A DNA stretch of 64,000 bases from positions 4,464,001 through 4,528,000 of the forward strand of contig NZ_JACIFP010000001.1 of NCBI RefSeq assembly GCF_014197435.1, in the 5' to 3' direction. A program made the position numbers and the translations under genes. This document shows positions 1-64,000 of this stretch, piece by piece; position 1 is the first letter of the stretch; the number at the start of each line of letters is the position of its first letter. The notes beneath the pieces were generated by a model that worked only from the letters and a program-made list of their open reading frames with translations, was not told where the DNA came from and searched no databases. The DNA is from Gordonia humi. GTDB taxonomy: Bacteria > Actinomycetota > Actinomycetes > Mycobacteriales > Mycobacteriaceae.

Positions 1-59
1 CGCTCACCCGCATCGGCGGGTGCCGCTGCGGGGATCAGTCGAGTGTTCGGGCGGGCCAT
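1..59 (-). CDS. Possible N-terminus of a leftward gene cut by the window edge
   Basis: On the minus strand an ATG at position 59 opens a frame that stays open to the window edge, reading MARPNTRLIPAAAPADAGER. Twenty residues are too few to assign a family. In M. tuberculosis the gene divergent from the lipV block is Rv3202c (adnA, helicase-nuclease subunit), so an adnA start is a synteny guess only. No clear ribosome-binding site is seen. Confidence 0.25.
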   Translation of the reverse strand, partial: MARPNTRLIPAAAPADAGE

Positions 60-193
60 GCACACATGGAACCATGCGAGTCCGACACGATCGCCGAGAC
101 GGTTGCGTCGACTCGGATCGCGCACGCCGCGGGTGAGACCCCCGCGTGTGAGACCCCGATGGATCTCCCGATCGAAGGCTCGGTGAGCCCTCC

Positions 194-199
194 TACACT
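194..199 (+). promoter_or_regulatory. -10 element TACACT for leaderless alcohol dehydrogenase mRNA
   Basis: TACACT fits the actinobacterial -10 consensus TANNNT and lies exactly 7 nt before the ATG at 207. No Shine-Dalgarno precedes that ATG, so transcription most likely starts at or next to the start codon. Confidence 0.6.
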
Positions 200-206
200 C
201 GACGGT

Positions 207-1304
207 ATGAGGATCCGCGGAGCAGTACTCGAAGAAATCGGCCGCAGCACCCCGTACTCGGACTCGCTTCCGTTGACGATCTCCGATGTCGACCTCGACG
301 ATCCCGCACCGGGCGAACTGCTGGTCCGCATCGAGGCCGCGGGACTGTGCCACTCGGATCTGTCCGTCGTCGACGGCAATCGAGTACGTCCGGTCCCGAT
401 GCTGCTCGGTCACGAGGCCGCGGGCATCGTCGAAGGGGTCGGCGCTGCGGCGGACGAGGCGCTGATCGGACGCCGCGTGGTGATGACGTTCCTCCCCCGC
501 TGCGGCGACTGCGACGGCTGCCGGACGCAGGGCCGCACCCCGTGCACGGTGGGCTCCGCGGCGAACAACCAGGGTGTCCTCCTCGCGGGCGGCACCCGAC
601 TCGATCGGGGCGGCTCGCCGGTGGCTCACCACCTCGGTGTCTCCGGCTTCGCGACGCACGCCGTGGTGGACCGTCGTTCGGTGGTCCCCGTCGACGACGA
701 CGTCCCGCCCGCCGTGGCGGCCGTCCTCGGCTGCGCCGTCCTGACCGGTGGCGGCGCCCTCCTGAACGCCGCGCCTCCGGCCGAGACCGACAGCGTGATG
801 ATCGTCGGTCTCGGCGGAGTGGGAATGGCCGCGCTGCTCGTGGCCGCGGCCCTCGGTGTGCGCGAGGTGATCGCCGTCGACGCGGTGCCCGAAAAGCTCG
901 CGCTCGCGCGCCGGCTCGGCGCGGACCGTGCGTTCGCCCCGCACGAACTCGACGGCGTCCGCGCCGACGTCGTCGTCGAGGCGGCGGGCAGTGCGCGCGC
1001 GTTCGAGACGGCGGTGGCCGCGACGGCGGTCGGCGGCACCACCGTCACCGTCGGGCTGCCCGCACCGTCGGCGACGGCGACGATCTCGCCGCTGACCCTG
1101 GTGGCCGAGGCGCGCACCGTCATCGGCAGCTATCTGGGGTCCGCCGTGCCCTCGCGGGACATCCCGCGCTACGTCGAACTGTGGCGCGCGGGCCGACTGC
1201 CGTTGGAGAAGCTGATCACCGCACGCGTCGGCCTGGACGAGATCAACGAGGCGATGGACGCGCTCGCCGCCGGCCTGCAGATCCGCCAGGTCATCGAGTT
1301 CTGA
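207..1304 (+). CDS. Zinc-dependent alcohol dehydrogenase (MDR superfamily)
   Basis: Predicted 365-residue medium-chain dehydrogenase that oxidises an alcohol or reduces an aldehyde with NAD(P). The N-terminal GroES-like half carries the catalytic zinc ligands (Cys in GLCHSD, then GHEAAG) and the four structural-zinc cysteines in CGDCDGCRTQGRTPC. The Rossmann half has GLGGVGMAAL. An upstream in-frame ATG at 66 would add 47 residues unlike the family; the ATG at 207 matches the usual N-terminus and has a leaderless -10. A thioesterase follows at once with its own promoter. The substrate cannot be read from sequence. It has no counterpart next to lipV in the M. tuberculosis order, so it is probably a lineage insertion. 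Confidence 0.9.
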   Translation: MRIRGAVLEEIGRSTPYSDSLPLTISDVDLDDPAPGELLVRIEAAGLCHSDLSVVDGNRVRPVPMLLGHEAAGIVEGVGAAADEALIGRRVVMTFLPRCGDCDGCRTQGRTPCTVGSAANNQGVLLAGGTRLDRGGSPVAHHLGVSGFATHAVVDRRSVVPVDDDVPPAVAAVLGCAVLTGGGALLNAAPPAETDSVMIVGLGGVGMAALLVAAALGVREVIAVDAVPEKLALARRLGADRAFAPHELDGVRADVVVEAAGSARAFETAVAATAVGGTTVTVGLPAPSATATISPLTLVAEARTVIGSYLGSAVPSRDIPRYVELWRAGRLPLEKLITARVGLDEINEAMDALAAGLQIRQVIEF

Positions 1305-1311
1305 CCCGGGA

Positions 1312-1317
1312 TACGGT
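1312..1317 (+). promoter_or_regulatory. -10 element TACGGT for leaderless thioesterase mRNA
   Basis: TACGGT sits 7 nt before the ATG at 1325 and only 8 bp after the alcohol dehydrogenase stop. The thioesterase may therefore be expressed both by read-through and as a leaderless transcript. Confidence 0.5.
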
Positions 1318-1324
1318 GGCTCCC

Positions 1325-1768
1325 ATGACTTCCGCGTTCGACGCCCACGAGCTGAGCAGCTACCGTGCGACCTGGTCGCTCGACACCAGGTGGGAGGACA
1401 ACGACCACTACGGACACGTCAACAATGTGAAGTACTACTCGTACTTCGACACCGCGGTGAACGGCTGGCTGATGGAGGCGACGGGCGTCGACACCCGCGA
1501 TCTGTCGGCGATCGGCGTCGTCGCCGAGTCGGCGTGCAGTTTCCTGTCCTCGGTGTCGTTCCCGGACAAGGTGACCGTCGGCATCGCCCTGGAACGTCTC
1601 GGTCGCAGCAGCATCACCTACAGCCTCGCGCTGTTCGTCGACGGCGACTCTCCGGTCTGCGCCGCCACCTGTCGATTCGTCCACGTGTACGTCGACGGGC
1701 AGTCCCGTCGCCCGGTCCCGGTGCCCGCCGAGATCGCCGCCGTCGCCGCACCCCTGGTCGTCGGCTAG
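1325..1768 (+). CDS. Acyl-CoA thioesterase, 4-hydroxybenzoyl-CoA thioesterase (hot-dog) family
   Basis: A 147-residue single-domain hot-dog protein expected to hydrolyse an acyl-CoA in the cytoplasm. The family signature is near the N-terminus: TRWEDNDHYGHVNNVKYYSY contains the Asp and the HVNN segment of the YbgC/FadM active site. Length is normal (130-150 residues). The ATG at 1325 is chosen because it gives the family N-terminus and has a well-spaced -10; a much longer frame upstream overlaps the dehydrogenase and is not real. The hydrolase gene starts 4 bp after this stop, so the two are probably co-transcribed. The acyl group is unknown. Confidence 0.88.
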   Translation: MTSAFDAHELSSYRATWSLDTRWEDNDHYGHVNNVKYYSYFDTAVNGWLMEATGVDTRDLSAIGVVAESACSFLSSVSFPDKVTVGIALERLGRSSITYSLALFVDGDSPVCAATCRFVHVYVDGQSRRPVPVPAEIAAVAAPLVVG

Positions 1769-1771
1769 ATC

Positions 1772-2563
1772 ATGCTGCACACGCATCTGTTCGGCTCCGA
1801 CGATCCGGCAGCGCCGACCGTGCTCGCGCTGCACGGGCTCACCGGCCACGGACGGCGGTGGGGTCGCCTGGCCGATCTGCTGCCCGGCGTGCGGATGATC
1901 GCGCCCGATCTTCTCGGGCACGGGCACAGCCCGTGGGAGCCGCCCTGGGGTGTCGCCGACAACGTCGCCGCGGTCGCCGCGACGCTGAACGAACATCATC
2001 GCGGCGACCGTCCCGTCGTCGTGGTGGCGCACTCGTTCGGCTCGGCCGTCGCGATCGCACTGGCCCACGCGCGGCCCGACCTCGTCGCAGGCCTCGTTCT
2101 CCTCGATCCGGCACAGGGCCTCAATCCGACCCAGGCGAGGGTGTACGCCGAACTCTCCCAAGCGCATTGGGGTCATCCCGACGCGGAGTCGGCGGTGGCC
2201 GCCAAACGCTCCGAGGGCTGGTCGCAGGTGGCCGACGAGATCCTCGCCGATGAGGTGGAGCATCATCTCGCCCCGGGCGGCCCCGGCGTGGTGTGGCGGG
2301 TGTCGGCGCCCGCTGTCGCGACCGCGTGGAGCGAGATGGCGCGGCCGTTCCGGCTCCCGCCGGAAGGCCTCCCGACGCACGTCGTGGTCGCCGACCGGGT
2401 GAACCCGCCGTTCGTCCGTCCCGAATTCCTCACCGCGTGCGCCGCGGACCGTCCGACGACGGTGACCGTGCACCACGTCGACGCCGAGCACATGGTGCCG
2501 TTCCTGGCGCCTGACGTCTGCGCGCGGCTGGTCCGCGACCTGGTGGACGCATGCCTGCGGTGA
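1772..2563 (+). CDS. lipV: Alpha/beta hydrolase, LipV-like
   Basis: A 263-residue alpha/beta-hydrolase fold esterase or lipase, the positional counterpart of M. tuberculosis Rv3203 (lipV). The oxyanion-hole motif is LHGLTGHG near residue 20. The nucleophile elbow VVAHSFGSA gives Ser in an A-H-S-F-G context. Candidate acid and base are the late Asp and the His in DAEHMVPF near residue 240. No signal peptide is visible, so it probably acts in the cytoplasm or at the membrane. Its last 13 nt overlap the next gene, so the alkyltransferase-like protein is translated from the same mRNA. The substrate is not predictable. Confidence 0.85.
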   Translation: MLHTHLFGSDDPAAPTVLALHGLTGHGRRWGRLADLLPGVRMIAPDLLGHGHSPWEPPWGVADNVAAVAATLNEHHRGDRPVVVVAHSFGSAVAIALAHARPDLVAGLVLLDPAQGLNPTQARVYAELSQAHWGHPDAESAVAAKRSEGWSQVADEILADEVEHHLAPGGPGVVWRVSAPAVATAWSEMARPFRLPPEGLPTHVVVADRVNPPFVRPEFLTACAADRPTTVTVHHVDAEHMVPFLAPDVCARLVRDLVDACLR

Positions 2564-2841
2564 CCGAGGAACAGGTCGAGACGGTTCGCGCCCTCGTCGC
2601 GGCCATCCCGTCCGGCCGCGTCCGGACCTACGGCGACCTCGCCGACGAGGCAGGCCTGTCGAATGCGCGCATCGTCGGCTGGATCATGCGTACCGACGGC
2701 TCAGATCTCCCGTGGCACCGCGTGGTTCCGGCGAGCGGTCGCCCCGCGTCGGCCGTCCGCAGCCGTCAGCTGGAGTTGCTCCGCGCGGAGGGGACGCCGT
2801 TGGTCGACGGCCGAATCGTCATGAGTCGAGCGCGAGCATAG
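2551..2841 (+). CDS. MGMT-like DNA-binding protein lacking the alkyl-acceptor cysteine (alkyltransferase-like)
   Basis: A 96-residue homologue of the C-terminal domain of O6-alkylguanine-DNA alkyltransferase, positional counterpart of Rv3204. The DNA-binding helix-turn-helix region is present (VRTYGDLADEAGLSN). The reactive motif PCHR reads PWHR (DLPWHRVVP), so Cys is replaced by Trp and the protein cannot accept an alkyl group. That is the hallmark of alkyltransferase-like proteins, which bind O6-alkylguanine and recruit nucleotide excision repair. Length fits that group. The ATG overlaps the hydrolase by 13 nt, implying translational coupling. Confidence 0.88.
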   Translation: MPAVTEEQVETVRALVAAIPSGRVRTYGDLADEAGLSNARIVGWIMRTDGSDLPWHRVVPASGRPASAVRSRQLELLRAEGTPLVDGRIVMSRARA

Positions 2842-2866
2842 GCCATCGGCGCCGACCACGGATGCA

Positions 2867-3070
2867 CTACTGATCGAACGGATTCACGAGGTCGACGCCC
2901 ATCCGATCGAAATCCCGAACACTCCGGGTGACGACGGTCAGATCGTGGACCAGGGCAGTACCGGCGATCAACGCATCCTGCGCGGGGAGCGGATCACACT
3001 CAAGAACATGTCGTCCGCGTCACGCTCGGCGATCCACGCACGGAGCGAACGCGTCACCACATTTCTCCAA
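2867..3070 (-). pseudogene. Remnant of a VapC (PIN-domain) toxin gene with internal deletion
   Basis: Reading leftward, one frame ends in a clean VapC C-terminus: DPLPAQDALIAGTALVHDLT, then VVTRSVRDFDRMGVDLVNPF and DQ, stop at 2867-2869. PIN domains carry the late acidic residues of this segment. Just upstream, in another frame, is a VapC-like N-terminal stretch, TRSLRAWIAERDADDMFLSV, which normally lies about 60 residues earlier. The two pieces abut with a frameshift, so the central domain is gone. No VapB antitoxin is seen upstream. I infer a decayed toxin-antitoxin locus. This segment also accounts for most of the 302 bp between the flanking genes. Confidence 0.65.
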
Positions 3071-3143
3071 CACATGCGGTATTCACTCGGCTCAGACCCG
3101 CCGTTTTCGACGAATACGTCTCGGAAAAAATTCGGCGCCCGAC

Positions 3144-3992
3144 TCAGACCATCATCCGGACGATGTCGACCACGCGCAGAAGTCCGGGTAACGCACCCGC
3201 GGTGGACCGCGGGTGCAGAGCATGCACCGCCAGACGGAACATGGTGGCGCGCAGCAGCATCTGCGGCCACTCCGGAAGGTGTGCCCAGCGTTCGACGAGT
3301 TCCTCCTCCGCGCCGCCCCACGCCAACGCGTCGACGACGATCACCGCGGACGCCCACGACGCCGGTCGCCAGTACGGCACCACATCGGTGATCGCGGGCG
3401 CGGCCGCACCGGCGAACAGAACTGTGCCGAACAGGTCGCCGTGTACGACCTGCGACGGCAGATCGACGGACTTGCGGAGTGCGGCGAGGGTCTTCACCTC
3501 CGCGGCACTGCGCTGACCGTCCTCGCTGCTCGGCTCGGCCATGCCCGCGCCCCGCGCCGATCGCATCGGAGTGTCCTCCCACGCGGCGCGGTCCGCGGCG
3601 GTGAACACGTCGACGTCGCTGAACGGCGGAGCGGGCGGCTGCAGCAGGAATCGCGGGCGCTCGAACTTCGCGGTGGCCGCGTGGAGTCGGTCGGCGACGG
3701 CCAGGACCTCGTCGTGTCGCGGCTCCGGGCTGCCCGCCACATAGGTGTCGGCGCGCCACCCGGAGACGACGTACCTTCCGTCGGACGCTCGGATCGGGCG
3801 CGCGATGCGCATGCCCTCGACGTACAGGTTCTCCCTCGCGGTGGCCGACCACGCGGCCCGCGCATGGTCGGGGACCAGCGACAGCACCACTTCGCCGACC
3901 CGCCAGCCGACGCCGTCCATCGCGATCGGCGGATGCGCGGTGAGTCCGAACGTGGTCAGGACCTGCTCGGGCGGCTCGACAATGGTGGTCAC
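3144..3992 (-). CDS. TIGR02569 family protein (actinobacterial, phosphotransferase-like)
   Basis: A 282-residue protein matching in position and character the conserved actinobacterial family TIGR02569 (Rv3205c). Function is unknown. The segment VVHGDLFGTVLF near residue 185 resembles the Brenner HGD motif of aminoglycoside/choline phosphotransferases, and ITDVVPYWRP could supply a metal-binding Asp, so a kinase-like fold is likely. The start is GTG (VTTIVEPPEQ) with a TAATCT hexamer 6 nt upstream, suggesting a leaderless message. It faces the broken vapC remnant. Next gene upstream on the same strand is DUF2277, with its own start after about 80 bp. Confidence 0.8.
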   Translation of the reverse strand: MTTIVEPPEQVLTTFGLTAHPPIAMDGVGWRVGEVVLSLVPDHARAAWSATARENLYVEGMRIARPIRASDGRYVVSGWRADTYVAGSPEPRHDEVLAVADRLHAATAKFERPRFLLQPPAPPFSDVDVFTAADRAAWEDTPMRSARGAGMAEPSSEDGQRSAAEVKTLAALRKSVDLPSQVVHGDLFGTVLFAGAAAPAITDVVPYWRPASWASAVIVVDALAWGGAEEELVERWAHLPEWPQMLLRATMFRLAVHALHPRSTAGALPGLLRVVDIVRMMV

Positions 3993-3998
3993 GACGCC

Positions 3999-4004
3999 AG
4001 ATTA
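3999..4004 (-). promoter_or_regulatory. -10 element TAATCT for leaderless TIGR02569 gene
   Basis: On the minus strand TAATCT is followed after 6 nt by the GTG start at 3992. No Shine-Dalgarno is present. Confidence 0.5.
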
Positions 4005-4070
4005 CCCACGCAGACGGAGGTTTCGCGGCAACCACACCGCCGCCGCGTGTGCGCGGTGATGGTTACAGCG

Positions 4071-4349
4071 TCATCCCGCCTGTGATGCGAATCGCTTCTC
4101 GGCCCGCGCGCGTGCCTTCTGCGCCTCGATCGCACGGTCCTTCGGCGGGGCCGCGGTGGTCAGATCGGCCATCAAACGGCGGGTGACCTCGGCGATCTCG
4201 TCGACGGCCCGCTCGAACGCGGCCGCGTTGGCCTGGCTCGGACTGTTGTAGCCGGACACTTTCCGCACGAACTGCAGACTCGCGGCGTGCACCTCGTCGT
4301 CGGTGACGGGCGGCTCGAAATTGAACAGTGGCTTGATGTTGCGGCACAT
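4071..4349 (-). CDS. DUF2277 family protein
   Basis: A 92-residue protein beginning MCRNIKPLFNFEPPVTDDEV, the typical start of the DUF2277 family. The family is small, widespread in soil bacteria and of unknown function; the invariant N-terminal MCRNI and a conserved central YN/SP pattern are both present (SGYNSPSQAN). The C-terminus is basic and helical (EAQKARARAEKRF). The ATG at 4349 has an AAGGGA Shine-Dalgarno about 8 nt upstream. It lies 104 bp after the moeZ stop on the same strand and could be read from that operon. Confidence 0.85.
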   Translation of the reverse strand: MCRNIKPLFNFEPPVTDDEVHAASLQFVRKVSGYNSPSQANAAAFERAVDEIAEVTRRLMADLTTAAPPKDRAIEAQKARARAEKRFASQAG

Positions 4350-4453
4350 GGCGGCATCCCTTCGTCCGGAGTCCATGATGCCAGGAGTCGGGCGGGACGG
4401 GTCTCGACCGCGGAAGGTCTCGACCGCGCTCGACCGGGGAAGGGTCTCGGCCC

Positions 4454-5629
4454 TCAGTACACCGGCATCTCGGGGTCGACGGTCGACGCCCACGCCGCGA
4501 TGCCGCCGCCGAGGTGGACGGCGTCGTGGAACCCCTCGCGGTGCAGCGCCGCCAGCGCCTGCGCCGATCGGACGCCCGTCTTGCAGTAGACGACGATACG
4601 GCGATCGTGGGGCAGATCGCCGAGCGCACGGCCGCCGATCACCTCGTCGCGCGGAATCAGGACCGCGCCGGGGATCCGGTTGATCTCGAACTCGACGGGC
4701 TCGCGGACGTCGATCACCGCGGGAGGCTCGGGCCCGTCGAGCGCCGCGCGCAGCTCGGCGGGCGTCCACGTGGCGCCCTCGGCGGCCGCCGCCGCATCGT
4801 CGGCGACGACTCCGCAGAACTCGTCGTAGTCGATCAGCGCGGTGATCTGGACGCCCGCCGGATCCTTCTCGATCCGCAGCGTGCGGTAGTTCATCGCCAG
4901 CGCATCGTAGGTCATCAGCCGCCCCAGCAGTGACTCGCCGAGGCCGCAGATCAGCTTGATCGCCTCGGTCGCCATAATCGAGCCGACGGATGCGCAGAGC
5001 ACACCGAGCACACCGCCTTCCGCGCACGACGGGACGGTCCCCGGCGGCGGGGCCTGCGGGTACAGATCGCGCAGATTCACTCCGCGACCGTCGGGAGCGG
5101 CCTCCCAGAACACCGAGACCTGGCCGTCGAACCGGTAGATCGACCCCCACACGAGCGGTTTCCCGGCTAGTACTGCCGCATCGTTGCACAGGTACCGGGT
5201 GGCGAAGTTGTCGGTTCCGTCGACGATCAGGTCGTACCGGGAGAACAGGTCCACCGCGTCGGCCGGCTCCAGACGCTGCTCGTGCAGCACCACGTTCACC
5301 GACGGGTTCAGCTCACCGATCGAGTCACGGGCGCTGTGGGTCTTGGGCCGATTCAGATCGGCCACGCCGTGGATGATCTGGCGTTGCAGGTTCGACTCGT
5401 CGACGGTGTCGAAGTCGACGATCCCGATGGTCCCCACGCCTGCGGCGGCCAGATAGAGCATGGTGGGCGAGCCGAGTCCGCCCGCGCCCATCACCAGGAC
5501 CCGGGCGTTCTTCAAGCGGCGCTGCCCGGTCGTCCCGACGTCCGGGATGATCAGGTGCCTGCTGTACCGCGCGACCTCGTCGCGCGTGAGCTCATCGCCG
5601 GGTTCGACCAGCGGCGGCAACGCGGTCAC
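4454..5629 (-). CDS. moeZ: Molybdopterin-synthase adenylyltransferase/sulfurtransferase MoeZ (ThiF plus rhodanese)
   Basis: A 391-residue enzyme that adenylates the C-terminal glycine of small sulfur carriers (MoaD, CysO, ThiS) and then passes sulfur to them. The N-terminal E1/ThiF domain has the nucleotide loop MGAGGLGSP near residue 45 and the adenylation Asp in DGTDNFATRY. The C-terminal rhodanese domain begins near residue 300 and has the active cysteine in VVYCKTGVRS. Length equals M. tuberculosis MoeZ (Rv3206c). I choose the GTG at 5629 because it yields the family start (TALPPLVEPGD) and forms a GTGA overlap with the DUF3152 stop; an ATG at 5647 would add six residues. Confidence 0.93.
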   Translation of the reverse strand: MTALPPLVEPGDELTRDEVARYSRHLIIPDVGTTGQRRLKNARVLVMGAGGLGSPTMLYLAAAGVGTIGIVDFDTVDESNLQRQIIHGVADLNRPKTHSARDSIGELNPSVNVVLHEQRLEPADAVDLFSRYDLIVDGTDNFATRYLCNDAAVLAGKPLVWGSIYRFDGQVSVFWEAAPDGRGVNLRDLYPQAPPPGTVPSCAEGGVLGVLCASVGSIMATEAIKLICGLGESLLGRLMTYDALAMNYRTLRIEKDPAGVQITALIDYDEFCGVVADDAAAAAEGATWTPAELRAALDGPEPPAVIDVREPVEFEINRIPGAVLIPRDEVIGGRALGDLPHDRRIVVYCKTGVRSAQALAALHREGFHDAVHLGGGIAAWASTVDPEMPVY

Positions 5630-6597
5630 AGCGTCGGGAAGGGCCATGCGTTCGGCTTGCACACCAGCGAACGGTCGGCCTTCATGTCGGGATCGAGCGC
5701 CAGGATGTCGCTGTTGGCGGTGCCGAACGTCTGCTGCATCATGATCGGCGCCAGCGCGCCGTTCTCCTCGCACGGGCGATGGTGCTCGTAGCCGATGCCG
5801 TGGCCCACCTCGTGATTGATCAGGTACTGCCGGTAGGTCATGTCGTCGCCCGCGAACACGGTGGCCCCGCGCACCCAACGCGCCTCGTTCAGGGTCACTC
5901 GCGCCTCGGGCGGGTAGTAGCAGGACGTCTCGATCTTGATCTGATACCCGCACAACTCCCGCGCGGTGTCGGTGGAGGTCAGCGTGATCCGCAGATCCGG
6001 TTCGCCCGAATCGACGCGCCGGAAGGACACCTTCCCGTCGCCGATCCAGCTGCGCTTGTTGGCGAGCGTGGTGTCGACGAGTTTCGCGAACGACGCGTCG
6101 CCGGAGTACTGGGTAGGGTCGATCCCCTTCTCCACCTCGACCGTGTAGGTGTACTCCTGGCCGCCGGTGCCGACCTTCGGGCCGGTCCCTCGGACCACCC
6201 GGTACTCCTTGTCGCCCTTGGCGGTGTACGGCCCGCCCTCGGGCAGCGCGCCTGCGGGCAGCGCGTCCTCCTGCACCTCGACGGTCGGGGCACCGATCGC
6301 ATGGGTCTGCTCGTTGATGTTCGTGTTGCGCGCGTCGGTCGGCGTGGCGACCGACGCGGCGTCGCCTCCGCCGCCGCGCACCGTCATCACCACCAGGACG
6401 ACGGTGACGATCACCAGCACCGGGATCGCGTACGCGCGCCAGCCGAAGGCTTGCACGAAACGGGTGAACGCACCGGTCTCGGACGCCTCGTCGCCGGACG
6501 CCGGGTCGTCGACGATCGGGTCCCAGCGCGCACGCAGCGGCTGATCGGGCCGCGGTCGACGGGGGCCACGCGCCCCGGGCTCAGGATTTCCGGTCAC
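5626..6597 (-). CDS. DUF3152 membrane-anchored metalloprotease-like protein
   Basis: A 323-residue homologue of Rv3207c. The first ~70 residues are polar and Arg/Pro-rich, then comes one transmembrane helix (AIPVLVIVTVVLVVMTV, about residue 75-93), so most of the protein is outside the membrane. The DUF3152 domain ends with a metzincin-like zinc motif, NHEVGHGIGYEHHRPC (HExxHxxGxxH), near residue 265-280, and later an IMMQQT segment resembling a Met-turn. These suggest a secreted-side zinc peptidase; the substrate is unknown. The only start compatible with the divergent TetR gene is the GTG at 6597. Its stop overlaps the moeZ start. Confidence 0.85.
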   Translation of the reverse strand: MTGNPEPGARGPRRPRPDQPLRARWDPIVDDPASGDEASETGAFTRFVQAFGWRAYAIPVLVIVTVVLVVMTVRGGGGDAASVATPTDARNTNINEQTHAIGAPTVEVQEDALPAGALPEGGPYTAKGDKEYRVVRGTGPKVGTGGQEYTYTVEVEKGIDPTQYSGDASFAKLVDTTLANKRSWIGDGKVSFRRVDSGEPDLRITLTSTDTARELCGYQIKIETSCYYPPEARVTLNEARWVRGATVFAGDDMTYRQYLINHEVGHGIGYEHHRPCEENGALAPIMMQQTFGTANSDILALDPDMKADRSLVCKPNAWPFPTL

Positions 6598-6616
6598 GGG
6601 AACAACTGTGTCATAA

Positions 6617-7363
<747 letters not shown>

Positions 7364-7381
7364 CTCCGTCGACGCGGCGCG

Positions 7382-7435
7382 GCGTATACGAGAAGACCGC
7401 CGGTGGTGATCCACCGGCGGTCTTCTCGTATACGC
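7382..7435. terminator. Bidirectional terminator hairpin (25-bp perfect stem)
   Basis: Positions 7382-7406 are perfectly complementary to 7411-7435 with a 4-nt loop (TGAT). It lies between the convergent TetR (ends 7363) and DUF3107 (ends 7455) genes, so it can stop transcription from both sides. No long T run follows, as is common in actinobacteria. Confidence 0.85.
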
Positions 7436-7454
7436 CTGGTTACCCGTGTCCTCC

Positions 7455-7685
7455 TCAGGCGCCGAATCCGACGCGACGCGATTCGCTGCTGCCGACCTCG
7501 ATGTAGGCGATCTTCGCGGACGGCACGAGCACCCGCGAGCCCTTCTCGTCGACCAGAGCCAGAACCGACTCCGTTCCGTCGAGTGCGGCGGCGACCTTCG
7601 CTTCCACCTCCTCGCTGGTGGCGGGGGTGGTCAGTGCCAGTTCCCGGGGATTGTTGTCGATGCCGATCTTCACCTCAACGCTCAT
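7455..7685 (-). CDS. DUF3107 family protein (TB9.4-like)
   Basis: A 76-residue actinobacterial protein, counterpart of Rv3208A (TB9.4). It starts MSVEVKIGIDNNPRELALTT and has the family pattern of a beta-strand, an acidic helix (SEEVEAKVAAAL) and a second beta-rich half ending SSESRRVGFGA. Function is unknown; the M. tuberculosis homologue is known as a T-cell antigen. It lies on the opposite strand to the TetR gene and shares the strong terminator with it. A TAGAGT hexamer 8 nt before the ATG suggests an independent leaderless transcript. Confidence 0.9.
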   Translation of the reverse strand: MSVEVKIGIDNNPRELALTTPATSEEVEAKVAAALDGTESVLALVDEKGSRVLVPSAKIAYIEVGSSESRRVGFGA

Positions 7686-7693
7686 GGCGACCG

Positions 7694-7699
7694 ACTCTA
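7694..7699 (-). promoter_or_regulatory. -10 element TAGAGT for DUF3107 gene
   Basis: On the minus strand TAGAGT precedes the ATG at 7685 by 8 nt, with no Shine-Dalgarno between. Confidence 0.45.
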
Positions 7700-7719
7700 C
7701 TCGTGCTCCGCCGGGCCGC

Positions 7720-8364
7720 TCACGCGAGACCGAGATCGGCCATGCGCTGGGCGTGTCGAGCCGCGATGCCGTCGAAGAACGTCGCCGCGGTCGCCAGCGT
7801 TCCGTCGCCTGCGAACAGCAGGTCCATCACCGCGTCCTCCTCGGCGAGCACCCACTGCATGTGCGTGATCGCCTCCCCGAGGAGTCGACGGCCCCAGAGC
7901 GCGAGCGGCGACCGCAGCGACGGGTCGGCGGCCAGCGCGGCGCGCACCCGGTCGACGGCGAACTCCGACGAGCCGGTGCTGCCCATGACCGATGCCGCCA
8001 CCTGCTCGACCGAACTCGGCATCGCATCGGCGAGCTCGGCGTAGAAGTCCGCGGCCAGCCCGTCGCCGATGTACATCTTGACCAGGGCTTCGAGCCACGA
8101 GCTCGGAGTGGTGACGTCGTGGTAGTCGTCGAAGACCTTCGCGTAGGCGGCCACCGCCGCCTCCGGGTCGCCGCCAGCCGCCGTCACCTGCTGCGCGAGT
8201 TCCTCGAAGTGCGCCATCTCGGCGGCGATCAACCGCGCGATGGCGATCCGGTCCGGCGTCGTGGGCGCCATGGCCGACTCGTCGACCAGTCGGTAACAGG
8301 CCGCGAACTCCCCGGCCAGAAGGAGTCCGTACAGCTTGGCGTCAGCGTTCGAGGTGTTCGACAT
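7720..8364 (-). CDS. Ferritin-like fold-containing protein
   Basis: A 214-residue helical protein, counterpart of Rv3210c. It resembles ferritin-like/tRNA-MS[2]io[6]A-hydroxylase-type four-helix bundles: acidic residues and His are spaced as in diiron sites, for example AEMAHFEELAQQV near residue 50 and GEAITHMQWVLAEEDAV near residue 165. Whether metal is bound cannot be judged. The start ATG at 8364 is supported by the N-terminus and by a TACTCT hexamer 7 nt upstream. It is divergent from the DEAD-box helicase gene, sharing a 224-bp intergenic region. Confidence 0.8.
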   Translation of the reverse strand: MSNTSNADAKLYGLLLAGEFAACYRLVDESAMAPTTPDRIAIARLIAAEMAHFEELAQQVTAAGGDPEAAVAAYAKVFDDYHDVTTPSSWLEALVKMYIGDGLAADFYAELADAMPSSVEQVAASVMGSTGSSEFAVDRVRAALAADPSLRSPLALWGRRLLGEAITHMQWVLAEEDAVMDLLFAGDGTLATAATFFDGIAARHAQRMADLGLA

Positions 8365-8371
8365 GGGAGCA

Positions 8372-8377
8372 AGAGTA
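8372..8377 (-). promoter_or_regulatory. -10 element TACTCT for leaderless ferritin-like gene
   Basis: On the minus strand TACTCT is followed after 7 nt by the ATG at 8364. Confidence 0.55.
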
Positions 8378-8387
8378 TGCAAGGCGG

Positions 8388-8393
8388 TACACT
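8388..8393 (+). promoter_or_regulatory. Candidate -10 element TACACT for the helicase gene
   Basis: TACACT in the helicase's upstream region would place the transcript start near 8400 and give a leader of about 190 nt before the ATG at 8589. It is back-to-back with the ferritin-like promoter. Assignment is tentative. Confidence 0.35.
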
Positions 8394-8542
8394 GTGGGCC
8401 AGACGTGGGGAATTTCCGCCCAGCGCAGCGCCCCGACCGCAGGTCGTCGCCGGCCCGCCGCAGCGGCCGCGTCGTACATTGAGCGCGCACTCGTCGACGA
8501 CGCCACGCGTGAGGGACTGCCCGGCGCAGACCCCGCGGAGCG

Positions 8543-8573
8543 TCTCGTGTGCGTGCATCGAGAGCACACGAGA
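8543..8573 (+). promoter_or_regulatory. Leader hairpin just upstream of the helicase start
   Basis: TCTCGTGTGC (8543-8552) pairs perfectly with GCACACGAGA (8564-8573) across an 11-nt loop. The hairpin ends 15 nt before the ATG at 8589, so in RNA it would sit at or next to the ribosome landing site. Long structured leaders are usual for cold-induced RNA helicases; regulation here is inference. Confidence 0.5.
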
Positions 8574-8588
8574 GGCATACAACCGCAC

Positions 8589-10148
8589 ATGAGCACTGAC
8601 GCAACCGTCACCGACGACGATTCGATCCAGACGACGATCGTCGACGAGGACCACCAGGCGCCGACCTTCACCGAACTCGGCGTCGACCCGCAGATCGTCG
8701 CCGCCCTGGAGGCCGACGGCAAGGTCCGTACCTTCGCCATCCAGGAGTTGACTCTCCCGCTGGCCCTGGCGGGCAGCGACCTGATCGGGCAGGCCCGCAC
8801 CGGCATGGGCAAGACCTACGGGTTCGGAGTACCGATGCTGCACCGCCTGGTCAACGCCGAACAGTCCGGTCTGCGTGCGCTCGACACCACGCCGCGCGCC
8901 CTGATCATCGTCCCCACCCGCGAACTGTGTGTGCAGGTGACCGAGGATCTGGAGACCGCAGCGAAGGGCGTGCAGGTCACCGTCGACGGCACCGAGCGCC
9001 CGGTCCGCATCACCTCGATCTACGGCGGCCGTCCGTACGAGCAGCAGATCGCCGAGCTGCAGAAGGGCGTCGACCTCGTCGTCGGCACCCCCGGCCGACT
9101 GCTCGACCTCGCCCAGCAGGGCCACCTCGTCCTCGGCAAGGTCGGCATCCTGGTGCTCGACGAGGCCGACGAGATGCTCGACCTCGGCTTCCTCCCCGAC
9201 ATCGAGCGCATCATGGGCGCGCTGCCGACCGACCGGCAGACCATGCTGTTCTCGGCCACCATGCCGGGTCCGATCGTCACCCTGGCCCGCACGTTCCTCA
9301 ACCGGCCGATGCACATCCGCGCCGAGCAGGCCAACGACTCGGCGGTGCACGAGCGCACCACGCAGTACGTCTACCGCGCGCACGCCCTCGACAAGGCCGA
9401 ACTCGTCGCCCGCATCCTGCAGGCCGACGGCCGCGGGGCCACGATGATCTTCACGCGCACCAAGCGCACCGCCCAGAAGGTGGCCGACGACCTCGCCGAA
9501 CGCGGCTTCAAGGTCGGCGCCGTGCACGGCGACCTCGGTCAGGTGGCCCGCGAGAAGTCCCTCGGACGGTTCCGCGACGGGACCATCGACGTCCTGGTCG
9601 CCACCGACGTCGCGGCCCGCGGCATCGACATCGACGACGTCACGCATGTCATCAACTACCAGTGTCCCGAGGACGACAAGACCTATGTGCACCGCATCGG
9701 CCGCACCGGTCGGGCCGGCCGCACCGGTACGGCGGTGACCCTCGTCGACTGGGACGAACTGCACCGGTGGGAGCTCATCGACAAGGCGCTCGGCCTCGGC
9801 ATGCCCGAGCCGGTCGAGACCTACTCGACATCCGACCATCTGCGCGAGGAGCTCGGCATCCCGGCCGAGGCCGACGGCCGCGTCGCCGGGGCCCGGCAGA
9901 CGTCCGAGGAGCGACGCGAGGCACGCGCCGACCGCCCGGCCCGCAAGTCCACCCGCACCCGCCGTCGCACACGCGGCGGACAGACCGCCGACGGTGCGGC
10001 CGCGGCCGCCGAGACCGCTTCGGACACCGCCGATTCGGCCGAATCGGAACCGGTGGCGGAGTCCGGCGACGACAAGCCGCGTCGCCCGCGTCGCCGTCGT
10101 CACCGTTCGGGCGGCAAGCCCGCAGACGAGGCCGCGACCACCGACTGA
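8589..10148 (+). CDS. rhlE: DEAD/DEAH-box ATP-dependent RNA helicase (RhlE-like)
   Basis: A 519-residue helicase, counterpart of Rv3211. Motifs run in order: Q-motif region PTFTELGV...FAIQELTLP, Walker A ARTGMGKT (about residue 73-80), PTREL, DEAD in VLDEADEMLDLGF, SAT, and in the second RecA domain VATDVAARGID and HRIGRTGRAGRTG. A basic, Arg-rich tail of ~100 residues (about 400-519) follows and ends in RRPRRRRHRSGG, typical for RNA contact. It unwinds RNA duplexes in ribosome assembly or decay. The ATG at 8589 is chosen by homology; the frame is open further upstream only as a leader. The neighbour downstream has its own promoter. Confidence 0.92.
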   Translation: MSTDATVTDDDSIQTTIVDEDHQAPTFTELGVDPQIVAALEADGKVRTFAIQELTLPLALAGSDLIGQARTGMGKTYGFGVPMLHRLVNAEQSGLRALDTTPRALIIVPTRELCVQVTEDLETAAKGVQVTVDGTERPVRITSIYGGRPYEQQIAELQKGVDLVVGTPGRLLDLAQQGHLVLGKVGILVLDEADEMLDLGFLPDIERIMGALPTDRQTMLFSATMPGPIVTLARTFLNRPMHIRAEQANDSAVHERTTQYVYRAHALDKAELVARILQADGRGATMIFTRTKRTAQKVADDLAERGFKVGAVHGDLGQVAREKSLGRFRDGTIDVLVATDVAARGIDIDDVTHVINYQCPEDDKTYVHRIGRTGRAGRTGTAVTLVDWDELHRWELIDKALGLGMPEPVETYSTSDHLREELGIPAEADGRVAGARQTSEERREARADRPARKSTRTRRRTRGGQTADGAAAAAETASDTADSAESEPVAESGDDKPRRPRRRRHRSGGKPADEAATTD

Positions 10149-10159
10149 CTCGCCTTCCG

Positions 10160-10165
10160 TACTGT
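10160..10165 (+). promoter_or_regulatory. -10 element TACTGT for leaderless propeller protein mRNA
   Basis: TACTGT lies 7 nt before the ATG at 10173 and 11 bp after the helicase stop, with no Shine-Dalgarno. Confidence 0.55.
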
Positions 10166-10172
10166 CGCCGAT

Positions 10173-11435
10173 ATGGGATCTCGTATCGCGCCGGAGCGCC
10201 GCACCCGAGCCGACCTGATCGTGACCGCGGTGATCGTGGTCGCGGTGGTCGTCGCGGGTGTGCTCGTCTGGGCGACGAGCAGCGCCCGCCAGTCCGATCT
10301 GCAGACCGCGGCCGCCGCCCCGTCGACGCCCGGCGCCGCGGAGACGTCGCCGCAGGCGCTGACGCAGGTCTGGTCGGCGCCCTCGTCCGCGACGACGGTC
10401 CCCCAGCTCACCGCCGCATCGGTGATCGCGGCCGACGACGGCGCGGTCCGCGCCCTCGATCCGGTGACCGGGGCGCAGCGGTGGCGCTACCACCGGACCA
10501 ACGCGCTGTGCGGCGCGCTCGCGGCGTGGCCGGGCGGTGAGGACCTCGCCGTCGCCGTGTACCGCGACTCGCGCGGATGCAGCGAGGTGACGGCGCTGCG
10601 CGGGGACACCGGCCTGCGCACCGCCGGACGCACCTCCGACGCCGACGACGCCGTGTCGTTGTCCTACGACGGCGATTACATCCTGTCCGCGGGCGACACC
10701 CGACTCGAGACGTGGGGCATCAACCTCGTGCGCGGCATCGAGTACGGGCGCGTGGACGCCCCGGTGAATCCCGACGTCGCTCCCGCACGTACGGACTGCA
10801 GGCTGTACTCGGCGCTGCCCGGCGCGAATCGGATCGCCGTGATCGAACGCTGCGACCGTGACTTCGGCTATCGCCTCACCGTGCTGGGCTCGGCGCAGGA
10901 CTCCGACGAGAAGATCGTCCAATGGGGCACGACGATGCTCACGCAGACCGCGCACGGCCCCGCACCCCGTCTGATCGGCGGGGGCGCCACGAGCTTCTCC
11001 GTCTACGATCCGGGTGTCGACGCCACGGGCGAGGTCCGCCCCGTGCCGGGGCCGCGCATCCGCACGTTCACCCCGCAGGCCGAGCAGCAGACCGACCGCC
11101 CGGTGGCGGGCGAACCCGCGCCGGCGGGTGCTCCCATCGTCGACTCCGGCATCATCACGTACTGGACCGGTCGCGGAACCGTCGTCCTGGACGGTACGAC
11201 GGGCACGGTCCTCTACGAGGTGCCCGACACACTCGGCGCGGGCGCGGTGATGGCGGGTGAACTCCTGATCCCCGTCCGCGGCGGCATCAGCGTCCGACAG
11301 CTCTCCGACGGCCACGAGGTGCGGCGGATCGACGTCGACCGCGGCGGCTACGACGGATTCGTCGCCCTTCGGGTGTTGGGCGGCACGGTGATCGAGCAGC
11401 GCGGCGGCGAGCTGGTGGCGCTGCGGGCGCCGTGA
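10173..11435 (+). CDS. Membrane-anchored PQQ-like beta-propeller protein (Rv3212 family)
   Basis: A 420-residue protein with one N-terminal transmembrane helix (about residues 15-35, DLIVTAVIVVAVVVAGVLVW). A Pro/Ala linker and a long extracytoplasmic domain follow. Repeats such as VRALDPVTGAQRWRY and VVLDGTTGTVLYEVPD are classic blades of PQQ-enzyme-like/quinoprotein propellers. Cys pairs (LCGAL..RGCSEV, DCRLYS..ERCDRD) could form disulfides outside the membrane. It matches Rv3212 in position. No catalytic PQQ ligands can be argued, so a structural or binding role is likelier. It is convergent with the ParA-like gene, the stops being 4 bp apart. Confidence 0.82.
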   Translation: MGSRIAPERRTRADLIVTAVIVVAVVVAGVLVWATSSARQSDLQTAAAAPSTPGAAETSPQALTQVWSAPSSATTVPQLTAASVIAADDGAVRALDPVTGAQRWRYHRTNALCGALAAWPGGEDLAVAVYRDSRGCSEVTALRGDTGLRTAGRTSDADDAVSLSYDGDYILSAGDTRLETWGINLVRGIEYGRVDAPVNPDVAPARTDCRLYSALPGANRIAVIERCDRDFGYRLTVLGSAQDSDEKIVQWGTTMLTQTAHGPAPRLIGGGATSFSVYDPGVDATGEVRPVPGPRIRTFTPQAEQQTDRPVAGEPAPAGAPIVDSGIITYWTGRGTVVLDGTTGTVLYEVPDTLGAGAVMAGELLIPVRGGISVRQLSDGHEVRRIDVDRGGYDGFVALRVLGGTVIEQRGGELVALRAP

Positions 11436-11439
11436 GCCG

Positions 11440-12231
11440 CTACTCCGTGAGTTCGTAGGTGGCCAGTTCCGCGCCACCCCAGTACTCACGCAGGTTCTCG
11501 GCGAGTTCCCGGTACGCGGTGGCGCCCTTGTTCTTGCGACCGCGCATCACCGACGCCCCCGACGCCGACGCCTCGGCGAACCGGACGGTGCGCGGGATCG
11601 GCGGGTTCAGCACCGGCATGTCGTAGCGGTCGGCGACGTCGGCGAGCACATCGCGACTGTGCGTGGTCCGCGCGTCGAACAGGGTCGCCACCGTGCCGAG
11701 GATCTTCAGCTCCGGATTGGTGATCTGCTGGACCTCGGTCACCGTGCGCAGCAGTTGGCCGACGCCGCGGTGCGCGAGCGTCTCGCACTGGAGCGGGATC
11801 GCCACCTCGTCGGCCGCGGTGAGTCCGTTGAGGGTCAGGACGCCCAGCGACGGCGGGCAGTCGATGAGCACGACGTCGTAGTCCTGGGACACCTCGGCGA
11901 GCGCGCGTTTGAGCGCGTACTCGCGCCCCGGCCGCATCAGCAGCAGGGCTTCGGCGCCCGCCAGGTCGATGGTGGCCGGCAGCAGGGTCACCTGATCGTC
12001 GGTGTCGAGGAGGACGTCGGTGATGTCCTCGGCGCCGATCAGGACGTCGTGCACCGATGCGGTGATCTGGTCCGGGTCGTGGCCGAGGGAGAAGGTCAGG
12101 CAGCCTTGCGGGTCGAGATCGACCACGAGCACCGACAGGTCCTGTGCAGCGAGGGCGGCCCCCACCGACGCCGTCGTCGTGGTCTTCGCCACGCCGCCCT
12201 TCTGATTTGCGATGGCCAGGATGCGCGTCAT
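11440..12231 (-). CDS. ParA/Soj family ATPase
   Basis: A 263-residue deviant-Walker ATPase, counterpart of Rv3213c. The P-loop is QKGGVAKTTTTA (residues ~9-20) with the signature lysine; motif A' is VVDLDPQG and Walker B is VVLIDCPPSLG. No parB or parS neighbour is seen, so this is an orphan ParA-like protein and not the chromosome partition ATPase of the origin region. A role in positioning some cargo is inferred from the family. The ATG at 12231 has a TAGGGT hexamer 7 nt upstream; an in-frame GTG three codons earlier is possible. The gene is convergent with the propeller gene. Confidence 0.87.
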   Translation of the reverse strand: MTRILAIANQKGGVAKTTTTASVGAALAAQDLSVLVVDLDPQGCLTFSLGHDPDQITASVHDVLIGAEDITDVLLDTDDQVTLLPATIDLAGAEALLLMRPGREYALKRALAEVSQDYDVVLIDCPPSLGVLTLNGLTAADEVAIPLQCETLAHRGVGQLLRTVTEVQQITNPELKILGTVATLFDARTTHSRDVLADVADRYDMPVLNPPIPRTVRFAEASASGASVMRGRKNKGATAYRELAENLREYWGGAELATYELTE

Positions 12232-12238
12232 GCGCACC

Positions 12239-12244
12239 ACCCTA
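12239..12244 (-). promoter_or_regulatory. -10 element TAGGGT for leaderless parA-like gene
   Basis: On the minus strand TAGGGT is followed after 7 nt by the ATG at 12231. Confidence 0.45.
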
Positions 12245-12264
12245 CGTCCAGTTCGTCGCGAGCG

Positions 12265-12693
12265 TCACTTCGCGTCCGGCGGCAATGAGTCGGCGTTGAG
12301 CCAGCTCAGAGAGGCGGGCGCGAACAGGAGAATGAGCACGGCGATCGCGACGACGGCCAGCGGCGCACCCAGATACGGTAGATGACTGTCTGTGAGCAGC
12401 GCATATGCAACCGGGAGTAACAGGATCTGCGCGATCACTCCGACGCCTCGACCCCAGCGGCGACCACGGATCAGGGCGAGGCCGCCGGCCAGCACGCCGC
12501 CGAAGATCACGATGAACCAGCCCGCCGTGCCGTAGCCGCTGATCGCGTCCTCGTGGTGTCCGCCCGCCTCGCGGATGATGAGGACGACGGCGTACACGAG
12601 GCCGACCACACCCTCGACGGCGATGATCGCGCCCGCCCAGCGCAGCGTGGACGGCACGGCGGGGGTGGTGCGAGGGGAATCGGGACTGCTCAC
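12265..12693 (-). CDS. Conserved integral membrane protein (Rv3217c-like)
   Basis: A 142-residue protein with four predicted transmembrane helices, at about residues 20-41 (GAIIAVEGVVGLVYAVVLII), 55-76, 82-103 and 106-128 (LAVVAIAVLILLFAPASLSW). Length and position match Rv3217c of M. tuberculosis. No catalytic motif is visible and the function is unknown. The start is a GTG (VSSPDSPRTTP) supported by a TACTCT hexamer 7 nt upstream. It lies just upstream of the parA-like gene on the same strand, separated by 33 bp, and is divergent from the lipid-kinase-like gene. Confidence 0.75.
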   Translation of the reverse strand: MSSPDSPRTTPAVPSTLRWAGAIIAVEGVVGLVYAVVLIIREAGGHHEDAISGYGTAGWFIVIFGGVLAGGLALIRGRRWGRGVGVIAQILLLPVAYALLTDSHLPYLGAPLAVVAIAVLILLFAPASLSWLNADSLPPDAK

Positions 12694-12700
12694 GTACTCC

Positions 12701-12706
12701 AGAGTA
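12701..12706 (-). promoter_or_regulatory. -10 element TACTCT for leaderless membrane protein gene
   Basis: On the minus strand TACTCT is followed after 7 nt by the GTG at 12693. Confidence 0.5.
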
Positions 12707-12796
12707 GACACGTCGCGCAGCGGTCCCGCCCGGAGGTCGCACGCGCGGGAGACTCGATTGGGCCGGACGGCCGTACACGCTATAACGTGTGCATTC

Positions 12797-13744
12797 GTGC
12801 GCGTCATGCTCATCACCAACCCGTTTGCGACCTTCACCACCGTGGAAGGTCGTGATGCGCTGGCCAACACCCTCGCTTCACGCTTCACCGTCGACATCCG
12901 CCGCACGACGCACCGCGGCCATGCGGGCGAGCTCGGCGCCGAGGCCACCGCGCACGGTTACGACGCCGTCGTCGTGCACGGCGGCGACGGCTCGGTCAAC
13001 GAGGTGGCCAACGGAATGGTGGGCGCACCGTCGTCGACGATCCGCGATCGCGCCGACATCCCCGCTCTCGGCGTGGTCCCGGGCGGCAGCGCGAACGTCT
13101 TCGCTCGCGCCCTGAACATCAGCCGCGACCCGCTCACCGCCACCGCACAGCTGATGGAGTTGCTCGACTCGGGCGCCCGCCGACCGATCAGCCTCGGCCA
13201 CACTCTGGACCGCTGGTTCCTCTTCAACGCCGGCATGGGCATGGACGCGATCGTCGTACGCCGCATGGAGGAGTTGCGACACAAGGGCCGCCGCGCGACG
13301 GCGGGCCGCTATCTGCGCACCACGGTCGGCTCGTTCTTCCGTCCGTCGGTCACTCCCCCGACGTTCACCGTCACCGTTCCCGACCACGATCCGATCGACG
13401 GGGTCCGCTTCGGATTCGTCAGTAACACCGGTCCGTGGACATATCTGGGCACCCGTCCGATCCGCACCAATCCGAACACCGACTTCTCGCGCGGGCTCGG
13501 AATCTTCGCTGCGACGTCCGTCTCAGTTCCCCGCAACATCGTGCTGGGCTCCAGACTCCTCCGCGGCGCCGATCCGAAAGCCGCGCACCTGTTCCGCGAC
13601 GACGACGTTGAGTGGGTCGAGTTCCGGTCCGCAGAACCTGCCGATGTGCAGATGGACGGCGACTACCTGGGCGAATACACAGGTCTGGACTTCGGATACC
13701 GTCACGACGTGATCGATGTGGTGGCCGCGTCGACGGCCGATTAA
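12797..13744 (+). CDS. Diacylglycerol kinase catalytic-domain protein (Rv3218-like)
   Basis: A 315-residue member of the DAGK/sphingosine-kinase/YegS fold, counterpart of Rv3218. The nucleotide-binding motif VVVHGGDGSVNEVANGM (about residue 55-72) carries the GGDGT-type loop, here GGDGS, and LGVVPGGSANVFAR gives the second conserved patch. The C-terminal beta domain ends DVQMDGDYLGEY. It should phosphorylate a lipid alcohol in the cytoplasm at the membrane face. The start is a GTG (VRVMLITNPFATFTT) chosen because the family begins there; an ATG three codons later is possible. A TATAAC-like box lies upstream. Confidence 0.88.
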   Translation: MRVMLITNPFATFTTVEGRDALANTLASRFTVDIRRTTHRGHAGELGAEATAHGYDAVVVHGGDGSVNEVANGMVGAPSSTIRDRADIPALGVVPGGSANVFARALNISRDPLTATAQLMELLDSGARRPISLGHTLDRWFLFNAGMGMDAIVVRRMEELRHKGRRATAGRYLRTTVGSFFRPSVTPPTFTVTVPDHDPIDGVRFGFVSNTGPWTYLGTRPIRTNPNTDFSRGLGIFAATSVSVPRNIVLGSRLLRGADPKAAHLFRDDDVEWVEFRSAEPADVQMDGDYLGEYTGLDFGYRHDVIDVVAASTAD

Positions 13745-14007
13745 CCCCATAGTTACCTGCCGGTACGCATAAGTTGGCTTCACTGCCAACCCCTTGTGAC
13801 GTATCCGGCATTCAGCGTGCAGCTATAGCCAAAGGTAACCGCACAGTAGTACAACAGTTAATGACCGCAACAACCGGCCCCGTCTTTCTGCGCCACAACG
13901 GCACGGAATCACACGGTGACATCCGTCGTTGCAGCCCACACAACGAACCGAACGTGAATCAGCGTGCCCCGAGCACGACGTGATCTTATCTTGAAGGAGT
14001 TAGTGTC
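13745..14007 (+). promoter_or_regulatory. whiB1 upstream regulatory region
   Basis: 263 bp without a credible gene, less GC-rich than its surroundings. A good Shine-Dalgarno (AAGGAG) lies 9 nt before the whiB1 ATG, so this transcript has a leader. The M. tuberculosis whiB1 promoter is Crp-controlled; here TGTGACGTATCCGGCA has only the left half and centre of a Crp site, which I consider weak. Confidence 0.4.
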
Positions 14008-14262
14008 ATGGACTGGCGCCACAAAGCCATCTGCCGCGATGAGGACCCCGAGCTGTTCTTCCCGGTCGGGACCAGCGGCCCGGCGATCGCGCAGGTCGCG
14101 GACGCCAAGCTGGTGTGTCAGCGTTGCCCGGTGACCGCCGACTGCCTCACGTGGGCGCTCGAGACCGGCCAGGACGCAGGCGTCTGGGGAGGCATGAGCG
14201 AGGACGAGCGTCGCGCGCTCAAGCGTCGCAACGCCCGTACCCGCGCCCGCAGCGCCGTCTGA
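14008..14262 (+). CDS. whiB1: WhiB-family iron-sulfur transcription factor WhiB1
   Basis: An 84-residue Wbl protein, counterpart of the essential Rv3219. Four cysteines that bind a nitric-oxide-sensitive [4Fe-4S] cluster are at residues 9, 37, 40 and 46 (C-x2-C-x5-C for the last three). The GVWGG turn is at 58-62, followed by a basic C-terminal tail (ALKRRNARTRARS) that contacts DNA. In mycobacteria WhiB1 works with the sigma-A C-terminal domain. The gene stands alone between a long upstream region and a strong terminator. Confidence 0.96.
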   Translation: MDWRHKAICRDEDPELFFPVGTSGPAIAQVADAKLVCQRCPVTADCLTWALETGQDAGVWGGMSEDERRALKRRNARTRARSAV

Positions 14263-14278
14263 GTCGACCACGACCCCT

Positions 14279-14322
14279 CGTCGAGGGCCCCGACCGCCGG
14301 TCGGGGCCCTCGACGTTTCTGT
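14279..14322. terminator. Intrinsic terminator after whiB1 (17-bp stem)
   Basis: Positions 14279-14295 pair perfectly with 14299-14315 around a 3-nt loop, followed by TTTCTGTT. It separates the convergent whiB1 and pdtaS genes and probably serves both. Confidence 0.9.
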
Positions 14323-15834
14323 TCAGTGCAACGGGATGTCCAACTCGACCCTGGTCCCCACCCCGATCGGGACCGGTGCGATGTCGATGGTCCCGCGCAG
14401 GTCGTTCGACACCAGCGTCCGCACGATCTGCAGCCCGAGACGGTCGGACGCGGCCAGATCGAAGTCAGGCGGCAGGCCCTTGCCGTTATCGGTCACCCGC
14501 ACCTGCAGACTCCGAACGTCGCGTACGGCGTCGATGACGATGAGCGCCCCCTGCTGACCCGGTGAGAAGCCGTGCTCGATGGAGTTCTGCAAGACCTCGG
14601 TCAGCACCATCACCAGCGGCATCGCCAGATCGGCGGCCAGGACGCCGAGGCGGCTGTCGCGCCTGATCCGGACGCGGGCGCCCCCGCCGTCCGGCAGGGT
14701 GACGTCCACCAGCGACGACGACACCCGGTCGACGATGGCGTCCAGATCCACTTCCTCGTCGACACTGCCCGACAGCATCTCGTGGACCAACGCGATCGAC
14801 GACACGCGGCGTACGGCCTCGGCGAGCGCCTGGATGGTCTCCTGGTTGCCGGACCGTCGCGCCTGCAGCCGCAACAGCGCGGACACCGACTGCAGATTGT
14901 TCTTCACACGGTGGTGGATCTCGCGGATCGTGGCGTCCTTGCTGATCAACGCGAGGTCTCGACGCTTCACCTCGGTGACGTCGCGGATCAACACCACGGC
15001 ACCCCGCGACCGGTCGCGGGACCGCAGCGGCACGGCCCGCACCAGCACGTTGGCCCGCCGCGCGTCCAGTTCCATGCGCAGCGCCAGATCGGGGCCGGGC
15101 AGCGCGTCGCCGCTGGCCGCCTCGATCATGGCGGCCGCATCGGCCGACTCGAACGGATCGGTCAGGAGCCTGGCCACCAGATCGGCGACGACGACGCCCG
15201 ACAGATCGGTGGTCCATCCCATGCGATGGACGGCCGAGAGCGCGTTGGGACTGGCGTACACCACACGCCCGTCCGGACCGACCCGGATGAACCCGTCACC
15301 GGCTCTCGGTGTCGACAGCCCGAGGGTGTTGGCCTCGTCGAGCGGGAACGTGCCCTCCACGACCATCTCGCACAACGCCTGCGCGGCATCCCGGTACGCG
15401 GCCTCCAGAGGTGAGGCCGGACGGGTCTCGGAGGCGTCGCCCGCGCGCCCGAGCACCGCGATCACCCGACCGTCGAAGGTCACCGGAATCGCGATGCGGT
15501 CGATCAGCAGGTTGCCGAACCTCGTGGCGATCGAGTCCTGCTCGATCCGGCCGGTCTCCAGTGCGGTGATGATCAGCGGATTGGCGCCCTGCGGGCTGGC
15601 GGGCCGTTCCACGCGGTGGCCGACCTCGTCCTGTTGAAACACCGTCGACGCCGTGTTGGGACGACATTGCGCCACGTACACGAGGTTGCCGTCGGTGCCG
15701 CGGACCGCGAGGAGATAGTCGGCGAAGGAGAGGTCGGCGAGGAGTTGCCACTCGGCGACCAGTCGCTGCAGATGCGCCGCCGCCGCATCGGGCAGGGTGG
15801 TGTGCTCGGCGAGCAGGTCGTGCAGTGTTGCCAT
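14323..15834 (-). CDS. pdtaS: Sensor histidine kinase PdtaS
   Basis: A 503-residue soluble sensor kinase, counterpart of Rv3220c; its partner PdtaR is an ANTAR antiterminator encoded elsewhere. An N-terminal GAF-like domain (about 1-150) and a PAS domain (about 170-290) precede a HisKA_2/HWE-type dimerisation segment. The phosphorylated His is in REIHHRVKNNLQS (about residue 308). The HATPase domain has EVLQNSIEHGF (N box), DNGKGLPP and DRLGLQIVRTL (G boxes). No transmembrane helix is present. It starts 10 bp after the biotinyl/lipoyl protein and is likely co-transcribed with it from one leaderless promoter. Confidence 0.95.
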   Translation of the reverse strand: MATLHDLLAEHTTLPDAAAAHLQRLVAEWQLLADLSFADYLLAVRGTDGNLVYVAQCRPNTASTVFQQDEVGHRVERPASPQGANPLIITALETGRIEQDSIATRFGNLLIDRIAIPVTFDGRVIAVLGRAGDASETRPASPLEAAYRDAAQALCEMVVEGTFPLDEANTLGLSTPRAGDGFIRVGPDGRVVYASPNALSAVHRMGWTTDLSGVVVADLVARLLTDPFESADAAAMIEAASGDALPGPDLALRMELDARRANVLVRAVPLRSRDRSRGAVVLIRDVTEVKRRDLALISKDATIREIHHRVKNNLQSVSALLRLQARRSGNQETIQALAEAVRRVSSIALVHEMLSGSVDEEVDLDAIVDRVSSSLVDVTLPDGGGARVRIRRDSRLGVLAADLAMPLVMVLTEVLQNSIEHGFSPGQQGALIVIDAVRDVRSLQVRVTDNGKGLPPDFDLAASDRLGLQIVRTLVSNDLRGTIDIAPVPIGVGTRVELDIPLH

Positions 15835-15844
15835 GGCCCGGTGG

Positions 15845-16063
15845 TCAGGCGCGGTAGGTGGCGATCACATCGCCCGCCTGAATCACGTCGCCCACAGTGA
15901 CCTCGACCCGGTCGAGGGTGCCCGGGTCCTCGGCCAGGACGGGAATCTCCATCTTCATCGACTCCAGGAGCACCAGGGTGTCGCCCGCGGCGACCTCCTG
16001 ACCTTCGGCGACGGAGACCTCGAGGACGGTGGCGACGATTTCAGCGACGACGTCTTCAGGCAT
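15845..16063 (-). CDS. Biotin/lipoyl attachment protein (TB7.3-like)
   Basis: A 72-residue stand-alone biotinyl/lipoyl domain, counterpart of Rv3221c (TB7.3). The modified lysine is in VLLESMKMEIPVLAED (ESMKM is the biotinylation signature). The rest is the flattened beta-barrel (VSVAEGQEVAAGDTLVLL, then VGDVIQAGDVIATY). As a free domain it could act as carrier for a biotin-dependent carboxylase whose other subunits are elsewhere; its true partner is unknown. It is the first gene of the pdtaS transcript, with a TAGGAT box 6 nt before its ATG. Confidence 0.93.
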   Translation of the reverse strand: MPEDVVAEIVATVLEVSVAEGQEVAAGDTLVLLESMKMEIPVLAEDPGTLDRVEVTVGDVIQAGDVIATYRA

Positions 16064-16069
16064 GGACTG

Positions 16070-16075
16070 ATCCTA
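16070..16075 (-). promoter_or_regulatory. -10 element TAGGAT for the biotinyl protein-pdtaS operon
   Basis: On the minus strand TAGGAT is followed after 6 nt by the ATG at 16063; no Shine-Dalgarno is present, implying a leaderless mRNA. Confidence 0.5.
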
Positions 16076-16180
16076 GCCGAGGAGCCTGTCGTCGCTCAGG
16101 CGCCGCGCGCGATTAACGCGCGGGCCGCCGGGCGTGAAACAATGGCCGACGCACGTGAACACTGGAGAAGGAGGTCCGGC

Positions 16181-16255
16181 ATGAGCAAGCGCGGACGTAA
16201 GCGGCGCAGCCGCAAGAAGAACGCAGCGAACCACGGCAGGCGGCCCAACGCCTGA
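16181..16255 (+). CDS. 50S ribosomal protein bL37 (24 residues)
   Basis: A 24-residue, strongly basic peptide, MSKRGRKRRSRKKNAANHGR then RPNA. Mycobacterial 70S structures contain a peptide of this size and type, bL37, bound to 23S rRNA; the KRGRK start, the NHG(K/R)RPNA end and the location beside rshA fit. A very strong Shine-Dalgarno (AGAAGGAGG) lies 5-6 nt before the ATG, and a 14-bp terminator follows directly, so it is a single-gene transcript. It is too short for most gene callers. Confidence 0.85.
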   Translation: MSKRGRKRRSRKKNAANHGRRPNA

Positions 16256-16269
16256 CCGCGAGTCGGCGA

Positions 16270-16300
16270 CGAGGCCCGGTCCCACAGGGACCGGGCCTCG
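16270..16300. terminator. Terminator between bL37 and rshA (14-bp stem)
   Basis: Positions 16270-16283 pair perfectly with 16287-16300 around a 3-nt loop, then TCTCGTCTCT. It lies between the convergent bL37 and rshA genes. Confidence 0.85.
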
Positions 16301-16318
16301 TCTCGTCTCTGAATCCGT

Positions 16319-16621
16319 CTACTGTTCGGTGCGATAGACCGTCTGCCGGATGGTCACCGAGCGGCGGATCTCCAGCCGGAGTCGTTCGCGCAGCCCGTCG
16401 GGCGCGGCGTCGTTCCCGCATTTGCGGCTGATGAGCTCCTTGAGCTGGCGCTGCACGCCGTAATGCTCCAGGCAGCTCGGGCAGCCGTCGAGGTGTCCCT
16501 GGAGGCGATCCCGGGCTCCTGCGTCGCATTCGTCGTCGAGCAGAAGCCAGATGTCGGCGACGACGGCGGAGCAGTCGAGCATCTCGAACTGCTCGTCTCG
16601 TTCGGGTACCCCGGTGCTCAT
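16319..16621 (-). CDS. rshA: Mycothiol-system anti-sigma factor RshA
   Basis: A 100-residue zinc-associated anti-sigma factor that binds SigH and releases it on thiol oxidation. The ZAS motif is H43-x3-C47-x2-C50 (HLDGCPSC); extra cysteines at 17, 32 and 68 could take part in redox switching. The ATG overlaps the sigH stop by 4 nt (ATGA), so the pair is translated in a fixed ratio. Counterpart of Rv3221A. The homologous RsrA-type proteins have the same size. Confidence 0.95.
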
Positions 16622-17247
16622 CGGACGGCCTCCCCGGTGCGATCGAGGCCGATGCCTCGCTCGTGCGCGACGTCGGCCAGCAGGTCGCGCAGCTGGCGAC
16701 GACCGCGGTGCAGTCGGGACATCACCGTTCCGATGGGAGTGTCCATGATCTCGGCGATCTCCTTGTAGGGCAGGCCCTCCACGTCCGCGTAGTACACGGC
16801 CATCCGGAAGTCCTCGGGCAGTTGTGCCAGCGCGTCCTTGATCTCCTGGTCCGGGAGGGCGTCGAGCGCTTCGATCTCGGCCGACCGCAGACCCGTCGAC
16901 GTGTGCTCGGCGGTGGCGGCGAGCTGCCAGTCGGTGATCTCCTCGGTCGGATACTGCGCAGGCTGACGCTGCTTCTTCCGGTACGAGTTGATGTAGGTGT
17001 TCGTGAGGATGCGGTACATCCACGCCTTCAGGTTGGTGCCCTCTTTGAACGATTTGAACGCCGAGAACGCCTTGACATACGTCTCCTGGACGAGGTCTTC
17101 GGCGTCGGCCGGGTTGCGGGTCATGCGCAGGGCGCCGCCGTACAACTGGTCGAGCAGCGGCAGCGCGTCGCGCTCGAACCGCTCGCTGAGCTCGGCTTCC
17201 GTCTCCTCATGGCCGTCCGGCTCGGGCGGCACCTGGGTGTCCGACAC
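16618..17247 (-). CDS. sigH: RNA polymerase sigma factor SigH (SigR-like, ECF group)
   Basis: A 209-residue ECF sigma factor controlling the thiol-oxidative and heat stress response; counterpart of Rv3223c. Region 2 contains [20 protein letters not shown] and [19 protein letters not shown], and region 4 the helix-turn-helix [20 protein letters not shown]. The start is set at GTG 17247 because the family N-terminus begins there and GAAGGG lies 6 nt upstream; an ATG at 17331 would add 28 residues. A consensus SigH promoter at 17419-17444 precedes it. It overlaps rshA by 4 nt. Confidence 0.95.
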
Positions 17248-17418
17248 AGAGTTCCCTTCGCTTGACGCTGGTTCCGTCGAGTCTAGCGATCGCTGGTCCG
17301 CGTCTGTGTCAGACGGCCAGGCGATCAGCATTCTCGGCTCGAGGACGGCTCCGGTCACGGTGCTCACGGCGTCATCCACCTCCCTGGGGTCTCGTGCTTC
17401 GCGATGGTCGGCTGGTCC

Positions 17419-17444
17419 AACACCGGCGGGGTCGATCTTGTTCC
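17419..17444 (-). promoter_or_regulatory. SigH-type autoregulatory promoter (GGAACA ... GTT)
   Basis: On the minus strand GGAACA (17439-17444) is followed by GTT (17419-17421), with 18 nt between GGAAC and GTT. This is the SigH/SigR consensus -35 GGAA(C/T) and -10 GTT. It lies about 170 bp before the sigH GTG, so sigH-rshA should be positively autoregulated after oxidation of RshA. Confidence 0.8.
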
Positions 17445-17448
17445 GTGC

Positions 17449-17454
17449 CACGAT
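17449..17454 (+). promoter_or_regulatory. -10-like element CACGAT before the SRAP gene
   Basis: CACGAT differs from TANNNT by one base and lies 7 nt before the ATG at 17462. It overlaps the SigH promoter region on the other strand. Confidence 0.35.
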
Positions 17455-17461
17455 GGAATGC

Positions 17462-18211
17462 ATGTGCGGACGCTATGCAGTGACCACCGATCCGGCCCGG
17501 CTGGCGGCGGAGATCGACGCCTGCGACGAGATCACCGACACCGACGCCGCGGAGGCATTCGTCGACGGGAACTACAACGTCGCACCGACGACGACGGTGA
17601 TGACCGTCGTCGATCGTCATGACCGCAACGACCCCGACGCCGACGTCGCGCGACGCGTCCGCGCGATGCGGTGGGGGCTCGTGCCGTCCTGGACGAAGGA
17701 ACTCGGCAAGGGACCGGTGCTCTTCAACGCTCGCGCGGAGTCGCTCGCCGAGAAGCCCGCGTTCCGGAACTCCCTCAAAGGAAAGCGCGCCCTGGTCCCG
17801 ATGGACGGCTGGTACGAGTGGAAGCCGGGGCCGACCGGTCCGAACGGGAAGCCGACGAAGGTCCCGTACTTCATGTCGCCGGACGACGGCACCCGCCTGT
17901 TCATGGGCGCGTTGTGGGCCGCCTGGCGGCCCGCCCCGGCACGGGCGACGGACGACCGCTCGGCGTGGGTCTCGTCGACGACGATCATCACCACCGCCGC
18001 GGTCGGCGACCTGACGCAGGTGCACCACCGGATGCCGCTGATCATGCCGTTCGAGTACTGGGACGCCTGGCTCGACCCCGACTCGGCCGTCGACACCGCG
18101 CTGCTCGCGCCGCCCGACACCGAACTCGTCGACCGCATCGAGATCCGCGAGGTGTCGCCGTTGGTGAATCGCGTCGCGAACAACGGACCGGAGCTGTTGG
18201 CTCCGGTGTGA
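17462..18211 (+). CDS. SOS response-associated peptidase (SRAP), HMCES/YedK-type abasic-site crosslinking protein
   Basis: A 249-residue SRAP-domain protein, counterpart of Rv3226c. The catalytic Cys must follow the initiator Met; MCGRYAV at 17462 satisfies this, so the in-frame ATG at 17453 (which would give MECMCGR) is rejected. Other conserved parts are [22 protein letters not shown] and VHHRMPLIM, which supply the active-site Asn, Glu and His. The protein forms a covalent thiazolidine link to abasic sites in single-stranded DNA and protects replication forks. It is divergent from sigH, sharing a 214-bp region. Confidence 0.93.
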
Positions 18212-18262
18212 GACCCGCGACCGGGCTCCGATCCCGGTGACACCCGTGGGATGATGTCCCGT

Positions 18263-18634
18263 ATGAGTGCTACCCGTCCTGGTCCCCTGCAGAAGGTGGG
18301 CTATCTGCTCGGCCGCAGGCTTCCCGACGAGATGCGGGACTGGGTGCTGGTCGATCTGACCGGGCCGGGCCACACCCGCCGATACATCGTCCGCGGACTG
18401 GTCCCGATCGTCCCGTTCCTCATCGCCTTCGCGTTCATCCCCGGACCGTGGTGGATCGTCGGCGGCATGATGCTGCTCATCCTGATCCCGTTCGTCTACT
18501 TCCAGATCGCCCTGATCCGCGTCTACCGCCGCCACCTGCTGGTCAACAACGGCCTGGACGGGTCCCTGGTCGATGCGGTGAAGATCGAGCGGGCGAACGC
18601 CGCCGCCGACGAGTACCGGAGCAAGTACCGGTAG
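18263..18634 (+). CDS. DUF5313 family membrane protein
   Basis: A 123-residue actinobacterial protein, MSATRPGPLQKVGYLLGRRL at the start. Two transmembrane helices lie at about residues 45-62 (VPIVPFLIAFAFIPGP) and 65-85 (WWIVGGMMLLILIPFVYF), and a soluble C-terminus ends ANAAADEYRSKYR. The family is of unknown function. The start at 18263 is preferred over ATGs at 18251 and 18254 because the family begins at this point; no good Shine-Dalgarno supports any of them. The stop is 10 bp from the convergent monooxygenase stop. Confidence 0.75.
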   Translation: MSATRPGPLQKVGYLLGRRLPDEMRDWVLVDLTGPGHTRRYIVRGLVPIVPFLIAFAFIPGPWWIVGGMMLLILIPFVYFQIALIRVYRRHLLVNNGLDGSLVDAVKIERANAAADEYRSKYR

Positions 18635-18643
18635 GCGCACCCG

Positions 18644-20134
18644 TCACGCGTACGTGTAGTCCTCCAGCGGGAACGAGTCCATCTCGCGCAGCGTGGACAG
18701 CGTCGACTGGGGACGCAGCAGCGTCGCCTCACCGTGCTGGTTGAAGTAGTAGCTCCGCGAGCCGCTGCAGTCGCCCGCATAGAACACGGAGTCGCCGAGC
18801 CTCTCGGTCGCACGGTCGAGGAAGCGCTCGTTGGCCTGTTCGGTCACCTCGAAGCGGTCGGATCCGCGGCGACGCATCTCACCGAAGAGCCTGGCCATGT
18901 GCCGCATCTGGCCTTCGATCGTGGTGAAGTACGAGAGGCCGCTGTAGGAGTACGGGCTGTTGAGCGTCAGGAAGTTCGGGAAATGCGGTACGGTGATGCC
19001 CTCGTAGGCCTGGAAGCGGCCTTCGCGCCACCATTTTCCGAGATCGCGGCCGTTGCGGCCGGTGATGGCGAACGCCGGGAAGTTCACGTCCCACAGGTTG
19101 AATCCGGTCGCCAGGACGAGAGTGTCGATCTCGACCTTCGTCCCGTCGTCGACGACGATCCCGTCGGGCTCCACCCGTACGATCGACGAGGTCTGCAGGT
19201 CGACGTCGGGCCGGTTGAACACCCGGAAGTAGTGGTTGCTGAAGGTCGGTCGCTTGCAGCCGAAGTCGTACGACGGCGTGAGTCGCCGACGCGTGCCCGC
19301 ATCCCGGACCTGGGTGCGCAGGTGTGCCTTCGACAGGAGCGCGGCGAGCTGATTGCCGGGCTTGGCCTGGCGGTAGTGCAGGACACCGAACACCATCAGC
19401 GCTTCGAGCAGGGACGTGTTGACCGCGCGCGCCGCCTTCTGCGTCAGCGGGACCGCGCCGAACAGTCTGCGGACGGGCGCCGGGATCGGGAAGTCGATCT
19501 TCGGCACCACCCAGATCGGGGTTCTCTGAAAGACGGTGAGATGCGTTGCGGTCCGGGCGATCTCCGGAATCAGCTGGACCGCGGTGGCTCCGGTGCCGAT
19601 GACCGCGGCCCTCTTGCCGTGGAAGTCGTAGCCGTCACGCCACGCGGTGGTGTGGATGATCTCGCCCTCGAACGAGTCGATGCCGGGGAAGTCGGGGGTG
19701 TACGGCTGCGACAGGAAGCCGGTGGCGGTGAGGAGGTAGCGCGCGGTGATCGCGCGGCCGTCCTCGGTGCGCACCGTCCACACGCCCGCGTCGTCGTCCC
19801 AGTCGGCGCCGGCGACGACGACGCCGAACTCCATGTGCCGTCGCAGGTCGTACTTGTCGGCGACGTGCTCGGCGTACGCCTTGAGCTCGGTGCCCGGCGC
19901 GAACAGTCGCGACCAGTCCGGGTTCGGTTCGAACGAGTACGAGTAGGTGACCGATGCGATGTCGACCGCGAGGCCCGGGTAGTGGTTGACGTGCCACGTG
20001 CCGCCGAGATCGTCCTCGCGTTCGAGGATCGCGATATCGGTGACGCCCTGCCGTTTCATCTCGATCGCCGCGCCCATCCCGCCGAATCCGGCGCCGACGA
20101 TGACTGCTTCGTGGTCGGGTCTCACGTCGGTCAT
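18644..20134 (-). CDS. Flavin-containing monooxygenase (Baeyer-Villiger type)
   Basis: A 496-residue class B flavoprotein monooxygenase that should insert oxygen into a ketone, or oxidise a soft heteroatom, using FAD and NADPH. The FAD-binding loop is VIVGAGFGGMGAAIEM (residue ~10), the BVMO fingerprint FxGxxxHxxxW reads FEGEIIHTTAWRD (~165), the NADPH loop is VIGTGATAVQ, and the late ATGFN motif is LATGFNLWD. Length is normal. A GGGGAG Shine-Dalgarno precedes the ATG. It is on the same strand as the downstream-oriented oxidoreductase but 75 bp apart. The substrate is unknown. Confidence 0.9.
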   Translation of the reverse strand: MTDVRPDHEAVIVGAGFGGMGAAIEMKRQGVTDIAILEREDDLGGTWHVNHYPGLAVDIASVTYSYSFEPNPDWSRLFAPGTELKAYAEHVADKYDLRRHMEFGVVVAGADWDDDAGVWTVRTEDGRAITARYLLTATGFLSQPYTPDFPGIDSFEGEIIHTTAWRDGYDFHGKRAAVIGTGATAVQLIPEIARTATHLTVFQRTPIWVVPKIDFPIPAPVRRLFGAVPLTQKAARAVNTSLLEALMVFGVLHYRQAKPGNQLAALLSKAHLRTQVRDAGTRRRLTPSYDFGCKRPTFSNHYFRVFNRPDVDLQTSSIVRVEPDGIVVDDGTKVEIDTLVLATGFNLWDVNFPAFAITGRNGRDLGKWWREGRFQAYEGITVPHFPNFLTLNSPYSYSGLSYFTTIEGQMRHMARLFGEMRRRGSDRFEVTEQANERFLDRATERLGDSVFYAGDCSGSRSYYFNQHGEATLLRPQSTLSTLREMDSFPLEDYTYA

Positions 20135-20209
20135 TCCTGCACTCCCCGTTCGGTGTTACGTGGAGTTACAGACTAGCGGCGAGGCGGTGCGGTGGCCAGG
20201 ACGTCGGGC

Positions 20210-21133
20210 TCAGGGCACGATCAGATACTTGCCGCGCGGGTGCGGCCCCGCGAGCGCGTCGAACGCCGCGGCCGCCTCGGTCAAGGGATACGTCGCGGCG
20301 ATGTCGACGGCGATGCGCCCGTCGGCGACCGCATCCAGGAGGGGTCGCACGGCGTCGCGACGATGTGCGCGGCTCGCCTCGCTCGATCCGTCCAGCAGTA
20401 CGATGCCGTCGTCGGCGCGGCCGAACGCCGCGATGCTGACGATCCGATCGGCGGGCACGAGCTGCAGGGACGCGTCGATCGCGGCGTCGTTCCCGACGGT
20501 GTCGATCACCGCGGAGACCGGTGCGTCGACGGCCGCCCGCACACTGGCCGCGATGTCGCCGTCGTGGCCGATCGGAGTCGCCCCCAGCCCGCGCAGATAC
20601 TCGTGGTTGGCGGGCGAGGCGGTGGCGATCACCGTCGCGCCGCGCGCCACGGCCAGGGATGTGGCGACAGATCCGACCGCGCCGGATCCGCCATGGATCA
20701 GGACGACGTCGTCGGCTCCGACGTCGACGGTGGCGATCGTGTCGTAGGCGGTCACACCGGCCAGGAGCAGTCCGGCGGCCGTCTCCGTCGTCACGGCGTC
20801 GGGCAGACGGTGGACGTTCGTCACGGGTGCGACGATCTCGTCGGCGAAGGCTCCGGTCGCGGGATAGACGACCACGCGGTCGCCGGGAGCGAACCCGGTG
20901 CCGTCGGCCGCGACGCGAACCGCTCCGGCGGCCTCTCCGCCGAGGACGAGCGGCAGTTTCGCCGGATCCGCGCCCATCGCGCCGTGAACGCGTTTGACGT
21001 CGAACGGGTTGAGCCCGGCGGCCTCGATCGATACGACCACCTCGCCGTCTCCGGGACTCGCGGCGTCGACGTCGACGAGGGACAGGACCGTGGCGGGCTC
21101 ACCGTAGCCGGTGGCGAGGAGTCTGCGTGTCAT
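20210..21133 (-). CDS. NADP-dependent oxidoreductase (quinone oxidoreductase-like MDR)
   Basis: A 307-residue zinc-free medium-chain reductase of the quinone oxidoreductase/QOR group. The N-terminal GroES-like part has GLNPFDVKRVHGAMG; no structural-zinc cysteines are present. The Rossmann loop is HGGSGAVGSVATSLA near residue 145. The reaction is NADPH-dependent reduction of a quinone or enone. The ATG at 21133 has a TACGAT box 6 nt upstream, so it is probably leaderless. A small membrane protein gene precedes it on the same strand by 22 bp. Confidence 0.87.
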   Translation of the reverse strand: MTRRLLATGYGEPATVLSLVDVDAASPGDGEVVVSIEAAGLNPFDVKRVHGAMGADPAKLPLVLGGEAAGAVRVAADGTGFAPGDRVVVYPATGAFADEIVAPVTNVHRLPDAVTTETAAGLLLAGVTAYDTIATVDVGADDVVLIHGGSGAVGSVATSLAVARGATVIATASPANHEYLRGLGATPIGHDGDIAASVRAAVDAPVSAVIDTVGNDAAIDASLQLVPADRIVSIAAFGRADDGIVLLDGSSEASRAHRRDAVRPLLDAVADGRIAVDIAATYPLTEAAAAFDALAGPHPRGKYLIVP

Positions 21134-21139
21134 GGCGCC

Positions 21140-21145
21140 ATCGTA
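21140..21145 (-). promoter_or_regulatory. -10 element TACGAT for leaderless oxidoreductase
   Basis: On the minus strand TACGAT is followed after 6 nt by the ATG at 21133. It falls between the small membrane protein stop and the oxidoreductase start. Confidence 0.5.
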
Positions 21146-21155
21146 AGTCCGCCCG

Positions 21156-21341
21156 TCAACTCTTCGCCTTGAACAGGGTGTAGACGCCCACTCCGGCGAG
21201 CGCGAGCAGGCCGAGCCAGAAGACGGCCTTGACGATCGGGCCGATGAGGGAGACGACCACGAGGATCGCGATGACGATGGCGACGATCTTCCAGATCGAG
21301 GTGCCGTTGGAGGTTCCGGTGTTGTCAGTGAAGGTGCTCAT
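21156..21341 (-). CDS. Small membrane protein, function unknown
   Basis: A 61-residue protein beginning MSTFTDNTGTSNGTSIWKIV. Residues ~16-34 (IWKIVAIVIAILVVVSLIG) and ~38-55 (AVFWLGLLALAGVGVYTL) are two strongly hydrophobic helices, with a short basic end FKAKS. It resembles small Actinobacteria-wide hypothetical membrane proteins; I do not recognise a named family. The ATG at 21341 has a GGTGGAG Shine-Dalgarno 3-4 nt upstream. It sits head-to-head with the aldo/keto reductase gene. Confidence 0.65.
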   Translation of the reverse strand: MSTFTDNTGTSNGTSIWKIVAIVIAILVVVSLIGPIVKAVFWLGLLALAGVGVYTLFKAKS

Positions 21342-21521
21342 GACTCCACCGTGCCACCGGCCGTCGCGAAAAGCACCAGCGCAGCGGCGATATCGGGGGA
21401 AGATCAGGGTGGTCCCCCACTGGTGCGGCGGCCCCGGCAGAACACCGCCGTGCGCGAGTGGAGCCGGTCACGGGGGCGAGACCGCGGAATACCCGCCCCG
21501 TTCCGCCGCATTGAACCGACC

Positions 21522-22364
21522 ATGGCACACAACACCGTTCCGTCCATCACCTTGAACAACGACGTGGCGATCCCCCAACTCGGCTTCGGCACCTTCCAGA
21601 TCCCGCCGGCCGACACCAAGGCCGCGGTCCTGACCGCGCTCGAAGCCGGCTACCGCCACATCGACACCGCGCAGATGTACGGCAACGAGCGCGAGGTCGG
21701 CGCGGCCGTCCGCGAATCGGGCATCCCCCGCGACGAGGTGTTCGTCACCAGTAAACTCAACAACGACAAGCACGATCCGGCCGCCGCCGTCGCGGGCGTC
21801 GCACAGTCGATCGAGGCCCTCGATCTCGGCCCGGTGGACCTGTACCTGATCCACTGGCCGATGCCCGAGGTCGGCGACTACGTCGAGACCTGGCGCGCAC
21901 TCGAGGGCGAGTACAAGGCGGGCCGGACCCGCTCGATCGGCGTCTCGAACTTCCAGGAGTCGCACCTGGAGCGGCTGCTCGCCGAGACCGAGATCGTCCC
22001 GGCGGTCAACCAGATCGAGGTGCACCCGTACTTTCCGCAGCCGTCGCTGCGCGCGTTCAACCGAAACCACGACATCGTCACCGAGGCCTGGGCCCCGATC
22101 GGCCAGGGCGCGGTGCTCGACGACGAGACGCTCGCCGCGATCGGTGCCGAGGTGGGTCGCAGCGTGGCCCAGGTCACCCTGCGTTGGCACGTTCAGCGCG
22201 GCGACATCGTCTTCCCGAAGAGTTCGACCGCCGCCCGCGCCGCGGAGAACATCGCACTGTTCGACTTCGCGCTGTCCGACGAGCAGATGTCGCGGATCGA
22301 CGCGCTCGACGCGGACCGCCGCCTCGGCCCGAACCCGGACGAGTTCAACTGGGTGCCCGAGTAG
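21522..22364 (+). CDS. Aldo/keto reductase
   Basis: A 280-residue AKR (AKR5-like, 2,5-diketogluconate reductase type). The catalytic tetrad is visible: Asp and Tyr in GYRHIDTAQMYGNE, Lys in VTSKLNN and His in LYLIHWP. The nucleotide-binding end reads VFPKSST with the later RAAENIALFDF. It reduces an aldehyde or ketone with NADPH in the cytoplasm. The frame is open for 57 codons further upstream, but the family N-terminus and normal length point to the ATG at 21522. An aminotransferase with its own promoter follows after 85 bp. Confidence 0.92.
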   Translation: MAHNTVPSITLNNDVAIPQLGFGTFQIPPADTKAAVLTALEAGYRHIDTAQMYGNEREVGAAVRESGIPRDEVFVTSKLNNDKHDPAAAVAGVAQSIEALDLGPVDLYLIHWPMPEVGDYVETWRALEGEYKAGRTRSIGVSNFQESHLERLLAETEIVPAVNQIEVHPYFPQPSLRAFNRNHDIVTEAWAPIGQGAVLDDETLAAIGAEVGRSVAQVTLRWHVQRGDIVFPKSSTAARAAENIALFDFALSDEQMSRIDALDADRRLGPNPDEFNWVPE

Positions 22365-22436
22365 GCACCGCCACCCGCAGGTCGAGCACCCGCCGACCGA
22401 ACAGAGCCGTCTCGGTCAGCGGCAGGAGCACGCACC

Positions 22437-22442
22437 TACGAT
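22437..22442 (+). promoter_or_regulatory. -10 element TACGAT for leaderless aminotransferase mRNA
   Basis: TACGAT overlaps the first of two candidate ATGs (22441) and lies 7 nt before the second (22450). This favours leaderless initiation at 22450. Confidence 0.55.
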
Positions 22443-22449
22443 GGTCTCC

Positions 22450-23607
22450 ATGCGTTTCTCCCAGCGTGCCGAGGCCGTGTCCCCGTTCTTCGCGATGGAG
22501 TTCGGCCGCCGCGCAGCCGAACTCGAAGCCGCCGGACACCGTGTGGTCAAGCTCAACATCGGCGAACCGGACTTCGGCGCACCGCCCGCGTTCCTGCGGG
22601 CGGTGCGCGAGGTCAGCGACGGCCGCGCCCTCGCCTATACGGGCGCACTCGGCCTCACCGAACTGCGTGAGGCGATCGCCCGATTCACCGATGAGCAGTT
22701 CGGCGCACCGGTCGACCCGCGCCGCGTGGTCGTCACCACCGGCGCCTCCGCCGCCCTGCTCCTGTCCTGCGCCGCGCTCATCGATCCCGGCGACGAAGTC
22801 CTGGTCGGCGACCCGTCCTACCCGTGCAATCGGCGCTTCGCCGAGAGCTTCGGCGCGCGGGTCCGGCTCCTGGAGACCGATCCGGCGTCGCACTTCCAAC
22901 TGGACGCGGCGACGGTCGCCGACGCCTGGGGCGAGTCGACCCGCGGGGTGATGGTCGCATCGCCGTCCAACCCGACGGGGACATCGCTCGCCTACGACGC
23001 TCTGCTCGACCTGTGCGAGGCGGCACGCGAGCGCGACGGCTGGCGGATCGTCGACGAGATCTACCTGGGTCTGGCCGACGGCGACCGGCACAGTGTGGCC
23101 GCCGACGATCCCGGCGCGATCGTGGTGAACAGCTTCTCCAAGTACTTCGGGATGACCGGATGGCGCCTGGGGTGGGCGATCGTCCCGGACGAGATGGTGC
23201 CCGTCGCCGAGCGCCTCGCCCAGAACTACTACATCTGTCCGCCGACCCCTGCGCAGCTGGCCGCGCTGACCTGCTTCGAACCGGAGACGATCGCCGTCGC
23301 CGAACAGCGGCGCGAGGTGCTGCGTGAACGGCGACGGCTCGTCCTCGACGGTCTGGCCCGCATCGGCCTGTCTGTTCCGACCGAGCCCGACGGCGCGTTC
23401 TACGTGTACGTCGACGTGTCCGGAACCGGCCTGACGGCGACCCGGTTCTGCGACCGAGCGCTCGCCGAGGCCCAGGTGGCCCTCACCCCGGGCAAAGACT
23501 TCGGCGACGCCGGAGCCGAGCGGTACGTACGCCTGTCGTACGCGACGTCGAGCGACGACCTGGCACTGGGCGTCGAACGGCTCGGAACGTTCGTGGCCGC
23601 GCTGTAG
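22450..23607 (+). CDS. Pyridoxal-phosphate-dependent aminotransferase, class I/II
   Basis: A 385-residue fold-type I aminotransferase. The PLP lysine is in NSFSKYFGMTGWRLGW (about residue 230); the conserved Asn region is SPSNPTGT and the Asp/Tyr region IVDEIYLGL. The C-terminal carboxylate-binding Arg is in ERYVRLSYA. It resembles aspartate/aromatic or putative MalY-like transaminases and probably works in amino-acid metabolism; the substrate pair is not resolved. The start at 22450 (MRFSQRAEAV) is chosen for the leaderless -10; an ATG at 22441 with a distant AGGAG is possible. The stop is 3 bp from the convergent Nudix stop. Confidence 0.9.
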   Translation: MRFSQRAEAVSPFFAMEFGRRAAELEAAGHRVVKLNIGEPDFGAPPAFLRAVREVSDGRALAYTGALGLTELREAIARFTDEQFGAPVDPRRVVVTTGASAALLLSCAALIDPGDEVLVGDPSYPCNRRFAESFGARVRLLETDPASHFQLDAATVADAWGESTRGVMVASPSNPTGTSLAYDALLDLCEAARERDGWRIVDEIYLGLADGDRHSVAADDPGAIVVNSFSKYFGMTGWRLGWAIVPDEMVPVAERLAQNYYICPPTPAQLAALTCFEPETIAVAEQRREVLRERRRLVLDGLARIGLSVPTEPDGAFYVYVDVSGTGLTATRFCDRALAEAQVALTPGKDFGDAGAERYVRLSYATSSDDLALGVERLGTFVAAL

Positions 23608-23610
23608 TCC

Positions 23611-24063
23611 CTACCATTCCACACGCATCACGATCTCGGCCTGTGCCGCGTTGAGCTTCGTCGCGGCTTCCGCCCTGGTGAACCACGCGGCGCGGTCGAC
23701 TTCGGGGAACGTCTGCGTCCGACCGGATCGCGGCGGCCACACCGTCTCGAACGTGTTGCTCACGACCGTCTCCGGGTCGAGGTCGCCCTCCAGCGCGAAC
23801 ACGTGCACCCGTTTGCCGGACTTGAGCCGCGCCTGGCCGAGATCGACGGCGTCGCCGTCGGGCGCCTGGTGGCCGGTCTCCTCGGCGAACTCACGGCGAG
23901 CGGCGACGAGCAGGTCCTCCCCCGGTTCGACCAGCCCTTTCGGGATCGACCAGAAACCATCGTCCTTCCGCGCGAAGAACGGCCCGCCCGGATGGACCAA
24001 GAGCACCTCGACGTCGTCGGACCGCCGCCGCCACAACAGGATTCCCGCACTGGTCTGAGGCAT
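23611..24063 (-). CDS. Nudix hydrolase
   Basis: A 150-residue Nudix protein. The Nudix box is G-x5-E-x7-REFAEETG in GLVEPGEDLLVAARREFAEE with TG, at about residues 43-65. Upstream PFFARKDDGFWSIPKG is typical of diadenosine polyphosphate/NTP-type members. It hydrolyses a nucleoside diphosphate linked to another group; the exact substrate is open. The ATG at 24063 has GGAG about 6 nt before. It is divergent from the VOC gene and almost overlaps the aminotransferase end. Confidence 0.9.
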   Translation of the reverse strand: MPQTSAGILLWRRRSDDVEVLLVHPGGPFFARKDDGFWSIPKGLVEPGEDLLVAARREFAEETGHQAPDGDAVDLGQARLKSGKRVHVFALEGDLDPETVVSNTFETVWPPRSGRTQTFPEVDRAAWFTRAEAATKLNAAQAEIVMRVEW

Positions 24064-24211
24064 GGCCGCTCCGCTCCACGATGTCGACGGCGGTGACGCA
24101 CTCGGTCGCGGCCACCACTGGAAACGTACCGGCAGCCGTCGGCCGTCGACGGGCTTTCGACCGGCCCGCGTCGCGGAGTCTCGTATGGGCGTCCCGCTCG
24201 GCGAACCTCGA

Positions 24212-24217
24212 TACGCT
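24212..24217 (+). promoter_or_regulatory. -10 element TACGCT for leaderless VOC gene
   Basis: TACGCT is followed after 7 nt by the ATG at 24225. Confidence 0.55.
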
Positions 24218-24224
24218 GGCTCCC

Positions 24225-24599
24225 ATGGAGATCCTGACCAGCCGCACCCTGCTGACCTCGGCCGACCCGCAGACCCTCACCGACTTCTACCGGGACGTCC
24301 TCGGGCTGGCCGTCGCGCGGGAGTATCCGGGCGGCACCGTCTTCCATGCCGGAGCCGGACTGATCGAGATCCCCGCGCACATGCCCGCCCGCGACGGCGT
24401 CGGCGATGTGCTGTGGCTGCAGGTGCGCGACGTCGCCGCCGCACGCGGCGAGCTGGCCACGGCCGGGGTTCCGATTGTCGCCGAACCGGAGACCAAGCCG
24501 TGGGGCCTGATCGAGATGACCGTGCACGATCCGGACGGTCGCGCGCTGATCCTGGTGCAGATCCCGGCGGACCATCCACTGCGCCGCGACCTGCGCTGA
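24225..24599 (+). CDS. VOC family protein (glyoxalase/bleomycin-resistance fold)
   Basis: A 124-residue vicinal-oxygen-chelate protein with two beta-alpha-beta-beta-beta halves: SADPQTLTDFYRDVLGLAVA in the first and VRDVAAARGELATAGV with KPWGLIEMTVHDPDGRALIL in the second. The late Glu/His positions of metal-binding members are only partly kept (the first-half metal ligand is not evident), so it may be an enzyme or a binding protein. The in-frame extension upstream to 24081 is ignored because the -10 box and the family start favour 24225. aroA follows 34 bp later. Confidence 0.83.
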   Translation: MEILTSRTLLTSADPQTLTDFYRDVLGLAVAREYPGGTVFHAGAGLIEIPAHMPARDGVGDVLWLQVRDVAAARGELATAGVPIVAEPETKPWGLIEMTVHDPDGRALILVQIPADHPLRRDLR

Positions 24600-24620
24600 C
24601 CGGTGACGCATGCACCATGA

Positions 24621-24626
24621 AACACT
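24621..24626 (+). promoter_or_regulatory. -10-like element AACACT before aroA
   Basis: AACACT is one base from TANNNT and lies 7 nt before the aroA ATG at 24634. Confidence 0.35.
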
Positions 24627-24633
24627 GGAGCGC

Positions 24634-25902
24634 ATGAGCACCTGGCCGTCTCCGTCTGTCAGCACGCCCGTCGACGCCGTCGTCGACCTGCCCGGATCCA
24701 AGTCGATCACCAACCGCGCACTGATCCTGGCGGCGCTCGCCGACGGACCGTCTCAGATCACCGGCACGCTGCGCAGCCGCGACACCGACCTCATGCTCGA
24801 CGCACTCGCCGCCATGGGCGTCGGGATCTCCCCCGCCCCTGACGACCCCACCACCGTCGATGTGACTCCCGCTCCCCTGCACGGCGGCCGCATCGACTGC
24901 GGCCTGGCCGGAACCGTGATGCGCTTCCTGCCCGCGGTCGGCGCGCTGGCCGCCGGCGACGTCGAATTCGACGGCGACGAGCAGGCCCGCAGCCGCCCGC
25001 TGCACACCGTGCTGGACGCCCTCCGCGATCTTGGGGCGTCCATCGACGGGTCGAGCCTGCCGTTTACCGTGCACGGCACGGGCGCGCTCGCCGGCGGTCC
25101 GGTGACCGTCGACGCGTCGGCGTCGTCGCAGTTCGTGTCGGGACTGCTGCTGTCGGCGGCACGATTCACCGACGGCGTGACGATCACTCACGACGGTCCG
25201 CCGGTCCCGTCCATGCCGCACATCGAGATGACCGTCGACATGTTGCGCGAGGCCGGCGCCGCCGTCTCCTTCGACGGAGCGTCCTGGACTGTGGCGCCCG
25301 GACCGATCCGCGCCGTCGACTGGGCGATCGAACCCGATCTGTCGAACGCCGCGGCGTTCCTGGCCGCCGCCGCCGCGACGGGCGGCCGCGTCAGCGTCCC
25401 CCGCTGGCCGACGGCCACCACCCAACCCGGCGCCGAGATCACCACGATTCTCGAGCTGATGGGCGCCACCGCCGCCCGCTCCGACGACGGTCTGCTCACC
25501 GTGACGGGCCCCGATCGACTCCGGGCGATCGACATCGATCTGCACGATGTCGGCGAACTCACGCCGACCGTCGCCGCGCTCGCCGCTCTGGCCGACGGCG
25601 CGTCGACGCTGCGCGGCATCGCCCATCTGCGCGGACACGAGACCGACCGCCTCGCCGCCCTGGCCACCGAGATCAACCGGCTCGGCGGCGATGTGACGGA
25701 GACCGACGACGGACTGAGGATCGTCGGCGTGCCACTGCGCGCGGGCGTCTGGCACACCTATGCCGACCACCGGATGGCGACGGCGGGTTCGCTTCTGGGC
25801 CTTGTGGTTCCGGGCGTCGAGATCGAGAACGTGGCGACCACGTCGAAGACTCTGCCCGACTTCGTGTCGATGTGGGAGACGATGGCCGGGTCTGCGTCGT
25901 GA
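24634..25902 (+). CDS. aroA: 3-phosphoshikimate 1-carboxyvinyltransferase (EPSP synthase)
   Basis: A 422-residue enzyme of the shikimate pathway that joins phosphoenolpyruvate to shikimate 3-phosphate; counterpart of Rv3227. The start segment [20 protein letters not shown] (about residues 14-33) binds the substrates, [20 protein letters not shown] is the GTAMR-type region, and [19 protein letters not shown] carries the catalytic Asp/Glu area. The stop overlaps the rsgA start (GTGA), an arrangement kept from M. tuberculosis. It probably has a leaderless transcript. Confidence 0.96.
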
Positions 25903-26951
25903 GCCGCCGCGCGGGGAGCTACGACGAGTCGGATGTTCGCATCCGACCGGGCAAGGGCAGCCGTCCGCGCACCAAGACCAGACCCAAGCACGACGACGCC
26001 GAGACCGCGATGGTCGTGTCGGTGGACCGCGGCCGCTGGGGTGTGGTGCTCGACGACGATCCGGACCGCCGTGTGGTCACCATGCGGGCCCGCGAACTCG
26101 GCCGCACGCCCGTCGTGGTCGGCGATCGCGTCGGCGTGGTGGGCGATCTCTCCGGCCGACCCGACACCCTGGCCCGCATCGTCCGCGTCGAGGAACGGCG
26201 AACCGTCCTGCGCCGCACCGCGGACGACACCGACCCGTACGAGCGGATCGTCGTCGCCAACGCCGACCAGCTCCTGATCGTCACCGCGCTCGCCGACCCT
26301 CCGCCGCGCACCGGTTTCGTCGAGCGCGCTCTCGCCGCCGCGTACGCGGGCGGCCTGTCGCCCGTCCTCTGTCTGACCAAGTCCGACCTCGCCGACCCCG
26401 ACGAGTTCGTCTCCCACTTCGCCGACCTCGATCTGCGCGTGGTGATCGCCGGCCGCGACGACGGGATCGGCGAGCTGCAGGAGATCCTCGCGCACAAGCT
26501 CACCGCGTTGATCGGTCACTCCGGCGTCGGCAAGTCGACCCTGGTGAATCGTCTCGTGCCCGACGCCGACCGGGCGACGGGCATCGTCTCCGGCGTCGGC
26601 AAGGGCCGCCACACGTCCACCCAGTCGGTGGTCCTCGCACTTCCCGAGACCGCCGACGGTGTGCGCGGCTGGGTGGTCGACACCCCCGGCATCCGTTCCT
26701 TCGGGCTCGCCCACGTCACTCCCGACGAGATCGTCGACGCCTTCGACGACCTGCGCGACGCCATCGACGACTGTCCCCGCGGCTGCACGCACCTCGGCCC
26801 GCCCGCCGACCCGGAATGCGCGCTCGACGCGTTGGACGGCGCCTCGCATCGTCGTGCGATGGCCGTCCGGGAGTTGCTGCAGTCGGTGTCCGCGACGGGG
26901 CCCGCCGATCCCGAGGTCGAGACCGCGTCCGATGCCCGTGAGACGACCTGA
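25899..26951 (+). CDS. rsgA: Ribosome small-subunit-dependent GTPase A (RsgA)
   Basis: A 350-residue circularly permuted GTPase that checks 30S subunit maturation; counterpart of Rv3228. An N-terminal OB-like domain starts after a basic stretch ([18 protein letters not shown]). G motifs come in permuted order: LTKSD (G4) near residue 165, then the Walker [10 protein letters not shown] (~213), and [11 protein letters not shown] (G3). The zinc site is in [18 protein letters not shown] near residue 300. The start is the GTG at 25899, overlapping aroA by 4 nt (GTGA), so translation is coupled. It is convergent with the desaturase. Confidence 0.94.
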
Positions 26952-27082
26952 CACAGCCGTCGGCTCCGCGCACCCGTACCACTGGCGCGAGTGACACCGG
27001 AGGGGTCTCGACTCCGCCCGACCATCGGGGCGCCGCTCGACCGGCAGAGCCCGGACTCGTCCGGCCGGTAGCGTTCGGCGCG

Positions 27083-28297
27083 TCAGCGTCGGACCGGTTC
27101 GCCCCTCTTACGTCGCGCCTTCAGCTCGGCGATCGCCGTCCGCAGACCCTTCGCACGCGGTTTGATCGCGTCGAACCGACGCTCCGACGCGGTCTCGGGC
27201 GCATCGTCGACGGTGTCCCACAGGAAGCGGTCCGGGAGCGCGAGTTTGTTGATGGTGCGGAGGGTCCGCAGGTACTGCATGGTGAACGAACCGGTGTTGT
27301 ACGGCAGGTCGTACTTGTCGCAGAGTTCGCGCACCCGCACCGACATGTCGGCGTACCGGTTGCTCGGCAGGTCCGGAAACAGGTGGTGCTCGATCTGGTA
27401 CGACAGGTTGCCGCTCATGAACCCGAGGACCGGACCGGCTTCGAAGTTCGCGCTGCCGAGCATCTGCCGCAGGTACCACTGACCCTGCGTCTCGTTCTCC
27501 AGCGTGTCCATCGTGAACTTCTCGGCGCCGTCCGGGAAGTGACCGCAGAAGATCACCACGTACGCCCACAGGTTGCGGACGAAGTTCGCCGTCAGATTCG
27601 CCTTCAGCGTGTGAAGGAAGTTCGGGCCTGACACCGCGGGGAACAGCACGTAGTCCTTGGCCATCTGGCGGCCGGCCTTGTGTACGAACTTCCGGATCTC
27701 GGGGCGCGCCACCTCCATCGGCTTGCGTCCGGCGATCACCTCTTTGAGTTCGAGGTCGTGCAGGGCGATGCCCCACTCGAACGTGGTCGCCAGCATCACG
27801 TTGAAGAACGGCTGGAACGCACGCCGGGGCTCCCACGGCTCGTCGCGTGTCACACGCAGGATCTTGTAGCCCACATCGTGATCCATCCCGATCACGTTCG
27901 TGTACTTGTGATGGATGAAGTTGTGGGAGTGCTTCCAATGCGGCGAGGCGCACACCATGTCCCACTCCCACGACGTGGAGTGCACCTCGGGATCGTTCAT
28001 CCAGTCCCACTGCCCGTGCATCACATTGTGCCCGAGCTCCATGTTCTCGATGATCTTCGCCAGCGAGAGCGCACCGGTGCCCAACCACCACAGGGACCTG
28101 CGATGACTGCCCAGGAGGGCGACGCGGCCGAGGATCTCCAGGGACCGCTGCGCACGGATCGTGCGCCGCAGATACCGCGCGTCGCGCTCCCCCCGGTCCG
28201 CCTCGACCTCACGACGCAGCGCGTCGAGCTCGTGTCCGAGAGCCTCGACGTCCGCATCGGTCAGGTGCGCGTACTCATTGATGTCTGAGATCGCCAT
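27083..28297 (-). CDS. Membrane fatty acid desaturase, DesA3-type (copy 1)
   Basis: A 404-residue diiron acyl desaturase resembling M. tuberculosis DesA3 (Rv3229c), which makes oleoyl-CoA from stearoyl-CoA. The three histidine boxes are H90-NVM-H94 (in ELGHNVMHGQWDWM), H125-NFI-HH130 and QIEHHLFPDLPSN. Hydrophobic parts around the boxes fit a membrane enzyme, and electrons would come from the adjacent ferredoxin-reductase-type protein. It is the last gene of the group and lies 8 bp after the stop of its paralogue, so it is in the same operon. It shares an 86-bp identical stretch with that paralogue. Confidence 0.9.
   Translation of the reverse strand: MAISDINEYAHLTDADVEALGHELDALRREVEADRGERDARYLRRTIRAQRSLEILGRVALLGSHRRSLWWLGTGALSLAKIIENMELGHNVMHGQWDWMNDPEVHSTSWEWDMVCASPHWKHSHNFIHHKYTNVIGMDHDVGYKILRVTRDEPWEPRRAFQPFFNVMLATTFEWGIALHDLELKEVIAGRKPMEVARPEIRKFVHKAGRQMAKDYVLFPAVSGPNFLHTLKANLTANFVRNLWAYVVIFCGHFPDGAEKFTMDTLENETQGQWYLRQMLGSANFEAGPVLGFMSGNLSYQIEHHLFPDLPSNRYADMSVRVRELCDKYDLPYNTGSFTMQYLRTLRTINKLALPDRFLWDTVDDAPETASERRFDAIKPRAKGLRTAIAELKARRKRGEPVRR
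27975..28060. repeat. 86-bp direct repeat, copy A (inside desaturase copy 1)
   Basis: Identical at every base to 29246-29331. It encodes the first histidine box and the segment after it (KIIENMELGHNVMHGQWDWM and following). Confidence 0.85.
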
Positions 28298-28305
28298 AAC
28301 GCCTA

Positions 28306-29568
28306 TTATGCGCTAGCGCGCTCGCGGCGGCGTTCGCGGTTGTCCGCGATCGCCGACTTCAGCCCGCGACGACGCCCCGTCCGCTGATCGACCGACGACA
28401 CCAGGCGCGGTTCGCCGTCCGCGCGGAAGCGTCGTTCGGACGCCGTCTCGGGCGCGTCGTCGGCGGTGTCCTTGAGGTACTTGTTGGGAAGCGAGAGCTT
28501 CGCGATGGTCCGCCACGACTTCGCGTACTGCACCGGGAAGGATCCCGTCGTGTACGGCAGATCGTACTTCTCGCAGAGCGCGCGCACCCGCACCGAGATC
28601 TCGGCGAGCCGGTTGCTCGGCAGATCCGGGAAGAGGTGGTGCTCGATCTGGTACGACAGGTTGCCGCTCATGAACGCCAGCGTCGGACCGCACCGGAAGT
28701 TGGCGCTGCCGAGCATCTGCCGCAGGTACCACTGACCCTGCGTCTCATTGTCCATATCGGCCTTGGTGAACTTCTCGGCGCCGTCCGGGAAGTGGCCGCA
28801 GAAGATCACCGCGTTGGTCCACAGGTTGCGGATGACGTTGGCCAGCAGGTTCGCGCCGGCCGTCTTGCGTGCGGCGCGCGACGAACGGTTCAGCACACCG
28901 GAGATCGCCGGTGCCAGCACGTAGTCCTTGCCGACCTGACGCCCGATCTTGCGGCCGACGTCGGCCAGGTCGCGTTTGAGCGCGGCCTTGGCCTCCGGGG
29001 TCTTCCGCTTCTTGCCGAGTTCGAGATGCTGTGCGGCGACCCCGTACTCGAAGAACACCGCGAGCAGCGTGTTGTACGCGATGTTGCCGAGGTAGAACGG
29101 CCGCCACCGCTGATCGCGGGTCACCCGGAGCAGACCGTAGCCCACATCGTCGTCCATGCCGAGCACGTTGGTGTACTTGTGGTGGATGTAGTTGTGCGTG
29201 TGCTTCCAGTGCGCACTCGGCCCGGTGTTGTCCCACTCCCACGATGTGGAGTGCACCTCGGGATCGTTCATCCAGTCCCACTGCCCGTGCATCACATTGT
29301 GCCCGAGCTCCATGTTCTCGATGATCTTCGCGACGCCGAGCGTGCCCGCTCCCGCCCACCAGAGAGATCTCCGGCTCGCCCCCATCGTCAGCATGCGCCC
29401 GGTGAACTCGAGACCGCGCTGCAGGCGGATCGTGTTGCGCAGATAGCGCGCGTCGCGCTCCCCGCGGTCGGCCTCGATATCGGCCCGGATCGCATCGAGT
29501 TCGGCGCCCAGCGCCTCGACGTCGGCACCGGTCAGATGCGCATACTCTGGAATGTCGGCGATCGCCAT
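28306..29568 (-). CDS. Membrane fatty acid desaturase, DesA3-type (copy 2)
   Basis: A 420-residue paralogue of the neighbouring desaturase with the same histidine boxes (ELGHNVMHGQ, HNYIHHKYTN, QIEHHLFPD). It differs by an insert of about 15 charged residues in the middle (KKRKTPEAKAALKRDLADVG) and by a longer basic C-terminus. The ATG at 29568 is chosen over a GTG at 29574 because GGGAGAGG lies 6 nt upstream. A palindromic operator lies 26 bp before the start. The reductase gene is immediately upstream, making a reductase-desaturase-desaturase operon. The positional relation and partner suggest acyl-CoA desaturation for membrane or mycolate-related lipids. Confidence 0.9.
   Translation of the reverse strand: MAIADIPEYAHLTGADVEALGAELDAIRADIEADRGERDARYLRNTIRLQRGLEFTGRMLTMGASRRSLWWAGAGTLGVAKIIENMELGHNVMHGQWDWMNDPEVHSTSWEWDNTGPSAHWKHTHNYIHHKYTNVLGMDDDVGYGLLRVTRDQRWRPFYLGNIAYNTLLAVFFEYGVAAQHLELGKKRKTPEAKAALKRDLADVGRKIGRQVGKDYVLAPAISGVLNRSSRAARKTAGANLLANVIRNLWTNAVIFCGHFPDGAEKFTKADMDNETQGQWYLRQMLGSANFRCGPTLAFMSGNLSYQIEHHLFPDLPSNRLAEISVRVRALCEKYDLPYTTGSFPVQYAKSWRTIAKLSLPNKYLKDTADDAPETASERRFRADGEPRLVSSVDQRTGRRRGLKSAIADNRERRRERASA
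29246..29331. repeat. 86-bp direct repeat, copy B (inside desaturase copy 2)
   Basis: Identical at every base to 27975-28060, 1271 bp away. Third codon positions match too, which points to gene conversion rather than protein-level conservation alone. Confidence 0.85.
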
Positions 29569-29593
29569 CGTCACCCTCTCCCTCGTGGAAAAC

Positions 29594-29629
29594 TAACCTA
29601 CGCAATCGTAGGTTACGGGAGCGTAGGTT
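29594..29629. promoter_or_regulatory. Operator palindrome plus extra half-site upstream of desaturase copy 2
   Basis: TAACCTACG (29594-29602) and CGTAGGTTA (29607-29615) form a perfect 9-bp inverted repeat with a CAAT centre. A third CGTAGGTT (29622-29629) follows 15 bp along. The same palindrome recurs before the reductase gene. Such symmetry fits a TetR-family repressor; the regulator is unidentified. Confidence 0.7.
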
Positions 29630-29631
29630 GT

Positions 29632-30744
29632 CTAGACGTCCAGCGTGCAGTCGCCTGCGGCGGCGGTCACACAGGTCTGCACACGCTCGCCTTCGACGTG
29701 CTCGACACCGGTCCGCAAGTCCCGGACACACCCCTTGTCGAGCATGACGACGCAACTCTGGCAGATGCCCATGCGGCAGCCGAACGGCATGAGCACACCC
29801 GCCTCCTCACCGGCTTCCAGGAGTGTCTGCGCGCCGTCGGCCTCGATCTTCTTGCCGCCGCGTCCGAAGGTCACCGTGCCGCCCTGCGCTCCGGCTGCGC
29901 CGCGTTCGAGGGCGAACCGCTCGACGTGCAGTCGACTCCGGATCCCGCGGTCGTCGAACATCCCACCGAGCATGTCGATGAAGCCGCCCGGCCCGCACGC
30001 CCACGTCTGGCGATCGCCCCAGTCCGGGACGAGCTCGTCCAGGCTCGCGGCGTCGAGCCGACCGTCGACGCCGGTCAATCGCAGCCGCAGGTCGATGAGG
30101 CCGTCGGCGGCGAAGCGGCGCAGCTCGTCGACGAACAGGACCGAGTCCTCGTCGGGCGCCGAGTGCACGAGAACGGCGTCGACGCGACCGCCGCGGCGCG
30201 CCATCGTGCGCAGCATCGAGATGATCGGGGTGACTCCGCTGCCCGCGGTGGCGAACAGCAGCTTCGCCGGCGGCGGATCGGGCAGGACGAACTCGCCCGC
30301 GGGCGCGGCCAGACGCACGACGGTGCCCGGCTTGAGTCCGTTCACCAGGTGCGAGGACAGGAAGCCCTCCGGCATCGCCTTGACCGTGATCGCCACGGTC
30401 CGCTCCGCCGCGGAACCGGCGGGCTCCGAGGTCAGCGAATAGGAACGCCACGTCCATCGACCTTCCACGAGAACGCCGATCCCGATGTACTGGCCCGGGT
30501 GGTAGTCGAAGGAGAAGCCCCACCCCGGCTCGATGACGATGGTGGCGCTGTCGGCGGTCACCGGGGTCACGGCGACGACCTTGCCGCGCAGTTCCCGCGC
30601 CGACCACAGCGGGTTGAGCAGATGCAGGTAGTCGTCCGGCAGCAGCGGCGTGGTGATCCGCGCGGCCGCGGCCCGCACCCAGTTGGTGGCCTTGCTCCCG
30701 GCGACCCCGGCGACCGGCGCCTCGAATCGTTCCCGCCAACTCAT
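29632..30744 (-). CDS. Ferredoxin reductase-type oxidoreductase with C-terminal [2Fe-2S] domain (desaturase electron donor)
   Basis: A 370-residue counterpart of Rv3230c, the NADPH-dependent partner of DesA3. The N-terminal FAD domain has [12 protein letters not shown] (the RxYS flavin motif), the NAD(P) domain [15 protein letters not shown], and the C-terminal plant-type ferredoxin has the cluster cysteines [13 protein letters not shown] and a final C in RVQTCV. Electrons pass from NADPH to FAD to [2Fe-2S] to the desaturase. The ATG at 30744 is favoured over a GTG at 30747 because GGAGGAG lies 7 nt upstream. It heads the operon and has its own copy of the operator. Confidence 0.93.
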
Positions 30745-30786
30745 CACTCGACTCCTCCGTATGCGCTCCGGTCCGATCCTCGAACC

Positions 30787-30812
30787 GCTAACTTACGCCT
30801 CCGTAGGTTAGC
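30787..30812. promoter_or_regulatory. Operator palindrome upstream of the reductase gene
   Basis: GCTAACTTACG (30787-30797) and CGTAGGTTAGC (30802-30812) form an 11-bp inverted repeat with one mismatch around a 4-bp centre. Its core matches the operator at 29594-29615, so both genes probably obey one repressor. Confidence 0.7.
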
Positions 30813-30835
30813 GGGTCGAGGCCGACCGGCGCATC

Positions 30836-31429
30836 TCAGGACAGGAGGGTTCCGGGTACGGGCACGAACGGGGTGAAGAAGTCGTTGGCGGGCGCACCGG
30901 ACAGGGCCAGCACGAGCCCGGGCACCGACTGCCCGTCGATCTGCTCGCGGATGATGTCGGCATGCCCGGCGTGCCGCGCGAACTCCTCGATCTGGTGGCC
31001 GAGGTAGAAGCGGTTGTTGATCGGACGCGGGTCGAAGATCCCGTTCCAGGGAGCCGGCGGCTCCGTCGACTCACCGTCCGGATCACATGCTCGGACGGCG
31101 GCCAGGTAGTCGATGCGGTCCGCGTCGAACCGAACGACGAGGTCGGCGGCGGTCTCATCGTCGGTCAAGGCGAATCCGGACATGTACTCGGCGAAGGCGG
31201 CCTCGTCGAAGACGCGGTCGAGCGGTTCGCCGCGCAGTCTGGCGGTGGCCGCGGGCAGCGACTGGGCGACGTGCTTGAGAATGCCGCCGACCGAGAGCGC
31301 GCCGGCGCACGGCGTCGTCCTCGCCTGCTCTTCGGTGAGCCCGTACAGCGCGGCGCGCAGGTGATCGAGCTGCTGGTCGATGTATCCGGCGAAGGTGTCG
31401 ATCTCGGTGTCGCGGGCGGGTGCGTACAT
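30836..31429 (-). CDS. DinB superfamily protein (DUF664-like)
   Basis: A 197-residue four-helix-bundle protein of the DinB/mycothiol-S-transferase-like superfamily. The metal-binding histidines are visible: one in GGILKHVAQSL (~residue 50) and two in HQIEEFARHAGHADIIREQI (~165), followed by the typical ADIIREQIDG end of the TIGR-type actinobacterial members. Possible activities are mycothiol-dependent conjugation or hydrolysis; none is proven. The ATG at 31429 has GGAGG 5 nt upstream; a TTG four codons earlier is ignored. Confidence 0.82.
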   Translation of the reverse strand: MYAPARDTEIDTFAGYIDQQLDHLRAALYGLTEEQARTTPCAGALSVGGILKHVAQSLPAATARLRGEPLDRVFDEAAFAEYMSGFALTDDETAADLVVRFDADRIDYLAAVRACDPDGESTEPPAPWNGIFDPRPINNRFYLGHQIEEFARHAGHADIIREQIDGQSVPGLVLALSGAPANDFFTPFVPVPGTLLS

Positions 31430-31479
31430 GTTGTCCTCCAAGTGGTCTGATCTGCGTGTGCCATCAGTCTGACAGGAGA

Positions 31480-31535
31480 ACAGGACCGTTCCTGTCCGGA
31501 TTGGCCGAGGAAGATCCGGTCACTTTCTGACCGGA
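31480..31535. promoter_or_regulatory. Two small inverted repeats between DUF6912 and DinB genes
   Basis: ACAGGA-CCGT-TCCTGT (31480-31495) and TCCGGTCA-CTTTC-TGACCGGA (31515-31535) lie in the 117-bp gap. Either could be the DUF6912 terminator or an operator for the DinB gene. The first is symmetric enough to bind a dimeric repressor. Confidence 0.4.
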
Positions 31536-31546
31536 ATCGGACCGAC

Positions 31547-32044
31547 CTACAGCAGCTCCAGCAGGAAGGGCAGTTCTTGCGTCGCATACCAGCCGAGGTC
31601 GTGGTCCTCGACGTCGCCGAGGACCAGTTCGGCGTCCTGGTCGCCGAGGTCCGCGGCGTCAATCACCTCGACGGCGGCACGCACCGCGGACTCCGCGGCG
31701 GCGCCGTCGACATGCACCGCGACGATGTCCCCGTTGGGCACCGAGCCGGAGACCCGGACGACGGCGTCGTCGAGGTCGGGACGCACCTGTGCGTCGACGT
31801 CGGCCACCACGACCACGCGGCGCGGCGGGAGGTCGGACTCGTCGGTCGACAGCAGTCTCAGGGACGCGCGGGCGGCCTCCCGCAGCGCGACCTCGCCGAG
31901 CTCCTCGTCGTCGCCGGAGGTGTACGCCTCCCGCAGCGTCGGGGTCACCGCGAAGCCGGTGCCCCCGAGCGGGGTGAACGCGTTGTCGGTGTCGGCGGTG
32001 AACTCGCCGATCATGGACAGGGTCGCGGGCAGGTAGACGCGCAT
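31547..32044 (-). CDS. DUF6912 family protein (Rv3231c-like)
   Basis: A 165-residue actinobacterial protein that starts MRVYLPATLSMIGEFTADTD, the usual family beginning, so the ATG at 32044 is preferred over 32050. GAAGGG lies 9 nt upstream. It is rich in acidic residues and ends in LGWYATQELPFLLELL, the conserved tail. Function is unknown. It lies downstream of the acyltransferase gene, separated by a short tandem repeat array, in an order also found in M. tuberculosis (Rv3231c near Rv3233c-Rv3234c). Confidence 0.78.
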   Translation of the reverse strand: MRVYLPATLSMIGEFTADTDNAFTPLGGTGFAVTPTLREAYTSGDDEELGEVALREAARASLRLLSTDESDLPPRRVVVVADVDAQVRPDLDDAVVRVSGSVPNGDIVAVHVDGAAAESAVRAAVEVIDAADLGDQDAELVLGDVEDHDLGWYATQELPFLLELL

Positions 32045-32057
32045 CGGCATAGTCCCT

Positions 32058-32106
32058 TCATCGGAGGTCAAGGTTCATCGGAGGTCAAGGTTCATCGGGT
32101 CAAGGT
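32058..32106. repeat. 17-bp tandem repeat, about three copies
   Basis: The unit TCATCGGAGGTCAAGGT is repeated perfectly at 32058-32074 and 32075-32091, then with 2 bp missing at 32092-32106. On the gene strand each unit contains ATGAACCTTGACC. It fills the gap between the acyltransferase stop and the DUF6912 start. Confidence 0.8.
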
Positions 32107-33537
32107 TCATCTAGTCGAGGGCTCGCCCGGTCCGGCGTGCAGCAGTTCGTCGAACGACTCGAGCAGATATCCGGCCATCGCCGGGAGGTCTTCGACGACG
32201 GCGCGGTCGGCGAGGAAGGCGAACTGCACCGCGTCGCCGTACTGGTTGACGCTGATCGCGAGCGCGCGCTGCGCGGCGAGCGTCGGCAGCGTGTACACCT
32301 CGGCGACACGCCCGCCTGCGAGATATCGGTCGGACACCGATCCGCTCATCGAGATCGGCACGTTGTACGGGCGCTGAAAGATGCTGCTGAAGGCGCGCGC
32401 GGACAACTCGCCGAACGGGACGACACCGAGATCGGGCAGCAGCGGCTTCAGTTCGGGCGCCAGCCGACGGGTCGACCCGGCATATCGATCGGCGAGTCCC
32501 GCGACCTGCATCAACCGGACCGCGGGCGAGTCTTCGCCGACCGGGAGGTCCGTCACGAACTCCGGTCCGTCGACGGGCATCCACGAGTCCTGCCCGACGG
32601 CCTGGGCCTCGACGTCACGTGCGCGCAACGGAAGGATCACCCGGACCGTCTCCCCGTGGCCGACCGAATCGGTCACCGACAGCATCCACCGCCGGAGCAC
32701 CCCGGCGACCACCGCGAGCAGCACGTCGTTGAACGTGCAGTCGAAGCGGGCGGCCACCCGCATGCAGTCCTGTCGGGAGATCCGGCCGGTCGTGAACAGG
32801 CGCAGCGAGGTGGTCACCTCGTTGAGCGGACTGTCGGGTGCCGTGTTGATCAGCTGCTGCACGGTCGACGCAACCAGACGAGCCGACCGGTCCGCGACCG
32901 ACCAGACGTCCGCGACCGGGCCGTTGCCGCGCAGGAGCGACTCGACGAGCTCCCCGGGCCGGGCCATCGCCTCGGCGAGCGCTCCGACGGCCATCGAGGC
33001 CTGCCCGGGCGGTTCGCCGGGCATCCACAGGTCCTCGTCCAGCGTCACCGGCTCCGGTGTCGCATCGGTGACGACCTCGCTGAGCTCCCGATTGTCGGCG
33101 CCGTCGATCAGACACCGATGCGATTTGGTCAACAACGCGATGCGACCGTCCCCCAGACCCTCGATCAGGTACATCTCCCACAGCGGTCGCGACCGGTCCA
33201 GCGGCCGCGACATCAGCCGCGCGATCAACTCCTCGAGCTGCAGCGCCGACCCCGGCTGGGGCAGGGCGGAGAGCCGGACGTGGAAGGTCACGTCGAAGTC
33301 CGGGTCGTCCACCCACACCGGTCGCCCGAGTCCGAGTGCGATCTCCTTGACGATCTGTCGGTACCTCGGGACCAGTTGCAGCCGATGTTCCACCGTCGAC
33401 ACCAGGGCGGGATAGTCGACGCGTCGGCCCCCGCCCTCGACGGGGTCGATGATCAGCAGCGCCCCCGTCAGCGCACTCGTCCCGGCTCCGTCGAGGAAGT
33501 AGTACATCGAGTCCTCGGCCGACAATCGATTCACCAT
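32107..33537 (-). CDS. WS/DGAT-family O-acyltransferase (wax ester synthase/diacylglycerol acyltransferase-like)
   Basis: A 476-residue protein of the WS/DGAT family, in the position of M. tuberculosis Rv3234c/Rv3233c (tgs3), which is split there but whole here. It begins VNRLSAEDSMYYFLDG like the family. The active-site motif HHxxxDG is altered: KSHRCLIDGADN keeps the first His, Asp and Gly but has Arg for the second His. The second domain has FNDVLLAVVAGVLRRWML and NVPISMSGSVSDRYLAGG, the PLW/ND motif region. It should esterify an acyl-CoA to an alcohol or diacylglycerol for storage lipid, but the altered motif makes activity uncertain. The start is the ATG at 33537. Confidence 0.85.
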   Translation of the reverse strand: MVNRLSAEDSMYYFLDGAGTSALTGALLIIDPVEGGGRRVDYPALVSTVEHRLQLVPRYRQIVKEIALGLGRPVWVDDPDFDVTFHVRLSALPQPGSALQLEELIARLMSRPLDRSRPLWEMYLIEGLGDGRIALLTKSHRCLIDGADNRELSEVVTDATPEPVTLDEDLWMPGEPPGQASMAVGALAEAMARPGELVESLLRGNGPVADVWSVADRSARLVASTVQQLINTAPDSPLNEVTTSLRLFTTGRISRQDCMRVAARFDCTFNDVLLAVVAGVLRRWMLSVTDSVGHGETVRVILPLRARDVEAQAVGQDSWMPVDGPEFVTDLPVGEDSPAVRLMQVAGLADRYAGSTRRLAPELKPLLPDLGVVPFGELSARAFSSIFQRPYNVPISMSGSVSDRYLAGGRVAEVYTLPTLAAQRALAISVNQYGDAVQFAFLADRAVVEDLPAMAGYLLESFDELLHAGPGEPSTR

Positions 33538-33597
33538 GATGGGTTCGAGTCTAGGCCGTGTCGCGAGAGTCCTCCGGCCGCCGAGGCGCGCAGCAGG

Positions 33598-34035
33598 TCA
33601 CACGATGCCGAACTCCGCCAGCATCCACCGGGTCTGGGCCCGCCTGCCCGGCATGACGATCCGGTGCAACTCCACTCGGCCGGCGACGGCTCGGGTCCGT
33701 AGTCCTCGTTCGACGGTGCCGAAGTAGTTCGCCGCCGTCGCCGACGCCATCTGCAGGTGCATCCGGCGGAGTCGGGCGGTCGGACCGCGCATCGGAGCGT
33801 GTGCGATCACGTCCTCCCGGCGCCGCAGGGCCAGAGCCACCTGCGCGAACACCTCCTCACTCACGGCCGGGGTGAGGTGCTCGCACGGGCGGCGGCCGTC
33901 CAGCACCTCCAGGATCCGACCGACGACGTTCACCGCGAAGGTGCGCGCCATGCGGGCCGATTCGACGGGCGGGCCGACCGGCGCCGCGGGTGACAGGGGA
34001 ACGGTGTCTGGCCGGATCTGTGTGAAGGTGCTCAT
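33598..34035 (-). CDS. Rv3235 family protein
   Basis: A 145-residue protein whose position and C-terminal half match the Rv3235 family of Mycobacteriales. The first ~40 residues are Pro-rich and disordered (IRPDTVPLSPAAPVGPPVES). Then comes a helical region (ARTFAVNVVGRILEVLDGRR) and a basic, beta-rich part (RLRRMHLQMASATAANYFGT, VERGLRTRAVAGRVEL). Function is unknown. It lies 60 bp upstream of the acyltransferase and 71 bp downstream of DUF808 on the same strand, so all three may be one transcript unless the hairpin at 34117 stops it. Confidence 0.75.
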   Translation of the reverse strand: MSTFTQIRPDTVPLSPAAPVGPPVESARMARTFAVNVVGRILEVLDGRRPCEHLTPAVSEEVFAQVALALRRREDVIAHAPMRGPTARLRRMHLQMASATAANYFGTVERGLRTRAVAGRVELHRIVMPGRRAQTRWMLAEFGIV

Positions 34036-34106
34036 ACCGGTTGGACGCACCGGAGCCCGGTTCGGTTCCGCGACACGCCGACGTAGCGCGGACGTCGTCC
34101 GAGGGG

Positions 34107-35048
34107 TCAGTGCGCTCCGCGGTGCCGCAGCACTGCGGCACCGCGGGACGCCGCGAGCACGAGGGCGCCCCAGACGACGCCGAAGACCGCCGAGCACAGG
34201 GTGCCGGCGATCCAGCCGACGACGTCGCCGATCGACTCGATGAGACCGGCCGCCCAGTGCTCGACGTGGTGCACCACCGAGTACGGGAGAGCCCAGCCGA
34301 GTTCGTCGGCGCCCTGCAGGACGATGTGGCCGCCGACCCAGCACATGGCGATCACGCCGACCGTGCTCAGGACCGTCAGGACCACCGGCATGGCGGTGAC
34401 CAGTCCGCGGCCGAAGGCGGAGACCGCCCGCGCCTGTCGCTCGGCCAGGGCGAGGCCGACGTCGTCCATCTTCACGATCACGGCCACCACTCCGTACACC
34501 AGCGCCGTGATCAGGATGCCGACGATCACCAGGATCACCGCACGGGCCACGAACGGCTCGTCGACCACCTCGTTCAGTGCGATCACCATGATCTCCGCGG
34601 ACAGGATGAAGTCGGTGCGGATCGCACCGGAGACGACGGACTTCTCCTGATCGTCGCCGATCTGCTCGGCGGTCTCGGACGCCTTTCCGTGCCCGGAGAT
34701 CCACTCCCACACCTTCTCCGCGCCTTCGAAGCACAGATAGGTGCCGCCGACCATCAGGATCGGGGTCAGCAGCCACGGCAGCCACTGGCTCAGGATCAAT
34801 GCGACCGGGAGGATGATCAGCAGCTTGTTGCGCAGTGACCCCTTCGCGATCCTGCCGATGATCGGCAGCTCCCGCTGCGGGCGCACCCCGTGGACGTAAC
34901 GGGGTGTCACCGCGGTGTCGTCGACGACGACGCCGATCGCCTTCGTGCTCGCCTTGGCTGCGCCCGCGGCGACATCGTCCAACGACGCGGCGCTCATCTT
35001 CGCCAGCACCGCGATGTCGTCCAAAAGCGCGGCCAGTCCAGCACTCAT
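34107..35048 (-). CDS. DUF808 family inner-membrane protein (YedI-like)
   Basis: A 313-residue DUF808 protein. It begins MSAGLAALLDDIAVLAKMSA, typical for the family, and has about eight hydrophobic helices, among them LLIILPVALILSQWLPWLL, AVILVIVGILITALVYGVVA and TAMPVVLTVLSTVGVIAMCW. Function is unknown. A TACTGT box 7 nt before its ATG suggests a leaderless start that overlaps the secA terminator arm. A 14-bp inverted repeat sits in its last 13 codons. Confidence 0.87.
   Translation of the reverse strand: MSAGLAALLDDIAVLAKMSAASLDDVAAGAAKASTKAIGVVVDDTAVTPRYVHGVRPQRELPIIGRIAKGSLRNKLLIILPVALILSQWLPWLLTPILMVGGTYLCFEGAEKVWEWISGHGKASETAEQIGDDQEKSVVSGAIRTDFILSAEIMVIALNEVVDEPFVARAVILVIVGILITALVYGVVAVIVKMDDVGLALAERQARAVSAFGRGLVTAMPVVLTVLSTVGVIAMCWVGGHIVLQGADELGWALPYSVVHHVEHWAAGLIESIGDVVGWIAGTLCSAVFGVVWGALVLAASRGAAVLRHRGAH
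34117..34146. terminator. Hairpin inside the DUF808 3' end
   Basis: CCGCGGTGCCGCAG (34117-34130) pairs perfectly with 34133-34146 around a 2-bp centre. It codes for the C-terminal residues AAVLRHRG of DUF808 and may also weaken transcription beyond it. No T run follows. Confidence 0.45.
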
Positions 35049-35055
35049 GGCGACA

Positions 35056-35061
35056 ACAGTA
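35056..35061 (-). promoter_or_regulatory. -10 element TACTGT for leaderless DUF808 gene
   Basis: On the minus strand TACTGT is followed after 7 nt by the ATG at 35048. It overlaps the outer edge of the secA terminator. Confidence 0.5.
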
Positions 35062-35092
35062 GTGCCCGGCAGCGATCGCTGCCGGGCACTAC
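35059..35092. terminator. secA terminator, 34-bp perfect palindrome
   Basis: Positions 35059-35075 are the exact complement of 35076-35092, with no unpaired centre. It begins 10 bp after the secA stop. Confidence 0.85.
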
Positions 35093-35101
35093 GGTCACGT
35101 T

Positions 35102-37855
<2,754 letters not shown>

Positions 37856-37988
37856 CGGTAATCCTCTTGATAGGCGGTCGAGTTCGCCGCCGGCCGCCGA
37901 CGCGTGCGCCGCCGGACCGGACAGTCCCGGCCTCTATGGTACGGGGCGCGCTGATCGGTGCATGTCGCAGACACGGCACAGCAGCGGA

Positions 37989-38026
37989 TCGGGCCGCCTC
38001 CACACGGTTGCGGAGGCGGCCCGATG
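37989..38026. terminator. Terminator after hpf (14-bp stem)
   Basis: ATCGGGCCGCCTCC (37989-38002) pairs perfectly with 38013-38026 around a 10-nt loop. It lies 15 bp after the hpf stop and 134 bp before the secA start. Confidence 0.8.
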
Positions 38027-38040
38027 GGGCGGTCAGGACG

Positions 38041-38778
38041 TCAGGACAGTCGGATCAATCCGTAGTCGTAGGCGTGCCTGCGGTACACCACGGACGGCCG
38101 GTCGGTCTCCTTGTCGTGGAACAGGAAGAAGTCGTGTCCCACCAGTTCCATCTCGTAGAGCGCGTCGTCGACGGTCATCGGCGAGGCCGGGTGGTCCTTG
38201 ACGCGCACCACCTGCCCGGGCCGGTACTCGTCGACACCGTCGTCCCACGGATCGGCCGCACCGTCGACGTCGCCGACCTCGCCGACCGGCGGCATCGCGA
38301 CTGCGGACGCCTCCGCGAGCGACGTCGCCCGGTTGGGGCCGTCCTTGCGGATCTGCTTGCGCCGCTTGGAACGACGCAGCCTCTTCTGTAGTTTCTCGAA
38401 GGCCAGTTCGGTCGCGGCGTAGAAGTTCTCGCCCGCGCCCTGCGCCCGGATTATCGGGCCGCGGCCCACGGCCGTGACTTCCACCACCTGACTCTGTTTG
38501 GCCTGTCGACGGTTGGGCTCGTGATAGAGCACGACGTCGAAACGGAAGATCGAATCGTCGAAATGCTCCAGTCGCGAGAGCTTGTCACCCAGATATGCGC
38601 GGAAGTGGTCGGGAATCTCCACATTGCGCCCGTTCCACGAGACGTCTGCGTTCGGAACGGACAGCTCGCCTGCATTCGACGAATTGGGCGGCGGTGTGAA
38701 CGCGGCCGCCAATTCCTCTCGTGTCTGCGGCTCGGGACCCTTCGGTTCGCGCTGACCTTTGCGGTGAACGACCGTCAT
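38041..38778 (-). CDS. hpf: Ribosome hibernation-promoting factor, long form (HPF)
   Basis: A 245-residue long HPF, counterpart of Rv3241c. After a disordered start of ~38 residues the S30AE domain covers ~43-140 (VSWNGRNVEIPDHFRAYLGD ... FEKLQKRLRRSKRRK); it binds the 30S decoding region. A linker leads to the C-terminal dimerisation domain (MTVDDALYEMELVGHDFFLF, ending YRRHAYDYGLIRLS) that joins two 70S into inactive 100S. The start ATG at 38778 has a strong GAGGAGG Shine-Dalgarno 9 nt upstream. A 314-bp non-coding stretch precedes it. Confidence 0.94.
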   Translation of the reverse strand: MTVVHRKGQREPKGPEPQTREELAAAFTPPPNSSNAGELSVPNADVSWNGRNVEIPDHFRAYLGDKLSRLEHFDDSIFRFDVVLYHEPNRRQAKQSQVVEVTAVGRGPIIRAQGAGENFYAATELAFEKLQKRLRRSKRRKQIRKDGPNRATSLAEASAVAMPPVGEVGDVDGAADPWDDGVDEYRPGQVVRVKDHPASPMTVDDALYEMELVGHDFFLFHDKETDRPSVVYRRHAYDYGLIRLS

Positions 38779-39092
38779 ATCGAGTTCCTCCTCTGGTTCC
38801 TCTCACTCGGACTGCCGTCCGATGAGATACCAATTCGCTTGGCGCACTGCAGGAATCACTACTCATGGATTCGCGTGCGCAGCAGTGCTGGTGCACATCA
38901 GACAGTGATGCCTCCCCGGCCACAGCAGTATCGTCCAGCTCGGAGAAAAGGTGCTTCACCTCCCGGCACTCGACGTTCATCACTGCCACTTCCGAAGGTA
39001 TCCGCAAACTCGGTTTCCGGCCATGTTTTCTTCAATTAATCGGCCGCGAGTCCTGTATTCGCCGCACTTGTGCCGCCGGGACGTGGTCGACG
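38779..39092 (-). other. 314-bp non-coding leader/promoter region of hpf
   Basis: No credible gene. The stretch is less GC-rich than the flanks and includes the patch ATTAATTGAAGAAAAC. On the hpf strand a 14-codon frame (MAGNRVCGYLRKWQ) overlaps the start of a longer open frame in a TGATG junction; neither has a clear Shine-Dalgarno or known homology. The length suggests a regulated 5' leader for hpf. Confidence 0.5.
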
Positions 39093-39854
39093 TCATACCC
39101 CGGCGACGGCGAGTACCGCAGCGACCTCCACACCCGCCCGGGCGAGCAGCCGTGTCGACGCCGCCGCCGTCGCCCCGGTCGTCACCACGTCGTCGACCAG
39201 AACGACGATCGAGTCCGACGACGTCGCAGCGGACGGCGGGGTCCGCGTCAGCCGGACGGCCCCGGCGAGATTCGCGGCGCGGGCCCCCGCCCCGAGGCCC
39301 GCGGAGTCCCGCGCGGATGCCGCGGTCACCAGCAGCGGGGCCACCGCCGCACGAGGACCCAGGCCTCGTACGGCGGACGCACACATCGCGGTGACCGGAT
39401 CGCCGCCCCGTCGCCGCGCCGCCGCAGCGCGGGTCGGGGCGGGCACCAACAGCATCCGCCGACCCGCGGGCAGATCGCCCCACCGTGCCAACGTGATCAG
39501 CGCATCCGCGAGGCCGCCGCCGAGCACCGGCGCGAGGTCGGTCCGACCGTGTTCCTTCAGCGCGAGCACCGACGCCCGCAGCGGACCGTCGTACCGACCG
39601 AGCGCCCACACCGGGGCACCCGTCTCGACCCTCGGGGTCAGCGCGCGCGGGACATCGCTCAGACATCGATCGCATGTCGGACACCACGGGGTGTCGGGGC
39701 GCCCGCAACCGCCGCACAGCAGCGGGACGGCCAGGTCGCCGACCGCCGCGGCGATCCGCCGCAGCGTTCGCACCGGTCCAATCGCGCCCACGGGCTCATC
39801 ATCGCCGAGACGCCGCACGGTGTCATCCGCGTCGTGCACAGGCGCGGCCCGCAC
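39093..39854 (-). CDS. ComF family phosphoribosyltransferase-like protein
   Basis: A protein of up to 253 residues, counterpart of Rv3242c. An N-terminal zinc-finger-like motif CGGCGRPDTPWCPTCDRC (~residues 47-65) precedes the phosphoribosyltransferase fold with VVLVDDVVTTGATAAAST (PRPP-binding loop, ~225). Such proteins are linked to natural competence and DNA uptake in Bacillus; here the role is unknown. The first possible start is a GTG at 39854 that overlaps the lpqB stop (TAGTG). GTGs further in, such as the one giving VRTLRRIAAAVG, are possible, since homologues begin closer to the zinc motif. Confidence 0.85.
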   Translation of the reverse strand: MRAAPVHDADDTVRRLGDDEPVGAIGPVRTLRRIAAAVGDLAVPLLCGGCGRPDTPWCPTCDRCLSDVPRALTPRVETGAPVWALGRYDGPLRASVLALKEHGRTDLAPVLGGGLADALITLARWGDLPAGRRMLLVPAPTRAAAARRRGGDPVTAMCASAVRGLGPRAAVAPLLVTAASARDSAGLGAGARAANLAGAVRLTRTPPSAATSSDSIVVLVDDVVTTGATAAASTRLLARAGVEVAAVLAVAGV

Positions 39855-41596
39855 TATCCGGCGGGCACCACCGGGATCGTGTCGGGCACGGGTTCGGCGG
39901 TGACCGCCGTCCAGTACTGGTCGGGGCGTCCGGACCCGGTCCCGAGCTGCTGCACGCCCTGGGTGTCGGCGACGTAGACGGTGTCCTCACCGGCGCCGAC
40001 CGCGGTCAGCGGTGGCTTCAGGTTGCCTGCGACCAGCCCGACCGCCGGTCCCCCCGCCAACGCGATCCGCATGACCGGTGAGTCGTCGCCGGAGCGGACC
40101 GCGTACATCACCGTCGACCCCGACCAGGCGATGTCCTGCACCGCGGTGTCGATGTCGAGAGCCGCGGGCCGCACTCCGGTCAGCGAGGGAACGCCGCGTT
40201 CGTTGGTCGTCAGCGCGGCGAGCATCGGGCGACCGGCCACGACGAGAGCCACGCGCACCCCGTCGGGCGCGACTCGCAGAGCGGTGATCGGGCCGGGCAC
40301 GGCCGCGCGGACCGCGCTCACATCCAGGTCGACGATGCTCGGCGCGCCCTGTGCGTTGTACGACCACTGGATCGGACGACCGTCGATGATCGCGTAGCCG
40401 GTCGATTGATCGGCCCCGTACGACGGCGACGTGATCGTCGTCCCGGAGGCGATCTCGGTCGGCTCTCCGCCGTACGGCCCCTCGACGAGCGTCGGACGGG
40501 GTCCGCGCGCGAGGACCGCCGCCGCCCGGCGGGAGTCGACGGTCACGGCCGCCGCCCGCACATCGCGCGTGGCGCCGAGCTCACCCGGGACGGGGATGGT
40601 GTGGCCGGCCGTCGATCGGACGAGAGCGCCCTTGTACACCAGGTGCAACGGCAGCGGCCCGTGCTCGCTGTCCGGTTCGAACGACGCGACGTCGGCGGTC
40701 CGCCACCCGCCGTTGTGACCGGGTACCAGCGGGGCGTCGTCGGCGTTGAGGACATAGGTTCCGGTGACGTCTGCGCTGTCGAGCGTCCAGATCAACTGCG
40801 CGGCCAGGACCGTGCGGTTGCGAGTGTCGTCGTCGGACACGTTGTCCAGGTTGACGATCACCGAATCGCCGTCGACGGTGACCTGTCCAGACAGACTGGC
40901 GCCGCGGTCGGCGCCCGAGCCGATCGCCCCGGCCAGATCCGGCGACGGTCCGCGCAGCAGCAGGGACACCGCATCGGTCGGATCGGTGGAGGCGCCGAAC
41001 AGCCACCGGGGGTCGGTCACCAGCCGGGTCATGGTGCGATCCGGGAAGTACAGGTTGACCTGCCGATACGCGATCAGGAACTGGCCGCGATCGGTGACGG
41101 CGCCGCGCGGCAGATCGCCGGAGACACGCCATGAACCTCGGACCCGGGTCAGGGACACCGGCATCACCATCTGACCGTCGGCGGGCAGCAGCTGTCCCGC
41201 GTCGCTGAGCACACCGACCTTGTCCGCGGTGATCCGGAGCCGGACGGCGCTCTCGGTCCGCTCGTCGATCACCACTCCGACGTTGTCGACGATCGTCGTG
41301 CCGCCCTGATCGTCCCACCGGCCGGAGGCCGTCGACGTGAGGAATTTGCGCGCCGCCCGATGCCCCGAGCTGGGGTCGGCCATCGCCTTGAGGAAGTTGC
41401 GCGACAACGTCTCCGGATCGTCCGAGCGACGCGGGACGGGTACCGCGCCCGCCGGGTCCTTGCGGCTGAACGTCCCGATCGGCTGAGGCGCGGACGAGTC
41501 GGGCACCGACACGCAGCCCGCGAGGACCGCCGCGGCGATCACCAGCAGAACGGCGACGCCCGCACGCGCCGCCCGCATCGACGAGCGACCGGTCAC
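39854..41596 (-). CDS. lpqB: Lipoprotein LpqB, MtrB-associated
   Basis: A 580-residue lipoprotein, counterpart of Rv3244c. The signal peptide ends in a lipobox [11 protein letters not shown] (Cys at ~residue 28), so the protein is anchored outside the membrane. A GerMN domain (~residues 190-310; QVNLYFPD) and a C-terminal propeller-like part (~330-580) follow. In mycobacteria and streptomycetes it binds the MtrB sensor and tunes its phosphorylation of MtrA. The start is a GTG overlapping the mtrB stop (GTGA); an internal ATG six codons later is an alternative. It is the last gene of mtrA-mtrB-lpqB, and its end touches comF. Confidence 0.95.
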
Positions 41597-43203
41597 TTGG
41601 TCACCTCCGGATTCGGCTTGAGGGGCAGCGGACTGCCGAGGAGTTTGTGTCCGCGCAGCAGTGGCAGCGTCAGGCGGAAGCTGGATCCGTTGCCGGGCTC
41701 GCCCCAGGCCTCGAGACGACCGGCGTGCAGGCGGGCGTCCTCGATGCTGATCGCCAGACCGAGGCCGGTGCCGCCGGACCGTCGGACGCGGGACGGGTCC
41801 GACCTCCAGAACCTGTTGAATACGAGCTTCTCCTCGCCCGGACGGAGTCCGATCCCCTGGTCGCGAACGGTGATCGCGACCGCGTCGCCGTCCGATCGCA
41901 TGGTCAGGGTGACCGGACGGTGCTCACCGTGATCGATGGCGTTGGCCAGGAGGTTGCGCAGGATCCGTTCCACCCGGCGCGGATCGATCTCGGCGATCAC
42001 CGGCTCGGCGGGCAGGTTGACGACCAGTTCGGTGCCCGACTCGGCGGCCAGATGGGTCACCGTCGACACCGCGCCGTCGATCGGGATCGCCATGTCCATC
42101 CGCTCGGCGGCGAGGTCGGCCATCCCCGCGTCATGGCGGGAGATCTCCAAGAGTTCGGTGAGCAGCGTCTCGAACCTGTCGAGTTCCTTCGACAGCAGCT
42201 CCACCGACCGTCGCTGCATCTCGTCGAGGTCGTCACGGCTCTCGTAGAGCAGGTCGGCAGCCATCTTGACGGTCGTCAGCGGGGTCCGCAGCTCGTGGCT
42301 GACGTCGCTGGTGAACTGGCGCTGAAGTCCTCCGAACTCCTCCAGATGCGTGATCTGCTTGGCCAGGCTCTCGGCCATGTCGTTGAAACTGACCGCCAAC
42401 CGCGCGAACTCGTCCTCCCCGTTGACCGGCATGCGTTCGGTGAGGCGTCCGTCGGCGAATCGGACCGCGATCCGTGACGCCGACCGCAGCGGCGCGATCA
42501 CCTGCCGCGACACCAGCCAGGCGATCGCCGCCAGGAGTCCGAGAAGCACCACCCCGCCGATCAGCAGAGTGCCCCGCACCAGGTCGACCGTGTTCTCCTC
42601 GCCGCTGAGCGGGAAGACCAGATACAGCTCGAGATCCTGCACCGGTGACTCCACCGGTGTCCCGATCACCAGGCCGGGCACCGTGTCGCCGTCGCGCACG
42701 ATGGAGGTGTACTGGTAGGCCACCTGCCCGCTGCCGACCATCGACTGCAGCGACCGTGGGATCTCGTCGATCGGTCCCACGGACAGACCCGAGTCGACCG
42801 ATCCCCGACCGCCGACGGTCAGCACGCTGTCGAAGGTCCCCACTCCCGGCGAGGACTGCGCGGTCTCCGAGTCGGTGTCGGAGAGGACCGAGCGGGCCCG
42901 GGCCATCAGATTCTGCGCCGACGACGTCGCATCGGTGGAGCTGAGCACACGTTCCACGGCGCCGCGCGCGCGATCGACCTCCTCCATAGCGGCCGCCTGC
43001 TTGGCTTCGAGGAGCCGCCCGGTGATCTGGCTGATGAGCAGGAACCCGACCACGAGCAGGACGACGAACGACAGCACCAGCGTCGACACGACGACCCGCA
43101 ACTGCAGCGAACGCGACCACAACGTGCCGAACGCGCGGCCGACAGAGGCGGCCGCGCGTTGGATGCGTGCGATGAACCGGTTGAACCGGCGTCGACCGCT
43201 CAT
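41593..43203 (-). CDS. mtrB: Sensor histidine kinase MtrB
   Basis: A 536-residue membrane kinase, counterpart of Rv3245c. Two transmembrane helices, ~38-58 ([20 protein letters not shown]) and ~205-228 ([20 protein letters not shown]), flank an extracytoplasmic domain. A HAMP domain, then the H box [21 protein letters not shown] box [13 protein letters not shown], and G boxes DQGIGL and GGTGLGLAI follow. It senses the cell-envelope and osmotic state and controls MtrA. The ATG overlaps the mtrA stop (ATGA), and the stop overlaps lpqB. Confidence 0.97.
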
Positions 43204-43877
43204 GGCGGTCCGGCCTTGTAGCCGACCCCTCTCACCGTGAGCACGATCTCCGGATTCTCCGGATCGGTCTCCACCTTCGCGCGCAGACGCTGCACGTGCA
43301 CGTTCACCAGACGGGTATCGGCGGGATGCCGGTACCCCCACACCTGTTCGAGCAGCACGTCGCGCGTGAACACCTGACGTGGTTTGCGGGCGAGCGCCAC
43401 CAGAAGGTCGAACTCCAAGGGCGTCAACGAGATCGGCACGCCGTCGCGGGTCACCTTATGCGCGGGCACGTCGATCTGAACGGGCCCGATCGCGAGCAGT
43501 TCGGCCGGCTCGTCCTCGGTACGACGCAGCCGCGCGCGGATCCGCGCGACGAGCTCCTTCGGCTTGAACGGCTTCACCATGTAGTCGTCGGCACCCGATT
43601 CGAGTCCCAGCACCACGTCGACGGTGTCCGACTTCGCGGTCAGCATGACGATCGGTACCCCCGAGTCCGCGCGTAGGACGCGGCACACGTCGATGCCGTT
43701 CATGCCGGGCAGCATCAGGTCGAGGAGCACCAGGTCGGGTCGCACTTCACGGACCGCGGTGAGCGCCTGCGTCCCGTCACCGACGACGAACGGCTCGAAT
43801 CCCTCGTTGCGAAGCACGATCGTCAGCATCTCGGCTAGAGCAGCGTCGTCGTCGACGACCAGGATGCGTGGCTTCAT
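43200..43877 (-). CDS. mtrA: Response regulator MtrA
   Basis: A 225-residue OmpR/PhoB-type regulator, counterpart of the essential Rv3246c. The receiver domain has the acidic pocket VVDDD, phospho-acceptor D53 in [10 protein letters not shown], the Thr/Lys switch residues in VMLTAKS and [12 protein letters not shown]. The winged-helix DNA-binding domain ends [12 protein letters not shown]. It regulates replication, cell division and envelope genes. The ATG at 43877 is used; a TTG three codons earlier would match the M. tuberculosis N-terminus more closely. No Shine-Dalgarno is obvious. It is divergent from tmk. Confidence 0.97.
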
Positions 43878-43971
43878 GGCACCCAATGGTGTCACTTCTT
43901 CTGCCGGAAGGCCTTCCGACGCGCCGGAAGCGGCGCTCACCGGCCGGCAGTGCAGACTCCGTCGCAGCCCG

Positions 43972-43977
43972 TAGACT
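43972..43977 (+). promoter_or_regulatory. -10 element TAGACT for leaderless tmk mRNA
   Basis: TAGACT is followed after 7 nt by the GTG at 43985, with no Shine-Dalgarno. Confidence 0.5.
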
Positions 43978-43984
43978 GTGACTC

Positions 43985-44620
43985 GTGGGCATTCTGGTGG
44001 CAATCGAAGGTCTGGACGGAGCAGGCAAACGGACGATCGTCGGCCGCATCCACAACGAGGCGACCGCACGCGGTGCGCGGGTCACCACGTTCACGTTCCC
44101 GCGGTACGGCGAGTCGATCACGGCCGACCTCGCGTCCGAGGCGTTGCACGGCGAACACGGCGACCTCCGCGACAGCGTGTACGGCATGGCGATCATGTTC
44201 GCCCTCGACCGCGCCGCTGCGGGGACCGCGCTGCGGACCGCGTGCGCCGACCACGACCTCGTGCTGTGCGATCGCTACGTGGCCTCCAGCGCGGCGTACA
44301 GCGCGGCCCGTCTCGGCGAGACGATCGGTTCGTCGCCGGTCGTCGACTGGGTGGCCGACCTCGAGTACGGCAGGTTCCGACTGCCCACGCCCGACCATCA
44401 GCTTCTGCTCGGCGTGCCGCCGGAGGTCGCGATGGCTCGCTCGTCCGGACGCGCCGCCACCGACGCCGACCGCCCGATGGACCACTACGAACGTGATCGC
44501 GACCTCCAGGCGGGCGTCTATCGCGCGTATTCGGACCTCGCGGCGTCCGGCTGGATGTCGACGTGGTCGCACGCCGCCGACGACGAGGCGGTCGCCGCGG
44601 TCCTCGACCGGTTGGGCTAG
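43985..44620 (+). CDS. tmk: Thymidylate kinase
   Basis: A 211-residue dTMP kinase, counterpart of Rv3247c, making dTDP from dTMP and ATP. The P-loop is IEGLDGAGKRT (about residues 7-17); the DR(Y/W)-type motif is VLCDRYVASSAAYSAARLGE, and the lid/NMP region has FRLPTPDHQLLLGVPPE. The last residues AAVLDRLG are typical. It starts with GTG. In M. tuberculosis tmk lies in the same direction as mtrA; here it is divergent from it, implying a local rearrangement. A nested hairpin follows the stop. Confidence 0.93.
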   Translation: MGILVAIEGLDGAGKRTIVGRIHNEATARGARVTTFTFPRYGESITADLASEALHGEHGDLRDSVYGMAIMFALDRAAAGTALRTACADHDLVLCDRYVASSAAYSAARLGETIGSSPVVDWVADLEYGRFRLPTPDHQLLLGVPPEVAMARSSGRAATDADRPMDHYERDRDLQAGVYRAYSDLAASGWMSTWSHAADDEAVAAVLDRLG

Positions 44621-44632
44621 TGCCAAGGCCCT

Positions 44633-44702
44633 GCATCCGCGGCATATAGCGACATGAGCGGCACTCGGGAGTGCCGCTCATGTCGGTGAGGGCCGCGGAT
44701 GC
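44633..44702. terminator. Nested hairpin terminator between tmk and the MFS gene
   Basis: An inner perfect 16-bp stem (44651-44666 with 44669-44684, 2-nt loop) is enclosed by an outer perfect 10-bp stem (GCATCCGCGG 44633-44642 with 44693-44702). It lies between convergent tmk and the exporter gene. Confidence 0.75.
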
Positions 44703-44772
44703 TCATCTCGACGCTCCGCTCGCTCAAGTCGGCGCGCCGAGCGGCTCAACCGGCGACGGGGACGCCTCGGGA

Positions 44773-46278
44773 TTACACGTCGGCGGGCTTGCCCCGTCGC
44801 AGGAAGAACGCGGGGATCAGGGTCACCGCGACCAGGCACACCGAGACTGTCCACGTGTGCGCGAACGCGGACGCGGCCTGGTCGAGCCCCTCACTGACCA
44901 CGTCGGGCGGGATCGTGTCGCGGAGCTTCGGGTTCATCTGGGCGCCGATCGCGGGCTGGGCGAGCGTGTACCGTGCCAGGAGCGTCGTCAACACCACCGA
45001 GATGACCGCCGTGCCCATCGAACTGCCCGTCTGATTGACGATGTTCATCAGGGTGCTGCCGCGCGCCACCTGCTGGTGATTGAGCGTCTGCAGTGCCGCC
45101 GTCATCGTCGGCATCATCGTGGCGCCCATGCCCAGACCCATCACGAACAGTGCGGTCTCGATCTGCCACAGCGGGGTGTCGGCGGCGACCTGGGTGAAGA
45201 ACGACAGTCCGATGACGATGACGACCAGACCGGTCAGGACGACGCGGCCGGGGCCGATCTTGTCCACGAGGCGACCCGCGATGGGCATGGTGAGCATGGC
45301 GCCGAGGCCCTGCGGTGCGATGAGCAGACCCGCGGTCAGGGTTGTCTCACCGCGGACCTGCTGCAGATAGCTGGGCAGGAGCAGCGCGGCACCGAAGAAC
45401 GCCATCGCGAAGAACACCATGGTGAGGACCGCGAACGTGAGGTCCCGGTTCGCGAACAGACTCAGGTCGATCAGCGGATGGTCCACGCGCAGCGCATGCC
45501 AGACGAAGACGGCGAGCAGGATCAGCCCGATGATGCCGGGAATGAGGACCCGCGCCGATGCGACCGTGCCCTCCCCCGGGATCGACGAGACGCCGAACAG
45601 GAACAGCGCCAGACCCGGCGAGGCCAGGAGCATGCCGACGAAGTCGAACGACTCGGACGGCTGCGGCGCGTCCGGTTTGAGCACGATCAGCGCCAGGATC
45701 CAGGCGACCGCGCCGATCGGCACGTTGATCAAGAAGATCCAGTGCCAGCTGAAGTACTCGATCAGCCAGCCGCCGAGAATCGGTCCCATGATGGGACCGA
45801 GCAGCATCGGGACACCCATGATGGCCATGACTCGGCCTACTCGCTGCGGTCCGGCCGCGTGGGTCATGATCGTCATGCCCAGCGGCATCAGCATGCCGCC
45901 GCCGAGTCCCTGGATCACACGGAAGGCGATGAGCGAGGTGATGTTCCACGAGGTGCTGCAGAGAATGGAGCCGAGGACGAACAGCACCAGCGCGAGCATG
46001 TACAGGCGTTTGGTGCCGAACCGGTCGGCCGCCCACCCGGTCAGCGGGATCACCGTCGCCAGCGCGAGGGTGTATCCGGTCATCGACCAGGCGGCATACG
46101 TGTAGCTGGTGTCGAAGACGTCCTGGAAGGTGGGGATCGCGACGTTGACGACCGTGATGTCGAGGATCGACATGATCGCGCCGAAGATCACGACTCCGGC
46201 GATCTTGAGGACGCCCGCGTCGAGCTTGTCGGAGGTGGGGTCGAGTTCCGGCGCCGCACCGGACGATGGTGTACTCAC
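44773..46278 (-). CDS. DHA2-family MFS drug/proton antiporter (14 helices)
   Basis: A 501-residue major facilitator of the EmrB/QacA type. After ~25 polar residues come ~14 hydrophobic helices. Diagnostic motifs are SILDITVVNVAIPTFQ (motif D1, helix 1), GWAADRFGTKRLYM (motif A), FRVIQGLGGGMLMP (motif B) and GPIMGPILGGWLIEY (motif C, antiporter signature). It should export hydrophobic compounds in exchange for protons. The start is GTG at 46278 (VSTPSSGAAPELD). No regulator adjoins it. It is absent from this position in M. tuberculosis, so it is a lineage insertion between tmk and sahH. Confidence 0.9.
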   Translation of the reverse strand: MSTPSSGAAPELDPTSDKLDAGVLKIAGVVIFGAIMSILDITVVNVAIPTFQDVFDTSYTYAAWSMTGYTLALATVIPLTGWAADRFGTKRLYMLALVLFVLGSILCSTSWNITSLIAFRVIQGLGGGMLMPLGMTIMTHAAGPQRVGRVMAIMGVPMLLGPIMGPILGGWLIEYFSWHWIFLINVPIGAVAWILALIVLKPDAPQPSESFDFVGMLLASPGLALFLFGVSSIPGEGTVASARVLIPGIIGLILLAVFVWHALRVDHPLIDLSLFANRDLTFAVLTMVFFAMAFFGAALLLPSYLQQVRGETTLTAGLLIAPQGLGAMLTMPIAGRLVDKIGPGRVVLTGLVVIVIGLSFFTQVAADTPLWQIETALFVMGLGMGATMMPTMTAALQTLNHQQVARGSTLMNIVNQTGSSMGTAVISVVLTTLLARYTLAQPAIGAQMNPKLRDTIPPDVVSEGLDQAASAFAHTWTVSVCLVAVTLIPAFFLRRGKPADV

Positions 46279-46429
46279 TGAACAATGGTGGCACCGGACG
46301 CACTCGGCGTCCACTGAATTCTCGCAGGTCGTCGTCGGGCGTCCGATTCGGACCCGGCAGATGAGACATACCAGGTGACGACGCACTGATCGACGCGACC
46401 GCGGCGCCGATCGACGCGCCCCTCACGCC

Positions 46430-46477
46430 GATCGAGCGGAGCCGAGATCTCCATCGGGGTCTCGGCTCCGCTCGATC
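46430..46477. terminator. Terminator after sahH (18-bp stem)
   Basis: Positions 46430-46447 pair perfectly with 46460-46477 across a 12-nt loop. It begins 38 bp beyond the sahH stop. A further copy of the CCGCTCGATCA element lies at 46487-46497, nearer sahH. Confidence 0.75.
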
Positions 46478-46515
46478 AACAGGGGTCCGCTCGATCAGCG
46501 GTCGGCGAGCACGGC

Positions 46516-47988
<1,473 letters not shown>

Positions 47989-48030
47989 CTGGTCCCTCTC
48001 GATCGGAAAGCGTGGTTCGTGAACGAGGAG

Positions 48031-48060
48031 TACCGGCCACCCCCGAAGGAGGGACCGGTA
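48031..48060 (-). promoter_or_regulatory. Leader/terminator hairpin with UUCG loop between APC permease and sahH
   Basis: On the minus strand TACCGG ... CCGGTA enclose a nearly complementary stem capped by C(TTCG)G. It lies 35 bp after the permease stop and 42 bp before the sahH ATG, so it may terminate the first gene or structure the sahH leader. It is not one of the known SAH riboswitch folds as far as I can see. Confidence 0.45.
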
Positions 48061-48095
48061 CGAGTCTCGGCTAGGGCAGAGTATCGCGGACGGCG

Positions 48096-49649
48096 TCAGG
48101 TGTCCGAGCCCGCATCCGCGGAGGGTGTCGTGTCGCCGTGGCCGTCGACGGTGGCGAAGCCCGGCAGTTCCTTTCGCTCACGCATGCCGAGGACGGAGTG
48201 TCGGACGCCGTACGCCATGTAGACGACGATGCCGATGACCATCCACACGAGGAATCGGACCCAGGTCTCGATCGACAGGTTGATCATCAGCCAGATGCAC
48301 GCGAGGACCGCGAGAATCGGCACCAACGGCACCAACGGCACTCGGAAGCCGCGCTTGAGGTCCGGTCGCGTACGCCGCAGCACGACGACGCCGATGCAGA
48401 CCAGGACGAACGCGAACAGGGTGCCGATGTTCACCATCTCTTCGAGGGTGCCCATCGGGAAGAAGAAGGCCAGTGCGGCGGACACGACACCGACGATCAC
48501 CGTGATCCGGTACGGGGTGCCGCGCTTACCGGTCTTGGCCAGGCCGCGTGGCAGCAGCCCGTCGCGCGACATCGCGAACCCGACACGGGTCTGGCCGAGG
48601 AGCATCACCATCACGACGGTGGTGAGTCCGGCCAGGGCTCCGACGTTGATCGCCCACTGCGCCCAGGTGATCCCGTGGACTTCGAACGCGGTGGCCAGAG
48701 TGGAGGTGACCTCCTTGCCGTCGACCTCCTTCGTCGCGAGTTCGGTGTACGGCACCATCCCGGTCAGCACCAGTGAGACGCCCACGTACAGGACGGTGAC
48801 GATCGCCAGCGAGCCGAGGATTCCCCGAGGCAGCGACTTCTGCGGATCCTTGGTCTCCTCGGCGGTGGTGGCGACGACGTCGAAGCCGATGAAGGCGAAG
48901 AAGACGAGCGACGCCGCGGCGAGCAGTCCGTACCAGCCGAAGTTGCTGCCGGCACCACCGCTGATCCAGGAGAACAGCGTCTGGTGAATGCCCGACGCCT
49001 GCTCGCCGGTGTCCTGGGCGGGCGGAACGTACGGGTCGAGGTTCTTACCGCTGAAGTAGAACGCGCCGACGATGATGACCAGAAGGACGACGGCGACCTT
49101 CACACAGGTGATGATCAGCGAGACGCGCGACGACAGCTTGGTTCCGAGGACGAGCAGCGTCGTCAGGACCGCGATGAGGAGCGCGGCGCCCCAGTCGAAG
49201 GTGTGCCCGCCGATCACGAAGACGTTGTTCCCCTCGCCGATCACATTGCCCAGATACGACGACCAGCCCTTGGCGACGACCGACGCCGCGAGAGCGAATT
49301 CGAGGATCAGGTCCCAGCCGATGATCCAGGCGATGAACTCGCCGAACGTCGCATACGAGAAGGTGTAGGCCGATCCCGCGACCGGCACCGTCGAAGCGAA
49401 TTCCGCATAGCAGAGCGCGGCGAGTCCGCAGGCGATGGCTGCGAGGACGAACGCCAACGAGACCGAGGGCCCCGCGACGTTTCCCGCAGTCGTCGCGGTC
49501 AGGGTGAAGATGCCCGCACCGACGACGACGGCGACGCCGAACACCGTGAGGTCCCAGGCGGTCAGGTCTTTTCTGAGTTTGGTGTCCGGTTCATCGGTGT
49601 CGGCCATCGATTGCTCGACGGACTTCACCCGAAACATCGGGTTGCTCAC
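48096..49649 (-). CDS. APC-superfamily amino acid permease
   Basis: A 517-residue permease of the cationic amino acid transporter type, in the place of Rv3253c. It has about twelve to fourteen helices. Conserved pieces are [20 protein letters not shown] (helix 1, the GxG substrate loop), [20 protein letters not shown] (helix 3), [20 protein letters not shown] (helix 6) and [16 protein letters not shown]. It should take up a basic amino acid by proton or exchange coupling. The start is the GTG at 49649 with AAGGAG 7 nt upstream; the frame upstream to 49727 is rejected because of this Shine-Dalgarno. Confidence 0.9.
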
Positions 49650-49976
49650 GGCACTACTCCTTGTCCACTGTGTGCATGTCTGGGTCGCAGACTTCTGCTC
49701 GAGAAGGGGATTTGTGATCCCGTTCATACCTTTCGGTGAGCAAGAACCTATCGCATCAGACGATCATGTCCGGCCACATTCCCGTTTCTTCTGCAGGAGA
49801 ACAGTATTCGTCCGACGCCCGACCCGAACGCAGCGACGCGCGCCGATGTCGTGTCATATCGCCCGGCGTCACGCCGAGTACGCCCGTCAACCCTTCGGAA
49901 TTAATCGGACCGCGGTCCGGTTATGCTGATCGAGTCCGGCGCAGCAGAGCGACGGCGAGACGAAAGCGAGAGGTCA
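49650..49976. other. 327-bp divergent promoter region
   Basis: No gene is evident. It separates the permease and the flavin monooxygenase gene. It contains an AT-richer patch (GGAATTAATC) and the palindrome described separately, followed by the possible -10 TATGCT at 49922-49927 on the plus strand. Confidence 0.6.
49906..49919 (+). promoter_or_regulatory. Perfect 14-bp palindrome in the monooxygenase promoter
   Basis: CGGACCG-CGGTCCG lies directly upstream of the -10-like TATGCT (49922-49927), where a repressor would block RNA polymerase. The regulator is unknown. Confidence 0.5.
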
Positions 49977-51113
49977 ATGCAGTTCGGCATCTTCAGCGTC
50001 GGCGATCTGACCGCCGACCCCACCACCGGCAGCACGGTCAGCGAGCACGAACGGTTGACGGCGATGACCGCGATCGCTCTCAAGGCCGAAGAGGTCGGTC
50101 TCGACGTGTTCGCCACCGGCGAGCACCACAATCCGCCGTTCGTGCCGAGTTCGCCCACCACGATGCTCGGCTGGATCGCCGCGCGGACCGAGCGGCTTCA
50201 GCTCTCCACCGCGACGACCCTGATCACCACGAACGACCCGGTCAAGATCGCCGAAGACTATGCGATGCTGCAACATCTGGCGGACGGTCGGGTGGACCTG
50301 ACCCTGGGCCGCGGCAACACCGGACCGGTGTATCCGTGGTTCGGCAAGGACATCCGCAAGGGCATCCCGATGGCCGTGGAGAACTACCATCTGCTGCGTC
50401 GTCTGTGGCGTGAGAAGAACGTCGATTGGGACGGCGAGTTCCGCACTCCCCTACAGGGATTCACCTCAACCCCCGCTCCGCTGGACGATACGCCGCCGTT
50501 CGTCTGGCACGGCTCCATCCGTTCGCCGGAGATCGCCGAACAGGCCGCGTTCTACGGCGACGGCTTCTTCCACAACAACATCTTCTGGAACAAGGAGCAC
50601 ACCGAGCAGATGGTGAACCTGTACCGGCAGCGCTACGAGCACTACGGCCACGGCTCCGCCGATCAGGCGATCGTCGGACTCGGCGGACAGGTGTTCATGG
50701 CCGAGACCGAGGCCGAGGCCAAGCGGCGCTTCCGTCCGTACTTCGACAATGCGCCGGTCTACGGGCACGGCCCGTCGATGGAGGAGTTCACCGAGATGAC
50801 TCCGCTGACGGTCGGCACTCCGGAGCAGGTGATCGAGAAGACGCTGACCTTCGCCGGCTACGCGGGCGACTACCAGCGTCAGCTGTTCCTCGTCGACCAC
50901 GCCGGTCTCCCGCTGGACCAGGTCCTCGAGCAGGTCGAGATCCTGGGCCGCGAGGTGGTGCCGACCCTGCGCACCGAGTTCGAACGCCGACGCCCGGCAC
51001 ACGTGCCGTCCGATCCGCCGTCGCACGCGGACCTGGTCGCCGCGGGCGCCGACAGCGCTCACCGCAAGGTGATCTCCAGCCCGGCGGTCGCGGCGGCCGA
51101 GGCCGCACGATGA
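49977..51113 (+). CDS. LLM-class flavin-dependent oxidoreductase (CE1758 type)
   Basis: A 378-residue bacterial-luciferase-like enzyme that uses reduced FMN and oxygen. It begins MQFGIFSVGDLTADPTTGST and has VFATGEHHNPPFVPSSPTTM, HLADGRVDLTLGRGNTGPVY and FVWHGSIRSPEIAEQAAFYG, which match the CE1758 subgroup. The last ~40 residues are a basic tail ending PAVAAAEAAR. The ATG at 49977 has AGAGG 4 nt upstream. Its stop overlaps the start of the FMN reductase (ATGA), so the enzymes are produced together, as in the known CE1758-CE1759 pairing. The natural substrate is unknown. Confidence 0.9.
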   Translation: MQFGIFSVGDLTADPTTGSTVSEHERLTAMTAIALKAEEVGLDVFATGEHHNPPFVPSSPTTMLGWIAARTERLQLSTATTLITTNDPVKIAEDYAMLQHLADGRVDLTLGRGNTGPVYPWFGKDIRKGIPMAVENYHLLRRLWREKNVDWDGEFRTPLQGFTSTPAPLDDTPPFVWHGSIRSPEIAEQAAFYGDGFFHNNIFWNKEHTEQMVNLYRQRYEHYGHGSADQAIVGLGGQVFMAETEAEAKRRFRPYFDNAPVYGHGPSMEEFTEMTPLTVGTPEQVIEKTLTFAGYAGDYQRQLFLVDHAGLPLDQVLEQVEILGREVVPTLRTEFERRRPAHVPSDPPSHADLVAAGADSAHRKVISSPAVAAAEAAR

Positions 51114-51769
51114 CCCGCCGGGTGGTGGTCGTCAACGCGGGAGTCTCAGCGGCGTCGTCGACACGGCTGTTGTCCGAACAGCTCGCGGGTGCGGTCGAGG
51201 CCGCGGTGTCTGCGCGCGGAGAGCAGGCGACGATCGACTACATCGACGTCGCATCGCTCGCCCGCGATCTGGCGACCGCGGTGACCTCCGGCGTCGCGTC
51301 GCCCCAGGTCCGCGCGGCGCAGGACGCGATCGCCGACGCCGACGGTCTGATCGTCGCGACACCGGTGTTCGCCGCGTCGTACAGCGGCATCTTCAAGATG
51401 TTCTTCGACGTCCTGGATCCGGACGCGCTCACCGGAGTGCCGGTCCTGGCCGCGGCGACGGCCGGTACACCGCGCCACTCGCTGGTGATCGACCACGCCA
51501 TCCGCCCGCTCCTGGCGTACCTGCGGGCCGAGGTGCTGCCGACGGGTGTCTTCGCAGCGACCGACGACTTCGGTTCCCCCGAACTCGGCACCCGCATCTC
51601 GCGGGCAGGCGCCGAGCTCGCCGACCGCATGATGGTCGGCGGCTCCGTCGCCGGGTTCGGCGGTCCGACGGACGGCGCAGCGGCGCCGCGTCGCAGCGGT
51701 CATCCCACCGATCTGGGACCGGTGGCCGACTTCGCCGACCTGCTGCGCGGGCACACCGGAGAGAAGTAG
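51110..51769 (+). CDS. NAD(P)H-dependent FMN reductase (CE1759 type)
   Basis: A 219-residue flavodoxin-fold reductase that supplies FMNH2 to the monooxygenase. The phosphate-binding start is VVVNAGVSAASSTRLL (residues ~5-20) and the flavin-contact segment is LIVATPVFAASYSGIFKMFF (~80-100). The start ATG overlaps the monooxygenase stop. No other gene follows in this operon. The last ~40 residues (GGPTDGAAAPRRSGHPTDL) are a flexible tail also found in the CE1759 family. Confidence 0.92.
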   Translation: MTRRVVVVNAGVSAASSTRLLSEQLAGAVEAAVSARGEQATIDYIDVASLARDLATAVTSGVASPQVRAAQDAIADADGLIVATPVFAASYSGIFKMFFDVLDPDALTGVPVLAAATAGTPRHSLVIDHAIRPLLAYLRAEVLPTGVFAATDDFGSPELGTRISRAGAELADRMMVGGSVAGFGGPTDGAAAPRRSGHPTDLGPVADFADLLRGHTGEK

Positions 51770-51963
51770 GTAAGCGGTCGGCGTCGAAGGCTCAACGCCA
51801 GACGGCTCTGCGAGGCCCCCGAGCGGGGCTGACATCGCGCGCTGATCTGCGATGAGGCCACGATATCGCCAATCCCCGTCAAAACCGTGACAAGACTCTC
51901 GAATCCCTCTTATATCTCGATACAGTCGGCTGCCGTCTGTCGTCCATATGAAAGGGAAACCAC

Positions 51964-52362
51964 ATGTCGAGACCTGATCCCGTCGATAACGCCTACGCGG
52001 GTGGAATCACGATCGGCGCGGCCGCGCTGCTCTTCGTCGGAGGTGTGCTGGAAGCCCTGCAAGGCATCTCCGCGCTCGCCGACGACAAGATATTCGTGAT
52101 CGGCGAAGACTACGTCTACTCGTTCAACCTGACCACCTGGGGATGGATTCACCTGATCCTCGGCATCATCGGCATCGCGGTCGCGATCGGTATGGCGATG
52201 GGTTCCGACTGGGCCCGCATGGCCGCGATCGTCATCGCCTCGGTGTCGATCATCGCCCAGTTCATGTGGCTGCCGCAGCATCCGTGGTGGGCGATCCTCA
52301 TCATCGCCGTCGACGTCATGATCATCTGGGCCGTCAGCACGTGGCGGCTCGACACCGCCTGA
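51964..52362 (+). CDS. DUF7144-like four-helix membrane protein
   Basis: A 132-residue protein with four hydrophobic helices: ~14-36 (ITIGAAALLFVGGVLEALQG), ~58-78 (WIHLILGIIGIAVAIGMAMG), ~82-102 and ~105-125 (WAILIIAVDVMIIWAVSTW). The pattern FVxGVLEALQGISAL and FNLTTWGWIHLI resembles the DUF7144 actinobacterial family of unknown function. AAAGGGAAA lies just before the ATG. It stands alone; a terminator follows and is shared with the WXG100 operon. Confidence 0.75.
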   Translation: MSRPDPVDNAYAGGITIGAAALLFVGGVLEALQGISALADDKIFVIGEDYVYSFNLTTWGWIHLILGIIGIAVAIGMAMGSDWARMAAIVIASVSIIAQFMWLPQHPWWAILIIAVDVMIIWAVSTWRLDTA

Positions 52363-52374
52363 CGTCCTCGACCT

Positions 52375-52420
52375 CCGGCGCCGGTACCGCATCCCCCGAC
52401 GAATGCGGCACCGGCGCCGG
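52375..52420. terminator. Bidirectional terminator before the ESX-like operon (18-bp stem)
   Basis: Positions 52375-52392 pair with 52403-52420 with one mismatch around a 10-nt loop. It is between the convergent membrane protein gene (ends 52362) and the second WXG100 gene (ends 52427). Confidence 0.85.
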
Positions 52421-52426
52421 CTGCGT

Positions 52427-52720
52427 TCAGGCGCCGAATGTACGACTGACACGCAGGTCGGTGTCGCGCATCTGCGACGCCGCCTTCTGCACTCCGACCC
52501 CCAACGAGTCGAGCCTGGTCCGCGCGTCGGCGAACAGCTTGTCCCATTGAGCCTGCGACTGCTGGTACGCGTTCGCGCCACCGGAGTCCCAATGACTGGC
52601 GAGCGCGGTCACCTGCCGTTTGAGCTGCCCCGACAGCTCCTCCAACCGCTGAAACTGACCGCGCAGATCCCCCGACAGCGTGTCGAGACTCGCGAAATTG
52701 TATCGAATCACTCCGGACAT
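52427..52720 (-). CDS. WXG100-family type VII secretion protein (Esx-like, partner B)
   Basis: A 97-residue helical-hairpin protein. The turn motif is W44-D-S-G (HWDSGGANAYQQ), a WxxG spacing where most members have WxG. Both halves are amphipathic helices (LDTLSGDLRGQFQRLEELSG, then LFADARTRLDSLGVGVQKAA). It lacks a C-terminal YxxxD/E signal. It lies 26 bp after the other WXG100 gene and probably forms a heterodimer with it. It is the last gene of a six-gene leftward operon. Export would need an ESX machine not present here. Confidence 0.88.
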   Translation of the reverse strand: MSGVIRYNFASLDTLSGDLRGQFQRLEELSGQLKRQVTALASHWDSGGANAYQQSQAQWDKLFADARTRLDSLGVGVQKAASQMRDTDLRVSRTFGA

Positions 52721-52746
52721 GTTCTGTACCCCCTGATCTGCCGGCG

Positions 52747-53070
52747 CTAGAGCGCCAGTGTTCCCTGACCCGAGCCGCCGACCATGGCGGCCGCGGTCGC
52801 GTCCTCGTCGTCGTAGCCGCGGAAGCCGGTGGTCAGCTTGGCCTCGATCTCGTCGAGCGCGTGCTGCAGCCTGGTGGCGGTCTGGTGCCAGTCGGTGTGC
52901 GTACCGTCGAATGTGGTCGACGCCTTGCCGTCCCAGGTGCTGCTGCCGTTCGCCGCCGCCGACTGGATGCGGCCGATGATCCCCTGCATCTCGCTGACTA
53001 TCCCTTTGATACTCGCCGTCGACGCCTGCGAGGCGCCGAGGTCGACATTGAGTCCTGTGGTCACGTGCAT
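52747..53070 (-). CDS. WXG100-family type VII secretion protein with YxxxD signal (Esx-like, partner A)
   Basis: A 107-residue protein with the WXG turn W46-D-G48 (STWDGKAS) between two helices. It has a C-terminal export motif Y86-DDE-D90 (GFRGYDDEDATAAAMV), the YxxxD/E pattern recognised by EccC ATPases. That makes it the CFP-10-like signal-bearing partner of the adjacent 97-residue WXG protein. AAGGGGA lies just before the ATG. It starts 21 bp after the stop of the Ala-rich protein gene. Confidence 0.9.
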   Translation of the reverse strand: MHVTTGLNVDLGASQASTASIKGIVSEMQGIIGRIQSAAANGSSTWDGKASTTFDGTHTDWHQTATRLQHALDEIEAKLTTGFRGYDDEDATAAAMVGGSGQGTLAL

Positions 53071-53091
53071 TCCCCTTCTTCAACTGCCGGA

Positions 53092-54444
53092 TCAGACTGA
53101 TCCGGCGAAATCTGTGGTGTCGGTGCCGAGCCGGAGGGCGACCTCGGCGCCGAACGGTTGCGCGAGCAGCGTCGCGAGGTCCGTACCGGTCGGATCCGCC
53201 TCCGGTGTCGCCGGCGACGTTTCGGTCAGGCGCAGCGGCGTCGGATCAACGGCTCGCCCGGCGGCCGCGACCGCCGTCGATGTCATCGGCACCGGCGGAA
53301 CACCGCTGTACGAGACGGGTGCGGCGGTGCTGATCGATGCCGGTCCGGTATCGGCGACGACGGTCGCATTGCTGGTGACCGGTCGGTCGACGAGTTCGAT
53401 CGGAGTCTCGGCGAGAGACGTCGCGGGCGTGTCGACGGCCTGCACCGCTGGTGTGGAGGCAGCGGGCCGAACCGTCGCCGACGGCGCAGCGGACGTCTGG
53501 ACCGCGGTCGTCGACTGCGGCGTAGTCGGCGCCGTCGCGGTCGCGCACGGTGCGCAGCAGTCGGGCGATGTCGCGGCGGTCGACGCCGTCTCGTCGCCCC
53601 CGACCGCGACATCGCTCTCCGGGGCCGCGTCGCCGTCGACGCCGAGCAGTGACCCCGCGATCTGGACGCCGGCTCGGAACAGCGGCCCGGCCTGTTGCAG
53701 CAGAGTCGACCAGGTGTCGCCGGTCAGAGCGGTCGGCGGATCCGAGACGGAGACCGGTGCGCCGACACCGGCGATGTGCGCGGTCGGCGCCACCAGTTGT
53801 GCCCGGGTCTCGGCCACCACTGCGAGACCTTCGGTGAGCCCTTCGGCGGCGATGCCGAGTGCGGCGATCTGGCCGGGCGGTGTCGCCAGCGCCGGTGCGG
53901 CCGCAGCCAGCAGCCCCGCGGTCTTGGCGACGACGCTCTGCAGTCGGGTGAAGCCCGCACCGACGATCGCCCCGGCCGAAGCGACATCGGACGCCATCGC
54001 CGTGCCCTGCGCCGCGACCTGCTCGGACTGGCCCGCCGTGCGAGTGGCGGCACCGATCGCCGCGGCCGCGGCCTGTCCGGCCCAGTCGATGTCGACGCTG
54101 CTCGCCGCGTCCAGCAGGGCGGACGCACCCGACCGCAGGAGTCCGGCGAGGCCGCCCAGCGATGCGACGGGGTCGGCCCCGCCGGACATCGAACCGGTGC
54201 CGAACGTGCCGAGCAGGTCGACGATCGGCTTCATCAGCGACACCGGATCGATCCCGGTGATCGAGGGGAACGACCGCAGGTTCAGCGACGACAGGTCGGG
54301 CAGGCCGACCTGTGCCGGTGCGTCGAATCGCGGCAGTCCGAGTCCGTCGAGAACCTCGCTCACCGGGGTGTCGAACAGTGCCGTGATCCCGGTCGGCGCC
54401 AGAACGTCGCCCACGGTGAGCCCGTCGGCGTCGCAGGTCATCAT
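53092..54444 (-). CDS. Ala-rich ESX-associated protein, possible large type VII substrate
   Basis: A 450-residue protein I cannot match to a named family. Residues ~1-95 hold short Leu/Pro motifs (GLPRFDAPAQVGLPDLSSLN). Residues ~95-230 are an Ala-rich, helix-prone region with a DWAG turn near 115 (VDIDWAGQAAAAAIGA), reminiscent of WXG or PE/PPE helical hairpins. Residues ~260-420 are a Thr/Ala/Pro-rich low-complexity part, with Cys pairs near 298 (SPDCCAPCA). No signal peptide or YxxxD/E is seen. The ATG overlaps the EspC-like stop (ATGA). Position between EspC-like and WXG100 genes suggests a secreted partner, which is inference. Confidence 0.7.
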   Translation of the reverse strand: MMTCDADGLTVGDVLAPTGITALFDTPVSEVLDGLGLPRFDAPAQVGLPDLSSLNLRSFPSITGIDPVSLMKPIVDLLGTFGTGSMSGGADPVASLGGLAGLLRSGASALLDAASSVDIDWAGQAAAAAIGAATRTAGQSEQVAAQGTAMASDVASAGAIVGAGFTRLQSVVAKTAGLLAAAAPALATPPGQIAALGIAAEGLTEGLAVVAETRAQLVAPTAHIAGVGAPVSVSDPPTALTGDTWSTLLQQAGPLFRAGVQIAGSLLGVDGDAAPESDVAVGGDETASTAATSPDCCAPCATATAPTTPQSTTAVQTSAAPSATVRPAASTPAVQAVDTPATSLAETPIELVDRPVTSNATVVADTGPASISTAAPVSYSGVPPVPMTSTAVAAAGRAVDPTPLRLTETSPATPEADPTGTDLATLLAQPFGAEVALRLGTDTTDFAGSV

Positions 54445-54743
54445 GCCTCCAGACCGGACGCCCCGGCCGTGTCCGCCGCCGACAGCGCGGCCAGACCCGC
54501 CGTGGTCGCCGATGCGGTGCCCCCGTGCACGGCCGCGAGACGGGCGACGGCGGCGAGGTGATTGGCCTCGGCGACGCCGTAGGCGGCCAGGAACTCCTGT
54601 CCGATCAGACCGAATGCGGCGGCCATCACGGCCGCCCGCGCCGTATCGCCGACCGCGGCGCCCGCCGTCGCCGTACCGAGTGTCGCCGACGTCGCGGCGA
54701 ACGCCTCGATCCCTGCCGGGACCGCGTGAACACGACCACTCAT
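54441..54743 (-). CDS. EspC-family type VII secretion target
   Basis: A 100-residue Ala-rich helical protein resembling the EspC/ESX-1 secretion-associated family. It starts MSGRVHAVPAGIEAFAATSA, with a helix-turn-helix layout and a Y55-GVA-E59 (AAYGVAEANH) motif matching YxxxD/E. EspC-type proteins form filaments or export complexes with their ESX system. The start overlaps the YbaB-like gene stop and the end overlaps the next start, both as ATGA, so the genes are strictly coupled. Similarity is by pattern only. Confidence 0.75.
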   Translation of the reverse strand: MSGRVHAVPAGIEAFAATSATLGTATAGAAVGDTARAAVMAAAFGLIGQEFLAAYGVAEANHLAAVARLAAVHGGTASATTAGLAALSAADTAGASGLEA

Positions 54744-55117
54744 GACTCCCCCTTCGACGAAAAGTGCTCTCGGTAGGTTGGACGCACGGTCGGCCCGTTC
54801 GGTTCCATCGACTCGCCGGTGAGTTCGGCGAAGTCCTCGACGAACGCCGCCATGATCTCGGCGCGCTCGGTGAACACCTGGGTCGCCGCACGCACAGCCG
54901 TCCGGACGATCGCCTCCGCCAACGCGATCGGATTCCCTTTGCACGCCCCGGGAAGCAGTTCCAGACCGGTGAGTGCACCCGACACGTCGACGTGGACGAT
55001 CACGCGACCGTCGTCGCCGGTCTCGCGCACCGTCAACGCCCCGAGTCGGGTCTGGACGTCCTCGAGCATCTCGAGCTGACGCTCGGCATTGCGTGCGATC
55101 TCGTCCATCACGCTCAT
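54740..55117 (-). CDS. YbaB/EbfC-like protein in the ESX-associated operon (copy 1)
   Basis: A 125-residue protein with YbaB/EbfC features: an N-terminal helix (MSVMDEIARNAERQLEMLED), a beta-hairpin (GRVIVHVDVSGALTGLELLP) and a long helix (IALAEAIVRTAVRAATQVFT). YbaB proteins bind DNA as dimers, but versions next to ESX genes are thought to have taken other roles, such as EspL-type chaperones. The C-terminus is polar with MEPNGPTVRP. It overlaps both neighbours by ATGA. Confidence 0.8.
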   Translation of the reverse strand: MSVMDEIARNAERQLEMLEDVQTRLGALTVRETGDDGRVIVHVDVSGALTGLELLPGACKGNPIALAEAIVRTAVRAATQVFTERAEIMAAFVEDFAELTGESMEPNGPTVRPTYREHFSSKGES

Positions 55118-55476
55118 CGCAGACTCCCGCCGCGCCGGACCGATCCGGCGTCGACCGCGTCCTCGGAGGCCAGCAGATCGTCGCGGGACGGCAGGCCGAG
55201 CAGCGACAGCGTCTCCTCCGGCACGCCGTCGGCGGCCAGACTCGCCCGTCGTCGGACGCCCGCGGTGACACCGGCATGTCTGCACAACGCGAGGATGTCG
55301 GCGGCGAGCTCGCCCGGGTCGCGGCGGCACTGCGCCGGCTCGAGCCGCATGGCCACCGGCAGTCCGGTCGGGGTGCAGGTCACGACGATTCCGCCGCCGC
55401 GCGAGCGCACCGTGGTCATCCCCTCCGGCGCCGCACCGCCGGGACCTGTGGGTTCGGGTGAATTCTTCGTCTCCAT
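55114..55476 (-). CDS. YbaB-like protein in the ESX-associated operon (copy 2, first gene)
   Basis: A 120-residue protein, first of the leftward operon. Residues ~22-75 repeat the YbaB layout of the next gene: beta strands (GGGIVVTCTPTGLPVAMRLE) followed by a helix (DPGELAADILALCRHAGV). The last part (LSLLGLPSRDDLLASEDAVD) is different and unassigned. It could be related to EspH/EspD-type proteins; I cannot confirm this. The stop overlaps the next start (ATGA). It is divergent from the EspI-like ATPase over 121 bp. Confidence 0.65.
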   Translation of the reverse strand: METKNSPEPTGPGGAAPEGMTTVRSRGGGIVVTCTPTGLPVAMRLEPAQCRRDPGELAADILALCRHAGVTAGVRRRASLAADGVPEETLSLLGLPSRDDLLASEDAVDAGSVRRGGSLR

Positions 55477-55597
55477 GAAGGGTCAGACGCACGCCGGACC
55501 GATCGGGTTCCATTGTCTTTCTCTCGGGCGTGTCGCGGTTCCACGGGCGTAGCGTTCCGCGCACCGCAGGAACACCGCATTCGAGGGGACCACCGCA

Positions 55598-56848
55598 ATG
55601 ACGACCGACTTCGCCTCACCGACCGGATCCGGCACCGGCCCGTACGACCCGGAGACTCCGCCTTGGCTGGTGAGTGCGACTCCGCCGGAACCGGCCGCCG
55701 CTCCGGTAGCGGCCGACCCGACTCCGATCCCGGCGGGCGCGGTGGATCTCTCGCAGATCGTGCCGCCGCCACCGGTCGGCGTCGTCAGCCCGCCCGTCAC
55801 CCCGCCGCGACCGGCACCGCCGCCGCCGATGCCGCCACCGGGCGGTCCCCGGCCGAATTTCCCGAATCCGATTCGCCCGACGCCGCCTCCCACGACCGGG
55901 CAGCTCGGTCCGGCCCTCGACGAGGTCGCACTGATCAGGAAGGCCAGACGCGCGCCGGCGCATGGATGGCGTCGAGCGGTGCACACGCTCAGCGCCGGCA
56001 CCGTGAATCCGGGTGAGTCGCCGGCCGAGCTCGAATACCGCGACCTGCTCGACCGCGTCCGGCAACCGGTCCGCGGCGACTACCGCATCGCGGTGCTCTC
56101 CCTCAAGGGCGGCGTCGGAAAGACCACCACGACCATCGGCCTCGGATCCACGTTCTCGTCTCTGCGCGGCGACCGCGTCATCGCCGTCGACGCCAATCCC
56201 GACCTGGGCACGCTCGCACAGCGCATCCCGCTGCAGACCCAGTCGACGGTCCGCGATCTGCTCGCCGATCCGGTCCTGTCCCGCTACTCCGACGTCCGTG
56301 CGCACACCTCGCAGGCGCCGAGCCGCTTGGAAGTCCTGGCGTCCGAACGCGATCCGGCCGCCGCAGAGGCGTTCGACGAGAGCGAGTACCGCGGCGTCAT
56401 GTCGATCCTGCAGCGGTTCTACAACATCATCCTCACCGACTGCGGGACCGGAATGTCCCACGATGCAATGCGCGGTGTCCTCGACCTGGCCGATGCGATC
56501 GTGCTGGTCAGCTCGCCGGCCCTCGATGGCGCGAGGAGCGCGGGCGCCACCCTCGACTGGCTCCAGGGACACGGCTTCGGTCATCTGATCGGCCGGTGCG
56601 TCGTGGTCCTCAGTTCGGCACGGCCGGGCGCGTCGTCGATCGACGTCGGCAATCTGACCCAACACTTCCTGACCCGGTGTCGAGCCGTTCAGGAGGTGCC
56701 GTTCGACGACCATCTCGCCGAGGGCGCCGACATCGACCTCGATCTCCTCGGCAGACACGCGCGCCGGGCGTTCGTCGAACTGGCCGCCACGATCGCCGAC
56801 GACTTCGGCGGCACTGTGCTGCGACGCCACCCGCCTTTCGAGGGGTGA
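55598..56848 (+). CDS. EspI-like MinD/ParA-type ATPase with Pro-rich N-terminus
   Basis: A 416-residue protein. Residues 1-100 are Pro-rich and disordered (SPPVTPPRPAPPPPMPPPGG). A conserved linker, HGWRRAVHTLSAGTVNPGES (~122-141), matches EspI of ESX-1. The MinD-type domain has P-loop K170-GGVGKTT (LSLKGGVGKTTTTIG), VIAVDANPDLGTLAQR and ILTDCGTGMSHDAMRGVLDL. EspI-type ATPases sense ATP and regulate ESX secretion. It diverges from the six-gene operon and most likely serves the same system. GAGGGG precedes the ATG. It shares a strong terminator with ndh. Confidence 0.87.
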   Translation: MTTDFASPTGSGTGPYDPETPPWLVSATPPEPAAAPVAADPTPIPAGAVDLSQIVPPPPVGVVSPPVTPPRPAPPPPMPPPGGPRPNFPNPIRPTPPPTTGQLGPALDEVALIRKARRAPAHGWRRAVHTLSAGTVNPGESPAELEYRDLLDRVRQPVRGDYRIAVLSLKGGVGKTTTTIGLGSTFSSLRGDRVIAVDANPDLGTLAQRIPLQTQSTVRDLLADPVLSRYSDVRAHTSQAPSRLEVLASERDPAAAEAFDESEYRGVMSILQRFYNIILTDCGTGMSHDAMRGVLDLADAIVLVSSPALDGARSAGATLDWLQGHGFGHLIGRCVVVLSSARPGASSIDVGNLTQHFLTRCRAVQEVPFDDHLAEGADIDLDLLGRHARRAFVELAATIADDFGGTVLRRHPPFEG

Positions 56849-56863
56849 GGCGGCGGCGACGCA

Positions 56864-56899
56864 GCGGCCCGGAGAGATCGGGGGATCTCTCCGGGCCGC
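56864..56899. terminator. Bidirectional terminator between the ATPase and ndh (16-bp stem)
   Basis: Positions 56864-56879 pair perfectly with 56884-56899 around GGGG. The two flanking genes end at 56848 and 56912. Confidence 0.88.
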
Positions 56900-56911
56900 C
56901 GATACGAGCGG

Positions 56912-58180
56912 TCAGGCCGCGGTGTCGACCCCGTCGGACCGGTCGTCCGGCCGACCGTCGGCGGACGGCACGGCCTGCGCGAATCCCGGGCGTGCCCGAC
57001 CCGCGAACGACTTGAACCACGAGGCCACCGCGACCGCCCGGTTCCGGAAGCCGACCAGGTAGTACAAGTGCACACCCAACCAGGTGAACCAACCGAGCAC
57101 TCCGGTGAGTTTGATCCCGAACGGCGCGTCGACGACGGCGTTGTGGCGGTTCACCACCGCCATGCTGCCCTTGTCGGTGTACACGAACTCGGTACCCGGC
57201 GCCTTCTTCCCGCGGATCATGTCGGCGACGTGGCGGCCCTGCTGCATGGCCACCGGGCTCTGACCCGGGTAGCCCTTGAGGCTGGTCATGTCGCCGATGG
57301 CGAAGACGTCGTCGCGGTCGCCGACGGTCAGATCGTCGTCGATCAGCAGGCGCCCGGCCCGGTCCGTGGCGCAGCCGGTGGCCTCGGCGATGGTCGCCGA
57401 CAGGTCGGTGGCCCGAACGCCCGCCGACCACACGATGGTCGCCGCGCGCAGGACGCGTTCGGTCTGACCGCTGCGAACTGTCACCGCATGACCGTCGATG
57501 TCGGTGACGAAGGTGTCGGTGAGCACCTCGATCCCCGTCTTCTCCAGGGTTGCGCGGGTGAAGTCCGACAGCTTGCCGCCGTACACCGGCAGCAGGTCGC
57601 CCGCGCCTTCGACGAGGTAGACGTGCGCGGGGACGTCGGTGAAGTGGCGGACGGCCAGCTCCCGGATCTGCCCGGCGATCTCGACGCCGGTCGCACCGCC
57701 GCCGACCACCACGAAGGTGTGCGCGTCGACGTCGTCGGCCGGTGCCGCGAAACAGTCGAGCAACTGTCCGCGGAGCGCGACGGCGTCGTCGAGCGTCTTG
57801 AGCGAGAAAGTGGCCTCGGCCCACTCGTCGTGACCGAAATAGCCCTGCGCGACGCCTGCCGCCGCGATCAGCTTCCGATACGCGACCTCTTCGACTCCAT
57901 CGTCGGTGCGGTAGACGACGACCTTGCGCTCGACGTCGACGGCGGTCACGTATCCGCGGACCACCGACACGGTCTCCTTGGACGCGAGCACGTCGGCGAT
58001 GTTCGGCGCGATCTCCTCGGTCGGCAGGACGCCGGTCGCGACCTGATAGAGCAACGGCTGGAACAGATGCTCGTCGGTGGCCGAGATCAACAACGTGTCG
58101 ACTCTCGACTTGGCCAACCGCTTCGCTGCGGCCAGACCGCCGAATCCCGATCCGATGATCACCACGTCGGTGCTTCGCAT
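56912..58180 (-). CDS. ndh: Type II NADH dehydrogenase (non-proton-pumping)
   Basis: A 422-residue membrane-associated FAD enzyme that passes electrons from NADH to menaquinone. The FAD loop is VVIIGSGFGGLAAAKRLAKS (~residues 6-25), the NAD loop VVVGGGATGVEIAGQIRELA (~155-175), and the late motif DDVFAIGDMTSLKG is present. Near the C-terminus a membrane-binding helix is predicted (VLGWFTWLGVHLYYLVGF). It is divergent from a LysR regulator that may control it. The ATG at 58180 has AGGAG 12 nt and AGGGA 3 nt upstream. Confidence 0.93.
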   Translation of the reverse strand: MRSTDVVIIGSGFGGLAAAKRLAKSRVDTLLISATDEHLFQPLLYQVATGVLPTEEIAPNIADVLASKETVSVVRGYVTAVDVERKVVVYRTDDGVEEVAYRKLIAAAGVAQGYFGHDEWAEATFSLKTLDDAVALRGQLLDCFAAPADDVDAHTFVVVGGGATGVEIAGQIRELAVRHFTDVPAHVYLVEGAGDLLPVYGGKLSDFTRATLEKTGIEVLTDTFVTDIDGHAVTVRSGQTERVLRAATIVWSAGVRATDLSATIAEATGCATDRAGRLLIDDDLTVGDRDDVFAIGDMTSLKGYPGQSPVAMQQGRHVADMIRGKKAPGTEFVYTDKGSMAVVNRHNAVVDAPFGIKLTGVLGWFTWLGVHLYYLVGFRNRAVAVASWFKSFAGRARPGFAQAVPSADGRPDDRSDGVDTAA

Positions 58181-58309
58181 TGTCCCTGCGCTCCTCTCGC
58201 GTCCGTAACTGGTGCTACAACCAGATTGCTAGAACGCACGTGCATGGACAACCTCGATGAACAGGCATTCTGTTGTAGGTTCCATCTGGTTTTCTCATAC
58301 AATGACGGA
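58181..58309. promoter_or_regulatory. ndh-LysR divergent regulatory region
   Basis: 129 bp, AT-richer than the flanks. It holds AACCAGAT (58219-58226) opposed to ATCTGGTT (58284-58291) and CTACAAC (58215-58221) opposed to GTTGTAG (58272-58278). Their order is not mirror-symmetric, so I cannot say which is the operator. LysR proteins usually act from such divergent gaps. Confidence 0.4.
58298..58303 (+). promoter_or_regulatory. -10 element TACAAT for leaderless LysR gene
   Basis: TACAAT is followed after 6 nt by the ATG at 58310. Confidence 0.55.
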
Positions 58310-59176
58310 ATGGAGTTTCGTCAGCTGGAGTACGTCGCGGCCGTCGCCGAGACCGGAGGCTTCTCACGTGCGGCGCAGCGCTGCTTCGTGTCGCAGTCGG
58401 CCATCAGCCACCAGGTGGCGGCCCTCGAACGCGAACTCGCGGTCGAGCTCTTCGATCGGTCGCAGCGCCGCGTCCGACTCACCGAGGCGGGCGAGACCTT
58501 CCTGCCGTACGCCCGCGATCTGCTCGCACTGCGCGACGATGCGATCGCCGCGACCGCACCGCGCCCCGACCGAGTCCGCATCGCCGCCAACATGTCGTTC
58601 GCGCGCGCCGCACTGGCGGCGGTGTCGGGGGTCCGCGACGCCAACCCCGACGCCGAGATCGACTTCCTGATCAAACCGTTCGCACAGCGCATCGACGCGG
58701 TGGCCTCCGGCGAAGCCGATCTGGCCCTGATCCGCGGCACCGTCGACCGCGACGGCCTGTACCTCGATCCGTTGTGGGTGGACCAGCCCGTCATCGCCTT
58801 CAGTTCGCGTCATCCGCTCGCAGCAGGCGGCCAGGCGCCGACTCCGGCCGATCTCGCCCCCTACCCCCTGCTGCTGCCGCCCGCCGATCGACAGGTCCTG
58901 CTCCACCGCCTCGTCGACCGGGCCTTCGACCGCGCCGACGTCGAGGTGACGTACGGTCCCGAGATCCGGGAAGGACACTCGGTGGCCTTCGACCTGATCA
59001 ACCGCCCGGACTCGTGGACGCTGCTCTACGAGGACCCGTTGCAGCCGGGCATCTCGTGTCGGCGCAGCCTGAGCTTCACTCTCCCCGTGTCGGCCGTTCT
59101 ACGCGACGACGCCGCGCCGAACCAACTCGTCGCCGAACTGCTGACCGAGCTGTCGCACGGCTTCCGGCGCAGCTGA
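58310..59176 (+). CDS. LysR-family transcriptional regulator
   Basis: A 288-residue LTTR. The winged helix-turn-helix is at residues ~1-60 (MEFRQLEYVAAVAETGGFSR, AAQRCFVSQSAISHQVAALE), followed by the periplasmic-binding-protein-like sensor (VRIAANMSFARAALAAVSGV ... GEADLALIRG). The ligand is unknown. The frame is open well upstream inside ndh, but the ATG at 58310 is the family start and has a well-spaced -10. Divergence from ndh suggests it may regulate it. The stop is 4 bp from the convergent TetR stop. Confidence 0.92.
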   Translation: MEFRQLEYVAAVAETGGFSRAAQRCFVSQSAISHQVAALERELAVELFDRSQRRVRLTEAGETFLPYARDLLALRDDAIAATAPRPDRVRIAANMSFARAALAAVSGVRDANPDAEIDFLIKPFAQRIDAVASGEADLALIRGTVDRDGLYLDPLWVDQPVIAFSSRHPLAAGGQAPTPADLAPYPLLLPPADRQVLLHRLVDRAFDRADVEVTYGPEIREGHSVAFDLINRPDSWTLLYEDPLQPGISCRRSLSFTLPVSAVLRDDAAPNQLVAELLTELSHGFRRS

Positions 59177-59180
59177 ACGC

Positions 59181-59774
59181 TCAGTCCCCGGCCGCGAGCA
59201 CCGCTCGCAGCACTCTCCGCATCGAAGCGCGCCAGGCGTCGTCGAGTCCGTCGCCACCGCGCATGAGGACTGCGGCCAGGGTGCCGCCGAAGGCCATCTC
59301 GATCACCATCGTCGGATCGTCCGGGGCGTCGATGCCGTCGCGCGCGGCGGCGTCGCGCAGACGTTGCGTCACATCCGGCCATACGACGTCGCGCAGACGG
59401 TCCGTCAGCTGCTGCTGCACATCGGCCTGAGGTCCGAGGTCGCCGATCAGTCCGATGACCGCCTGGCGAGTGGCACAGTCACCGAAGATCACCGCGCATC
59501 CGTCGATGATCGCCACGATCTCGTCGTCGAGCGTCGCGTTCGGATTCCGCGGCGGCATGGTCACTTCGCTCGGAAACAGCACATGGTGCACCAGATGCAC
59601 CTTCCCCGGCCAGCGGCGACGCAGAGCGGGCACCGACGTGCCCGCGCGGGCCGCGACCTCGGTCAACGTCAGTCCGGCATAGCCGACTTCGCTGAGCACC
59701 TCGCGCGCGGCGCCCAGCACCGCCGCATCGATCCGGCTGTCTCGCGGTCTCCCCGTACCGACCTCGGTCGTCAT
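59181..59774 (-). CDS. TetR/AcrR family transcriptional regulator
   Basis: A 197-residue TetR-type regulator. The helix-turn-helix covers about residues 12-60 (IDAAVLGAAREVLSEVGYAG, LTLTEVAARAGTSVPALRRR) and the rest is a helical ligand domain containing two cysteines (DGCAVIFGDCATRQ). The ATG at 59774 has GGGAGGGA upstream. Its upstream gap has a palindrome that is a good candidate for autoregulation. Target genes other than itself are not evident; it is not divergent from another gene. Its palindrome differs from that of the desaturase operon. Confidence 0.9.
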   Translation of the reverse strand: MTTEVGTGRPRDSRIDAAVLGAAREVLSEVGYAGLTLTEVAARAGTSVPALRRRWPGKVHLVHHVLFPSEVTMPPRNPNATLDDEIVAIIDGCAVIFGDCATRQAVIGLIGDLGPQADVQQQLTDRLRDVVWPDVTQRLRDAAARDGIDAPDDPTMVIEMAFGGTLAAVLMRGGDGLDDAWRASMRRVLRAVLAAGD

Positions 59775-59836
59775 CGATTCCCTCCCCCGTTCGCCGAGCA
59801 GCGATGCTTGACGATCGACCACACTGTAGCTTATGT

Positions 59837-59853
59837 TTCGTTCTACAAACGAA
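59837..59853. promoter_or_regulatory. Putative TetR operator
   Basis: TTCGTT-CTACA-AACGAA is a perfect 6-bp inverted repeat with a 5-bp centre, 63 bp upstream of the TetR ATG. Confidence 0.5.
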
Positions 59854-59971
59854 CGTAATTCCTGTGAACGTCGGCTCCCTCCCTGGCCGCTCCACCCGCG
59901 GGCCGCATGCCCGTACCGACGAGCATGCGGCCCGTGACGTTCCTCCGGACGGCACGGGCAGACGGCACGGA

Positions 59972-60430
59972 TTACGTCTCGATCAGTCGGCGGGGCCCGT
60001 CGCCGTGGCCACCGTACTCGTCGTGCGGATTGGCCAACGCGCACCGCTGCAACGACAGACAGCCGCACCCGATGCACCCGTCGAAGTCGTCTCGGAGCTG
60101 CTGCAACCGGTGGATCCTCTCGTCGAGTTCATCGCGCCACGCCAGCGACAACTCCGCCCAGTCGTGTGCGGTCGGCGTGCGCCCCTCGGGCAGTCGGGCC
60201 AGCGCGGCTCCGATGTCGGCCAGCGGAATCCCGACTCGCTGCGCGATCCTGATCAACGCCACGCGACGCAACGTGTCGCGCCGGTACCGACGCTGGTTGC
60301 CGCTGGTCCGGCGCGCGTCGATCAGCCCCTCCCGCTCATAGAAGTGCAACGCCGAGACCGCGACGCCGCTCCTCGCCGACAGTTCACCGACCGTCAGCTC
60401 CCGACGCTCCCACGGCGGCTTGTCCGTCAT
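59972..60430 (-). CDS. soxR: Redox-sensitive transcriptional activator SoxR
   Basis: A 152-residue MerR-family sensor. The DNA-binding part is residues ~10-75 ([40 protein letters not shown]) and a dimer helix follows. The [2Fe-2S] ligands are C119, C122, C124 and C130 (C-x2-C-x-C-x5-C in [15 protein letters not shown]), the SoxR signature. In actinobacteria SoxR responds to redox-active antibiotics and turns on exporters and oxygenases. The divergent ABC exporter gene across a SoxR-box-like site is the probable target. Confidence 0.95.
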
Positions 60431-60464
60431 CTCGGCTCCCCTCGTCGATCACCGACACTTGACC

Positions 60465-60478
60465 TCAACCATAGTTGA
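60465..60478. promoter_or_regulatory. SoxR-box-like palindrome
   Basis: TCAAC-CATA-GTTGA, preceded by CC to read CCTCAAC, lies between soxR and the ABC gene, 17 bp before the latter's ATG. TTGACC at 60459-60464 could be its -35. This matches the dyad (CCTCAA...TTGAGG type) bound by SoxR. Confidence 0.6.
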
Positions 60479-60495
60479 TGTTTCACAGTCGAGGC

Positions 60496-62370
60496 ATGAG
60501 CATCGAGAGCACCGCGTGGAACACCGTCTACTCCGCGATGAACACCCGAACCGGAGACGGCACCGTCGACCGGTCGACGATCGCACGCATGGCGCGGTTC
60601 GCACGACCGCATCGTCGCCGACTGACCTGCTTCGCCGCGGTGAGCGTCGCGGTAGCGGCGACGGCGGTCGCGACGCCCCTCCTCGCCGGACGAGTCGTCG
60701 ACGCGATCACCCGTGCCGCACCCGCTCGGACCGTGATCGTCCTGGCCGTCGTCATCGCCGTCGTCGCGGTAGCCGAGGCGGCGCTGGGCCTGGCCCAGCG
60801 ATGGCTGTCGTCGACGATCGGCGAACGACTGATCTTCGATCTGCGCACCGCGGTGTACGACCACGTGCAGACCATGCCCGTCGCCTTCTTCGGACGTACT
60901 CGCACCGGCGCACTCGTCAGCCGTCTGAACAACGACGTGATCGGCGCCCAGCGGGCCTTCAGCGATGCGTTCGCGGGCATCGTCTCGAACGTGGTGACTC
61001 TGCTGCTGGCGCTGGCCGCGATGCTCACCCTGTCCTGGCAGGTCACCGTCCTCGCCCTGGTTCTGCTGCCGCTGTTCCTGCTGCCCGCCCGTCGGATCGG
61101 CGCGCGGCTGGCCGGTCTCCAGTACAGCAAGGCCCATCACAACGCGGCGATGAGCGACCGGATGACCGAACGGTTCTCGGCGCCCGGAGCCACCCTGATC
61201 AAGCTCTTCGGCGACGCCGACCGGGAGTCGGCGGAGTTCGCCGCGCGCGCAGGTCGGGTCCGCGATCTGGGCGTACGGTCGGCCATGGTGCAACAGACCT
61301 TCGTCCTCGCCCTGATGCTGGTGTCGGCGCTGGCACTGGCCTTGACCTACGGTGTGGGCGGAGTGCTGGCCCTCGATCACCGCATCCAGGCGGGCACCGT
61401 CGTCTCGCTCGCCATGCTGCTGACCCGGCTGTACGCACCTCTGACCGCGTTGGCCAACGCACGCGTGGAGGTGATGGGCGCGCTCGTCAGCTTCTCCCGG
61501 GTGTTCGAGGTCCTCGATCTGCCACCGCTGATCACCGACCGCCCGGATCGGACGCCCCTGCCCGACGGCCCCCTCGCCGTCGAGTTCGACTCCGTCGACT
61601 TCACCTACCCGTCGGCCGAATCCGTCTCGCTCGCATCATTGGAGGACGTCACGACGCTCGATCCCACCGTCGGAGCACAGGTTCTGCACGACGTCTCGTT
61701 CGGCGTGCCCGCGGGAGGGACGGTGGCCCTCGTCGGATCGTCGGGGGCGGGCAAGTCGACCGTCGCCGGACTCATTCCCCGACTGTTCGACGTCGACAAC
61801 GGTTCCGTCCGCATCGGCGGCGTCGACGTCCGGGACACCGACTCGACACAGCTGCACCGCGCGGTCGGCATGGTGACACAGGACGGACACCTGTTCCACG
61901 ACACCGTGCGCGCGAATCTGACCCTGGCCCGGCCGGATGCCACGGACCCGCAGGTGTGGGACGCCTTGCGGCGCGCCCGACTCGACCGGCTGGTCGCCGC
62001 GCTCCCGGACGGTCTCGACACCGTCGTCGGCGAGCGTGGACACCGGTTCTCCGGCGGCGAACGTCAGCGGCTCACGATCGCTCGCGTCCTGTTGGCTCGG
62101 CCGCGCGTGGTGGTCCTCGACGAGGCGACGGCTCATCTGGACTCGACGTCGGAGGCCGCCGTGACCGAGGCGCTCGCCGAAGCGCTCACCGGTCGGACCG
62201 CGGTGGTGATCGCACATCGGCTGGCGACGGTCCGAGGCGCTGATCGCATTCTGGTCCTCGAGGCCGGTCGGGTCGTGGAATCGGGCACACACGTGGAACT
62301 GCTGGCCTCGGACGGTCGGTACGCGGAGCTGTACCGCACGCAGTTCGCCGAGGATGCCGAGGCCGCCTGA
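60496..62370 (+). CDS. ABC transporter, fused permease and ATP-binding protein (exporter half)
   Basis: A 624-residue half-transporter of the ABCB/MsbA type that works as a dimer. The membrane domain (~40-340) has six helices, such as VSVAVAATAVATPLLAGRVV and VVTLLLALAAMLTLSWQVTV. The ATPase domain has Walker A VGSSGAGKST, Q-loop GMVTQDGHLF, signature FSGGERQRLTIA, Walker B RVVVLDEATAHLD and the switch His in IAHRL. A short N-terminus (MSIESTAWNTVYSAMNTRTG) precedes; an ATG at 60538 is a second possible start. SoxR control suggests export of a redox-active compound. Confidence 0.9.
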   Translation: MSIESTAWNTVYSAMNTRTGDGTVDRSTIARMARFARPHRRRLTCFAAVSVAVAATAVATPLLAGRVVDAITRAAPARTVIVLAVVIAVVAVAEAALGLAQRWLSSTIGERLIFDLRTAVYDHVQTMPVAFFGRTRTGALVSRLNNDVIGAQRAFSDAFAGIVSNVVTLLLALAAMLTLSWQVTVLALVLLPLFLLPARRIGARLAGLQYSKAHHNAAMSDRMTERFSAPGATLIKLFGDADRESAEFAARAGRVRDLGVRSAMVQQTFVLALMLVSALALALTYGVGGVLALDHRIQAGTVVSLAMLLTRLYAPLTALANARVEVMGALVSFSRVFEVLDLPPLITDRPDRTPLPDGPLAVEFDSVDFTYPSAESVSLASLEDVTTLDPTVGAQVLHDVSFGVPAGGTVALVGSSGAGKSTVAGLIPRLFDVDNGSVRIGGVDVRDTDSTQLHRAVGMVTQDGHLFHDTVRANLTLARPDATDPQVWDALRRARLDRLVAALPDGLDTVVGERGHRFSGGERQRLTIARVLLARPRVVVLDEATAHLDSTSEAAVTEALAEALTGRTAVVIAHRLATVRGADRILVLEAGRVVESGTHVELLASDGRYAELYRTQFAEDAEAA

Positions 62371-62377
62371 ACGACGG

Positions 62378-63274
62378 TCAGTCGCCGCAGCAGCCGCCCG
62401 CGAGGTCACCCGCGTCGCGTACGTCGCGGGTCAGTTCGGCGCGGGCCGCCCATTCGGCCGGCGGCGGGTAGGCGACGTGCACCAGGCAGAGGCCGCGCGC
62501 CTGGGCGACCGGGACCTGCGCGGAGCGACTGCGCTCGGCGAGCAGACCGGTGCACCAGTCCCGATCGCGGCGGCCGTCACCGACCAGGGCGACGGCGCCG
62601 ACCAGGGAGCGGACCATCGACCAGCAGAAGGCGTCCGCGCGGACCACGGCCACCAGAACGCCGTCGTCATCACGACGCCAGGAGAACTCCTGCAGTTCGC
62701 GGATGGTGGTGGAGCCCTCGCGGTAGCGGCAGAAGGCCGCGAAGTCGTTGAGTCCGACGAGGCCGTGCGCGGCGTCGTTCATCGCGTCGACGTCCAGATC
62801 GCGCGGCCAGTCGGCGGTGACGCGGGCCGCTGTGGGCTCGGCGCCCCAGCGTGCGTCGGCCAGTCGGTAGCGGTAGGTGCGCGCCAACGCCGCGAAGCGC
62901 GCGTCGAAGTCGGTGGAGACCTCGTCGACGGCTTTGACGCGGACGTCGTCGGGCAGCATCTTGGCCAACCTGCGGACCAGACGCGACGGCTCTCCGTCGA
63001 TGGACCGTGTCCGCAGGGAGGCGACGGGCACGTCGCAGTGCGCGATCTGCCCCGAGGCGTGCACACCGGCGTCGGTGCGTCCGGCGACGGTGAGCCGCAC
63101 GGGCGCGCGGAGCACGGTGGCGAGCGTCGACTCGACGGTCTCGCAGACGGTGCGGCGGCCGGGCTGGGTGGCCCAACCGGAGAAGTCGGTGCCGTCGTAG
63201 CCGATGGTGAGTCGAAGACGACACTGCCCGCCCTCGTCGGTGACGGGGGCGGGCAGCGAGGTGTCAGGAGGAAT
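62378..63274 (-). CDS. truA: tRNA pseudouridine(38-40) synthase TruA, with unusual start codon
   Basis: A 298-residue enzyme if started at the ATT codon at 63274. The catalytic Asp is in VAGRTDAGVHASGQIAH. The conserved N-terminal part (RLRLTIGYDGTDFSGWATQP, then GRRTVCETVESTL) is fully in frame, yet no ATG, GTG or TTG lies between it and the upstream stop; a GTG at 63115 would delete it. ATT overlaps the rplQ stop as TGATT, like a TGATG junction, with AAGGAAG upstream. A CTG at 63256 is a second option. The C-terminus contains AFCWSMVRSLVGAV. It modifies U38-U40 in tRNA anticodon arms. Confidence 0.85.
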   Translation of the reverse strand: MPPDTSLPAPVTDEGGQCRLRLTIGYDGTDFSGWATQPGRRTVCETVESTLATVLRAPVRLTVAGRTDAGVHASGQIAHCDVPVASLRTRSIDGEPSRLVRRLAKMLPDDVRVKAVDEVSTDFDARFAALARTYRYRLADARWGAEPTAARVTADWPRDLDVDAMNDAAHGLVGLNDFAAFCRYREGSTTIRELQEFSWRRDDDGVLVAVVRADAFCWSMVRSLVGAVALVGDGRRDRDWCTGLLAERSRSAQVPVAQARGLCLVHVAYPPPAEWAARAELTRDVRDAGDLAGGCCGD

Positions 63275-63873
63275 CAGTCTTCCTTGGCGTCCTCGGCGAC
63301 GGCTGCCGACGACTGATCGTCGACCGCCTCTGCCACGGCGTCGGCGTTCTCGACCTCTGCCTCGGTGGCGTCGGCTTCGACCTCCTCGACGACGTTCTCG
63401 GCCTCGACCTCGTCGGCCTCAGCCTCGTCGGCCTTGGCTTCTTCGGCCTTGGCTTCTTCGGCCTTGGCCTTCGACGCTGCGGCACGTGCGACACGGCTCG
63501 CCTCGCTGGAGGCGGTCGATCCGCTGACCAGTTCGATCACTGCCATCGGAGCGTTGTCGCCCTTGCGCGGCAGAGTCTTGATGATGCGGGTGTAGCCACC
63601 GTTGCGCTCGGCGAACTGCGGGCCGATCTCGGCGAACAGCGTGTGGACGACGTCCTTGTCGCGGATGTCCTTCATCACCTGGCGACGGTTGGCGAGCTCG
63701 CCGGTCTTCGCATGGGTGATGAGCTTCTCCGCGTACGGACGGAGCCGCTTGGCCTTCGCTTCTGTGGTGGTGATGCGGCCGTGCTCGAAGAGCGCCGTGG
63801 CGAGGTTCGCCAGGATCGCCTTCTGGTGGCTGGCCGACCCGCCGAGGCGGGCACCCTTTGTGGGCTTTGGCAT
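63274..63873 (-). CDS. rplQ: 50S ribosomal protein bL17 with acidic C-terminal extension
   Basis: A 199-residue bL17; the conserved core is residues 1-120 ([20 protein letters not shown] ... [13 protein letters not shown]). E. coli bL17 ends near 127 and that of M. tuberculosis is also extended. The extra ~80 residues are Ala/Glu/Asp-rich, with near-repeats [24 protein letters not shown] lies 5-6 nt before the ATG. The order rpoA-rplQ-truA is the standard ribosomal operon end. Its stop overlaps the proposed truA start by one base. Confidence 0.96.
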
Positions 63874-63935
63874 TTCTCTCTCCTAGGAGGGGACTCGCCG
63901 ATCTCTCGACCGGAAGTCGTAGTGGTTCAAGCAGC

Positions 63936-64000
63936 TCAGAGCTGTTCGGTCTCCGCGAAATCCTCACCGGAGTCGGCGTCGTACGACGCCTCGTCCGTCC
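63936..64000 (-). CDS. rpoA: RNA polymerase alpha subunit, C-terminal end only
   Basis: The last 20 codons run off the right edge: TDEASYDADSGEDFAETEQL, stop at 63936-63938. The EDFAETEQL-type end and the position upstream of rplQ identify the actinobacterial alpha subunit. The catalytic and DNA-binding parts lie outside the window. Confidence 0.85.
   Translation of the reverse strand, partial: TDEASYDADSGEDFAETEQL

Follow-up and report, generated by a model that had tools for sequence, protein, structure and literature searches.

Accessory genes of type VII secretion apart from their core machine in Gordonia humi: a probable substrate and chaperone block of a dispersed ESX-4EVOL-like system

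The genome of Gordonia humi contains a compact row of genes of type VII secretion (ESX) character with no core secretion gene close by, which raises the question of which machine this module could serve. We analysed it in a window of 64,000 nt (the whole stretch of DNA under study, to which all positions below refer), in the remainder of the genome and in a sample of 80 of 203 relatives. The module has the following features:

52427..52720, minus strand: EsxA-like WXG100 protein, 97 aa (PF06013, 53.8 bits; W-x-S replaces W-x-G)
52747..53070, minus strand: EsxB-like WXG100 protein, 107 aa (PF06013, 50.0 bits; WDG and a C-terminal YDDED signal of the YxxxD type)
53071..53091, no strand: 21-base gap at the WXG100/Ala-rich junction, the PE-PPE-EspG site in 24/43 full modules
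53092..54444, minus strand: Ala-rich protein, 450 aa (proposed EspE/EspA-like WxG partner substrate)
54441..54743, minus strand: EspC-like protein, 100 aa (PF10824, 16.9 bits; proposed EspF/EspC-like partner)
54740..55117, minus strand: YbaB-like protein 2, YbaB2 (PF02575, 32.2 bits, above cut-off; proposed chaperone)
55114..55476, minus strand: YbaB-like protein 1, YbaB1 (proposed chaperone)
55477..55597, no strand: divergent intergenic region of 121 bases between YbaB1 and espI
55598..56848, plus strand: EspI-like MinD/ParA-type ATPase (Pro-rich N-terminus; intact KGGVGKTT P-loop; CbiA/AAA_31 matches in Pfam)

All seven genes of the initial annotation, six of them leftward and facing the MinD-type EspI-like ATPase, were recovered at their positions. 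Their reported coupling by ATGA overlaps or short gaps likewise holds, as three ATGA overlaps couple the first four leftward genes (YbaB1, YbaB2, EspC-like, Ala-rich) and gaps of 21 and 26 bases set off the two WXG100 genes, which are the only ones in the genome. A motif scan of positions 52000-57000 found no sigma-70-like promoter.

The family assignments of the same annotation stand in part. Both WXG100 proteins belong to PF06013, but the EsxA-like one carries W-D-S instead of W-x-G, and W-x-S occurs in 43 of 44 aligned sequences; aligned EsxB-like proteins display YxxxD in 43/45 and W.G in 44/45 cases (motif counts here and below leave out nine second-cluster loci). The EspC-like protein of the window does not reach the curated Pfam cut-off of 23.5 bits, whereas an orthologue from a relative exceeds it with 32.7 bits. 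[FY]xxxD is found in 40/48 EspC-like sequences, and the LxxxD of the window protein counts against the overall reading favoured below. YbaB2 lies above its curated cut-off of 25.5 bits, but no Pfam family matches YbaB1 itself at E 0.1; 7 of 29 YbaB1 members match DUF2694, a name that did not occur in the papers listed by a literature search and that might have pointed to EspD/EspH. The Ala-rich protein of the window matches neither Pfam nor NCBIfam, and 30 of its orthologues revealed no coherent Pfam family and no EspA_EspE, three of them matching WXG100 weakly (best E 0.017). All 48 sequences share an invariant WxG, and this motif, the position of the gene and its partner suggest the proposed substrate role. 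Its identity with Rv3446c was ruled out, since the Rv3446c-like gene adjoins eccC. The EspI-like ATPase is 66-83% identical among the best 29 relatives (L013-L041), and its putative label follows from the MinD/ParA-type match, the Pro-rich N-terminus and the expected place. NCBIfam yielded no matches for eight module proteins from relatives.

The core machine is encoded elsewhere in the same genome. A tblastn search with this genome's own EccA, EccB, EccC, EccD, EccE, MycP and Rv3446c-like proteins (E 0.01) found none of them in the window, in agreement with the earlier statement that eccB/C/D/E and mycP are missing there, and genome-wide searches placed the only EccB, the only EccC and the only EccA above cut-off at three other loci, two of which also contain EccD, EccE and MycP. 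The eccB/eccE pair lies 0.40 Mb from the module, the mycP-eccD/eccC-Rv3446c-like block 2.25 Mb and eccA 2.26 Mb, the four loci being separated by 345 kb or more. No complete ecc cluster adjoins the window, as the nearest core genes (eccB/eccE) are about 338 kb outside. EccB and EccC are single, the latter as one frame with three FtsK-type domains; only one EccA in the genome exceeds the cut-off (505.9 vs 466.65 bits). EccD, MycP and the Rv3446c-like protein exceed NCBIfam cut-offs at their loci, while EccE is above the Pfam cut-off (41.9 vs 23.7 bits) and below that of NCBIfam (68 vs 108 bits). EccB, EccC, EccD, MycP and a WXG100 pair, by which a T7SSa (ESX) system is recognised, are consequently present in one genome. 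The earlier suggestion of a substrate module that uses an ESX machine in trans fits a core at three other loci, and the proposed substrates are presumably secreted.

Both the module and the split are widespread in the genus. espI, YbaB1, YbaB2, the EspC-like and the Ala-rich gene share one stretch in 43/52 same-genus genomes, and in 39/52 both WXG100 genes stand there as well, which argues that the module is no chance series of open reading frames. Where a single contig carries all four blocks, these are at least 223 kb apart in every genome (17/17), a count that leaves out three genomes with all, or nearly all, hits on one contig: G041, whose only EccA above cut-off sits in a second cluster, and G005 and G056, in which no module orthologue was found. 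In all six fetched relatives the mycP-eccD/eccC-Rv3446c-like block occupies the same site beside ispH and the eccB/eccE pair the same site beside manA; cysN lies near eccA in five of the six. truA shares the stretch with 31/43 modules and is absent from the fetched stretch in the other 12, some of which cover 6-9 kb beyond espI. EccA exceeds the cut-off in 58/59 same-genus genomes. Genomes G005, G007, G014, G040, G043 and G056 deviate from the pattern, and in G023 the module and EccA are accompanied by neither EccB nor a full EccC.

In nine relatives these blocks are assembled in a single region, and the gene set and order of the module match the accessory half of these clusters. In the EccC tree, whose groups were labelled by gene order and content and which contains no named ESX-4EVOL reference, the dispersed sequences and G069 form one clade (100/99), sister to a clustered group (95/96), and both are set apart from canonical ESX-4 (100/100). 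This main tree was built from a set of 38 sequences after dropping the long or odd ones (G046p, G037x, G065b, G061, G063, G059, G098, G073); the EccB tree agrees with weaker support. In a simpler-model EccC tree (35 sequences, long ones kept) the dispersed sequences are not one group, with G061 joining G000, G004 and G044, a placement that we read as probable long-branch attraction. Because the dispersed system groups with the clustered loci by its EccC, the former appears to be of ESX-4EVOL type by descent, in reduced form. ESX-4EVOL clusters are described from Nocardia, Tsukamurella, Segniliparus and some mycobacteria in passages of Newton-Foot et al. (2016, PMC4791881), Table 1 of which lists Gordonia bronchialis with ESX-4 only. 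Of the features of that class, the genome has EccA and EccE (the latter by the Pfam cut-off though not that of NCBIfam) and an EccC that groups with loci of such gene content, but its genes stand at four loci instead of in a single cluster, and a genome-wide search for PPE and EspG found 0 of each, so that the EspG, PE and PPE set is not complete. Against this assignment, a Rv3446c-like gene, which is a canonical ESX-4 trait, adjoins the dispersed eccC; no match to it was found in the nine clustered stretches, of which L262, L263 and L269 are not covered beyond eccC. No report of an ESX in Gordonia with dispersed genes or with PE-PPE came up in the openly licensed literature, mostly among top matches.

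We also have to consider a canonical ESX-4 once located at rplQ-truA, of which the module would be the remaining accessory part; its core would have moved away, and it would be the ESX-4 reported for Gordonia. Core-bearing canonical clusters adjoin truA in G066, G063 and G068, the Rv3446c-like gene adjoins eccC in both kinds, and PPE and EspG matches occur in G066, G068 and G072. The separation of the EccC sequences described above stands against this explanation and likewise against the displaced rplQ-truA part that the initial annotation had envisaged; moreover, not an accessory part but the whole system is dispersed, so no intact core was left behind. A canonical ESX-4 would have neither EccA nor EspI nor an accessory block; this genome possesses EccA, a putative EspI-like ATPase and such a block. 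Among 14 family genomes of other genera, EccA is above cut-off in G064, G065, G067, G069 and G071 and below it in G059, G061, G063, G066, G068 and G072, all six with canonical-kind ESX loci in which no YbaB, EspC-like, Ala-rich or espI matches were found. We therefore regard a canonical origin as unlikely.

The 24 modules with PE, PPE and EspG genes carry them as a cassette of 2.3-2.5 kb between the Ala-rich and WXG100 genes. PPE and EspG were each found in 40/59 same-genus genomes, and the two agreed in presence or absence in 57/59. Because PPE and EspG matches are likewise present in canonical-kind genomes, e.g., those named above, they are not a mark of ESX-4EVOL alone. The presence of these genes in relatives' modules could not be seen from the window at the time of the initial annotation. 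By gene content, the lineage of the window seems to have lost PE-PPE-EspG yet kept EccA.

We consider it likely that the module supplies the substrates and chaperones of an ESX-4EVOL-type system whose genes occupy four unlinked loci, with export in trans. One export pair would consist of the EsxB-like protein, with its YxxxD, and the EsxA-like protein; a second, of the EspF-EspE/EspC-EspA type, may be made up of the EspC-like protein and the Ala-rich one with its WxG. The YbaB-like proteins would act as chaperones of the module substrates, a role with precedent in parts of PMC6107294 and PMC6319747. Both pairs would bind to the EccC ATPase, whose gene lies at a distance of 2.25 Mb, and exit through the EccB-C-D-E/MycP complex, assisted in the cytosol by EspI and EccA. 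A PE-PPE pair and its chaperone EspG were probably lost together in the lineage of the window, the rest being left. More tentatively, and with somewhat less than even confidence, we propose that a T7SS has been stably dismembered into four separate transcription blocks in most of the genus as sampled here, divergent pairs being kept where present, and that the natural deletion of PE-PPE-EspG with retention of EccA implies that EccA serves something else, most likely the EspC-like/Ala-rich pair and the YbaB chaperones. Service to an EspE/EspF-like pair would fit M. marinum, as losing eccA1 there has a stronger effect on EspE, EspF, EspJ and EspK than on other substrates according to passages of PMC6107294.

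Alternatively, the loss of the cassette and the scatter of genes may be signs of a decaying relic that has stopped secreting. Decay would be consistent with the long branches of EccC and EccB in the clade of the window and with the interruption of espI by inserts in G037 and G058. However, the core genes are intact open frames, and the EccC Walker A motifs, the MycP D/H/S, the EccA Walker A and the EspI P-loop are intact by eye. WxG is invariant although Ala-rich orthologues are only 26-58% identical to the window protein, YxxxD is kept in nearly all EsxB-like proteins, and the split persists in 17/17 genomes; decay thus appears quite improbable. A cytosolic ATPase-YbaB complex, e.g., a ParA-like DNA-handling system with recruited WXG100 proteins that are not substrates, would suit the MinD/ParA matches of EspI and the Pfam name of YbaB as a DNA-binding family, but is very hard to reconcile with the conserved type VII signals, with the many relatives whose gene row also contains PE, PPE and EspG, with the occurrence of this row near ecc genes in clusters and with M. 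marinum, where EspH binds EspE and espH deletion leaves espE/espF mRNA unchanged (in the relevant part of PMC6107294).

If ESX systems are counted by cluster search, one with scattered genes will be taken for a partial system or for plain ESX-4, and this may also apply elsewhere. Within the genus, clustered systems, dispersed ones with PE-PPE-EspG and dispersed ones lacking these genes form a natural series, so the roles of EspG, EccA and YbaB-like chaperones become testable outside the tuberculosis germ.

The system of the substrate and chaperone block resembles ESX-4EVOL in its ESX-4-related core with EccA, EccE and an EspI-like protein, and in EspG, PE and PPE in many relatives of the window; it differs in being cut into four unlinked loci and, in the lineage of the window, in lacking PE, PPE and EspG. 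The ESX-1 accessory set of M. marinum and M. tuberculosis (EspF-EspE/EspC-EspA with the chaperones EspH, EspD and EspL) similarly combines a small partner, a larger Ala-rich WxG partner and YbaB-like proteins and has an EsxB-EsxA pair and an EspI-like ATPase as neighbours, and the espACD locus sits away from ESX-1. In contrast, the Ala-rich protein of the window has no Pfam EspA_EspE match, the ESX-1 accessory gene order differs from that of the module, and in Gordonia the core genes themselves are scattered. With canonical ESX-4 (eccB, eccC, eccD, mycP, Rv3446c, esxT/U) the Gordonia system shares the Rv3446c-like gene adjoining eccC and the proximity of the module to truA-rplQ, but it differs in possessing EccA, an EspI-like ATPase and an accessory block, and in its separate tree position.

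The seven genes of the module (two YbaB-like genes, genes for an EspC-like and an Ala-rich protein, and the EsxB-like and EsxA-like WXG100 pair, facing espI) were all found at the coordinates claimed in the initial annotation. The tight coupling it described for the six leftward genes likewise holds, with four of the six overlapping by ATGA and remaining gaps of 21 and 26 bases. The start of espI lies on the opposite strand, 121 bases from these genes, and its product is an ATPase of the CbiA/AAA_31 kind (Pfam). Both WXG100 proteins and YbaB2 have Pfam matches above the cut-offs and the EspC-like protein has one below, while the Ala-rich protein and YbaB1 match no family of their own. Orthologues of the Ala-rich protein display a conserved C-terminal D-x-x-L-x-L (consensus DIxLRLG; window 53092-53200), to which the C-terminal end of the module PPE proteins of relatives is similar by eye. 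At window 49923-51769 we also note a luciferase-like monooxygenase (PF00296) and, by eye, a flavin-reductase-like gene, a pair that adjoins the module in about 10 relatives at 63-90% identity.

The initial annotation saw no core secretion genes in the window and left them to be sought in the full genome; eccB, eccC, eccD and mycP are indeed present there, away from the window. The G. humi genome (5.09 Mb, three contigs), in which the window spans C1:4464001-4528000, has exactly two WXG100 matches, both inside the window. Part of the third contig matches two Gordonia plasmids at 94.9-98.4% identity in stretches covering 34% and 20% of the query, and Gordonia accounts for 7 of the 19 records matched. 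EccB (C1:4123499) and a fused EccCa-EccCb EccC (about C1:2.271 Mb) are single copies, and one EccA exceeds the family cut-off (C1:1.926 Mb). Single-copy status covers these three proteins; EccE (divergent from EccB), MycP, EccD and an Rv3446c-like protein were seen around the EccB and EccC sites, and the core parts list is therefore complete when the three sites besides the window are taken together. About 5 kb from eccB, a stretch with FtsK-like, integrase-like and small genes (C1 about 4110281-4118544; 2282-10545 of fetched stretch L010) resembles, by eye, an integrative element.

The same split is found in relatives. In all six relatives compared for gene order (G009, G030, G036, G044 and G004, plus G067 from a different genus in the family), mycP-eccD and, divergent from it, eccC-Rv3446c-like lie beside ispH, and divergent eccB and eccE adjoin manA; cysN lies near eccA in five of the six, the exception being G036. 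Across 17 genomes, which include G. humi and were picked for having all four hits on one contig, the closest pair of blocks is 223 kb apart. Among the 59 same-genus genomes, own genome counted, EccB is present in 58, and EccC and EccA exceed the cut-off in 57 and 58, respectively. G023 has the module (L205) and EccA, yet no EccB match and only a weak EccC-family match (1.1e-26); its assembly has 280 contigs and is 94% complete.

Of 52 genomes of the genus inspected for the module, 43 have espI together with the four accessory genes. In the other nine, the module is cut by contig ends (G011, G038), covered by a short fetched stretch (G032) or partial (G003, G026), or espI was seen alone (G005, G056, G048, G016). 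Seven genomes stand outside the 52 (G. humi, G014, G040, G007, G008, G043, G054); the espI-like stretches of G008, G043 and G054 hold espI alone and that of G007 espI with two YbaB-like genes. truA shares the fetched stretch with the module in 31 of the 43 and is not on it in 12, some of which cover 6-9 kb past espI. In two species an inserted element splits espI at a shared position, near residues 282-289: the insert of G058 (L252 3434-13800) measures about 9.5 kb and includes a serine-recombinase-like gene, and that of G037 (L191 from about 12390) measures about 46 kb. The gene may serve as an integration site.

A 2.3-2.5 kb cassette of PE, PPE and EspG genes, all above Pfam cut-offs in the examples tested, separates the Ala-rich gene from the EsxB-like gene in 24 of the 43 full modules. 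The cassette is absent in 16 and partly seen or cut off in three (G041, G052, G058). Genome-wide, PPE is present in 40 of the 59 genomes of the genus and EspG likewise in 40, the two agreeing in presence or absence in 57 of the 59, and profile matches reveal neither in G. humi. On the espI tree, cassette loss, labelled by hand, falls in a 15-row clade including the window, in G024 with G050, and in G003, a distribution that needs at least two changes; G026, outside this tree, likewise lacks the cassette. EccA is retained in all the genomes just named as lacking the cassette, the sole over-cut-off copy of G003 being located in a second ESX region.

Such a second region occurs in nine Gordonia genomes, beside the dispersed core or, in G003, in its place. 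Pieced together from parts seen across the nine, its order is divergent eccC and eccD-mycP, divergent eccB and eccE, then Esx pair-EspG-PPE-PE-Ala-rich-EspC-like-YbaB2-YbaB1 divergent from espI, and eccA; in G041 about 34 kb separate eccC and eccB. The dispersed system consists of these same blocks, and the cuts between them leave every divergent pair intact. G064, from another genus, is a half-way form, partly scattered in a different pattern; here the module adjoins cysN and espI adjoins truA, and the core and eccA lie together elsewhere (L300, L193, L256). G003 keeps the module's Esx, EspC-like, Ala-rich and espI genes (L230, L269), and its sole EccB and best EccC match lie with its EccA in the second region, the core of which may serve this module. 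A further, more distant ESX-like locus in G037 (L301, C1:349000-369000) contains EccC, EccD, one WXG100 gene and two EspI-like genes.

Newton-Foot et al. 2016 (PMC4791881) list Gordonia bronchialis with ESX-4 alone, and ESX-4 is named for Gordonia in a 2024 paper (PMC11217815). Among the open-licence papers listed by our searches, none reported that Gordonia has a dispersed ESX system or PE-PPE-EspG genes. Our preferred reading is that the dispersed system descends from a cluster like ESX-4EVOL, and two observations stand against it. The Rv3446c-like gene, which the dispersed system has in common with canonical ESX-4, gave no hit in any of the nine clusters, six of which were covered past eccC, and genomes of the canonical kind, G066 for example, have PPE and EspG matches too. 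A simple-model tree, unlike the others, does not hold the dispersed rows together. In the EccC tree of 30 rows, by contrast, 13 dispersed rows and G069 form one clade (support 100/99) whose sister is the clustered, ESX-4EVOL-like rows G043, G032, G041 and G003 (95/96). A quick EccC tree (38 rows) and an EccB tree (35 rows, support 82) give the same outline, and in the 30-row tree the clade of dispersed and clustered rows stands apart from canonical ESX-4 at 100/100.
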